The notes under the pieces were generated by a model. That model was not told the origin of the DNA. It was given only the letters and a program-made list of their open reading frames with translations, and did not search any database. DNA of 39,256 nt from Thermoplasmatales archaeon (GTDB taxonomy: Archaea; Thermoplasmatota; E2; DHVEG-1): the NCBI GenBank assembly GCA_020350365.1, contig CP070712.1, positions 198,402 through 237,657 of the forward strand. The letters run 5' to 3'. Within the stretch, counting starts at the first letter, position 1; each line of letters starts with the position of its first letter. Made by a program: the position numbers and the translations under genes. Shown here piece by piece: positions 1-39,256 of this stretch.

Positions 1-625
1 CTTCTGTGAATTATGGGGTGTTGATAAATCTGTTGCGAAACCTCTAATTAAGGAGGTTGGACTCGAAGATGCAATAAATCGGAAGGTAGGAACTTTTTCT
101 AAAGGTATGGTACAGTTATTGGGAGTTGCCCAAGTAATGATTGGTAAACCCCCAGTTTACATTCTTGATGAGCCGATGGGTGGTTTGGATGCTCGATGGG
201 TAAAAATAATTAGAGAAAAGATTAAGAAGCTGAGTAAGGAGGGCGCAACAATTCTTTTTTCATCTCACATTCTAAGTGAGGTGGAAAATATTTGTGATAG
301 AGTTGCAATTATAAACAAAGGTAAACTTATAGCCGAAGATACCGTAGAAAACCTAAATAAATATTTAAAAATTAAACCTCGTCTTGAAATCTTAGTTCCA
401 GGTTTAAGTGGAAAAGTACCTGAGGAAATCAAAGGTATTGAAGGTGTAGAAAAAGTTGAGGCAGAAGATGATATATTATATGTGATTTGTGAGTCATCTT
501 CTCGTATTAAGGTTATTAATGTCATTGAAAAGATAGGTTTAAAAATAGAAAATATTAAGACAATTGAACCTTCCCTTGAGGAAGCATTTGTAAAATTGAT
601 TTCTACCGAGGAAGGTGGAACATAA
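1..625 (+). CDS. ABC transporter ATP-binding protein (5' end outside window)
   Basis: C-terminal two thirds of an ABC-type ATPase that powers the permease encoded next. The reading frame is open from base 2, so the gene begins left of the window; the ATG at 107 is internal, inside the signature motif (FSKGMVQ, a variant of LSGGQ). Then come Walker B and D-loop (YILDEPMGGLDA) and the H-loop His in SSHILSEVE. After the core is an extension of about 70 residues ending in the SLEEAFVKL pattern typical of NosF/CcmA/drug-export type ATPases. Walker A lies outside the window. The stop overlaps the next ATG as TAATG, so the two subunits are translationally coupled. The substrate cannot be told from sequence. 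Confidence 0.93.
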   Translation, partial: FCELWGVDKSVAKPLIKEVGLEDAINRKVGTFSKGMVQLLGVAQVMIGKPPVYILDEPMGGLDARWVKIIREKIKKLSKEGATILFSSHILSEVENICDRVAIINKGKLIAEDTVENLNKYLKIKPRLEILVPGLSGKVPEEIKGIEGVEKVEAEDDILYVICESSSRIKVINVIEKIGLKIENIKTIEPSLEEAFVKLISTEEGGT

Positions 626-1473
626 TGAAAGGTATAAATTTTAAAGCAATCTACACTATTGCAAAAAAAGAATTTTTAGATAATATCAGAAGTAAATGGA
701 TAATATTGATTTCTGGTATTTTTATAATCCTGACAATTCTTTCAGCATATGCTGCAGGTGGTAGTACTGATGAAGTTTTCGGGGGTTTTGAAGCTACTGT
801 TGTTTCATTAATGAGTATTCATACTTTACTCATTCCAATAATTGCGATTTTACTTGGTTTCTCTACAATTGCAGGTGAAGCAGAAGCAGGCGCTCTATCA
901 GTAGTCCTTTCTTACCCTGTAAAAAGAGTAGAGGTTTTATTAGGAAAATTCTTAGGACTTGGCACTGTACTTGCTGTTACTCCAGTTATAGGATTTGGGA
1001 TTAGTGGCGTTATTATTGCAGCTGTAATTGGTGCTGAGGAGGGTTTAGCATTTATTGCATTTATTGCTCTTGCAATTGTATTAGGTTTAATGTATCTAAG
1101 TTTAATAATTTGTTTTTCTGCACTAGTAAAAACCCGTGTAAGAGCTATTGCTGCAGGGGTAGGTTTATTTTTTTGGGCTATGATCTATGGTGTTATTGTT
1201 ATGGTCATATATATAGCAACAGGAGGAGATATTGGAACATTGATGTCAGGTCTTGATACCTATCCTGAATGGCTCTTTGGATCAATTGTTTTTAGCCCTG
1301 GTGATTTAAATCAGATGGCTGTTATGAGAGCATTTGGTTTGAATCAGGCGATGGGCATCTCATTAGAAGCTCCTGATTGGCTGAGTATGCCTTTCCTACT
1401 TATTATGCAGACTTTATGGATAGTAATACCATTGGTTTTAGCATATTTATTCTTTAAAAGAAGAGATATTTAA
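625..1473 (+). CDS. ABC-2 type transporter permease
   Basis: Integral membrane partner of the preceding ATPase, 282 residues. An N-terminal cytosolic segment with KKEFLDNIRSKW is followed by about six hydrophobic segments, starting near residues 24-44, 60-80, 105-130, 137-165, 172-200 and 258-278. The protein ends in a short basic tail (KRRDI). This is the layout of NosY-like/ABC-2 permeases. The motif GEAEAGALSVVLSYPVKR around residues 84-101 matches the conserved cytoplasmic loop of that family (consensus like E...GTL..lLa.PvsR). It is probably the last gene of a plus-strand operon, since the next gene is convergent. Cargo unknown. Confidence 0.9.
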   Translation: MKGINFKAIYTIAKKEFLDNIRSKWIILISGIFIILTILSAYAAGGSTDEVFGGFEATVVSLMSIHTLLIPIIAILLGFSTIAGEAEAGALSVVLSYPVKRVEVLLGKFLGLGTVLAVTPVIGFGISGVIIAAVIGAEEGLAFIAFIALAIVLGLMYLSLIICFSALVKTRVRAIAAGVGLFFWAMIYGVIVMVIYIATGGDIGTLMSGLDTYPEWLFGSIVFSPGDLNQMAVMRAFGLNQAMGISLEAPDWLSMPFLLIMQTLWIVIPLVLAYLFFKRRDI

Positions 1474-1560
1474 TAAGTTCAAAATTGAAGATAATAAAAA
1501 TGCTAACAAATAGGTTTATTAAAAATTTATATTTATTTTAGTTTAATAAAATAAAAAAAA

Positions 1561-1593
1561 GAAAAAAAAAGAGAGAGATGTTTTTGTATCTCT
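1561..1593 (-). terminator. Stem-loop plus T-tract terminator after the 1488-residue protease gene
   Basis: On the minus strand a 6-bp stem (AGAGAT 1588-1593 with ATCTCT 1574-1579, 8-nt loop) overlaps the TAG stop. It is followed by runs of nine and eight T (1562-1570 and just beyond). T-tracts are the known archaeal termination signal. The 118-base convergent gap 1474-1591 otherwise holds only AT-rich sequence; T-rich patches around 1529-1546 could end the plus-strand ABC operon. Confidence 0.6.
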
Positions 1594-4500
1594 AGAGATC
1601 TATCAGTTTGTGGTATAGTGGAAATATTGACAATATACGCTCAATAATTGGAAATCTTTGAATAAATCTCTGTATTATCTGTATGAATTCATAGACTTTT
1701 GCTCTTGGTATATTGATTTGTAGTGATCCCCATGGACCTTCTGCATCGCTTGTGTCTTTGGCTTTTGCTTTAATTATGTATGCTCCCCTACTTGAGAATG
1801 TATGACTAAGTGTTACTTCCTCACCAGAGGTGTATGGTCCAGCGTAATCCTCGGTTGCTCCATCGCCCCAGTCAACGTACAAGAAAACATCATCGTTGTT
1901 AGGATCTGAAACAGTGAAGGTAAACTCATATTCTGTATTTGGTATGCCCATTCCAGGACCATCGATTTCAGGAGCAAATGGCTGTGCATTACTTGATTCA
2001 TCGACAACTGCATCAATTGCTACAGGTTGGGTCCATTCAGGACTATAAATGACTAGTGTTGGGTCACCATAAATGCAGTGTACTGTTGTAAGTTGAAGTG
2101 ATGAGACTCCATACATTGGCATATCATCACCTGTTGTGAAATCTCTCTGGAATAGCCAAACTAGATCTGCATATGCCTCACCAATTGATTCCCCTTCTAG
2201 CATTATTTTTTCGAAATAGTAGTCATCCATTAGATCTTCTTGTGGACATAGTCCAGACCCTGCATTTCCATACCATATAACTGCTCCATGGTCAAGATAA
2301 ACAAGTGGTCCAAATTGCTGTCCGGTAGAGCATGACATATAAAATATTGCATTACTTCTAAGATTCTCTGTCAGTTGGTCGACCCATTTGTAATGAACGA
2401 TATCGTAAAGATTTGGAGGTTCAGGATTAAACCATCTTCTACCTTCATCTCTTGGGGTTCTCCAGCTGTCATACATGTATGAACGCCATGCATCATACCA
2501 AATAACTTCTGGATAGTTACAATGGTCATTTTGTAAATAAACAGCAGATATACCACTTCCACCGGTACCATGACCGGAGTAATACATTGCACTAGCACCC
2601 TCGTTCATACGCTCTAAATGAGCATCCCATAGACAATGACCATCAAAGGTTCTACCATGAGACATGAACATTTCTTTAAGAGTTCTGGTTGCATAGGTTG
2701 TACCTCCTTGTCCATTGTTCATTGTCCAACTTTCACCATCAGGCCAGTTCATTGCCTGTGCAGTAGTAACATCTCTGTTTGGATTGGCATAAATCAATGC
2801 AGGATACATTATATTTCTAACAACAACGTCATTAACGTATGCCGGTGTTTTTCCAGGAATATGACCTGCCATTGAGTTGTTACCCATCATAGCAAAATGC
2901 AACTCCAATTTGATATCGTCACGAGGTGCAACAAATAGGTAAGCTTCTCTTCCGAACTTATCCAAGTCTAAGTCATTAATGTACATATCGATTCCATCAT
3001 GCATATGTTCAAACCAGTATCTCTTTGCATCAAGTCCAAATGGAGGTAACTCTCCTTCACCTTTAAGGAAATAGTTCAATATCTGTTTAAGAAGATCCCA
3101 GCTAGTATTTTCAATTGGAGCGCTATAGTCTGGTAAATGTCCAGGTGCACGATTACCATGATAGTAATCACCACCCCAATTTCTCCAGCTGTCTATTCGA
3201 TCTGCCATCGATGCAGGTGGAACAGCTTCGTTATCACTAACAGGAACACTCCATAAATCATCACCAGTGTCTGATATGCAATATACATCCTTATCATTTA
3301 GATTTAGATAAATATCGCCGGATGAAATCATTTCCTCTTCTATATTAGATGGATATGTCCAAAGAGGATCTCCAGTCTCTGAATTGATACAATAGATTAT
3401 GTCACTCTCTGAGCCTAGGTATATAGAATTTTCAGGAGCGTTTGGATTTGGATCAACTGGAATCCAACCCTCAGGGTTGCTCCAAACAAACTGTTCAAGT
3501 TCGGTGTCGTAACAATAGCTATTGCCCTCTATCTCACCAATAAACAATGTACTTGCACTACCAACACCAGCAGCTCCGCTAATCCTAAGAACAGGTGCAC
3601 AATGATAAGCAGCAGCATAAGCAGAAGATGCAAAATATCCATCTCCACTCTTTAGTGAAGTAATTGTAATGAAGTTTTCAGTATGTGAATAACCCTTGAT
3701 ATGACCAATGATATCCTGTAAAGATTCCAAATCATGTGAAACTGTTGGTAAATCACCTGTAACAGAATTACCCAAATCATTGCTGTGAACAAAGATTACC
3801 TCATTTACACCAAGTTGGTCAAAAGCATCCTGAGTCAAAGTAGGAACCTCATCCTCAGTAACATATAATAATGGAACATGTTCCTGAGAAGCAATAACAG
3901 CAGCATTTGCAGCAGAAATTGCAGCATCAATTCTTTTCTTATTGAGTTCTTTAACTTCTCCAGTTATAGTATAATCAATGCTATTTGAGCCTTCAGCGTA
4001 TCTTGGAACAACTATTGCGGTCCAATCTCCCTTCTCAGGGTGAAGAACCTCTGCAGAAAACTCAGTACGAGGTTCTGGATCCCAAGTTCTCCAAGGATCA
4101 CAATCTGGTGGATAATTAGGATGATCAATACCATTCCAAACATGAATTGGATTAATAGGTCCACCATTCCACCAAGGAATATCAGGAGCTCTAACATGAC
4201 CAGAAGGATCTATTAAAAAGACAACCAAATCACTAGGTTCAGAGGTTGCAACAGTGACTTTTAAAGTCGATCTGAAATCATCAACCTTGATTTTATGTCT
4301 ATCACCTTCTATCTTGGTTATAACAAAATCCCAATCATCAGTACTACCGATAGTTTGTACTCCTGCACCCCAAACACCTAAGGATGTTACTGGATAAAAA
4401 ATGTCATATTTAGCCTCAACTCTCTCTGGCCACCAATCATCGCCCATTAACATAAATCTTGGGAAGAAATTAAACAAGTATGGCTCTTTATGACTTCCAT

Positions 4501-6058
4501 CAATTGTAATATTAATTGCACCCCACTTGGGCAATAAATTCATAACAACAGTTTTGTAACCAGCCAAATCTTGTATTTTTTCTGTATCTTGACAATGAAT
4601 AGTCTCAACTTCAGCTTTACGCTTAATGCTTGTGGACTTCTGTAAAACAAGAGATGTTGAATCTTCATAACTACTACCATCTACAGCAACAACAGCAAGA
4701 TTTGATGAATCCCAAGCATCAGTTGCAATTTCAGCAGCAGCTTGAATAGGATCAGAAGGAACATAATAGTTTACTGCAGTCTTTCCTTCCAATGCAAGAT
4801 AGTCATTCCAATCATCAAGTAAATAATTTGTTGTATCATCAACTGTGCCAAACCATTCGGTAATAGTGGTATCACCAGTATAAACAATAGGTGCCAGATA
4901 TCTCATACCATCTTCCAAATAGTTACATGCAGGAATAGAGGCAAGATATCCATATTCATCTGCATTGGTACCAGGACCATTCACAATCTTGAATGTTTGA
5001 GCAATAGGAGTGATATCAGGTTGTGGTATTGGATGCGGTGGATCTGGTCCAGATGATGTAATAGAAAAATCAAATCTATAGGCACCTGAGCCATAAGTCC
5101 AATAATCCCATTCAGTAGGTTGAGGGATATCAGTATAACCTGGAAAGATTTTCACTCTTGCTCTCCAATTACCACTTGTGTCAGCACCAATATAAAGTTG
5201 ATCATCACCATAATATACTTCTCTATGAACCTCTTCGCCTGATGGATTATATAGGTATACATCAAAATCAGATAAGGGAGCTTCATCTTCAACATGTAAA
5301 TTAAATCTTATACCCTCTCCCTCACTTACAGAGAATTGATACCAGTCTTCATCATCATCCTTATCAAGATAAGCATCATAAGTTCCACCAGTAATAGCTG
5401 TTGCCGTTGCAAAGTCATCTCCTGCATCACTACCACTGTTAGCATCATCTTGACTACCAAGAGCTACAGAAAAAGTATATTGTGCCTCTGCTGCACCATC
5501 AATGAAATATAAGGCGATATACCAAAAACCAGAATAGTCAGCTACATAAGATATAGTTTCGGTTGTAGATCCTGTATTTGTAGAGCTACTCCTCTCAACT
5601 TCATCAACATCATAAAGATATAGATCGAAATCGTAACCTGTTGGTACTGTTAAAGTAACATCAATTGACATTCCATTACAAACACCAAAGTAATACCAAT
5701 CCTGCTCATCATATGTGAGTTCTAATTTTCCTGTATTACCTCGTCCAGGCCAATTATCAAGGATTTCACCAGGATAAATTGCATTTGCTCTGAGATGTTG
5801 GTCACCAGCATCTCTTTTATATCCTGCATCATCATTATCTTCCTCATTGATTGGTCCAATTGGAGGATTCAGTATATAAGTCCTATCTAACAATAGAGAA
5901 TCGATTTTCTCTTGATTGCTATACCATTCCTCTTCATATTCATCGTAATCGAATCTTTTTTGTTCAATTTCAACTGAGCTTGCAGGAACAAAAAACGCTG
6001 TCCCTAAAAGACAAACTGCTAAGACAACTGCTCCAATTTTACTTTTATTAGAATTCAT
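1592..6058 (-). CDS. Giant secreted gingipain-like (C25) multidomain protease
   Basis: Secreted 1488-residue protein, probably a cell-surface cysteine protease. Signal peptide at residues 1-29. Two PPC-type beta domains lie at about 105-200 and 213-332 (DWYYF/DWYQF, FDLYLYD/FDVYLYN, SGFWYIAL/SGNWRARV). A region at 728-760 resembles clostridial cell-wall-binding repeat 2 (LLYVTEDEVPTL...LGVNEVIFV). A PQQ-like blade pair sits at 876-940 (YLGSESDIIYCINSETGDPLW). The C25-like catalytic region is about 1040-1330, with His1163 in YYSGHGTGG and Cys1243 in FYMSCSTGQ. The 80-residue His-Cys gap is longer than the 33 in its neighbour, implying an insertion. A PKD domain at about 1360-1450 (VDWGDG, HTFSSRGAYIIKAKA) precedes a hydrophobic/basic tail. 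The start is supported by a strong GGTGGAGGT site. Activity is inferred; the central region (350-700) is unassigned. Confidence 0.85.
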   Translation of the reverse strand: MNSNKSKIGAVVLAVCLLGTAFFVPASSVEIEQKRFDYDEYEEEWYSNQEKIDSLLLDRTYILNPPIGPINEEDNDDAGYKRDAGDQHLRANAIYPGEILDNWPGRGNTGKLELTYDEQDWYYFGVCNGMSIDVTLTVPTGYDFDLYLYDVDEVERSSSTNTGSTTETISYVADYSGFWYIALYFIDGAAEAQYTFSVALGSQDDANSGSDAGDDFATATAITGGTYDAYLDKDDDEDWYQFSVSEGEGIRFNLHVEDEAPLSDFDVYLYNPSGEEVHREVYYGDDQLYIGADTSGNWRARVKIFPGYTDIPQPTEWDYWTYGSGAYRFDFSITSSGPDPPHPIPQPDITPIAQTFKIVNGPGTNADEYGYLASIPACNYLEDGMRYLAPIVYTGDTTITEWFGTVDDTTNYLLDDWNDYLALEGKTAVNYYVPSDPIQAAAEIATDAWDSSNLAVVAVDGSSYEDSTSLVLQKSTSIKRKAEVETIHCQDTEKIQDLAGYKTVVMNLLPKWGAINITIDGSHKEPYLFNFFPRFMLMGDDWWPERVEAKYDIFYPVTSLGVWGAGVQTIGSTDDWDFVITKIEGDRHKIKVDDFRSTLKVTVATSEPSDLVVFLIDPSGHVRAPDIPWWNGGPINPIHVWNGIDHPNYPPDCDPWRTWDPEPRTEFSAEVLHPEKGDWTAIVVPRYAEGSNSIDYTITGEVKELNKKRIDAAISAANAAVIASQEHVPLLYVTEDEVPTLTQDAFDQLGVNEVIFVHSNDLGNSVTGDLPTVSHDLESLQDIIGHIKGYSHTENFITITSLKSGDGYFASSAYAAAYHCAPVLRISGAAGVGSASTLFIGEIEGNSYCYDTELEQFVWSNPEGWIPVDPNPNAPENSIYLGSESDIIYCINSETGDPLWTYPSNIEEEMISSGDIYLNLNDKDVYCISDTGDDLWSVPVSDNEAVPPASMADRIDSWRNWGGDYYHGNRAPGHLPDYSAPIENTSWDLLKQILNYFLKGEGELPPFGLDAKRYWFEHMHDGIDMYINDLDLDKFGREAYLFVAPRDDIKLELHFAMMGNNSMAGHIPGKTPAYVNDVVVRNIMYPALIYANPNRDVTTAQAMNWPDGESWTMNNGQGGTTYATRTLKEMFMSHGRTFDGHCLWDAHLERMNEGASAMYYSGHGTGGSGISAVYLQNDHCNYPEVIWYDAWRSYMYDSWRTPRDEGRRWFNPEPPNLYDIVHYKWVDQLTENLRSNAIFYMSCSTGQQFGPLVYLDHGAVIWYGNAGSGLCPQEDLMDDYYFEKIMLEGESIGEAYADLVWLFQRDFTTGDDMPMYGVSSLQLTTVHCIYGDPTLVIYSPEWTQPVAIDAVVDESSNAQPFAPEIDGPGMGIPNTEYEFTFTVSDPNNDDVFLYVDWGDGATEDYAGPYTSGEEVTLSHTFSSRGAYIIKAKAKDTSDAEGPWGSLQINIPRAKVYEFIQIIQRFIQRFPIIERILSIFPLYHKLIDL

Positions 6059-6108
6059 TTTTTTACCTCCACCTTTTACCAGTAGGTAATATTATTTAAC
6101 ACTTGTTA

Positions 6109-6117
6109 ATTTATAAG
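6109..6117 (-). promoter_or_regulatory. TATA box for the 1488-residue protease gene
   Basis: CTTATAAAT on the minus strand, with an A-rich BRE-like stretch just upstream. It predicts transcription start about 25 bases downstream, near 6085, leaving a short leader that carries the GGTGGAGGT ribosome-binding site. This suggests the gene can be transcribed apart from the deiminase gene upstream. The 102-base gap 6059-6160 holds nothing else I can support. Confidence 0.45.
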
Positions 6118-6160
6118 CATTTTGGTTAGATTATATAAGAATTTCTATTAATATTTAATA

Positions 6161-8005
6161 CTATTCTAAGATATTATATAATCTTTCCATTAAAATGAGA
6201 TATTTATCAAAAATTTTAGCTAAATAATCAATAAATATATAATTTGATTCCAGTCTATTTCTAGGTATTGTAATCTCCAAATTTGCTGTTTCTTCAGCTC
6301 CATGTTCATCTTTTACTGTAACCTCAATATTATATGAACCCTGGTTTATCCAAGTATGATTTTCAAATATTTCTTGACCAGATTCAAAAGGTCCAAGCCA
6401 GTCAGTTATATTACCATCATCCCAGTTCCATTTAATATAAATAATATCATAATCAGGGTCAACAGCACTTACACTGTATGTATATTCTTCACCAGTTTTA
6501 CCCTCAGTAGGGCCTTCCAATTCTATTATTTCTGGTGGTTCATTAACTATGTTAGCAATAAAAGAATGAGCCCATGATTCACCGATATATGGATGATTTT
6601 CAACTCTTCCAGAATCATCTTCAGCATGAATATAATAGTAAATAATAGTTCCATCTTCTTGAGACGGAATTATTGCGGAAAATTTGTTATCTCCTAAAGC
6701 TTCCATTTCTACAAAATTCCAAGATCCGCCCTCTACTTTCCAATAAACTCCAGTTGATTCAGATATCAGATCCTCTCCACTATATGGAAATATTCTAGCT
6801 GATATATTAAATCCATCATGATCATATTGATCACCAGATAAGGGAGTATGTTCAATATAAAGCATATAGCGATCAACAATCCCTTTTGCTCTACAATGTA
6901 AAGCATCAGTTGATTGCCATGAGCCAGTAAAACCAAGTACTTCATAACCGGGCATAGCATTTTCATATGACGCAATTGCCTCGTCATCCCAAGAACTGCT
7001 GGTTATTGGAACAAAAACTTTATTGTTCAAAATTAAACAATTGATATACGGTTCACTTAAATGTGTATAAACTCTTTCAATTTTATAAGGAGTTCCATAA
7101 CAGCTTGTTTGGTTTTCAAAATATTCTACAGCATCTTCAATTTCATCGTATTGACTGTGACTTGTTGAGGTTTTAATAATCATTATAACATCAGGTGCAA
7201 GAAGCTTTGCCCAACAATCAATATGTTTAATATATTCACCTAGTGCATCTGGCACAACATGATAGGTCTCAATTCCACAGTAATCTTGAAACATTTGATC
7301 TATTTCTTCATGTGAATAACCAGGATTTTCACTCCAAACTAGATCTGTTGAAACAGCAATACCTTGACCATCTGTCATATAATTACCACCAGCATGTTCT
7401 AAACCCATACCATAAACAGTTATACTATAGGCATTTCCAAATTTGATTGGAATTAAATTATCATCCGGTCGTGGTCTATTGTAAATAAAATCAACTATAC
7501 CCTGTTCATCATTACCATTAAAAATGAACCATGGTCCATAATCCCTTGTCCAATAACTATTGCTAGGAGCAAGTAAAAAATCACAGTTATTTATATTTAC
7601 TCCAAAAAATTGATACTGAGAAATTACATAATTTTTTTCTGTGTTATCTTCAACAATTGTAACAACTTCTAAATCCTCAGACATTTCAGCTATTACGTTA
7701 TAAGAAATTCCAAATGGATAACGAATTAATACACCTTGCATCGGTTCAAACTCTGCAGGTTGTCTAACTGGTTTTGGGGGTTCGCTCGTTGGAATAAATC
7801 CTTTACCAATTTCATCAAGACGTGTTAATTCCTCAGGTGTTAACCATATCGGTAAGCTTTCTGGATTGCTGTTTATCCATTGTTCATATTGCTCAAAAAG
7901 AGAATCATCTATTACTGCATTATTTGTTTGAGTTGAACTTACGTTTATTGTTCCCGATATAAACAAAGATACAGATGCAACTATAATTAGAATTTTTTTA
8001 TTCAT
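6161..8005 (-). CDS. Secreted peptidylarginine deiminase, PPAD-like, with Ig-like and PKD domains
   Basis: Predicted to convert peptide arginine to citrulline outside the cell. 614 residues: signal peptide 1-25, deiminase domain about 80-390, Ig-like domain about 395-495 (YYYIHAEDDSGR), PKD domain about 500-580 (NWDDG, HTWINQGSYNIEVTV), then a hydrophobic tail. Catalytic residues align with those I know for Porphyromonas gingivalis PPAD: Asp155 (WTRDY), His261 (EYIKHIDCWAK), Asn322 (YINCLILNN) and Cys371 (TDALHCRAKG). Arg177 and Arg179 in DFIYNRPRP match PPAD Arg152/Arg154, which bind the substrate C-terminal carboxylate; the spacing from the catalytic Asp is identical. The signal peptide and these residues argue against a cytosolic agmatine deiminase. 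It lies between two gingipain-like genes. The start has a run of seven G as ribosome-binding site. Confidence 0.92.
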   Translation of the reverse strand: MNKKILIIVASVSLFISGTINVSSTQTNNAVIDDSLFEQYEQWINSNPESLPIWLTPEELTRLDEIGKGFIPTSEPPKPVRQPAEFEPMQGVLIRYPFGISYNVIAEMSEDLEVVTIVEDNTEKNYVISQYQFFGVNINNCDFLLAPSNSYWTRDYGPWFIFNGNDEQGIVDFIYNRPRPDDNLIPIKFGNAYSITVYGMGLEHAGGNYMTDGQGIAVSTDLVWSENPGYSHEEIDQMFQDYCGIETYHVVPDALGEYIKHIDCWAKLLAPDVIMIIKTSTSHSQYDEIEDAVEYFENQTSCYGTPYKIERVYTHLSEPYINCLILNNKVFVPITSSSWDDEAIASYENAMPGYEVLGFTGSWQSTDALHCRAKGIVDRYMLYIEHTPLSGDQYDHDGFNISARIFPYSGEDLISESTGVYWKVEGGSWNFVEMEALGDNKFSAIIPSQEDGTIIYYYIHAEDDSGRVENHPYIGESWAHSFIANIVNEPPEIIELEGPTEGKTGEEYTYSVSAVDPDYDIIYIKWNWDDGNITDWLGPFESGQEIFENHTWINQGSYNIEVTVKDEHGAEETANLEITIPRNRLESNYIFIDYLAKIFDKYLILMERLYNILE

Positions 8006-8043
8006 GTTTTTGCCCCCCCGAATATTTAGGAACGAATCTAATT

Positions 8044-8066
8044 AAAAAGAGGGAAACCCTCTTTTT
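8044..8066 (-). terminator. Perfect 10-bp hairpin between gingipain and deiminase genes
   Basis: AAAAAGAGGG (8044-8053), loop AAA, CCCTCTTTTT (8057-8066). It forms a strong stem ending in T5 on either strand, 21 bases past the gingipain stop. It probably terminates or attenuates gingipain transcription before the deiminase gene. Two TATA-like ATTTATAA stretches at 8068-8085 could instead place the hairpin in the leader of a separate deiminase transcript. Confidence 0.55.
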
Positions 8067-8086
8067 ATTATAAATGTTATAAATTA

Positions 8087-10693
8087 TTAACCGCCAGGAT
8101 TAACATGTATAAAGGCTAATAATACCTTACCGCCTCTATCAGTTTCCATGTAGCATTCAGGACCACTTGCAGTTACCTTAAATCTAACATCTCCAAGACC
8201 CAATATCAAATTAGATGTAACAGTTGCTTCTCCTCCAGCTGGAATATCAGTAATAGTACCTTTACTAGTTCTTCCGAAAATAATTAATCCACCCTCAATA
8301 GATATCTCCCAATCGATATTATCTGCTTCTGCAACACCTTCATTTTTAATTGTTGCCTTTACATTGAACAATCCGCCTTTCATCGTACCAACATTAAGAT
8401 CAGGAACATCCATTCGCACAGTATAAGCTTCTGACCATCTACTTCCTGCTCCTTCTATATCTTTTGCCCTAACCGTCACATTATAATCACCAATTTCAGA
8501 CCAAGAATGAGTTTGAGACACAGACGTTCCAGAAGCAACAGGTCCAATCCATTCACTTTGTGTTCCATCATCCCAGTCAAAAATATATAAAATTTGATCC
8601 CCTTCAGGGTCAGTAGTTTCAGCAGTATATTCATATTCCTTATTTATCCTACCAAATGCTGGACCTTCAAGTGTCGGAATTTCAGGTGGATAACTGTCGC
8701 CAACCAAAAGAGTCCAGAAATATGGATTTTTATTATAAGCAGTTACAACTAAATCTACGCCTTCCAGATACTCAATTGGTTCATAAAAATTGAGTACTGC
8801 ATGGCCTGTTTCATCAGAATAACCATATCCTAAAAGTTCATATTCATAGGAAATTGCACAAAGTGCATTTTTAACTCCAGGTATATCTAATTCAAATGTA
8901 TCTGCTCCAATCGGGATGATTTCATCATGAGTCACAGTCATGTCTTCTGGAGTATCAGTACGTACCTGTAAGGAAGGATCTCCAAAAACAGTCCAAGTAT
9001 CAGTTTCGTCATAGCATCCAGAACCATAATCATCCATCATTAGCATTGTTCCTTGAAAACATAATGCACCATAACTTGTTCTAAGATTATCACTATATGA
9101 TTCAACTAAAATATCTATTATCTCATCCTGCGCATCCATTGGTGGATCCCAACTTTGACTCTGTGTTGATGCAAAAACTCCGATTGCACCGGTTGGTTCA
9201 CCATTATTAGTTGCTCTAAGCCAAGCCTCGGCAAAACAAGCATCGTAACTATCAAACTCACCATTGTTACATGCAACTGAGCTAATAAAAGGAAGCATAT
9301 TATCATTTTCCAAGTTATTAATATCAGTATTACTAAACCCTGTTGAACCCCAAGAGGTTGGAGAGCCATGACCACAATAATTAATTGTACTTCGACCTTC
9401 ATTTAATGCTTCTGTCACCATGCTAGCAGTACCTTGTGGATCATAAATCTGATCAACTTCAGTATAAGTATAGGCCAATAAATCTTCTCTAATATTATCA
9501 ATATGTTCATCGTCATATTCACCATCATCTCCAGGTCCTTGATCAGAGGCAATTCCAATTCCTTTATGATACCAACCTGCACTTTGTTGAGGATATTTTT
9601 CATATTCAAGTGATCTTTCTATTTGAGTTTCTAGCTGTCCAATATTTTGTGCAGAAAAACGACCGATAAACAAATCTTGATAATTGTCATTTCCAACTAT
9701 ATATGAATAACTTGGATCTGTTGCAGAACTTGAATATGGTGAAATATATAAGGTTGGAACTTGAGCAGCATCTCCTACAAGCAAAACAAAAGTAAGACCA
9801 TAATCATTGTAATAATTTGCAATATAAGATTTAATTGCATCTGCATCACCAATGGATGAAACATTTACCATTTCTGTAGGAATGCCCCTCATATTTTTCC
9901 ATTGGAGATAGGGCACCATGGTTTCCCAAAAACTATCATAAGTAATAATCAACATATTTCCCTGTTCAGAAACTGGATCATATCTTTCTGATTTACCAAA
10001 GTTGATAAAATGATTTTGATATATCGATTTGAAGTCTGCATCCACGCTTTCTGGTAATTTTTCTCTTTCTATTATATTGATGTTATCTATACCGTTTTCA
10101 AATACCTTTAATTTTATATCTGTATAGAATCGCATTAAATTTTTAACAGGGTTGTATTGTATAGGATAAATTTCTACTACCTGACTTCTATAATCCCTCA
10201 AAATATAAGGTTCTCTAAGCTTTGCTATATCTCCCGGGAACCATTTATCTTCATTATAAACATTATCAAATTCATAAGGAATTTCATCTGGATTTACAGA
10301 TCGTGGTAAATCTCCTTTTGATGGAGCAATAAGGATATTTTCTATTTCTACAAAAGAACTATCTACAACATCAATATCCATTTTTGCTGTGTCAGGTATC
10401 AATACACTACGACAAATATTAGGAATATCTGGTTTACCAGTTAAAAGTAAATTTGATTCCTCACCAATAATAATTTTAAAGTATTCAAAGTTATCAATAA
10501 CAACAGGTAATTTTTCGAAATTATTTATTTTATAGCTTATTTCTATAATATCATCATATTCATTTACGTTAATATCGACTGGTTCAGTGTTGTTGATATA
10601 CTTTTCACCTGAAGTATAAGGTATAAAAACAGCTCCAATTAATAGCAGTAATATGCTAAATACTAAAGTTTTTTTAATTTGTATTTCTTTCAT
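8087..10693 (-). CDS. Secreted gingipain-type cysteine protease (peptidase C25) with propeptide
   Basis: Secreted endopeptidase of the gingipain family, 868 residues from the ATG at 10693. I prefer this start over an in-frame GTG at 10705 because GGTGGT (10701-10706) is then well placed as ribosome-binding site. Signal peptide is about 1-30, C25 propeptide-like domain about 40-225, and catalytic domain about 240-580. His442 lies in NYCGHGSP and Cys475 in SSVACNNGEF, 33 residues apart; I recall the same spacing for His211/Cys244 of RgpB. An Ig-like domain follows (about 590-670), then PKD (about 680-765; FDWDDG, HSWSEIGDYNVTVRA) and a CARDB-like C-terminal domain. It lacks the hydrophobic tail of its two neighbours. 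Arginine specificity is plausible given the adjacent PPAD-like gene but unproven. Confidence 0.94.
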   Translation of the reverse strand: MKEIQIKKTLVFSILLLLIGAVFIPYTSGEKYINNTEPVDINVNEYDDIIEISYKINNFEKLPVVIDNFEYFKIIIGEESNLLLTGKPDIPNICRSVLIPDTAKMDIDVVDSSFVEIENILIAPSKGDLPRSVNPDEIPYEFDNVYNEDKWFPGDIAKLREPYILRDYRSQVVEIYPIQYNPVKNLMRFYTDIKLKVFENGIDNINIIEREKLPESVDADFKSIYQNHFINFGKSERYDPVSEQGNMLIITYDSFWETMVPYLQWKNMRGIPTEMVNVSSIGDADAIKSYIANYYNDYGLTFVLLVGDAAQVPTLYISPYSSSATDPSYSYIVGNDNYQDLFIGRFSAQNIGQLETQIERSLEYEKYPQQSAGWYHKGIGIASDQGPGDDGEYDDEHIDNIREDLLAYTYTEVDQIYDPQGTASMVTEALNEGRSTINYCGHGSPTSWGSTGFSNTDINNLENDNMLPFISSVACNNGEFDSYDACFAEAWLRATNNGEPTGAIGVFASTQSQSWDPPMDAQDEIIDILVESYSDNLRTSYGALCFQGTMLMMDDYGSGCYDETDTWTVFGDPSLQVRTDTPEDMTVTHDEIIPIGADTFELDIPGVKNALCAISYEYELLGYGYSDETGHAVLNFYEPIEYLEGVDLVVTAYNKNPYFWTLLVGDSYPPEIPTLEGPAFGRINKEYEYTAETTDPEGDQILYIFDWDDGTQSEWIGPVASGTSVSQTHSWSEIGDYNVTVRAKDIEGAGSRWSEAYTVRMDVPDLNVGTMKGGLFNVKATIKNEGVAEADNIDWEISIEGGLIIFGRTSKGTITDIPAGGEATVTSNLILGLGDVRFKVTASGPECYMETDRGGKVLLAFIHVNPGG

Positions 10694-10736
10694 TCCAATT
10701 ACCACCCCAAATTAACAATTGATAATCGTCATACAT

Positions 10737-10745
10737 ATATATAAA
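10737..10745 (-). promoter_or_regulatory. TATA box for the gingipain gene
   Basis: TTTATATAT on the minus strand, preceded by a purine-rich AAAAAAGGGA that fits a BRE. Predicted start of transcription is near 10715, about 20 bases upstream of the ATG and just before the GGTGGT site. It marks the secreted-protease locus as a transcription unit separate from the biotin genes. Confidence 0.55.
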
Positions 10746-10766
10746 TATCCCTTTTTTAGAATTTAA

Positions 10767-10779
10767 AATAAAAAAATAA
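10767..10779 (-). terminator. T-tract terminator after the biotin ligase gene
   Basis: On the minus strand a run of seven T flanked by further T-rich sequence follows the biotin ligase stop and precedes the gingipain promoter. The rest of the 10694-10884 gap is AT-rich with no gene. Confidence 0.35.
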
Positions 10780-10884
10780 TTAATTTAAACTAAATGTTAT
10801 GTAATAATTATAATATGACTAATTTATATTACATATAATTTTTTTAAAATACGTTTGTTATAATTATTCGATGTTTTCTAATTT

Positions 10885-11682
10885 TCATAAATATTTAATA
10901 TCACCACTTACAATTTTCATCTCACCAAATTTAGATTCAATAATTAGATGACCATTTTCATCAATGTCTTTAACTATACCCACAATTACGTTTTTTTCAT
11001 CTGTTATTTGTACCTTTCTATCTATCATTTTTGTAAAAGAAATCCAAGTTTTTTCAATATAATTATAATTTTTTTGGATTAATTTTTTATAGTTATTATC
11101 CAAATTTTTTAAAATCGAGCTAAGAAGCTTGATTCTGGAAACCTCTGATCCAAGTTCTTGTTTTAAGGAAAATGCGATATTTTTCAAATCCTCATCAATT
11201 TCATTATTTACATTAATACCAATACCAACAATAGCATATTTGATTTTATTAAAATCTGCGTTAATTTCCGTAAGAATTCCACAAATCTTCTTTTCCTTTA
11301 ACAAAAGGTCATTGGGCCACTTGATTTCAGGATCTAATCCAGTAATTTCCTTTATTGCTTGTGCCACAGAAATTGAGACAGTCATTGTAATAAGCATCCC
11401 ACTTTTTGGACATATCTCGGGATAAAGAATAACTGATAACCATAATCCGCCAGGCGGTGAATACCATATTCTATTTTTTCTTCCCCTGCCAGATGTTTGA
11501 ATATCTGCAATTACTATAGTACCTTCTTGAGCGCATTCTTTTATTAATTGTTTAGCATAAAGGTTTGTTGATGGGATTTTTTCAAAAAAATATATCTTTT
11601 TTCCAATAATTTCGGTTTTAAGATTCTTGGTTAATTCCTCTGAATTAATAAAATCGGGTTTATGCGTCGATTTCTTTGCCAT
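10885..11682 (-). CDS. birA: Biotin--protein ligase
   Basis: Cytosolic enzyme that makes biotinyl-AMP and transfers biotin to the carrier-protein lysine. 265 residues. The catalytic domain shows STNLYAKQL near residue 38, the adenylate-binding GRGRKNRIW with SPPGGLWLSV around 70-90, the KWPNDLLL motif near 122, CGILTE and GIGINVN. A short C-terminal SH3-like domain (about 215-265) ends the protein. There is no N-terminal helix-turn-helix of the E. coli BirA kind, only about 25 extra residues, so a repressor role is unlikely. The start overlaps the bioY end by 23 bases, indicating coupling. Its likely client is the carrier protein at 32464-32988. Confidence 0.95.
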   Translation of the reverse strand: MAKKSTHKPDFINSEELTKNLKTEIIGKKIYFFEKIPSTNLYAKQLIKECAQEGTIVIADIQTSGRGRKNRIWYSPPGGLWLSVILYPEICPKSGMLITMTVSISVAQAIKEITGLDPEIKWPNDLLLKEKKICGILTEINADFNKIKYAIVGIGINVNNEIDEDLKNIAFSLKQELGSEVSRIKLLSSILKNLDNNYKKLIQKNYNYIEKTWISFTKMIDRKVQITDEKNVIVGIVKDIDENGHLIIESKFGEMKIVSGDIKYL

Positions 11683-12286
11683 AGGCTATCTTTGGTGTTA
11701 TTCCAGACGCTAGTCCAGCAGCAATAATTGCTTTTATTACATCAGCAGCTATGAAAGGTAAAACAGCAATTGTTAACAATTCCAAGAGTCCAACAGAAGC
11801 GCCCATCCATAAATATAACTGTATAAGTCCAGGTATATAGATTAGAACAAATGTTGAAAAAAACATTAAGGTAATCATATTTAAGAAATTTCTTGATCGG
11901 ATATATCTATCTACGATAAAACCTATGAAAAATGCTGATATGATAAATCCAATAATATATCCACCAGTAGGACCCATCATATATGCCAAACCAGCATTAA
12001 ATCCAGAAAACCATGGAACACCAGATACTCCAATTCCTACATACATACATTGACTTATTCCACCAAATTTTCCAAGTAAAACTCCAGCAAGTAATACACC
12101 AAATACTTGTCCAGTAACAGGTACAGGAGTTCCAGGTAAATAAAATCTTAATTGTGCTAAAAGACCAGTTAAGCATGCGAAACAAAAGGCTAAAGATATC
12201 TTATAGACCAAATTTAATTCATATCTCCAATGAAAAAAGTTGTATCGAGCATTTTTGTATTTATTGATATACATTGTTATTTCCAT
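11660..12286 (-). CDS. bioY: BioY biotin transporter substrate-binding subunit
   Basis: Membrane biotin-uptake protein (S component of ECF transporters), 208 residues. About six hydrophobic segments. BioY features include LPGTPVPVTGQVFGVLLAG around residues 50-68 and the glycine-rich stretch GLAYMMGPTGGYIIGF around 100-115. The start follows GGAGGATAT with good spacing. No ECF ATPase or T subunit is adjacent, so it either works alone or shares an energizing module encoded elsewhere. Co-transcription with biotin ligase suggests biotin salvage rather than synthesis; no biotin-synthesis genes are in view. Confidence 0.94.
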   Translation of the reverse strand: MEITMYINKYKNARYNFFHWRYELNLVYKISLAFCFACLTGLLAQLRFYLPGTPVPVTGQVFGVLLAGVLLGKFGGISQCMYVGIGVSGVPWFSGFNAGLAYMMGPTGGYIIGFIISAFFIGFIVDRYIRSRNFLNMITLMFFSTFVLIYIPGLIQLYLWMGASVGLLELLTIAVLPFIAADVIKAIIAAGLASGITPKIAYGKEIDA

Positions 12287-12334
12287 TTTAAATATCCTCC
12301 ATAATAAGTAACCCCGAGAACATAATTTATTGTT

Positions 12335-12367
12335 TATTTATACTTTTTCTAAAATTCTATATAAAAA
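12335..12367 (-). promoter_or_regulatory. Candidate promoter of the biotin genes
   Basis: Two TATA-like elements on the minus strand lie upstream of bioY: TTTTTATATAG (12357-12367) and TATAAATA (12335-12342, preceded by AGAAAAAG). Either would give a leader of about 25-50 bases. No clear operator palindrome is seen in the 123-base gap 12287-12409. Confidence 0.4.
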
Positions 12368-12409
12368 TTGTTTATTGTTAGAATGTTAACTATGAATTTA
12401 TCTAATTTT

Positions 12410-12931
12410 TTATAGATTGTAACCTTTTTTTAAAGCCTCAAGACTTTTCAATATAAATTTTTCAGGTGTAATTTCTTTTATTGCTTCCTCGATTACCTTT
12501 AATGGTAGGATTCTTGTAATAGACATGAATTTTCCTAACATTACAAGATTTGCCACAATTGGATTTCCTATCTCTTTTGCAATTGTTGATGCAGATAAGG
12601 AAAAATATTCTCCTTTGTAATTTTTATCAAAATCAATAACTCGATCTGAGTCAATAAAAACTTTTGTATTTTCAACTATTTTTCTACCAAATTCTAAAAA
12701 ACCTCTATAACTCATAACAATAAAGAAATCCGGGTTTTGTGTAAAAGTAAAATCAATTGGATTGTCTGAAATGATTATTTCAGTTTGAACTGGCGTCCCT
12801 CTTTGTGAGGAACCATGAGTACTGACCTGAGTAGCAAACATTCCATTTAGAGTTGCAGCTTTACCTAGTATATTACCTAAAAGAATTATTCCTTGTCCTC
12901 CAGATCCAGCGATCAAAATCTCAATCTTCAT
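12410..12931 (-). CDS. korC: 2-oxoacid:ferredoxin oxidoreductase, gamma subunit (KorC-like)
   Basis: Gamma subunit of a ferredoxin-dependent 2-oxoacid oxidoreductase, most likely 2-oxoglutarate: it oxidatively decarboxylates the 2-oxoacid to acyl-CoA with reduction of ferredoxin. 173 residues. The family N-terminus IAGSGGQGIILLGNIL is at residues 7-22, and THGSSQRGTPVQTEI near 39 matches the conserved RGG/RG region. It is last in the kor set and starts 4 bases after korB. No delta (ferredoxin-type) subunit is encoded nearby. The 2-oxoglutarate assignment rests on the three-subunit architecture and the succinyl-CoA context; another 2-oxoacid remains possible. Confidence 0.9.
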   Translation of the reverse strand: MKIEILIAGSGGQGIILLGNILGKAATLNGMFATQVSTHGSSQRGTPVQTEIIISDNPIDFTFTQNPDFFIVMSYRGFLEFGRKIVENTKVFIDSDRVIDFDKNYKGEYFSLSASTIAKEIGNPIVANLVMLGKFMSITRILPLKVIEEAIKEITPEKFILKSLEALKKGYNL

Positions 12932-12935
12932 TTTT

Positions 12936-13688
12936 TCATCTCATAGAAGGATTTTCTTTCATACCTTCCCATATTTTCTTTACAAATCCTTCCCTTTCAA
13001 TATCTATAAACTCCCCAAGATTTTGGTCTTTTCTAGCTAAATTAAAGGCTTTGAGATTTCGGCGAGTAAATTGCGTAGTACAAGGTGAAATTATTTCAAC
13101 AAATGCAAAACCTCTTTGTCCTTTCTCAAATGCTTTTTTAATTGAATTCTCTAGTTGACTTTTATGTGAAGTACTCCATCTAGCAGCATAAGAGGCTCCC
13201 GCACTTGCAACTAACCTTGCCAAATCAAAGGAATATTCCATATTTCCAGCAGATGTTGTACTTGTAATAGCCCCAGCAGGTGTGGTAGGACTGTATTGGC
13301 CACCAGTCATTCCATAAACCAAGTTATTAACACATATTGTTGTTATTTCAACATTTCTTCTTGCTGCATGAATAAGGTGATTTCCGCCAATTCCAGCAAG
13401 ATCTCCATCACCACTTATTACCACCACTTTTAAATTTGGATTAGCAATTTTAACTCCAGTTGCAAAAGTTATGGGACGTCCGTGTGTTGTATGAATAGTA
13501 TCTGCTTTAAAATGAGGACTTGGAATCCATGCTGCACAACCTATACCACTCAGGAATACAAAATCATCTGTATTACCATATAAATCATTTATAGCTGAAA
13601 GTACTGAATCAACTATTTTTTCGTTTCCACAACCTAGACAGAATTTTGGTACTACACGTAAAAATTTTTCATGGATTTCTTTAATCAT
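12936..13688 (-). CDS. korB: 2-oxoacid:ferredoxin oxidoreductase, beta (TPP-binding) subunit
   Basis: Carries thiamine diphosphate and an Fe-S cluster. 250 residues. CLGCGNE (Cys17, Cys20) and FLSGIGCAAW (near 45-54) supply cluster cysteines. The TPP motif GDGDLAGIGGNHLIHAARRN (about 94-113) with NN at 119-120 binds Mg-TPP, and YGMTGGQYSPTTPAG follows. The length is short, as in Kor-type beta subunits. The start overlaps the korA stop as ATGA, so the alpha and beta subunits are translationally coupled. Confidence 0.94.
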   Translation of the reverse strand: MIKEIHEKFLRVVPKFCLGCGNEKIVDSVLSAINDLYGNTDDFVFLSGIGCAAWIPSPHFKADTIHTTHGRPITFATGVKIANPNLKVVVISGDGDLAGIGGNHLIHAARRNVEITTICVNNLVYGMTGGQYSPTTPAGAITSTTSAGNMEYSFDLARLVASAGASYAARWSTSHKSQLENSIKKAFEKGQRGFAFVEIISPCTTQFTRRNLKAFNLARKDQNLGEFIDIEREGFVKKIWEGMKENPSMR

Positions 13689-14845
13689 AATACACTCACC
13701 ACCAAATCTAATAAATCAGTGGGGGTGATAGGTTCTCCTCCACCTATTTTAGATAAAGATAAAACATTTGTATTATCATTTGAACATCTTTCAATCTCTT
13801 TAACAATTAAACCAGAATTTTGCTCAGGAACTATTATGTTTTTTAATCCGCTCATAAATGAACGCACTTCTTTATCAGGAAAAGGCCAAAGAGTGACTAA
13901 TCTTAAATGAGCCAATTTTATATTTTCATCTTCTGCTAATTTTTGCATCTCCCAAACTGTTCGAGAGACAGATCCATAACTTATTATACCAACCTCAGCA
14001 CCTTTGGAAATATTTTCCTCAATTTTGATTATTTTATCTTTGTTAAGATTGATTTTATTAGCAAGACGATTCACTAATTTTCTATGGATTTCTCCATTTC
14101 TGGTGTGTCTAAATCCCTTTGAATCATGTGTACTACCAGTAACTAAAACATTATATCCTTCTCCTAAAGATGGCATGGGAGGAACAAGCTCATCTTCAGA
14201 GTTTGCCCCAAAGATATAATCATCCTTAGATTTTGGTTTTCTTCTGTTTATAATTGTTTTATTTTCTGGAATTTCAAAAGTTTCCCTCATACGTGATATA
14301 TGACCATCAGAAAGAAAAATTACAGGAGTTCGATACTGCTCTGAAAGATTGAAGGCATGGATAATCAGTTCATAACTTTCTTTTACCGTACTTGGAACCA
14401 ATGTAATAATTTCATAATCTGGACTATGAGATCCATATCGAGCTTGGTAAACATCTCCTTGGCTAGAAAGAGTTGCCTGTCCTGTGCTAGGTCCAACACG
14501 CATGACATCAACTATAACACAAGGTGTTTCTGTCATAGCTGCATAACCAATATTTTCTTGCATTAATGAAAATCCTGGTCCTGATGTTGCTGTCATTGCT
14601 TTTATTCCAGTCCAACTTGCTCCAATAACAGCACCAAGCGATGCGATTTCGTCTTCCATTTGTAAAAATATTCCCCCAATTTGAGGCATTCTTTTAGAAA
14701 AACGGTGGGAAATCTCGGAGGATGGTGTAATTGGATAGCCTGCAAAAAAACGACAACCTGCAGCAATAGCACCCTCAGTTATTGCAACATTTCCTTGCCA
14801 GAACTTGCGCTTAGTAGAATTACTATCGCTAATATTTTCTTCCAT
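13685..14845 (-). CDS. korA: 2-oxoacid:ferredoxin oxidoreductase, alpha subunit
   Basis: 386-residue alpha subunit. The pyrimidine-binding domain is at about 17-200 (GNVAITEGAIAAGCRFFAGYPITP; QMEDEIASLGAVIGASW; ATSGPGFSLM), and the transketolase C-terminal-like domain at about 270-386 (IISYGSVSRT, LRLVTLWPFPDKE, VPEQNSGLI). The PSTGQATLSSQGDV stretch is typical of 2-oxoglutarate-type alpha subunits. It is first of the kor trio and separated from the Frd-like gene by 89 bases holding a hairpin. Reduced ferredoxin made here could feed the HdrA proteins encoded upstream. Confidence 0.93.
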   Translation of the reverse strand: MEENISDSNSTKRKFWQGNVAITEGAIAAGCRFFAGYPITPSSEISHRFSKRMPQIGGIFLQMEDEIASLGAVIGASWTGIKAMTATSGPGFSLMQENIGYAAMTETPCVIVDVMRVGPSTGQATLSSQGDVYQARYGSHSPDYEIITLVPSTVKESYELIIHAFNLSEQYRTPVIFLSDGHISRMRETFEIPENKTIINRRKPKSKDDYIFGANSEDELVPPMPSLGEGYNVLVTGSTHDSKGFRHTRNGEIHRKLVNRLANKINLNKDKIIKIEENISKGAEVGIISYGSVSRTVWEMQKLAEDENIKLAHLRLVTLWPFPDKEVRSFMSGLKNIIVPEQNSGLIVKEIERCSNDNTNVLSLSKIGGGEPITPTDLLDLVVSVL

Positions 14846-14901
14846 CTTATTATTTTACTCCTCAGTTCTCATATAACCCATCTAATTAGGTGTTTATTAA
14901 T

Positions 14902-14926
14902 AGAACCATTATAATCATAATGTTCT
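14902..14926 (-). other. Hairpin between frdA-like and korA genes
   Basis: AGAACCATTAT and ATAATGTTCT pair over 10 bp with one bulged C and a 4-base loop (14913-14916). It lies in the 89-base gap 14846-14934. No T-tract follows on the minus strand, so it could be an RNA-processing or partial-termination element, or an operator; nothing decides which. Confidence 0.35.
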
Positions 14927-14934
14927 GTTAATCA

Positions 14935-16554
14935 TCAAATATCAATCATTCTTGATATTGTCTCCTTTCGCCTATAATCAGGTAAAAGCATTGGAGATTT
15001 ACAATCCTTACTTATATTTGCTTGTTTTAATTCCATATGATATCTTTTAACATGTTGAAGTGTGAGTTTTCCATAATTGGTTTTTTTAGCTTTTAAGGCA
15101 GCGTTTTTTCCTGCACGTCTCCCAAATACAATACATTCCAGAAGAGAGTTCCCCATTAATCTGTTACGACCATGAACCCCACCTTCAACTTCACCAGCAC
15201 CATATAAGTTAATAATCTTTGTTTCCGTCTTTTCATTAACTATTATCCCGCCATTTTGAAAGTGTTGGGTTGGGTAAACAAGGAGTGGTTCTTTACTCAT
15301 ATCTATATCAAATCGTTTATACTGCCTATACATCGCCGGAAGTTTCTTTTGTATTGTTCCTTTTCCATGAATTATATCAATCATGGGTGTGTCTAGCCAA
15401 ACTCCTGACATGCCTGTTGGGGTTTCTATACCTTTATTTCTTTCGACACACTCCCTAATTATCGCTGCAGATTCGGCATCTCTTGTTTCAAGTTCATATA
15501 TGAACCTATCCCCATCGTTATTTACTAATTGTGCACCAAGTCCTCTACATTTTTCTGTAACAAGAAGACCCACAATCTGTTCCGGAAAAGCTGCTCCCGT
15601 AGGATGATATTGTATATTATCCATGAAAATCACTGGGTTTCCAGCACGATAAGCAATTACCAGTCCATCGGCTGTTGCACCATAATGGTTGGACGTTGGA
15701 AAATCTTGAACATGCAATCTTCCTGCTCCACCAGTAGCAAGTATAGTAGTTTTGGATCTAACAATAATATATTCATCGGTCTCAAGATTATAGAGTATTG
15801 CCCCTGTACAAATGCCAGCATCAGTTATTAACTCGATTGCAGGTGAATATTCAATAACTTCTATATTGCGATTTTTGACTTCATCCTTCAAAGTTTTCAT
15901 AATCTCCCCCCCACTATAATCTCTGGCAGAATGCATTCTCTTTCTAGAAGTTCCACCACCATGTATGGTTATCATTGTCCCATCAATTTCCTTGTCAAAC
16001 ATAACTCCAAGATCCTCCAGCCAAGCAATAGCATCAGGAGCATCACGAACTAATACGTTAACTAATTCAGGTGTGTTTTCAAATCCACCACCACCAATCA
16101 CATCTAAGTAATGTCTAGGTGGAGAGTCATTTTGTTTATCTGCAGCTTGAATTCCCCCTTGAGCCATTATAGTATTAGAATCACCGAATCTAAGTTTGGT
16201 TGCCAGTAAAACATTTGCGCCGTTTTCTTGGCTAATCAGGGCAGCTGAAGCACCAGCACCCCCTCCTCCGATTACGAGAACATCAACTTCATGATCTATT
16301 TCAGAAAAATCAAAATTATTAGGATCGATTTGGCTATATGCCTCAAACAAATTGGCGATTTCATTTATAACTCTCTCGCCTTTATTTGGACCTATTCTTA
16401 GCTCCCTCAAAGTACCTTTTTTATAATCCGGATGAAATTGATTTAATAAATTATATTTTTCTTCAGATGTCAATAAAGTAAAATCTTGTTTTATCCTTTT
16501 CTTACGGGTTTCTTCCAAGCGATTAATCGAATCTACCATATCTTGGGAATACAT
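14935..16554 (-). CDS. Fumarate reductase/succinate dehydrogenase-like flavoprotein (soluble)
   Basis: FAD subunit predicted to interconvert fumarate and succinate, or a similar substrate, with the Fe-S subunit encoded just upstream. 539 residues from the ATG at 16554, chosen over the GTG at 16563 because AGAGGTGA then sits 5 bases ahead. An unusual hydrophilic N-terminal extension of about 88 residues precedes VDVLVIGGGGAGAS. Family motifs follow: AQGGIQAADKQ, HGGGTSRKRMHSARDYSG, ILATGGAGR, QYHPTGAAFPEQ, GAGEVEGGVHGRNRLMGNSLLE. The usual covalent-FAD His before the AQGG motif is replaced (SNTIMAQGG, Asn127), implying noncovalent FAD as in L-aspartate oxidase. NadB is an alternative, but pairing with an FrdB-like gene favours an Frd/Tfr-like role. 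Confidence 0.88.
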   Translation of the reverse strand: MYSQDMVDSINRLEETRKKRIKQDFTLLTSEEKYNLLNQFHPDYKKGTLRELRIGPNKGERVINEIANLFEAYSQIDPNNFDFSEIDHEVDVLVIGGGGAGASAALISQENGANVLLATKLRFGDSNTIMAQGGIQAADKQNDSPPRHYLDVIGGGGFENTPELVNVLVRDAPDAIAWLEDLGVMFDKEIDGTMITIHGGGTSRKRMHSARDYSGGEIMKTLKDEVKNRNIEVIEYSPAIELITDAGICTGAILYNLETDEYIIVRSKTTILATGGAGRLHVQDFPTSNHYGATADGLVIAYRAGNPVIFMDNIQYHPTGAAFPEQIVGLLVTEKCRGLGAQLVNNDGDRFIYELETRDAESAAIIRECVERNKGIETPTGMSGVWLDTPMIDIIHGKGTIQKKLPAMYRQYKRFDIDMSKEPLLVYPTQHFQNGGIIVNEKTETKIINLYGAGEVEGGVHGRNRLMGNSLLECIVFGRRAGKNAALKAKKTNYGKLTLQHVKRYHMELKQANISKDCKSPMLLPDYRRKETISRMIDI

Positions 16555-16559
16555 TTTTT

Positions 16560-17258
16560 TCACCTCTTACTTTCCTCTGGTTCTATGTCTCTTTTATTAT
16601 ACAATTTCCTTAGTAAATGAACATCTGACTTCATCAAATTTGATAATTCTTTATCGAATTTACCCTCAGAAATTTCAGCTGCTCTAGTCCTAACATGCTC
16701 TGCTTTTGGAGTCATATACTTACCATACAACCGACGACAAAGTAGCGCAATATTATACTGAACAATTTCTGCTGGACATCTAGCTGCACATAATCCACAC
16801 ATTATACAATCAAATGATATGTCAGCAGCACTTTTGATATCACCCTTGAGTGCGGCCTGCATATAATCCATTACTTCAATATCCTGAGGACAAACCTTAG
16901 TACAAGTATTACAACTAACACATCTAGCCAGTTCAGGATATAATTTCAGTAGTGTTCCACCAGTAGGCTTTAGTTCATCTAGATTATAATCGGCTTTATT
17001 TGCTGGAAAAAATGGTATCTGAACTAGATACATATTTTCTACTACTTTTGTTTGACATGCAAGGCCTGACTGAAGCTTGTAATCACCCTTAAATCTGTAA
17101 ACCGTCCCGCATCCACCACAGAAACCACCTCGGCAACCACAACCTCTAATATACCTATAGCCTGCATATTCCATTGCTTTCATAATTGTAAGACCATTTG
17201 GAACTAGATATTTTTTACCAGTAATATAAATTGGAATTAATTTTTTAGCTTCAACCAT
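16560..17258 (-). CDS. FrdB/SdhB-like iron-sulfur protein ([2Fe-2S] plus two [4Fe-4S])
   Basis: Electron-transfer partner of the flavoprotein that follows. 232 residues. The N-terminal plant-type [2Fe-2S] domain has Cys40, 42, 47, 50 and 68 (GCGCRGGFCGGCG, GLACQ). The C-terminal ferredoxin domain has CVSCNTCTKVCP (113-123) and CIMCGLCAARCP (151-161). Ordinary SdhB carries [3Fe-4S] in one position; here both sets have four cysteines, pointing to two [4Fe-4S]. No HdrB-like CCG domain is fused, unlike thiol:fumarate reductase TfrB, and no membrane anchor is encoded nearby, so the pair is predicted soluble. It sits 3 bases after the double HdrA gene and starts with GGAGG. Confidence 0.88.
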   Translation of the reverse strand: MVEAKKLIPIYITGKKYLVPNGLTIMKAMEYAGYRYIRGCGCRGGFCGGCGTVYRFKGDYKLQSGLACQTKVVENMYLVQIPFFPANKADYNLDELKPTGGTLLKLYPELARCVSCNTCTKVCPQDIEVMDYMQAALKGDIKSAADISFDCIMCGLCAARCPAEIVQYNIALLCRRLYGKYMTPKAEHVRTRAAEISEGKFDKELSNLMKSDVHLLRKLYNKRDIEPEESKR

Positions 17259-17261
17259 ATA

Positions 17262-20200
17262 TTAACCTCCTTTGTTAGAATATACATCTATCATGGCAAG
17301 AACTTGTCCATCTGTAAAACCAAGATGAGAAATAGCACCATTGAGACAAGCAGCAGAACAAGTACCACATCCTTTACAAAGAGCACTATTTACAGTTGCT
17401 ACTGTCATCTTATGACCTAAATTATCTATTTCTTTTAATTCAATGGCATTATAAGGACAGAGCTCAACACAAGTTCCACATCCTCTACACAAATCCTCTA
17501 AGATTAAAGAAACATTGGCTTCAATTTTGTATTTATCTTTAGAAAGTAGGACACCTGCTCTAGACGCAGCAGCAAATGCTTGAGAAATAGATTCTGAAAT
17601 AAACTTTGGAGAGTGGCATGTACCTGCAACAAATATCCCCTCAGTAGAGAAATCTACAGGCCGTAGTTTTACATGGGCTTCTAAAAAGAATCCATCGGAA
17701 TTTAATGGTACCTTTAACATTTTAGCAATTTTTTCGTTATCTAAACTTGGTTTAAGACCAGTTGAGAGAATGAGATAATCTGTTGGTATTTCAAGCAATT
17801 CTTGCATCAAAGGTTCATAAAATTTAACTATCATATTGTTATCTATAAGCACCTCTGGTTTTCTATTTTCATCATATTGTAAAAACATAATGCCTTTCTC
17901 TCTTGCCTCTTTATAGAATCTTTCTTTAAAACCATAAGTCATCATATCTCTATATATTATGAATACCTCAGCCCTGGGATTAATATCTTTTAATTTAATT
18001 GCATTTTTCAAAGCTTGTATACAGCAGGTACGGCTACAAAATGGCCTATCATTATCTCTTGATTCAACACATTGGATCATAACATAGGTTTCACCATTTT
18101 GAATTTCTTCAGGTTTTGCTAGACCCAATTTTTTTTCTAATTCTCGCTGAGTGATAACCCTTGAGTCTTTTCCATAATGATATGATTTGGGAACGTATTC
18201 CTGTGTTCCCACAGTAACAATTGTAACACCATGGTTGATTTCTTTTTCTCCTTTTGGTGTTTCTATTATCGTTTTAAAATTACCAACAAAGCCCTCAATG
18301 ATTTTTAATTTTGAGTCAGTAAAAGTTGTTATTAGTTTATGATTCAGGACTTTTTCTTTTGTATCTGCAAGATATTTTTTGATATCAGGATGTTCTAATG
18401 AATAACTAATATATCTTAATTTTCCACCTAATGATGATTCTTTTTCTACAATAAAAACCTTGTAACCTTGATCTGCTATCGAGAGTGCAGCTGTCATACC
18501 AGAGACACCACCCCCTATAACCAGTGCCTTCTGGGTGACATCTACCTCCATATCTGAAAGGGGGTTAAGAAGTCGGGCCTTTGCAACACTCATTGCAATC
18601 AATGTCTTTGCCTTTTCAGTCGCCTTGGTTTTATCAGTCATATGAACCCATGAACATTGCTCCCTTATGTTTACCATCTCAAAGAGATGAGGATTTAATC
18701 CAGCTTCCTTCAAAATTCTCTTGAATACTGGTTCATGTGTTCTTGGTGTACAAGCCGCTACAACTAATCGGTTTAAATTGTATTTTTTTATGGTTTCTGC
18801 AATTTTTTTCTGAGTATCTTGTGAACAGGTGTATATGTATTCTTCAGCAAAAACAACATTATCAAGTGACTGGGCAAATTTTACAACATTTGGAACATCA
18901 ATATATCCACCTATATTTATTCCACAATCACAAACAAATACACCAGTTCGGGGTTTTTGTTCAGATACGTTTTTCTCAGCAGGAAATTTCCTTTCTTTTA
19001 CTAGTGTACCACGAGAGTGCCTTAGTAACTCTGCTACTTTTGACGCTGCAGCTGATGCCTGCATTACTGATTCAGGAATGTCTTTGGGTTCAATAAACGA
19101 GCCAGCAATAAAAACACCTGGTCTAGAAACAGTAACTGGACTTTGAGGATTTACTTCAACAAAATCAAATTCATTTCTCTTCAAATCCATTTTATCAAGG
19201 AATGTTTTTCGAGCATTAGTAGTACATAATCCAATTGACAAGACTACCATATCAAAAATCTCTTCTTTTAGGTCGCCTGATTCATCCTCATATCTTACAA
19301 TTAGATTCTTTGTTTTTTTATCTTCAAATATCTCAGATAGGCGTGAACGTACATATCTTATTTTATGCTCTTTTTTTGCTTGGTGAATATATTTATCAAA
19401 ATCTTTACCAAATGAGCGAACATCAATATAAAAAATAGTAGGATGAATATTTGAATCATGCTCTTTTGCAATTATTGCTTCTTTTGCTGTATACATACAG
19501 CACATCGCTGAACAATATTCGTTACCAATAGATTTATCGCGAGATCCAACACATTGAACCCAAGCTATTTTCTTTGGTTTCTTCTGATCGCTAGGTCTTA
19601 CAATCTTACCTTTAAAGGGACCAGAAGGTGATAAAATTCGCTCAAACTCTAAACTAGTCAAAACATTGTCATATTTTTTATAACCAAACTCAGGTTTAAT
19701 GATAGGGTCAAATGGTTGTGCACCTGTTGCGATAATTACTGCACCAACATTCAACTTTAAGTTTTCAGGTTTTTCATCATGGTTTATAGCTCCAGCTTTA
19801 CAAACTTTTACACATTTACCACAATCAACACAACCTTTATGCTCTCCATCTCCCTCCTTATCTATTATAAAAGCATTTGGAATCGCTTGTGGATAATACT
19901 TGTAAATAGCTTTTCGTTCGGAGAGCCCATGATCAAATTCCGTCGGTAAAGATATAGGGCATGCCTCAGTACAATCACCACATGAAGTGCAAAGCTCAAG
20001 GTCAACATATCGTGGTTTTTTCAAAACCTTAACAATTAAGTCACCAGGTTCACCTTCGATAGCTTGAACCTCGGAATTAGTAATAATTTCAATATTTTCA
20101 TGTCTTCCACAGTCAACAAGTTTCGGAGAAAGTATACACATGGAGCAATCATTAGTGGGAAATGTCTTGTCGAGTTTGGCCATAATGCCTCCAATTGCAG

Positions 20201-20321
20201 GAGTTTTTTCTATAAGATAAACCTTGAATCCCATTTCAGCAAGGTCTAAGGAGGATTGAATACCTGTAATACCTCCTCCAATTACTGCAACAGCACCGAT
20301 CTTGTCTGATTTATTTCCCAT
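17262..20321 (-). CDS. hdrA: Double HdrA fusion (two FAD modules plus ferredoxin domains)
   Basis: Cytosolic flavin/Fe-S electron hub, 1019 residues. Module 1 starts directly with the Rossmann FAD motif IGGGITGIQ (14-22) and NDCSMCIL (57-64). It contains an inserted ferredoxin (CTSCGDCTEACP 111-122; CVDCGKCVKVC 164-174) and continues to about 440. Module 2 begins with the usual HdrA N-terminal domain (VFVCDCGINIGG, near 461; CTPRTHEP, 524-531) and a second FAD motif IGGGVSGMT (602-610), lacks the inserted ferredoxin, and ends with two [4Fe-4S] motifs (CRGCGTCVELCP and CKGCGTCSAAC, about 945-991). Typical methanogen HdrA is about 650 residues with one FAD module. Its place just before the Frd-like pair suggests it passes electrons to or from them. 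Confidence 0.92.
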   Translation of the reverse strand: MGNKSDKIGAVAVIGGGITGIQSSLDLAEMGFKVYLIEKTPAIGGIMAKLDKTFPTNDCSMCILSPKLVDCGRHENIEIITNSEVQAIEGEPGDLIVKVLKKPRYVDLELCTSCGDCTEACPISLPTEFDHGLSERKAIYKYYPQAIPNAFIIDKEGDGEHKGCVDCGKCVKVCKAGAINHDEKPENLKLNVGAVIIATGAQPFDPIIKPEFGYKKYDNVLTSLEFERILSPSGPFKGKIVRPSDQKKPKKIAWVQCVGSRDKSIGNEYCSAMCCMYTAKEAIIAKEHDSNIHPTIFYIDVRSFGKDFDKYIHQAKKEHKIRYVRSRLSEIFEDKKTKNLIVRYEDESGDLKEEIFDMVVLSIGLCTTNARKTFLDKMDLKRNEFDFVEVNPQSPVTVSRPGVFIAGSFIEPKDIPESVMQASAAASKVAELLRHSRGTLVKERKFPAEKNVSEQKPRTGVFVCDCGINIGGYIDVPNVVKFAQSLDNVVFAEEYIYTCSQDTQKKIAETIKKYNLNRLVVAACTPRTHEPVFKRILKEAGLNPHLFEMVNIREQCSWVHMTDKTKATEKAKTLIAMSVAKARLLNPLSDMEVDVTQKALVIGGGVSGMTAALSIADQGYKVFIVEKESSLGGKLRYISYSLEHPDIKKYLADTKEKVLNHKLITTFTDSKLKIIEGFVGNFKTIIETPKGEKEINHGVTIVTVGTQEYVPKSYHYGKDSRVITQRELEKKLGLAKPEEIQNGETYVMIQCVESRDNDRPFCSRTCCIQALKNAIKLKDINPRAEVFIIYRDMMTYGFKERFYKEAREKGIMFLQYDENRKPEVLIDNNMIVKFYEPLMQELLEIPTDYLILSTGLKPSLDNEKIAKMLKVPLNSDGFFLEAHVKLRPVDFSTEGIFVAGTCHSPKFISESISQAFAAASRAGVLLSKDKYKIEANVSLILEDLCRGCGTCVELCPYNAIELKEIDNLGHKMTVATVNSALCKGCGTCSAACLNGAISHLGFTDGQVLAMIDVYSNKGG
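18442..18476 (-). repeat. 35-nt exact match shared with the other double-HdrA gene (copy 1)
   Basis: Identical to 23733-23767 over 35 bases, including third codon positions. Both copies encode the second beta strand of the second FAD-binding fold (ADQGYKVFIVE). Surrounding DNA of the two paralogs is much more diverged, so this may be a gene-conversion tract or strong local constraint. Confidence 0.6.
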
Positions 20322-20328
20322 CTTTTAT

Positions 20329-20988
20329 CTACCTTTTTGTGTACCCCTCTTTAATTGCTATTTTTCTTATTGCGCTCATTAACTTTGGAATCTCAACATC
20401 CTGTGGACATTGGGTTATACATCGATAATGCGTTGAGCATATCTCCACAAAATCATTGGAAAAAACATTGCCTTTCATACCTAAAAGGACGTTTTTGATA
20501 ACCTTTCTAGGAGAATACTTAGGATCAAGATCACGTTCAGGACAACCTGCCGTACATGTTCCGCATGAAAAACAATTGTAGATATCTTTACCCGATTCAC
20601 AATCCACGATTTTATATTTAAATTCTAAATCAAGATGTTTTTTTGCCTTTATGCCTGATACATCTTCCATTTGTTCTTCGAACAGTCGTTCGTTTCTAAC
20701 TGCATTCATAATTCCTTTAATATTTACCTCTTGAGGGCATTTTTCCAAACAGCGATAATGATCTGAACATATCCAGATAAATTCACTTGATAATACTTCG
20801 TCCTTAAGACCAAATAACGCCTTTCTGATGATAACACGAGGATTCCAATCTTCCTTTACTTTTTGTTCTGGACAGCGAGCAGTACACGCACCACATGCAA
20901 AACATTTTAGAATACCTTCGCCACCTTCTTCTCGGGCAATTTGAAACTTGAATTTGGAATCGATCTTTTTACTATCTATAGCGTCCAT
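20329..20988 (-). CDS. hdrC: Tandem HdrC-like iron-sulfur protein
   Basis: Two HdrC units in one 219-residue chain. Each unit has CxxCxxCxxxCP, a helical stretch with an R(V/K)(I/V)I(R/K)...L.G.K pattern, and a second cluster motif with a four-residue first gap (ICSDHYRCLEKCP / ICSTHYRCITQCP). That gives four predicted [4Fe-4S] sites. Unit 1 begins CFACGACTARCP and unit 2 CFSCGTCTAGCP. I chose the ATG at 20988, one base after the upstream stop and 9 bases after GGAG, over the ATG at 21018 that would overlap the FrhB-like gene. No HdrB is adjacent, so it may wire the FrhB-like/MvhD proteins to the double HdrA. Confidence 0.88.
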   Translation of the reverse strand: MDAIDSKKIDSKFKFQIAREEGGEGILKCFACGACTARCPEQKVKEDWNPRVIIRKALFGLKDEVLSSEFIWICSDHYRCLEKCPQEVNIKGIMNAVRNERLFEEQMEDVSGIKAKKHLDLEFKYKIVDCESGKDIYNCFSCGTCTAGCPERDLDPKYSPRKVIKNVLLGMKGNVFSNDFVEICSTHYRCITQCPQDVEIPKLMSAIRKIAIKEGYTKR

Positions 20989-20989
20989 T

Positions 20990-22108
20990 CTACTTTTCTC
21001 CAACCTCTTGATATTCATCCTCTTTGTAGATTACCATCGGAATCTTTTTCTCTATATCAATACCGGGGGAATAATCAAATTCTTTCTGAGCATTTTCACC
21101 AATTGGAATTATTATTTCCATCAAGGGAATATCACTTGGGCATGCTTGTTCGCAAAGCCCACATCCAACACATGAGACAACCATATGATTCATCCTTGTC
21201 GTATGAAAAAGAAGTGAATCATTTGGCATCTTAAACAAACCCTTTTTTTCAGCCTTTCCAATGTATTTATTAGCCTCTAAATTAAAAACAGATGAATCAA
21301 AAAGACATTCCTTACAATAACAGATTGGGCACACCTTCATACAGTTATGACAATTTATGCATTTATCAAAGAATTTCGCGAGTGCATCGATTCCTTTTAT
21401 TTTGCCTCCTTCCTTAATAAAATCAATTCGGTTTTTATTTTTTTCTTCTCGAATATTTTTTACAGATATTTCTCTATTTTTAGTATCTTTTGCACTATCT
21501 AGTTTTATTCCTTCTATTAATTTTTTACCTTTATCACTATTTATTTGGATTAATAACTCTTTTTTTGGATTCATATCATAGAGTCCAATGAGTAAATCAG
21601 CGTTAATTGGTATAGGATCCTTACAAGATTTACAAGCCGATCTAAGATATTTTATATCATTACTATTTTTAGGAAAATTGCTTAATAAATAATTTGTGGG
21701 AGTTGTATTTTCAGGAAAATCAGAATAGACATTCACTGGGTAGGTCCCCAGACAATCTATACCTATAATTACAATATTATCTATATTTGCCTGATTTAAT
21801 TTTACTAGTTCTATAAGCGCTCGTATCTGGCATGATCTCATTACAACACCAATTGGTTTACTTGAACTCTCAATTTTTGTAATTTTGGAGATAATTGATG
21901 CTGTTGAAACAGGTAGAACTGGAGCAAAAACATTTGAATTAAGTTTATCAGGGTTAGAAATTAAAACAGGAAAAGCCATTGCTTTTGATGGGACTTCCTG
22001 CATAACTAATAATGCCTGTACTTTCTTTGAGTTAAGTAAATCTTTTAATAAATCATTAACAGATCCGACAGTATCTCCATTTTTTACCTTCAATATTTTA
22101 TCTGTCAT
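20990..22108 (-). CDS. FrhB/FdhB-family protein, probable F420-interacting Fe-S flavoprotein
   Basis: 372 residues of the coenzyme F420 hydrogenase/dehydrogenase beta-subunit family, which carry FAD and exchange hydride with F420. Family signs are PIGVVMRSCQIRALIEL (about 85-101) followed by IVIIGIDCLGTYP, and a C-terminal ferredoxin region CINCHNCMKVCPICYC then CVGCGLCEQACP. The order of parts (a C-terminal rather than N-terminal ferredoxin pair) resembles FdhB-like/HdrA-associated members. It follows mvhD by 15 bases. In related archaeal complexes MvhD links such subunits to HdrA, so this is a plausible F420H2 port. Use of F420 is inferred; other hydride carriers are possible. Confidence 0.85.
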   Translation of the reverse strand: MTDKILKVKNGDTVGSVNDLLKDLLNSKKVQALLVMQEVPSKAMAFPVLISNPDKLNSNVFAPVLPVSTASIISKITKIESSSKPIGVVMRSCQIRALIELVKLNQANIDNIVIIGIDCLGTYPVNVYSDFPENTTPTNYLLSNFPKNSNDIKYLRSACKSCKDPIPINADLLIGLYDMNPKKELLIQINSDKGKKLIEGIKLDSAKDTKNREISVKNIREEKNKNRIDFIKEGGKIKGIDALAKFFDKCINCHNCMKVCPICYCKECLFDSSVFNLEANKYIGKAEKKGLFKMPNDSLLFHTTRMNHMVVSCVGCGLCEQACPSDIPLMEIIIPIGENAQKEFDYSPGIDIEKKIPMVIYKEDEYQEVGEK

Positions 22109-22123
22109 CTCAAATCGCCCCTG

Positions 22124-22546
22124 TTAAATATTCCAATGTTTTGAAATTGGATTTGGACCAAGTTTTTTGATTTCTTCTGTCATTTCCTTTATTGTATCAG
22201 CAAATTTTTGTCCTTCCGATGCAGAAACCCATCTAATCCAAACTCTTTCTTTTTCTAGACCTATTGTATCTAGAATTGACTTCAAAAGAACAGATTTTCT
22301 CCTAGCTTTGTAGTTTCCATCAAGGTAATGACAATCACCAGGATGGCAACCTCCGATGAAAACTCCATCAGCTCCCTCTAAAAGTGCACGCATAATATAT
22401 ACGGAGTCCACAGATCCTGAGCACATAACCTTTATGACTCTTATATTTGGAGGATACTGTATCCTACTCGTACCAGCTAAATCTGCCCCGGCATAACTAC
22501 ACCAGTTACATAAAAAGCCTACTATTTTTGGTTCGAATTCTTCCAT
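22124..22546 (-). CDS. mvhD: MvhD-like iron-sulfur adaptor
   Basis: Small [2Fe-2S] protein that connects HdrA to a hydrogenase or dehydrogenase. 140 residues from the ATG at 22546, which has GGTGAT 4 bases upstream; an ATG 12 bases earlier lacks a ribosome-binding site. Cysteine pattern: FLCNWCSYAGADLAG (Cys13, Cys16), VKVMCSGSVD, and GGCHPGDCHY with the following NYKARRK. No Mvh hydrogenase large or small subunit is encoded in the window; the FrhB-like gene next to it is the obvious partner. Confidence 0.94.
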   Translation of the reverse strand: MEEFEPKIVGFLCNWCSYAGADLAGTSRIQYPPNIRVIKVMCSGSVDSVYIMRALLEGADGVFIGGCHPGDCHYLDGNYKARRKSVLLKSILDTIGLEKERVWIRWVSASEGQKFADTIKEMTEEIKKLGPNPISKHWNI

Positions 22547-22573
22547 ATTAATCACCATTTAATCTCATATTTA

Positions 22574-25500
22574 TCACTCTAAACAGGCATCAATCATCGA
22601 GATTACCTGTTTTTTTGTAAATGTGTTCTGTTGGGATACACCACTTGGACATACTGCTGAACATGCACCACATCCTTGACACAAAATTTCATTTACTTTT
22701 ACAATCCTTTTTTCTTCATCAAATTCTATAGCATCATATGAGCAAACATCAATACATAATTTACATCCTGCACAATTTCTAGAAGTAATATGTGCGATAT
22801 TTCCTTTAGTTTCAAGATAAGGTTTTGAAAGAATTGTTGCAGCTCTAGCACCAGTTGCCTTTGCTTGAAGAATGGATTCCTCAATAAATCTAGGTGAATG
22901 TGCAAGACCGCAAAGATAAATACCATCGGTTGAGAAATCCACTGGTCTCAGTTTGACATGAGCCTCAGCAAAAAACTTATCTTCATTTAATGGTATTTTC
23001 AATTTTTGGGTTATTTCTGAATTATCTCGTGGAATAATTCCTGTACTTAAAACCAGTTTATCAGGATGAAGTATAACATTTTGTCCAAGAATAAGATCTA
23101 TTGTCTTAACCGATATTTTATCTTGATGAAGATTGACCTTTGGCTCATCATCTTCATTAAATCTGATGAAAATTATTCCTTTTTTACGTGCCTTACTATA
23201 CAACATGTCTTCTTTGAAACCATAGGTTCGAATATCTCTATAAAGGACAAAAATATTAACCTCAGGGTTAATCTCTTTTAATTTTAATGCATTCTTTAAA
23301 GCTTGTGAACAACATATCCTGCTACAATATGGATGATCACTATTGCGAGATCCAACACATTGAATCATTACAACTTCTTTTAAATTCTTAAGATAACTTT
23401 TATTATCAAATAATTCCTTTTCAAAGTCTGTTTGTTTAATTATATTTTTATCTTTTCCATATTGATATTCAACAGGTTCGTATGGAATCCCTCCTGTTGC
23501 TACAACTATAACACCATGCTTTATTTCTTTAATATCCTTATTATTTTTTGATTTTAATTTTGTGTTAAAATTACCAATATATCCTGATACCGAGTCAATT
23601 TTAGTGTTTATAAATAATTCAATATTTGAATGATTTTTTATATTTTTAATTGTCTCTCTTAATAGATCCTGTGGCTTTTCTTTATCAATACCCATGTATA
23701 TATTTTTTAAATGTCCACCTAGTTCACTTTCATTTTCTACAATAAAAACCTTGTAACCTTGATCTGCAATTGCAAGAGCTGAAGTCATACCCGCAATTCC
23801 TCCACCGATTACCAATGTGCTTTGAGTAACCGGAGTCTGAAAATGATGAACAGGATATAGTTTTGAAGCTTTTGATACTGCCATTCTAACAGCATCTACT
23901 GCTTTTTCAGTTGCAGCTTCAGGTTCATTTTTATGAACCCATGAGTTTTGATCTCTTATATTTGCCATCTCAAAAAGATGTGGATTCAATCCTGCCTCGC
24001 GAAGTGTGTCCTTAAACAAAGGTTCATGTGTTCTAGGTGTACATGATGAAACCACAATACGATTTAAATCAAGCTCCTTTATTTTGTTCTTTATGTTTTC
24101 CAGTGAATCCTGCGAACAAGCGTAGATGGTTTCCTCAGCATATACGACATGAGGAAAAGTTTCTGCGGATTTCACAACCTTTTTAACATCAACCACGCCA
24201 GCTATATTTATTCCACAATGACAAACAAAAACTCCTATCCTTGGATACTTATTACTAATATCGATTTCTTCGGGGTATATCTTTTCTATAATCTCTGTTC
24301 CTCTTGCAACAGAAATATCTTTTGCAGCCTCAACAGCAGCTGCTGAAGCCTGAGTAACGCTTTCAGGTATATCTTTAGGTTCAGTTACAGTTCCTGAGGA
24401 ATATATGCCTTTTCTTGATGTAAGTGTTTTAAAGAAAGGAGATGTTTCAACAAAACCATATTGATTTAGATTAACATCAAGAATTTTGCTTAAATCTCCA
24501 AGTGCATTACATGGCTGTAACCCTACCGAGAGTACAACCATATCATATGTTTCATCCTTTACCTTACCCTCATCATCTACATAACCAATCTTAAGATTTT
24601 TTGTCTTAATATCTTGTTCTACTCTAGGAATACGACATCGGCGATAAACTACACCATATTCTTCTTTGGCTTTGTTATAATATTTTTCAAAATCCTTTCC
24701 AAAAGAACGCAAATCCATGAAATAGATATGTGTTTCAAGGCCGGGTTCATGCTCCTTTGCAATCACTGCTTCTTTGGTTGCATACATACAACAAACTGAA
24801 GAGCAGTATGGCTTATTGCAACTTTCATCTCGTGATCCAACACATTGTAGCCAAGCAATCTTTTTTGGTTGATTCCCATCTGATATCCTCTGAATATGAC
24901 CACCATATGGTCCAGAGGCCGATAGCATACGCTCGAACTCAATGCTTGTCAATACATTTGGATATACCTTGTATCCATAACTGTCCCCTCTGGGCGGAAT
25001 ATAATTATCGAAACCAGGAGAAACAATTACTGAACCAACATTAATCCTAATTTCTTGGTCATTTTGATCATGCTTCAATGCATCTTTTTCACAGAATTTC
25101 TCACAGGCCTTGCAAGTACCATTAAGATAATACATACATGCCTCTTTGTCGATAACAGGAACATTAGGAATAGCTTGGGGGAACGGAACATATATTGCAC
25201 TACGATTGTTTAGTCCAGCGTTAAATTCGTTGATGAGAGGTTCAGGTTTGTTCCTGCTTAAATCTGATAAGTTTATGCATTGTGTAGGACATACAAAAGC
25301 ACAGGCACCACAGGTCATGCAAACTTCAGAAAACTTATCAAATGGGTTCATGACCTCTCTATTTACACCACGATTGGCAAAACCAAGGGCACTTACTCCC
25401 ATTACCTGATCACATACCCTCACACACATGCCACACAAAATACACTGAGTATCGATATCAGATTTACTCTCGAATCTAGTTTCTTTAACCCCTAATTTTA

Positions 25501-25819
25501 AAGCAAATTCTTTAAGAAAATCTGATTGAGGGCATCTGGCCAAATAAAGTTCCATTAAAACTTTCCTTGCTCTCTGAATCCTTTGAGTAACAGTCTTAAT
25601 CTCCATTCCATCTATAATTTTCAAGTTACAGGAGGTAGTGAGCCATGTTTTTCCTCCTTGAGTAACCTCTACAACACATAGTCTACAAACACTGTAGGGT
25701 TCTATTACCGGATGATGACATAAAGTAGGAATGAAAATATTATTTTTCTGTGCGACCTCCAGAACAGTCTCATCTGGATTTGTTTCGTATTTTTTAGAGT
25801 CGATAACGATGGTGACCAT
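22574..25819 (-). CDS. NuoG-N domain fused to a headless HdrA plus a second full HdrA module
   Basis: 1081-residue Fe-S/flavin protein. Residues 1-165 match the N-terminus of NuoG/HydA-type subunits: [2Fe-2S] Cys34, 45, 48, 64 (CRLCVVEV, TTSCN) and further cysteines through CILCGMCVRVC (126-136). From CMTCGACAFVCP (167-178) on, it follows HdrA (RSAIYVPFPQAIPNVPVIDKE, CKACEKFC, ASGPYGGHIQR, CSSVCCMYATKEAVIAKEHE) but lacks the HdrA Rossmann start, which is instead found in the gene at 27679-28683. A second HdrA module begins near 520 (VFVCHCGINIAG), has FAD motif IGGGIAGMT, and ends with two [4Fe-4S] motifs. The start directly follows the NuoF stop and has GGAGGTGG. Probably forms one complex with the two genes upstream. 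Confidence 0.9.
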   Translation of the reverse strand: MVTIVIDSKKYETNPDETVLEVAQKNNIFIPTLCHHPVIEPYSVCRLCVVEVTQGGKTWLTTSCNLKIIDGMEIKTVTQRIQRARKVLMELYLARCPQSDFLKEFALKLGVKETRFESKSDIDTQCILCGMCVRVCDQVMGVSALGFANRGVNREVMNPFDKFSEVCMTCGACAFVCPTQCINLSDLSRNKPEPLINEFNAGLNNRSAIYVPFPQAIPNVPVIDKEACMYYLNGTCKACEKFCEKDALKHDQNDQEIRINVGSVIVSPGFDNYIPPRGDSYGYKVYPNVLTSIEFERMLSASGPYGGHIQRISDGNQPKKIAWLQCVGSRDESCNKPYCSSVCCMYATKEAVIAKEHEPGLETHIYFMDLRSFGKDFEKYYNKAKEEYGVVYRRCRIPRVEQDIKTKNLKIGYVDDEGKVKDETYDMVVLSVGLQPCNALGDLSKILDVNLNQYGFVETSPFFKTLTSRKGIYSSGTVTEPKDIPESVTQASAAAVEAAKDISVARGTEIIEKIYPEEIDISNKYPRIGVFVCHCGINIAGVVDVKKVVKSAETFPHVVYAEETIYACSQDSLENIKNKIKELDLNRIVVSSCTPRTHEPLFKDTLREAGLNPHLFEMANIRDQNSWVHKNEPEAATEKAVDAVRMAVSKASKLYPVHHFQTPVTQSTLVIGGGIAGMTSALAIADQGYKVFIVENESELGGHLKNIYMGIDKEKPQDLLRETIKNIKNHSNIELFINTKIDSVSGYIGNFNTKLKSKNNKDIKEIKHGVIVVATGGIPYEPVEYQYGKDKNIIKQTDFEKELFDNKSYLKNLKEVVMIQCVGSRNSDHPYCSRICCSQALKNALKLKEINPEVNIFVLYRDIRTYGFKEDMLYSKARKKGIIFIRFNEDDEPKVNLHQDKISVKTIDLILGQNVILHPDKLVLSTGIIPRDNSEITQKLKIPLNEDKFFAEAHVKLRPVDFSTDGIYLCGLAHSPRFIEESILQAKATGARAATILSKPYLETKGNIAHITSRNCAGCKLCIDVCSYDAIEFDEEKRIVKVNEILCQGCGACSAVCPSGVSQQNTFTKKQVISMIDACLE
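23733..23767 (-). repeat. 35-nt exact match shared with the other double-HdrA gene (copy 2)
   Basis: Second copy of the segment at 18442-18476, in the second FAD-binding fold of this gene. Confidence 0.6.
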
Positions 25820-27682
25820 TCAATCCACCTCCACCGCATCGAATTTACAGACCTGATAGCATAGTCCACATTTAATACAAGTTTTATTATCGATTATGTG
25901 AATATTTTTCTTCTCACCACGTATAGCTCCAACTGGACAGTTTTTTACGCATAACTGACAACCTGTACATTTGTCTCCTTTTATATTATATGTAATTAAC
26001 GTCTTACAAGCATGAGCTGGACATTTTTTATCTTTGATATGAGCCTCATATTCATGCTTAAAATATCTAAGAGTAGTAATAATAGGATTAGGAGCTGTTT
26101 TACCCAATTGACACAAAGAGGTATCCTTGACCGCTTCTGCTAGTTCAGTCAGTAGGTCTATATCACCTTCTTTTCCTTTACCCTCAGTTATTTTTGTAAG
26201 GGTTCTATGCATCTGATCAAGGCCTTCTCGACAGGGGGTACATTTTCCGCAGGATTCATCCTTCAAAAAGTTTACAAAATATTTAGCAACGTCAACCATG
26301 CAGGTATTCTCATCCATTACTATCATTCCACCAGAACCCATCATGGCTCCGGTTTCAATAAGACTATCATAATCAACAGGAAGATCCAATTTTTCTTCAG
26401 GGATGCAACCTCCGGAGGGACCTCCGGTTTGGACTGCTTTAAATTTTTTACCATTTAGCACTCCCCCTCCAATATCATAGATTATGTTTCTGAGTGAGAT
26501 ACCCATCGGAACCTCAACCAATCCAGTATTATTGATCTTACCTACAACAGAAAAAATCATTGAACCTGGAGAGTTTTTAGTCCCTAACTGACGATATTTC
26601 TTCACTCCGTTTCTTAGAATATACGATACATTAGCCCAAGATTTTACATTATTAATGTTAGTAGGTTTCCCCCAGAGACCACTTTGTGCAGGATAAGGTG
26701 GACGTGGTCTTGGTTCACCAGACCTACCTTCAATTGAAGCCATTAAAGCTGTTTCCTCACCACATACAAAGGCACCTGCTCCTCGAGATATTTTTAAATC
26801 AAAGGAAAAATCAGTACCAAGGATTTTATTACCAAGGAGACCATATTCATACATTTGTTTAATTGCTATCTCTACATTTTTTGTTGCCAACGGATATTCC
26901 TTTCTTACGTAAATATAGCCCTTACTTGCTCCGATAGCGTGGGCTCCGATCAACATTCCTTCAAGAACCATATGTGGATTTCCTTCCAATATTGACCGAT
27001 CCATAAAAGCACCTGGATCGCCCTCATCAGCATTACAGATGACATATTTCGGTTGCCCAGTTGCTTTTTTAGCAAACTCCCATTTTAATCCAGTACTGAA
27101 ACCTGCTCCCCCTCTTCCTCTAAGTCCAGACTCTTTTATATCTTCAATAATCTTATCAGGATTCATATCTAAGGCGCTTTTCAAACCTTCGTATCCACCT
27201 ATCGACATATAATCCTCAATTTCTGTAGGATCAATTAGTTCATTATTTCCAGAGATAACTCGTATTTGATTCTTATAGAACGGAATATCATTGATTTTTA
27301 CAATTGCTTTTTTACTGACAGGGTCATTCCATAAAAGTTCGTTTATAACTTTACCGTTCTTGACAGTATTGCTGACAATATCTTTAACTCGTGCTGGGTC
27401 AACCTTTGGATAAAAAATTCCTTCGGGAAGTATAAGAAGAATAGGTTCCTGGGAACAATATCCTATACAACCACTGGTTCTAACATTAATTCCCTCAAGA
27501 TTCTCTTCTTTAAGTGCATCTTTCACAGCTTTTAAAATATCTTGAGATCCGCATGCTCTACCACATGTCCCTTCAGGGATAACAATAGTTTTTCCATTAT
27601 ACTTTTTTCTATTAGTTTTAAGCTTATCAATAAGGGAGCCGAGTTCTTTTTTTGACTTCAGCTTCTTAGTTCCCTCGCTCAC
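25820..27682 (-). CDS. nuoF: NuoF/HydB-like NADH-binding flavoprotein
   Basis: NAD(H)- and FMN-binding subunit, 620 residues. The thioredoxin-like [2Fe-2S] domain at 30-110 has Cys40, 44, 72 and 76. The FMN/NAD core has GLRGRGGAGFSTGLKW (about 192-207), ICNADEGDPGAF and GAGAFVCGEETALM. The SLBB region is followed by the N3 cluster motif ESCGKCTPCREG (about 475-486). A C-terminal ferredoxin has CTGCQLCVKNCP and CIKCGLCYQVC. This is the layout of HydB/HndC and of NuoF in NADH-dependent bifurcating hydrogenases and dehydrogenases. It uses a GTG start overlapping the previous stop as GTGA, with GAGGAGGT upstream. It is predicted to give the complex an NADH port. Confidence 0.95.
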   Translation of the reverse strand: MSEGTKKLKSKKELGSLIDKLKTNRKKYNGKTIVIPEGTCGRACGSQDILKAVKDALKEENLEGINVRTSGCIGYCSQEPILLILPEGIFYPKVDPARVKDIVSNTVKNGKVINELLWNDPVSKKAIVKINDIPFYKNQIRVISGNNELIDPTEIEDYMSIGGYEGLKSALDMNPDKIIEDIKESGLRGRGGAGFSTGLKWEFAKKATGQPKYVICNADEGDPGAFMDRSILEGNPHMVLEGMLIGAHAIGASKGYIYVRKEYPLATKNVEIAIKQMYEYGLLGNKILGTDFSFDLKISRGAGAFVCGEETALMASIEGRSGEPRPRPPYPAQSGLWGKPTNINNVKSWANVSYILRNGVKKYRQLGTKNSPGSMIFSVVGKINNTGLVEVPMGISLRNIIYDIGGGVLNGKKFKAVQTGGPSGGCIPEEKLDLPVDYDSLIETGAMMGSGGMIVMDENTCMVDVAKYFVNFLKDESCGKCTPCREGLDQMHRTLTKITEGKGKEGDIDLLTELAEAVKDTSLCQLGKTAPNPIITTLRYFKHEYEAHIKDKKCPAHACKTLITYNIKGDKCTGCQLCVKNCPVGAIRGEKKNIHIIDNKTCIKCGLCYQVCKFDAVEVD

Positions 27683-28683
27683 CTAATGACCTCCTCGGTT
27701 TTGGTTGATGCATTAAGGTTTATAAATTGCTCAAGTGTATTCTTGAAAGTTCCTGGTTTCACCATGTAATAACCATCATCGATGACTACAACAGGACCTA
27801 AAGCACAAGCACCAAGACAATTAACAGTTTCTAATGTAAACATACCATCTTCGGTAGTTTCTCCAGGTTTAATTTTAAGATATCGCTTAATTTCGTCTAA
27901 TAATTGCGGACTACCACGTACATGACAAGCAGTTCCCATGCAGACTTTAATTGTGTACTTGCCACGTGGTTTTAAAGTAAAAGAAGTATAGAATGTAGCC
28001 GCTTGATATACCTTTGAAAACGGGATGTTTAGTTCTTGTGAAACATATTTTAGTATATTTTCCGGAAGAAAGTTATAAATATCATCAATATCTTGCAAAA
28101 TAGGTATAAGTGAACCAGTTTCACTACCATGTTTTTTTATTATCTCATCTAGTTTATTGATATCCTTTTCTTCTAAATCTTCCTTAGCATCACTTTTTTG
28201 TGGTTTAATGGGTTTGTATCTTACAAGACAGTTCTCGACACAGATTCCACAGCCATTGCAGATATCTTCAGAAACTGATCTTGCCCTTTTGTTTATTGTT
28301 ATTATAAAATTTCCAGAGTTTCCTTCAATTTTTTTTAAATCAGAATAAGTTATAAGTTCAATATTTGGATGCCTTCCAGTAGACACTAGCTTTGGGCCAA
28401 GAATGCACATTGCGCAGTCATTTGTAGGAAAGGTTTTGTCTAATTGTGGCATTTTGCCACCAATACTTGGTCCTTGCTCCAGAATATAAACCTTAAAACC
28501 TGCATCGGCAAGATCCAGAGCCGATTGTATACCTGATATGCCACCCCCTAAAACTAATACCGCTCCAATTTTTTTATTATTGCTAATTGAAGTCTGAGAA
28601 TGTATATCCTTTGAATTTTCATCCTTAGGTTCAATAGTCTCAGTTATACTGAGGACTGATTCATCATTTTCAGTGGCATTCAT
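27679..28683 (-). CDS. HdrA N-terminal FAD fold fused to a NuoE-like [2Fe-2S] domain
   Basis: 334 residues. After a hydrophilic leader of about 38 residues, the HdrA FAD motif LGGGISGIQSALDLADAG is at 45-62, with IGGKMPQLDKTFPTNDCAMC following. HdrA homology stops just after CNGCGICVENC (142-152), the first ferredoxin motif. Residues 170-334 are NuoE-like: YQAATFYTSF, then [2Fe-2S] Cys248, 253, 289, 293 (CMGTACHVRG, NCLGACALGP). The missing remainder of this HdrA appears in the gene at 22574-25819. The intact domains and 4-base overlaps on this side argue against a frameshift. NuoE plus NuoF form the usual NADH module, so this protein physically joins that module to an HdrA flavin site. Confidence 0.9.
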   Translation of the reverse strand: MNATENDESVLSITETIEPKDENSKDIHSQTSISNNKKIGAVLVLGGGISGIQSALDLADAGFKVYILEQGPSIGGKMPQLDKTFPTNDCAMCILGPKLVSTGRHPNIELITYSDLKKIEGNSGNFIITINKRARSVSEDICNGCGICVENCLVRYKPIKPQKSDAKEDLEEKDINKLDEIIKKHGSETGSLIPILQDIDDIYNFLPENILKYVSQELNIPFSKVYQAATFYTSFTLKPRGKYTIKVCMGTACHVRGSPQLLDEIKRYLKIKPGETTEDGMFTLETVNCLGACALGPVVVIDDGYYMVKPGTFKNTLEQFINLNASTKTEEVIR

Positions 28684-28722
28684 ATTTTATTTTACTCCCA
28701 AATTATTTAATAAATCGCAATT

Positions 28723-30678
28723 TTAGGTTACCTCTTCAATCATACGGAGAATTTGTTCTTTTGTATAGTTCTTATGAATTGAGGCATTACTAGGGCATGC
28801 TGAAATACAAGAACCGCATCCAACACATAATGCCTCATTTACTTCCGCAATCTTTTTTATTTCATGCAGCTTTCGAGCATTATATGCGCAGACCTCCAAA
28901 CATATTCCACAGCCAGTGCATATGTCCTCATCTACAGCAGCAATTAATGGATCAATTTCTAATTCAGATTTAGAAAGAATTGTTAATGCTCGAGCTGCAG
29001 CACCACTTGCTTGTGCTACAGTTTCTGGTATGTCCTTTGGGGCTTGGGCACAACCCATAAGAAAAATCCCAGCAGTCAATGTTTCAACAGGACGAAGTTT
29101 TGGATGAGCTTCATTAATAAAACCATAGGTGTCCGTAGATATCTTCAATTTTTTTGCTAATTCTTTTGTATCTTTATTCGGAACTGCAGCCATGGCTAAT
29201 ACAACCATATCTGCCGCAATTTCGATTTTTTTACCTGTAAGTGTGTCTACACCCCAAACTATAAGCTTACCATCATCACCAACATCTTTAAAAATTCTGG
29301 AAACCTTTCCTCTCAAATAGATTATTTTTTCATCTTCTACAGCTTTTTGGACAAATTCTTCGTAACCTTTTCCACCAGAGCGGATGTCAATATAAAAAAC
29401 ATAAGCTTGACCATCGTGAACAGCATGTTTGTATAGTAATGCATGCTTAGCAGTATACATACAACAAATCTTAGAGCAATAGGGCATCCCATGCTCGGGA
29501 TCTCGTGAGCCAACACATTGGACAAATACAATATCCTTTGGAATCTTACCATCTGAAGGTCTTTTTATCTTTCCTGCAGTGGGTCCAGAAGCAGACAATA
29601 ATCGTTCAAACTGCAATCCATCAATTACATCCTGATACTTCCCATATCCATATTCGCCAATGCTTTCCTTTGGTAAAAGATCAAAACCGGTAGCTACTAA
29701 TATTACCCCAATCTCCTCTTCTATAGTTGTTTCTTTCTGATCATAATCTATTGCGCCAATAGGACAGTTTTTTTCACAAAGTTTACATTTACCTGTTTTG
29801 AAATATATACAATGATTACTATCAATTACAGGTTTTTTTGGAACGGCTTGTGGAAATGGTATATAAATTGCTTTTCGAGTACCCATATCACGTTCGAATT
29901 CAGAGGAAATCTTGGTTGGGCATTTTTCAGAACATATTCCACAGCCAGTGCATTTATCCCAGTCAACGTAAGCAGGTTTTTTTCTAATCTTAACCTTAAA
30001 ATTACCTAAATATCCTTCAACTCCCTCCACTTCTGAATAGGTAAGAAGTTTAATATTTGGATGATGTCCAACCTCTACTGTTTTAGGTGTTAATATACAA
30101 GAAGCACAATCCAAAGTCGGAAATGTTTCAGATAGCTGCGACATCCGCCCTCCAATAGAAGAGGTTTTTTCTACTAGAACGACTTCATATCCACTGTTGG
30201 CAATATCTAAAGCAGCTTGCATACCACTGATACCCCCACCTATAACCAGTGCCTTTCTTGTAACTGGGATATTTATTGCACTAAGAGATTGATTTAATTT
30301 TAATTTTTCAATTATGCTTTTGATTATCTCTATTGCTTTCTCAGTTGCTATCTTATTATCTTTGTGAACCCAGCTACATTGCTCTCTGATGTTTGCATTC
30401 TCGAATTGATATTTGTTTAAACCTACTGAGCTAATTGCATTTCTAAAAGTAGTTTCATGAAGAGTAGGGGTACAAGCAGCAACAATAACTCCATCCAATT
30501 TTTTCTCAACAATTGCACTCTTAATCATCTCCTGACCAGGATCTGAACACATATAGGTATAGTCCACGACATGAGCTACATTTGGATGTTTACCTATGTC
30601 CTCGACTACCTTTTTTATATCTACAGTATCTGCAATATTCAGACCACAATGACAAACGAATACCCCTATTCGTTTCAT
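28723..30678 (-). CDS. hdrA: HdrA, canonical length
   Basis: Flavin-based electron-bifurcating core subunit of heterodisulfide reductase-type complexes, 651 residues, close to the methanogen length. The N-terminal domain has VFVCHCGLNIAD and CTPTLHE, followed by the FAD motif IGGGISGMQ (146-154). CASCIL lies at 191-196, the inserted ferredoxin has CTGCGICSEKCP (243-254) and CKLCEKNCP, and CSKICCMYTAKHALL follows. Two C-terminal [4Fe-4S] motifs are CTGCGICLEVC and CVGCGSCISACP. The start overlaps the hdrB stop by 4 bases. Together with HdrB and the BlaI-HdrC fusion it makes one complete HdrABC set; the other HdrA forms in the cluster are fusions. Confidence 0.95.
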   Translation of the reverse strand: MKRIGVFVCHCGLNIADTVDIKKVVEDIGKHPNVAHVVDYTYMCSDPGQEMIKSAIVEKKLDGVIVAACTPTLHETTFRNAISSVGLNKYQFENANIREQCSWVHKDNKIATEKAIEIIKSIIEKLKLNQSLSAINIPVTRKALVIGGGISGMQAALDIANSGYEVVLVEKTSSIGGRMSQLSETFPTLDCASCILTPKTVEVGHHPNIKLLTYSEVEGVEGYLGNFKVKIRKKPAYVDWDKCTGCGICSEKCPTKISSEFERDMGTRKAIYIPFPQAVPKKPVIDSNHCIYFKTGKCKLCEKNCPIGAIDYDQKETTIEEEIGVILVATGFDLLPKESIGEYGYGKYQDVIDGLQFERLLSASGPTAGKIKRPSDGKIPKDIVFVQCVGSRDPEHGMPYCSKICCMYTAKHALLYKHAVHDGQAYVFYIDIRSGGKGYEEFVQKAVEDEKIIYLRGKVSRIFKDVGDDGKLIVWGVDTLTGKKIEIAADMVVLAMAAVPNKDTKELAKKLKISTDTYGFINEAHPKLRPVETLTAGIFLMGCAQAPKDIPETVAQASGAAARALTILSKSELEIDPLIAAVDEDICTGCGICLEVCAYNARKLHEIKKIAEVNEALCVGCGSCISACPSNASIHKNYTKEQILRMIEEVT

Positions 30679-31568
30679 TCTTTATTCTGCCCTCCTAATA
30701 ATTTTCTTTTATTAAGAAGCGGTCTTGGATCAACAAAATGCTCACCAAATTCACATAAATCTTCGTCAAGAATTAATGCAATTGCCAGAAGTTGGGTGAA
30801 ATAAAAAATCGGTTTAAAATTAAACTCATTATATCTATTTTTAACATCTTTCTGTCGATAATCTAGATTAAAGAAACACAAGGGGCAGCCTACAACAATT
30901 GCATCTGCACCTCTTGTATTTGAATCATCGATAATCATTTTTGTTCGTTCAATTACCGGATCGATATCATTGACAGTATGATATGATCCACAACACTCGA
31001 TTTTAAAAGGACTTTCAATAACCTCTCCGCCTAAAGCTTCGATGAAATCCTCCATTATCCTTGGAGCTTCAATATCATCTAAACCTATACCCTCTGGTCG
31101 TAATAAAAGACAACCATAGTAGGGAGATAATTTAAGACCCTTTAGAGGTCTATTTACCTTTTCTTTTATCTTACTGAATCCAATTTCATCTCTTAAAAAC
31201 TCTAAAAGATGCAAAACAGTAACATTTCCATTATAATCTTTTTCTTCGTCCAAGAAATTGTTGATACGATCTCTCTTTTCAGCATCCTCCAAAATTATCC
31301 TATTGGTTTGTTTAAGTGTGTTATAGCACATTGCACATAATGTCACAACTTTATCTGTTCCAGTCTCTAACACTCTTATGAAGTTTCTTACAGGTGCTAG
31401 TTGATGCATTAAGTCATCAGTTGCTAGCGAATGTACTGTACCACAGCAATTCCATCGGGGCAATTCAATTATTTTATGACCTAGCTTTTTCATTGATGCT
31501 ATAGCGGGCATTTCAAAATTTTTAGCAGTTGTCTTTAAAGTACATCCGGGATAATAACAAAGCTCCAT
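30675..31568 (-). CDS. hdrB: HdrB, disulfide-active CCG-domain subunit
   Basis: 297 residues with two CCG domains that bind the noncubane [4Fe-4S] clusters reducing disulfides in methanogens. Domain 1: CYYPGC (4-9), WNCCGTVHS and TLCAMCYNTL. Domain 2: YYGCLLLRP, ECCGSYHT and VGCPLCFFNLD. It is the only HdrB in the window, so it is the only candidate disulfide site. The natural disulfide is unknown: no methanogenesis genes are seen, so CoM-S-S-CoB cannot be assumed. It begins 7 bases after the BlaI-HdrC stop. Confidence 0.94.
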   Translation of the reverse strand: MELCYYPGCTLKTTAKNFEMPAIASMKKLGHKIIELPRWNCCGTVHSLATDDLMHQLAPVRNFIRVLETGTDKVVTLCAMCYNTLKQTNRIILEDAEKRDRINNFLDEEKDYNGNVTVLHLLEFLRDEIGFSKIKEKVNRPLKGLKLSPYYGCLLLRPEGIGLDDIEAPRIMEDFIEALGGEVIESPFKIECCGSYHTVNDIDPVIERTKMIIDDSNTRGADAIVVGCPLCFFNLDYRQKDVKNRYNEFNFKPIFYFTQLLAIALILDEDLCEFGEHFVDPRPLLNKRKLLGGQNKE

Positions 31569-31575
31569 TTTTTCA

Positions 31576-32358
31576 CTACCCCGTCATCTTCCTAAAATTA
31601 CTAACAAGTGCTATTTGAGGAATATTTTCATCTATGTCTAAATCTGACAGTTCAACATAATTAGTGCTTTTTCTAAGTAATAATAATCTGAGTGCTTCCA
31701 TTACCTTTGCTAAATCTACACCCTTTGGGCATCTTGCAGAACATGAAAAACAAGTTGCACATAGCCATATAGTTTTAGATTTTAGAACATCATTAAACTG
31801 CCCAAGTTGAATTAATCTTATAATTTGGTTTGGCAATAAATCCATTAAAGAAACCATAGGACAACCAGCAGAACATTTTCCACATTGATAGCATGCTAAG
31901 ATCCTTTGCCCACTGACATCTTCAATCTTTTTAATAATCGAGTTTTGAATATCATTTCTATCTAGATTTATTCTTTTTTCTAAAAATGGAACGGAATCCA
32001 AAACATCAATAGGCTTTTCTTTAATAGATGACAACTGAATACTCTTCTCAGCGTCTAATTTATCTTTCAGATGGTCAATCCCTTCTTTACCAAATAGAAT
32101 ATTTACATCTTCGAGGACATCCGTAATAAAATCATCCTTGACGTCTTTGTATTCATAAGTATAACGAAAGGATCCTCGAAACGGTTCAGTTGTTCTCTTA
32201 ATCAAACCTCTTTTATGCATACGGGAGAGAACAGTGTTAACTGTAACATATGTACTAGCCATACCTTCTTTTCTTAATTTCTCAAAAATTTCTCTTGCAG
32301 TAATTTTTTTTTCTTTATGCAAGACAGATATGATCCTCTTTTCAAGAGAGCCTAACAT
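31576..32358 (-). CDS. BlaI/CopY-type winged-helix domain fused to HdrC
   Basis: 260 residues. Residues 1-75 match BlaI/MecI/CopY repressors: LEKRIISVLHKEKKITAREIF, then the recognition region STYVTVNTVLSRMHKRGLIKR and a wing ending RYTYEYKD. A helical linker (76-150) follows. Residues 151-230 are a standard HdrC with CYQCGKCSAGCP (Cys156, 159, 162, 166) and CATCFSCSARCP (Cys200, 203, 206, 210), and the R-LIQLG...VL.SKTIWLC pattern between them. It is the first gene of the HdrB/HdrA operon, and a TACANNTGTA palindrome lies in its own promoter. The likely reading is a redox-sensing autorepressor that is also, or instead of being, the HdrC subunit. There is no sign of a frameshift at the junction. 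Confidence 0.9.
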   Translation of the reverse strand: MLGSLEKRIISVLHKEKKITAREIFEKLRKEGMASTYVTVNTVLSRMHKRGLIKRTTEPFRGSFRYTYEYKDVKDDFITDVLEDVNILFGKEGIDHLKDKLDAEKSIQLSSIKEKPIDVLDSVPFLEKRINLDRNDIQNSIIKKIEDVSGQRILACYQCGKCSAGCPMVSLMDLLPNQIIRLIQLGQFNDVLKSKTIWLCATCFSCSARCPKGVDLAKVMEALRLLLLRKSTNYVELSDLDIDENIPQIALVSNFRKMTG

Positions 32359-32374
32359 ATATCCCCCGTGCTAT

Positions 32375-32396
32375 TACACCTGTAATACTACAGGTA
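32375..32396 (-). promoter_or_regulatory. Candidate operator for the BlaI-HdrC fusion
   Basis: TTACACCTGTAA (32374-32385) contains TACANNTGTA, the known CopY/BlaI-family box. A second arm TACAGGTA (32389-32396) makes a wider inverted repeat ACCTGT-N6-ACAGGT (32378-32395). The element sits between the TATA box and the start codon, over the expected transcription start, where bound repressor would block initiation. Confidence 0.6.
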
Positions 32397-32397
32397 T

Positions 32398-32406
32398 CTT
32401 ATAAGC
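32398..32406 (-). promoter_or_regulatory. TATA box of the hdr operon
   Basis: GCTTATAAG on the minus strand. Transcription would begin near 32377, inside the palindrome, leaving a leader of about 20 bases with GGGGGAT (32361-32367) as ribosome-binding site ahead of the ATG at 32358. Confidence 0.5.
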
Positions 32407-32452
32407 ATTTCGAAATAGATAATAGGTTTTAAAATATTTTTTATTAAAATTT

Positions 32453-32462
32453 AAAAAAAAAA
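32453..32462 (-). terminator. T10 terminator after the biotin carrier gene
   Basis: Ten consecutive T on the minus strand directly after the stop codon (32464-32466), with more T-rich sequence beyond. It ends the carboxylase operon before the hdr promoter. Confidence 0.55.
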
Positions 32463-32463
32463 G

Positions 32464-32988
32464 TTAGTTACTGATTACAACTAAGACATCTTCAGACTCA
32501 ACCAAGTCTCCTTCTGAAACCCTAATTTCACGAACAATACCATCTATGTTTGATGTAATCTCATTTTGCATCTTCATAGCTTCTAATACCAAGATTGGTG
32601 ATCCCATCTTTACAGATTCACCTACCCTCACCTTTATTTTAATTACTCTTCCAGGCATAGGTGGATGAATTATACCATCTCCACTATGAGTTTTATGGGC
32701 GGACATTCCAACCTTTGAATCTTCTATTTCATCTTGTTCATTATAAGAAGATGAAATTCCGCGTCTAAGATTACAAATCTCAATTGTATGTTTTTTTCCA
32801 TTGATTGATATGAATGCTCCTTCAAAACGTACTAAAAATTTCTTTTTATCTAAAATAACATTTAAACCTGCACCAGTCTCTTTTGTTTCTGCTTGGTAAG
32901 TTTTACCATCTATCTCAATATTTATCAACTTATCAACGCCAAGCTCCACTTTGAAGATCTTCCCATCAACAGAAAGATCAAATTTCAT
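32464..32988 (-). CDS. Biotin carboxyl carrier protein of acyl-CoA carboxylase
   Basis: Carries CO2 on biotin between carboxylase and carboxyltransferase. 174 residues. The C-terminal biotinyl domain is at about 105-174, with the lysine in EAMKM (Lys139) and the usual PMPGRV entry (111-116). The N-terminal 75 residues form a beta-rich region resembling the linker part of propionyl-CoA and oxaloacetate-type carrier proteins. Overlap with the biotin carboxylase stop (ATGA) shows coupling. It is the presumed substrate of the biotin ligase at 10885-11682. Confidence 0.93.
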   Translation of the reverse strand: MKFDLSVDGKIFKVELGVDKLINIEIDGKTYQAETKETGAGLNVILDKKKFLVRFEGAFISINGKKHTIEICNLRRGISSSYNEQDEIEDSKVGMSAHKTHSGDGIIHPPMPGRVIKIKVRVGESVKMGSPILVLEAMKMQNEITSNIDGIVREIRVSEGDLVESEDVLVVISN

Positions 32989-34520
32989 CTTAGTTGCCTC
33001 CGATTAATTTGATTATATCTACCAGCCATCTTCCATTTACTGACAGGTTTGAATATATCAGTTTTTTTATCGATCTTTAGATAGTTATTCAATCCATCCT
33101 TTGATTGAGCAAGAGCTGCCGAAATTACTGCGACTGTTCTTTCCATCTCGATTTTTTGCTCCTCGCCTTCTTTTTTTAGGTTGTCAATTATTCCTTTTCG
33201 ACTTATAAAAGTCGTATCAATATCTCCTTTTTTAAATGAATTATCACTTAGGACCTTTAGATGAAACGGGATGTTTGTTTCAATTCCCTCAACCCGCATT
33301 TCTCTCAAGGCTCTCATCATTCTCTCAACGACTGTTTCTCTTGTATCACCCCAAACAATAACTTTTGCAAACAAAGAATCATAAAAAGTTGGAATTTCAG
33401 ATCCTACAACAAGTCCAGAATCAATCCTAGTACCGATCGAACCTGGCGGTTCATATCTCGTTATTGTACCAGGTGATGGAAGAAAATTGTTGTAGGGATC
33501 TTCTGCGTTTATCCTACACTCCATTGCCCAGCCTTTAAATTGAATATCTTCTTGTGAATAATCAAGTTCATCTCCAGCAGCGATTTTTATCTGATCTTTT
33601 ACCAAATCTTTAGCAGTTATCATTTCTGTAACAGGGTGCTCAACTTGTAATCTTGCATTAACTTCATTGAAATAAAATTCTTTTCCGTCATAAAGGAACT
33701 CTATAGTTCCAGCATTTGTATACTCTGCAAGTCTTGCTATCTCTACTGCTCTTTCACCTATTTCTTTTCTTTTATTTTCATCAAATACTGGACTGGGTGC
33801 CTCTTCAATGAGCTTTTGGAATCTTCTTTGAATTGAGCACTCTCTTTCACCAAGATGAACAATATTTCCATGTTTATCTGCAAGTATCTGAAATTCTATA
33901 TGTCTGGGTTTTATTAGGAATTTCTCAATAAATATGTTCGGATTTCCAAATGCTGAAAGCGAAGAGGAACGAGCAATTTCAAGTTGTTTCAAAAGATCTT
34001 TTTTATTTTCCACAACACCCATACTTATTCCGCCACCGCCAGCTGAAGATTTTAATATTATTGGAAAACCTATTTCATTTGCAATATCAAGTGCATCATT
34101 ATCTCCAACTGCTTCGTCACTTCCAGGGGTTACAGGAATTCCTGATTGTTTTACAAATTTACGCGATGCAATTTTATCACCTGCTTTTGCCATCGCCCAG
34201 GAATCAGGTCCTATGAATGTTATTTTATTTTCCACACATTTGAAAGCAAATTCAGGATTTTCAGCAAGAAACCCATAACCTGGATGAATTGCTTCAGCTC
34301 CTGATTCTTTAGATATCTCAATAATTTTATCTGCATTTAAATAACTTTGAAGTGAAGGACTCGGACCAACATGATAGGCTTCATCAGCATACCTTGTATG
34401 AAGTGCATTTTTATCAACATCAGAATAAATTGCAACAGTGGTAATTCCCATCTCTTTACAGGTCCTCATGACTCGAAGTGCTATTTCTCCTCTGTTAGCT
34501 ACAAGTATCTTTTCAAACAT
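32985..34520 (-). CDS. pccA: Biotin carboxylase subunit of acyl-CoA (propionyl-CoA type) carboxylase
   Basis: ATP-dependent carboxylation of carrier-bound biotin. 511 residues from the ATG at 34520 (MFEKILVANRGEIALRV, aligning with AccC starts); a GTG at 34529 overlapping the carboxyltransferase stop is the alternative. It has the AccC/PccA ATP-grasp: SSAGGGGISMG glycine loop (one residue differs from the common GGGGKGM, where Lys is usual), ECSIQRRFQKLIEEAPSP, FYFNEVNARLQVEHPVTE and the C-terminal AMECRINAEDP. About 50 extra C-terminal residues have no obvious domain. The Ile/Ser in place of the glycine-loop Lys is odd, since that Lys normally helps bind ATP. Confidence 0.92.
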   Translation of the reverse strand: MFEKILVANRGEIALRVMRTCKEMGITTVAIYSDVDKNALHTRYADEAYHVGPSPSLQSYLNADKIIEISKESGAEAIHPGYGFLAENPEFAFKCVENKITFIGPDSWAMAKAGDKIASRKFVKQSGIPVTPGSDEAVGDNDALDIANEIGFPIILKSSAGGGGISMGVVENKKDLLKQLEIARSSSLSAFGNPNIFIEKFLIKPRHIEFQILADKHGNIVHLGERECSIQRRFQKLIEEAPSPVFDENKRKEIGERAVEIARLAEYTNAGTIEFLYDGKEFYFNEVNARLQVEHPVTEMITAKDLVKDQIKIAAGDELDYSQEDIQFKGWAMECRINAEDPYNNFLPSPGTITRYEPPGSIGTRIDSGLVVGSEIPTFYDSLFAKVIVWGDTRETVVERMMRALREMRVEGIETNIPFHLKVLSDNSFKKGDIDTTFISRKGIIDNLKKEGEEQKIEMERTVAVISAALAQSKDGLNNYLKIDKKTDIFKPVSKWKMAGRYNQINRRQLR

Positions 34521-34525
34521 GATCT

Positions 34526-36076
34526 TCACAAGGGTATATTTCCATGTTTTTTACCAGGTCTTTCTTCTCTTTTATTCAGAAGCGTATGTAATGCATTTAT
34601 TATTCTTGGTCTTGTCTCTTGGGGTTCAATTATGTCATCAATATATCCCATTTCTGCTGCTATATAGGGATTAGCAAACTTTTTTCGGTATTCAGTAACA
34701 AGCTCCTTTGCTTTTTTCTTAGCATCGGTAGCTGCTTCTATTTCCTTTCTAAAAATGATATTAACTGCACCATCAGGCCCCATGACTGCAAGTTCTGCTG
34801 AAGGCCATGCAAAATTTATATCAGCTCTTATATGCTTTGAACACATAACATCATATGCTCCGCCATATGCCTTCCTTGTTATTACAGTCATTTTTGGAAC
34901 ATTAGCCTCACAATATGCATATAATAATTTTGCACCATTTCTTATTATGCCACCATATTCCTGTGATGTACCAGGTAGAAAACCAGGAACATCAACAAAT
35001 GTTAAAAGCGGAATGTTAAAAGCATCACAGAATCTTACAAACCTTGCACCTTTTGTAGATGAGGCTATGTCAAGAGTGCCTGCTAAAAACTTAGGTTGAT
35101 TCCCAATAATCCCAACAGAATATCCATCAAGTCTTGCAAAGCCGACAACAATATTCTTTGCCCAATGTTCATGAACCTCAAGGAACTCTCCATTGTCAAC
35201 TACATGTTTAATTACTTTTTTTATATCATAAGGTTTATCAGATTCACTAGGAAGTATATTTAGAAGTTCCGAATCCATTCTATTTGGATCGTCATTGGAT
35301 TCTATTCGAGGTGGATCATCTAAATTATTCGAAGGTAAATATGAAAGAAGTGTTTTGATGTATTCAATACAATGTTCCTCGTTTTCTGCTGCAAAGTGTG
35401 CAACTCCACTCTTTTGATTATGTGACATCGCGCCACCGAGTTGCTCAAAGGTCACCTTCTCACCAGTAACTGCCTTTATTACATCAGGACCAGTAATAAA
35501 CATATGGCTAGTACCTTTTACCATGAAAGTGAAATCTGTCATAGCAGGTGAGTAAACAGCACCACCAGCACAAGGTCCCATTATAGCAGATATCTGTGGG
35601 ATAACACCAGATGCCATCACATTTCTAAAGAATATCTCAGCATATCCACCCAGAGAGATAACTCCCTCCTGTATTCTTGCACCACCTGAATCGTTCAAAC
35701 CTATCAATGGTGCACCGTTTTTTAAGGCCAAATCCATGACCTTACATACCTTCTCAGCAAACTTCCAGCCTAAAGAACCGCCAAAAACAGTAAAATCCTG
35801 TGAGAATACATATACTAAACGGCCATCAATTCGACCATATCCTGTTACAACTCCATCACCATAGATTCTTTTCTTATCCATTCCAAAATCTGTACAATGA
35901 TGTAGAGCAAATTCATCAAGTTCCACAAAACTATCTTTGTCAAGTAACAATTCAATTCTTTCTCTTGCAGTTAGTTTTCCCTTCTTATGTTGGGCATCTA
36001 TTCTGTCTTTTCCACCACCCAGTTTGGTTTGTTTTTTCTTTTCCCTTAACTCTTTTATTTTTTCATCCATTGGCAT
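34526..36076 (-). CDS. pccB: Propionyl-CoA/methylmalonyl-CoA carboxyltransferase subunit
   Basis: Transfers the carboxyl group from biotin to propionyl-CoA, giving methylmalonyl-CoA, or the reverse. 516 residues, normal for PccB/MmdA. Motifs: [14 protein letters not shown] (about 33-46), oxyanion-hole glycines in [13 protein letters not shown] and [12 protein letters not shown], and in the second domain [14 protein letters not shown] and [11 protein letters not shown]. No decarboxylase membrane subunit is seen, so a soluble carboxylase is more likely than a sodium-pumping decarboxylase. With epimerase and mutase nearby, the methylmalonyl-CoA pathway is well supported. Confidence 0.94.
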
Positions 36077-36212
36077 TTGAACACCATTAAATTTTAATTC
36101 TTATATTGACGGCCTAAATAAGGTTAAGGTTTTTAATATTTATAGTTTTAAGAATAATAGATATTTTAAATCATGTAAAAATTTAAAAACAGGTGTCTAC
36201 TTTCTGGAACAC
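36077..36212. promoter_or_regulatory. Divergent promoter region between pccB and thiolase genes
   Basis: 136 AT-rich bases separate the two divergent genes. TATA-like candidates: TATAAATATT on the minus strand (about 36137-36146) for pccB, and GATATTTTAAAT (about 36159-36170) on the plus strand for the thiolase gene. ACAGGTGT at 36189-36196 repeats eight bases of the hdr operator. None of these is decisive. Confidence 0.35.
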
Positions 36213-37334
36213 ATGGCAGGAGTATACATCTCCGGCATTGGTATAACTAAGTTTGGTAAACGTAAAGAATCACTGCAAACTTTAATGTACGAATCTTATG
36301 CTCAAGCTACAGAATCCCAAGAATCGAATTTTGATGCAGTTTTTGTAGGTTGTATGAATCCAGATGAATTTGTAGGAGATAGTAATTTTGCTACATTGAT
36401 AGTTGATCACCTTGGTTTATACCAAACACCTAGCGTTAGAATTGATAATGCTCCTGCTTCAGGATCAGCAGCTTTTGAGCAAGCATATTTTTCCATAGCA
36501 TCAGGTCATTATCAAAAGGTTTTAGTGCTAGCTGGTGAGAAAATGAGCAACTTATCTACAGGTGAAACTACTAGAATTCTCTCAAAACTTATCGATAAAT
36601 ATGAAAGAAGTACTGGAGCGACTATGCCAGCTTTGGCAGCATTGGTAACAAGAAGGTATATGCACGACTATGGTCTTAGTAGGGAGGAACTTGCCCAAGC
36701 TGCAGTAAAAAATCATTATAATGGTACTTTAAATCCATATGCTCAATTTCAAAAAGAAATTACAATAGACGATGTTTTAAAAAGTAAGATGATTTCAGAT
36801 CCCCTTCGATTATATGATTGTGCTTCAATAAGTGATGGAGCCTGTGCTGCTATCTTGACATCTAAAAAAACTGATGTGAAAGTATCAGGTATTGGACATG
36901 CTACTGATTTTCTTTCTTTGCAATATAGAGATTCACTGACCTCTTTTAATGCAACAAAAATTGCTGCAAAGCGTGCATATGATATGGCAAAAAAGAGCCC
37001 AAAAGATATTGATGTTGCGGAGGTACATGATGCTTTTACAATACTTGAGATTGTAAATCCTGAGGATTTGGGATTTTTTAAACCAGGAGAGGGTGCTGCT
37101 GCTTTAATTGATGGTAAAACTGGTTTGAGTGGAGATTTACCAATTAATACCTCAGGCGGGTTGAAAGCAAGAGGCCACCCAGTAGGTGCAACAGGTCTTG
37201 CTCAGATATGTGAAATAGTTTGGCAGTTGAGAGGAGAAGCTGGAAAAAGACAAGTCCCTGCAAATATTGGTTTATGTCATAATATTGGTGGATTTGTAAA
37301 TAACAATATTGTCACTATTTTGGAGAGTTGTTGA
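36213..37334 (+). CDS. Archaeal thiolase-like protein lacking the nucleophilic cysteine
   Basis: 373-residue member of the archaeal/SCP2-type thiolase family (acetyl-CoA acetyltransferase-like). Family motifs: YISGIGITKFG at the start, DAVFVGCM, EVHDAFTILE (His near 271), NTSGGLKARGHPVGATGLAQ and a C-terminal LCHNIGGFVNN. The usual NACASG carrying the acyl-accepting Cys reads NAPASG here, with Pro81 in that place (codon CCT). Either another cysteine is used, as in the late GLCHNIGG segment, or the protein is not a classical thiolase. It overlaps the DUF35 gene as TGATG, as in archaeal thiolase/DUF35 pairs. A substrate of the propionyl-CoA or branched acyl-CoA type would fit the context. Confidence 0.85.
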   Translation: MAGVYISGIGITKFGKRKESLQTLMYESYAQATESQESNFDAVFVGCMNPDEFVGDSNFATLIVDHLGLYQTPSVRIDNAPASGSAAFEQAYFSIASGHYQKVLVLAGEKMSNLSTGETTRILSKLIDKYERSTGATMPALAALVTRRYMHDYGLSREELAQAAVKNHYNGTLNPYAQFQKEITIDDVLKSKMISDPLRLYDCASISDGACAAILTSKKTDVKVSGIGHATDFLSLQYRDSLTSFNATKIAAKRAYDMAKKSPKDIDVAEVHDAFTILEIVNPEDLGFFKPGEGAAALIDGKTGLSGDLPINTSGGLKARGHPVGATGLAQICEIVWQLRGEAGKRQVPANIGLCHNIGGFVNNNIVTILESC

Positions 37335-37633
37335 TGATCTCATCAATTTGTAAATGTGGAAAAATTGTTGCGTTGGAAAGAAAAGTTTGTCCATATTGTG
37401 GAAAGACTATGAACTCTGTTGAACATGGTAATGTTGCAGAAATATTAACATATACAAAATTGTTCACCGTACCAGAAGGATTTAAATCCCCTATTTTTTT
37501 AACACTAGTCAAACTTGAAAATGGGGCAAAACTTTTATGTGAATGTAAAAATGAAAACGATTTAGAAATTGATAGAAAGGGAAAAGTCATCTTTGAAAAA
37601 GAAAAATATTATTTTGTAAGTACCAAGAAATAA
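37334..37633 (+). CDS. DUF35 OB-fold/zinc-ribbon protein, thiolase partner
   Basis: 99 residues from the ATG at 37334, which overlaps the thiolase stop and has GGAGAG 6 bases ahead; a TTG at 37328 is less likely. The N-terminal rubredoxin-like zinc ribbon has CKCG and CPYCG. The OB fold with VPEGFKSPIFLTLVKLENGAKLLCE follows. In archaea such proteins form complexes with thiolase and HMG-CoA synthase and help channel the acyl-CoA. It converges on the epimerase gene with 3 bases between stops. Confidence 0.88.
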   Translation: MISSICKCGKIVALERKVCPYCGKTMNSVEHGNVAEILTYTKLFTVPEGFKSPIFLTLVKLENGAKLLCECKNENDLEIDRKGKVIFEKEKYYFVSTKK

Positions 37634-37636
37634 TTT

Positions 37637-38047
37637 TTAATCTTTCTCAATTATCTCCACAATTTCTATTAAAACACCATTCATCTCTTTGGGATGAATA
37701 AATGCTATTTTTGCTCCATCTGCACCGATTTTGGCTTTTTCATCAATCAATTTTATTCCCTTTGAACTTAGTTCTTTTAAGGATTCATCAATGTTTTCAA
37801 CCCGAAAGGCAATATGATGGATTCCTTCACCTCTTTTTTCAATGAATTTACCAATTGGTCCATCTGGATGAGTTGTTTGTACCAACTCAATTTTGACTTT
37901 ATCTGCTAAAAATGTCGCATGCTTAATATTTTGATCCTTAATTTCTTCTGTACCTTTGAATTTTAAACCAAGAATGTCTCTATAAATACTGCTCGTTTTC
38001 TCCAAATCATTTACTGCTATACCAATGTGATCTATTTCCTTAATCAT
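37637..38047 (-). CDS. mce: Methylmalonyl-CoA epimerase
   Basis: Interconverts (R)- and (S)-methylmalonyl-CoA between carboxylase and mutase. 136 residues, two glyoxalase/VOC beta-alpha-beta repeats. Likely metal ligands are His7 (IDHIGIAV), a residue near 54, His77 or His78 (GIHHIAFRV) and Glu128 (VLIEIVE). FIHPKEMNGVLIEI near the end is characteristic of the family. It lies 16 bases after the mutase gene and in the same direction. Confidence 0.95.
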   Translation of the reverse strand: MIKEIDHIGIAVNDLEKTSSIYRDILGLKFKGTEEIKDQNIKHATFLADKVKIELVQTTHPDGPIGKFIEKRGEGIHHIAFRVENIDESLKELSSKGIKLIDEKAKIGADGAKIAFIHPKEMNGVLIEIVEIIEKD

Positions 38048-38063
38048 AATTTCACCTAAATTC

Positions 38064-39256
38064 CTATAATCTCTCTACAGATTTATATTCACCAAATACA
38101 TCTTTTAAACATGTACATATCTCACCCAATGTAACATAAGCTTTTACAGCATCTAGAATTACAGGCATTAGATTTTCCTTACTTGCCGAAACTCTTCTTA
38201 TTTCATCTATTGCCTTTTTCACCTTTAGATTATCTCTTTCTTTTTTCAAGCTTTTTAATCTTGTTTTTTGTTTTTCCTCGACCTCTGGATTAACCTTTAA
38301 GGTATCAATTTTTGCCTTCTCACTATCTCTAAACTTATTTATTCCTATCACAATTTTTTCACTATTATCAACTGCCTTCTGATATCTGTATGCACTATCA
38401 GCAATTTCACGTTGTACAAAGCCTTTCTCAATGGCATTCAAAATTCCACCCATAGCATCAATCTTTCTAATATATTTCATAGCCTCGTCCTCGATTCTAT
38501 TTGTCAGCGATTCAATAAAATATGATCCTGCCATGGGATCAATAGTATTAGTTACTCCACTCTCATAAGCAATAATCTGCTGCGTTCTTAATGCAATTTT
38601 CACAGCTTTTTCTGTTGGTAATGCATAGGCCTCATCCATAGAATTTGTATGAAGGGATTGAGTACCGCCAATAATTGCAGCAAGGGCTTGGATTGCAACT
38701 CTTACAATATTGTTTTCTGGTTGTTGTGCAGTAAGTGAGCATCCTGCTGTTTGCGTATGAAACCTTAGCATTAGAGATTTTGGAGATTTAGCATTAAAGC
38801 GATCTTTCATAATTTTTGCCCATAACCTCCGAGCTGCACGAAACTTAGCAATTTCTTCAAACAAATCATTATGTGATCCGAAAAAAAATGCCAGTCTTGG
38901 AGCAAATTTATCAAGTTCCAATCCTTTTTTAATTGCTGATTCAACGTATGCTATCCCATCTGCAAGGGTAAATGCAACCTCCTGAACTGCAGTAGAACCT
39001 GCTTCCCTAATATGATATCCACTCACGTTTATTGTATTCCATTTTGGCATATTCTTTGAGCAGTATTCAAAAACGTCAGTTATTAATCGCATCGATTCCT
39101 TTGGGGGAAATATGTAAGTTCCTCTAGCTATATATTCCTTTAAGATATCATTTTGAATCGTACCAGCTAATTCGCTTTTATCTACACCTTGTTTTTCAGC
39201 AACAGCAATATACATTGCAAGCAGAATCATAGCTGTAGAATTTATTGTCATAGAAG
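38064..39256 (-). CDS. mcmA: Methylmalonyl-CoA mutase, large subunit (5' end outside window)
   Basis: C-terminal about 397 residues of the catalytic alpha chain, which isomerises methylmalonyl-CoA and succinyl-CoA. The frame is open to the right edge: the codon before the ATG at 39251 is Ser, giving the family motif SMTIN, so that ATG is internal. Family sequences include [58 protein letters not shown] and GSYFIESLT. The protein ends without a B12-binding domain, as in archaeal mutases, where a separate small subunit binds cobalamin; that gene is not in the window. Confidence 0.95.

Follow-up and report, generated by a model that had tools for sequence, protein, structure and literature searches.

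We report an archaeal gene that joins a BlaI/MecI/CopY-type DNA-binding part to a complete HdrC, and whose promoter holds a palindrome resembling the sites of that repressor family. Comparison among genomes gives good support to an Hdr subunit that carries an autogenous repressor. We put at roughly 60% the fuller reading, in which this electron-transfer subunit also serves to repress its own operon and would be released by assembly into the Hdr complex. The gene lies in a stretch of 39,256 nucleotides of a Thermoplasmatales archaeon (contig CP070712.1), called here the window, to which all coordinates refer unless a genome or locus is named. The genome of the window is denoted G000 (1.82 Mb). 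The same fusion, 77-78% identical over its full length, occurs in CP070724.1 of 'Thermoplasmatales archaeon bin45' (locus L032, genome G008) and in CSMAG_2770 (locus L033, genome G062).

A BlaI-type domain joined to a complete HdrC

The fusion gene and its parts are as follows.

31576..32358 (-): HTH-HdrC fusion gene, 260 aa with an ATG start; architecture repeated in L032 and L033
32044..32358 (-): BlaI/MecI/CopY-type part, residues 1-105, made up of a winged helix (1-75) and the putative start of a dimerisation region (76-105)
31978..32043 (-): linker, residues 106-127 (22 residues), with no visible constraint and a 3-residue indel
31579..31977 (-): complete HdrC domain, residues 128-260, with two CxxCxxCxxxCP [4Fe-4S] motifs

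Residues 2-84 match the Pfam family PF03965 (Penicillinase_R) with 41.2 bits against a cut-off of 22.6 (E 2.4e-10), and a profile of archaeal BlaI relatives found MecI (1.7e-12) and BlaI (1.3e-10) among its best matches in the PDB sequences. An AlphaFold model of residues 1-122 has a winged helix with pLDDT 74-92, an uncertain helix after residue 75 and low confidence in the rest; the top nine Foldseek matches of this model were all MecI/BlaI (E 1e-4, TM about 0.6). The original prediction of a BlaI/MecI/CopY winged helix in the N-terminal 75 residues is thus borne out as to the fold, but the repressor-type part is probably longer, extending to about residue 105. The Pfam match ends at profile position 82 of 115, and residues 76-105, where the model is of low confidence, align with the archaeal BlaI relatives, with F89, I94, L97 and L101 invariant. 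Among curated NCBIfam models the HTH scored only 19.2 bits with CopY (TIGR02698, cut-off 121.95 bits) and 15 bits with MecI; we would not assign the protein to the CopY subfamily, and with such low scores its operator specificity is to be taken by analogy. Designer pentatricopeptide repeats, which came top when the single protein was searched against PDB sequences, were rejected as sums of many weak repeats with a single E of about 1.

The C-terminal half is, as had been predicted, a normal two-cluster HdrC. It gives a Fer4_17/Fer4_8 dicluster match in Pfam (residues 154-215, E 2e-11), and the best NCBIfam model for the protein is HdrC itself (TIGR03290, 4.5e-20, residues 154-231). The equivalog cut-off of that model is missed (72 vs 160 bits), and this half is best regarded as an HdrC-like subunit, not assigned to the CoB-CoM heterodisulfide enzyme of methanogens. 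In an alignment with 21 stand-alone HdrCs, all eight cluster ligands (C156, C159, C162, C166 and C200, C203, C206, C210) are invariant. Stand-alone HdrCs that are 49-61% identical to this half have N-termini that align at about residue 128, indicating that the fusion partner of the BlaI-type protein was an entire HdrC, whose native N-terminal stretch has been kept. For these comparisons the BlaI relatives and the HdrCs were aligned to the fusion separately, as a joint alignment placed the BlaI relatives onto HdrC. A model of the full-length fusion was poor (mean pLDDT 59 overall, with the HTH poorly modelled); its HdrC half matches the HdrC of 7bkb, 8rvu and 5odc in Foldseek.

Comparison of the three fusions shows how selection is distributed along the protein. 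Pairwise dN/dS is 0.05-0.07 for the HTH, 0.08-0.15 for the dimerisation region and 0.10-0.12 for HdrC, whereas the linker gives 1.12 in one pair and 1.24 in another, the third being saturated. These ratios are rough because dS is high between the window and the other two genomes, with the HTH near saturation, but the contrast is plain from pN alone (0.05-0.12 for the HTH vs 0.33-0.49 for the linker). No other part of the protein is as constrained as the HTH, and such strong purifying selection points to a working part. Little in the linker appears to be held in place.

A conserved palindrome in the fusion promoter

The spacer upstream of the fusion gene holds the following elements.

32398..32405 (-): predicted TATA box CTTATAAG, with a conserved GAAAT upstream; conserved in all three genomes
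32387..32392 (no strand assigned): third half-site, ACTACA on + (TGTAGT on -), which with the adjoining arm forms GTARTATTAC
32372..32387 (no strand assigned): candidate operator palindrome TATTACACCTGTAATA, core TACANNTGTA, with 7-bp perfect arms; exact in all three fusion promoters
32361..32368 (-): short leader with a Shine-Dalgarno-like GGGGGAT (GGAGGAT in L032), from the sequence alignment

The promoter sequence, taken on the minus strand, is GAAATGCTTATAAGATACCTGTAGTATTACAGGTGTAATAGCACGGGGGATATATG. Between its TATA box and the ATG lies a 16-bp palindrome, TATTACANNTGTAATA, which is found without mismatch in all three fusion promoters. It extends from +15 to +30, counted from the TATA centre; on this scale the ATG lies at +44/+46. 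Its spacing to the TATA box is identical in all three, and it is predicted to overlap the transcription start. A palindrome between TATA box and start codon had been claimed from the window alone as TTACACCTGTAA; it is present and its core fits the BlaI/CopY box, but the site is longer, namely TATTACACCTGTAATA. The search for the same architecture in other genomes that had been proposed along with it yielded the two further genomes; the palindrome co-occurs with the fusion in both, exact to the letter, and the prediction is not refuted by fusion homologues that lack an upstream site.

In the aligned spacers, invariant columns number 7-9 of 10 per block over the TATA box and the palindrome, 5 in the block between them, and 1-3 of 10 per block in the 50 columns upstream; the Shine-Dalgarno-like stretch is conserved as well. 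Dinucleotide shuffles of the 105-bp spacer contained the core TACANNTGTA in 0.1% of cases, and 7-bp arms alone in an unremarkable 5%. What is decisive against a chance palindrome is the conservation of the site in every one of the three genomes that carry the fusion. Each of these genomes has a single copy of the exact 16-mer, always in the fusion promoter, and 3 of 76 other genomes of the class have one copy each, two of them intragenic and the third in a spacer with unrelated genes nearby. Other exact 14-mers lie inside genes in G000 and G008, with one intergenic copy in G062 that is not common to the others, so that no regulon was found.

The refined 16-bp cop operator, RNYKACANNTGTMRNY, is fitted at 14 of 16 positions, the outer R and Y failing. 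For CopY itself the 10-bp core alone is insufficient, and the refined consensus is longer (PMC7253601). The GTAATATTAC of the third half-site is perfect in L032 and L033 and has one mismatch in the window; this half-site may represent a second, overlapping register. On the coding strand, a run of ten T (32452-32464) just past the stop codon of the carboxyl-carrier gene is possibly an archaeal terminator that parts the carboxylase genes from the hdr promoter; it is not conserved in the other two genomes.

Distribution and origin of the fusion

The fusion was found in no other of 390 Thermoplasmatota genomes, several of those without it being incomplete; it is missing from two other genomes of the window's genus and from three of the genus of G008. 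Phyla beyond the Thermoplasmatota were covered by a pattern-based genome scan. Among the other fetched loci, HdrC stands alone in about 77 (from many bacterial phyla, Asgard archaea and Thermoplasmatota), and none carries an HTH on HdrC. With an archaea-biased profile, no stand-alone BlaI-type gene was found beside hdr within the flanks of the fetched loci. Long open frames ahead of HdrC in L096, L104, L106-L108 and L111 were considered as extra domains and rejected, since they look like low-complexity read-through in high-GC DNA. Stand-alone BlaI family proteins (L112-L118, PF03965 E 1e-21 to 1e-25) occur in related Thermoplasmatota that have no fusion.

Recovery of the fusion in three separate MAGs excludes an assembly artefact. 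In a tree of 117 HdrC domains, which has few columns and unsure deep forks, the three fused domains group in a single clade (99/98), pointing to one fusion event. This clade is separate from the HdrC that is usual in the family and that G000 carries in addition (G000:C1:982018), and the HdrC that took part in the fusion probably came in by transfer.

Gene neighbourhood

The operon continues downstream of the fusion as follows.

30675..31568 (-): HdrB, directly downstream of the fusion, with two CCG domains (TIGR03288, 5.6e-49); adjoins the fusion in all three genomes
12410..30678 (-): remaining genes of the operon, with HdrA, HdrA-NuoE, NuoF, HdrA with Fer2, MvhD/FlpD, an FrhB-like protein, double HdrC, double HdrA, SdhB/TfrB-like and SdhA/TfrA-like proteins, and 2-oxoacid:ferredoxin oxidoreductase subunits

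HdrA follows in the window and L033, and G008 has HdrB only; promoter, fusion and hdrB are kept in G008, where different genes follow them. The Spirochaetota loci L085 and L086 show largely the same Hdr order with an unfused HdrC, and similar gene sets occur in others too. As such Spirochaetota operons hold both a stand-alone and a double HdrC, HdrB most likely still has its working partner in the fused HdrC. The double HdrC of the window (20329-21018) has two dicluster units in one protein, and both it and the double HdrA (17262-20321) have relatives in the Spirochaetota loci. In G062, HdrA-NuoE, NuoF and HdrA-Fer2, which are separate genes in the window, form one open frame of about 1530 aa (L184:12327-16916).

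G008 has a second hdrB, 75% identical (L182:73-1285, G008:C1 about 841372-842584), which follows a remnant consisting of the last 26 HdrC residues. It adjoins an unrelated ORF, with further Hdr/Tfr/Kor genes beyond (L181), and looks like the product of a duplication and rearrangement in which the HTH and the promoter were lost. In the window the Hdr operon sits inside a biotin and methylmalonyl-CoA neighbourhood. Upstream of the fusion come a biotin-dependent carboxylase set (32464-36076) and then genes for a glyoxalase-family protein (methylmalonyl-CoA epimerase-like) and methylmalonyl-CoA mutase; biotin ligase and BioY-like genes (10885-12286) are found where the hdr operon ends.

Proposed mechanism and alternatives

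Family searches, fold comparison, the operator conserved in 3/3 genomes and purifying selection on the HTH all agree with the autorepression by the fusion that had been predicted. According to our model, the BlaI-type N-terminus would dimerise and bind the TACANNTGTA palindrome over the expected transcription start. Given this overlap, RNA polymerase would be unable to load while the palindrome is occupied; a site covering the transcription start is a usual mode of archaeal repressors (PMC5569661). The HdrC half would serve as the sensor. Free HdrC, in surplus over HdrB/HdrA or unable to take up partners or clusters, would leave the HTH dimer available and hdr transcription would stop. In an (HdrABC)2-type complex, on the other hand, the two HTHs would be held apart or buried and the operon released.

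That assembly, rather than the redox state of the clusters, is the signal is the least certain element of this model. We favour it since it explains the anatomy of the protein with fewer assumptions. It would be the simplest switch because the linker is unconstrained, HdrC in one studied case depends on HdrB for solubility and Hdr complexes are dimeric. In M. acetivorans HdrC2 is insoluble when HdrB2 is absent (PMC5296606), suggesting that free and bound HdrC differ greatly, and Hdr complexes are (HdrABC)2 dimers (PMC12350162). One may also consider, as had first been suggested, direct control of DNA affinity by the two [4Fe-4S] clusters of the fused HdrC, with oxidised, reduced and apo forms differing. 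The invariance of all eight ligands and the purifying selection on HdrC fit such a sensor, as does the tuning of CopY DNA binding by metal at C-terminal cysteines (PMC5772342), but a mere electron carrier would be expected to show this conservation too. Moreover, a 22-residue linker that drifts neutrally and varies in length offers no rigid path from cluster to HTH, which favours sensing by assembly over such allostery and makes direct sensing by the clusters the less likely reading. Should it hold, an electron-transfer subunit would pass its redox state or occupancy on to its own promoter with no separate sensor, and the repressor would report the electron pressure on an electron-bifurcating Hdr complex.

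The remaining alternatives concern the role of either half. The fused HdrC might be a dedicated regulator, electrons being transferred by the double HdrC or by the paralogue at G000:C1:982018. These two further HdrC-type genes in G000, and the second hdrB of G008 with its truncated hdrC, are in line with this, but the double HdrC coexists with a normal stand-alone HdrC in the related bacterial operons, and the fused half has kept its native N-terminal stretch and all ligands; we regard a purely regulatory HdrC as unlikely. The HTH could conversely be a relic, or a generic nucleic-acid tether with no control of the operon, the palindrome serving another regulator. The architecture is indeed rare and of single origin, the genomes also encode BlaI-like and Lrs14-like proteins that stand alone, and a stand-alone PF03965 protein of G000 (G000:C1:1432314) could bind the site instead. 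Yet the HTH (dN/dS 0.05-0.07) is under stronger constraint than the rest of the protein, which is hardly expected of a relic, and the palindrome accompanies the fusion in all three cases, so that a passive HTH seems quite improbable. It is finally conceivable that the protein activates the operon, as does HdrR of Methanosarcina barkeri, a separate winged-helix protein that binds a palindrome in the hdrBCA promoter (PMC11218639). The palindrome of the fusion promoter, however, lies downstream of the TATA box over the expected start, a repressing position. The characterised members of the BlaI family are, to our knowledge, repressors, and activation is the reading to which we give very little weight.

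If the HdrC half does act as the sensor, the Hdr operon of these uncultured archaea, a group in which hdr regulation has been little explored, would possess a self-contained feedback loop. It would then offer a clean case of feedback from subunit assembly, or from clusters, in archaeal transcription.

Relation to known systems

BlaI-family repressors are released by proteolysis or metal. The fusion shares with BlaI/MecI/CopY (PF03965; MecI 1okr/1sax, BlaI 1xsd) the winged helix, probably the start of the dimerisation region, and a TACANNTGTA-type site in its own promoter. Unlike in these proteins, a whole HdrC replaces the sensing part after the dimerisation region, so that the sensing part here is apparently a subunit of a central energy-converting complex. 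The fusion also lies far below the NCBIfam cut-offs of CopY, MecI and BlaI, and lacks the C-terminal CxC of CopY. With the HdrC of soluble HdrABC and Hdr-like complexes (TIGR03290; 5odc, 7bkb, 8rvu) it has in common the two 4Fe-4S motifs and an adjoining HdrB, but stand-alone HdrCs begin only where its residue 128 lies.

As in PutA and other trigger enzymes, the N-terminal DNA-binding domain of an enzyme polypeptide would act as repressor of the operon that encodes it. PutA, however, combines a ribbon-helix-helix with a flavin enzyme that moves to the membrane, whereas the protein that carries the winged helix here is a small iron-sulfur subunit belonging to a multi-subunit complex. The winged-helix protein HdrR of M. 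barkeri is likewise associated with a palindrome in an hdr promoter, but it is a separate protein and an activator, with no iron-sulfur domain described (PMC11218639). No HdrC fused to a regulator was found in the open-access literature. The pairing of HdrC with a repressor is new; the HTH family and the trigger-enzyme logic were already known.
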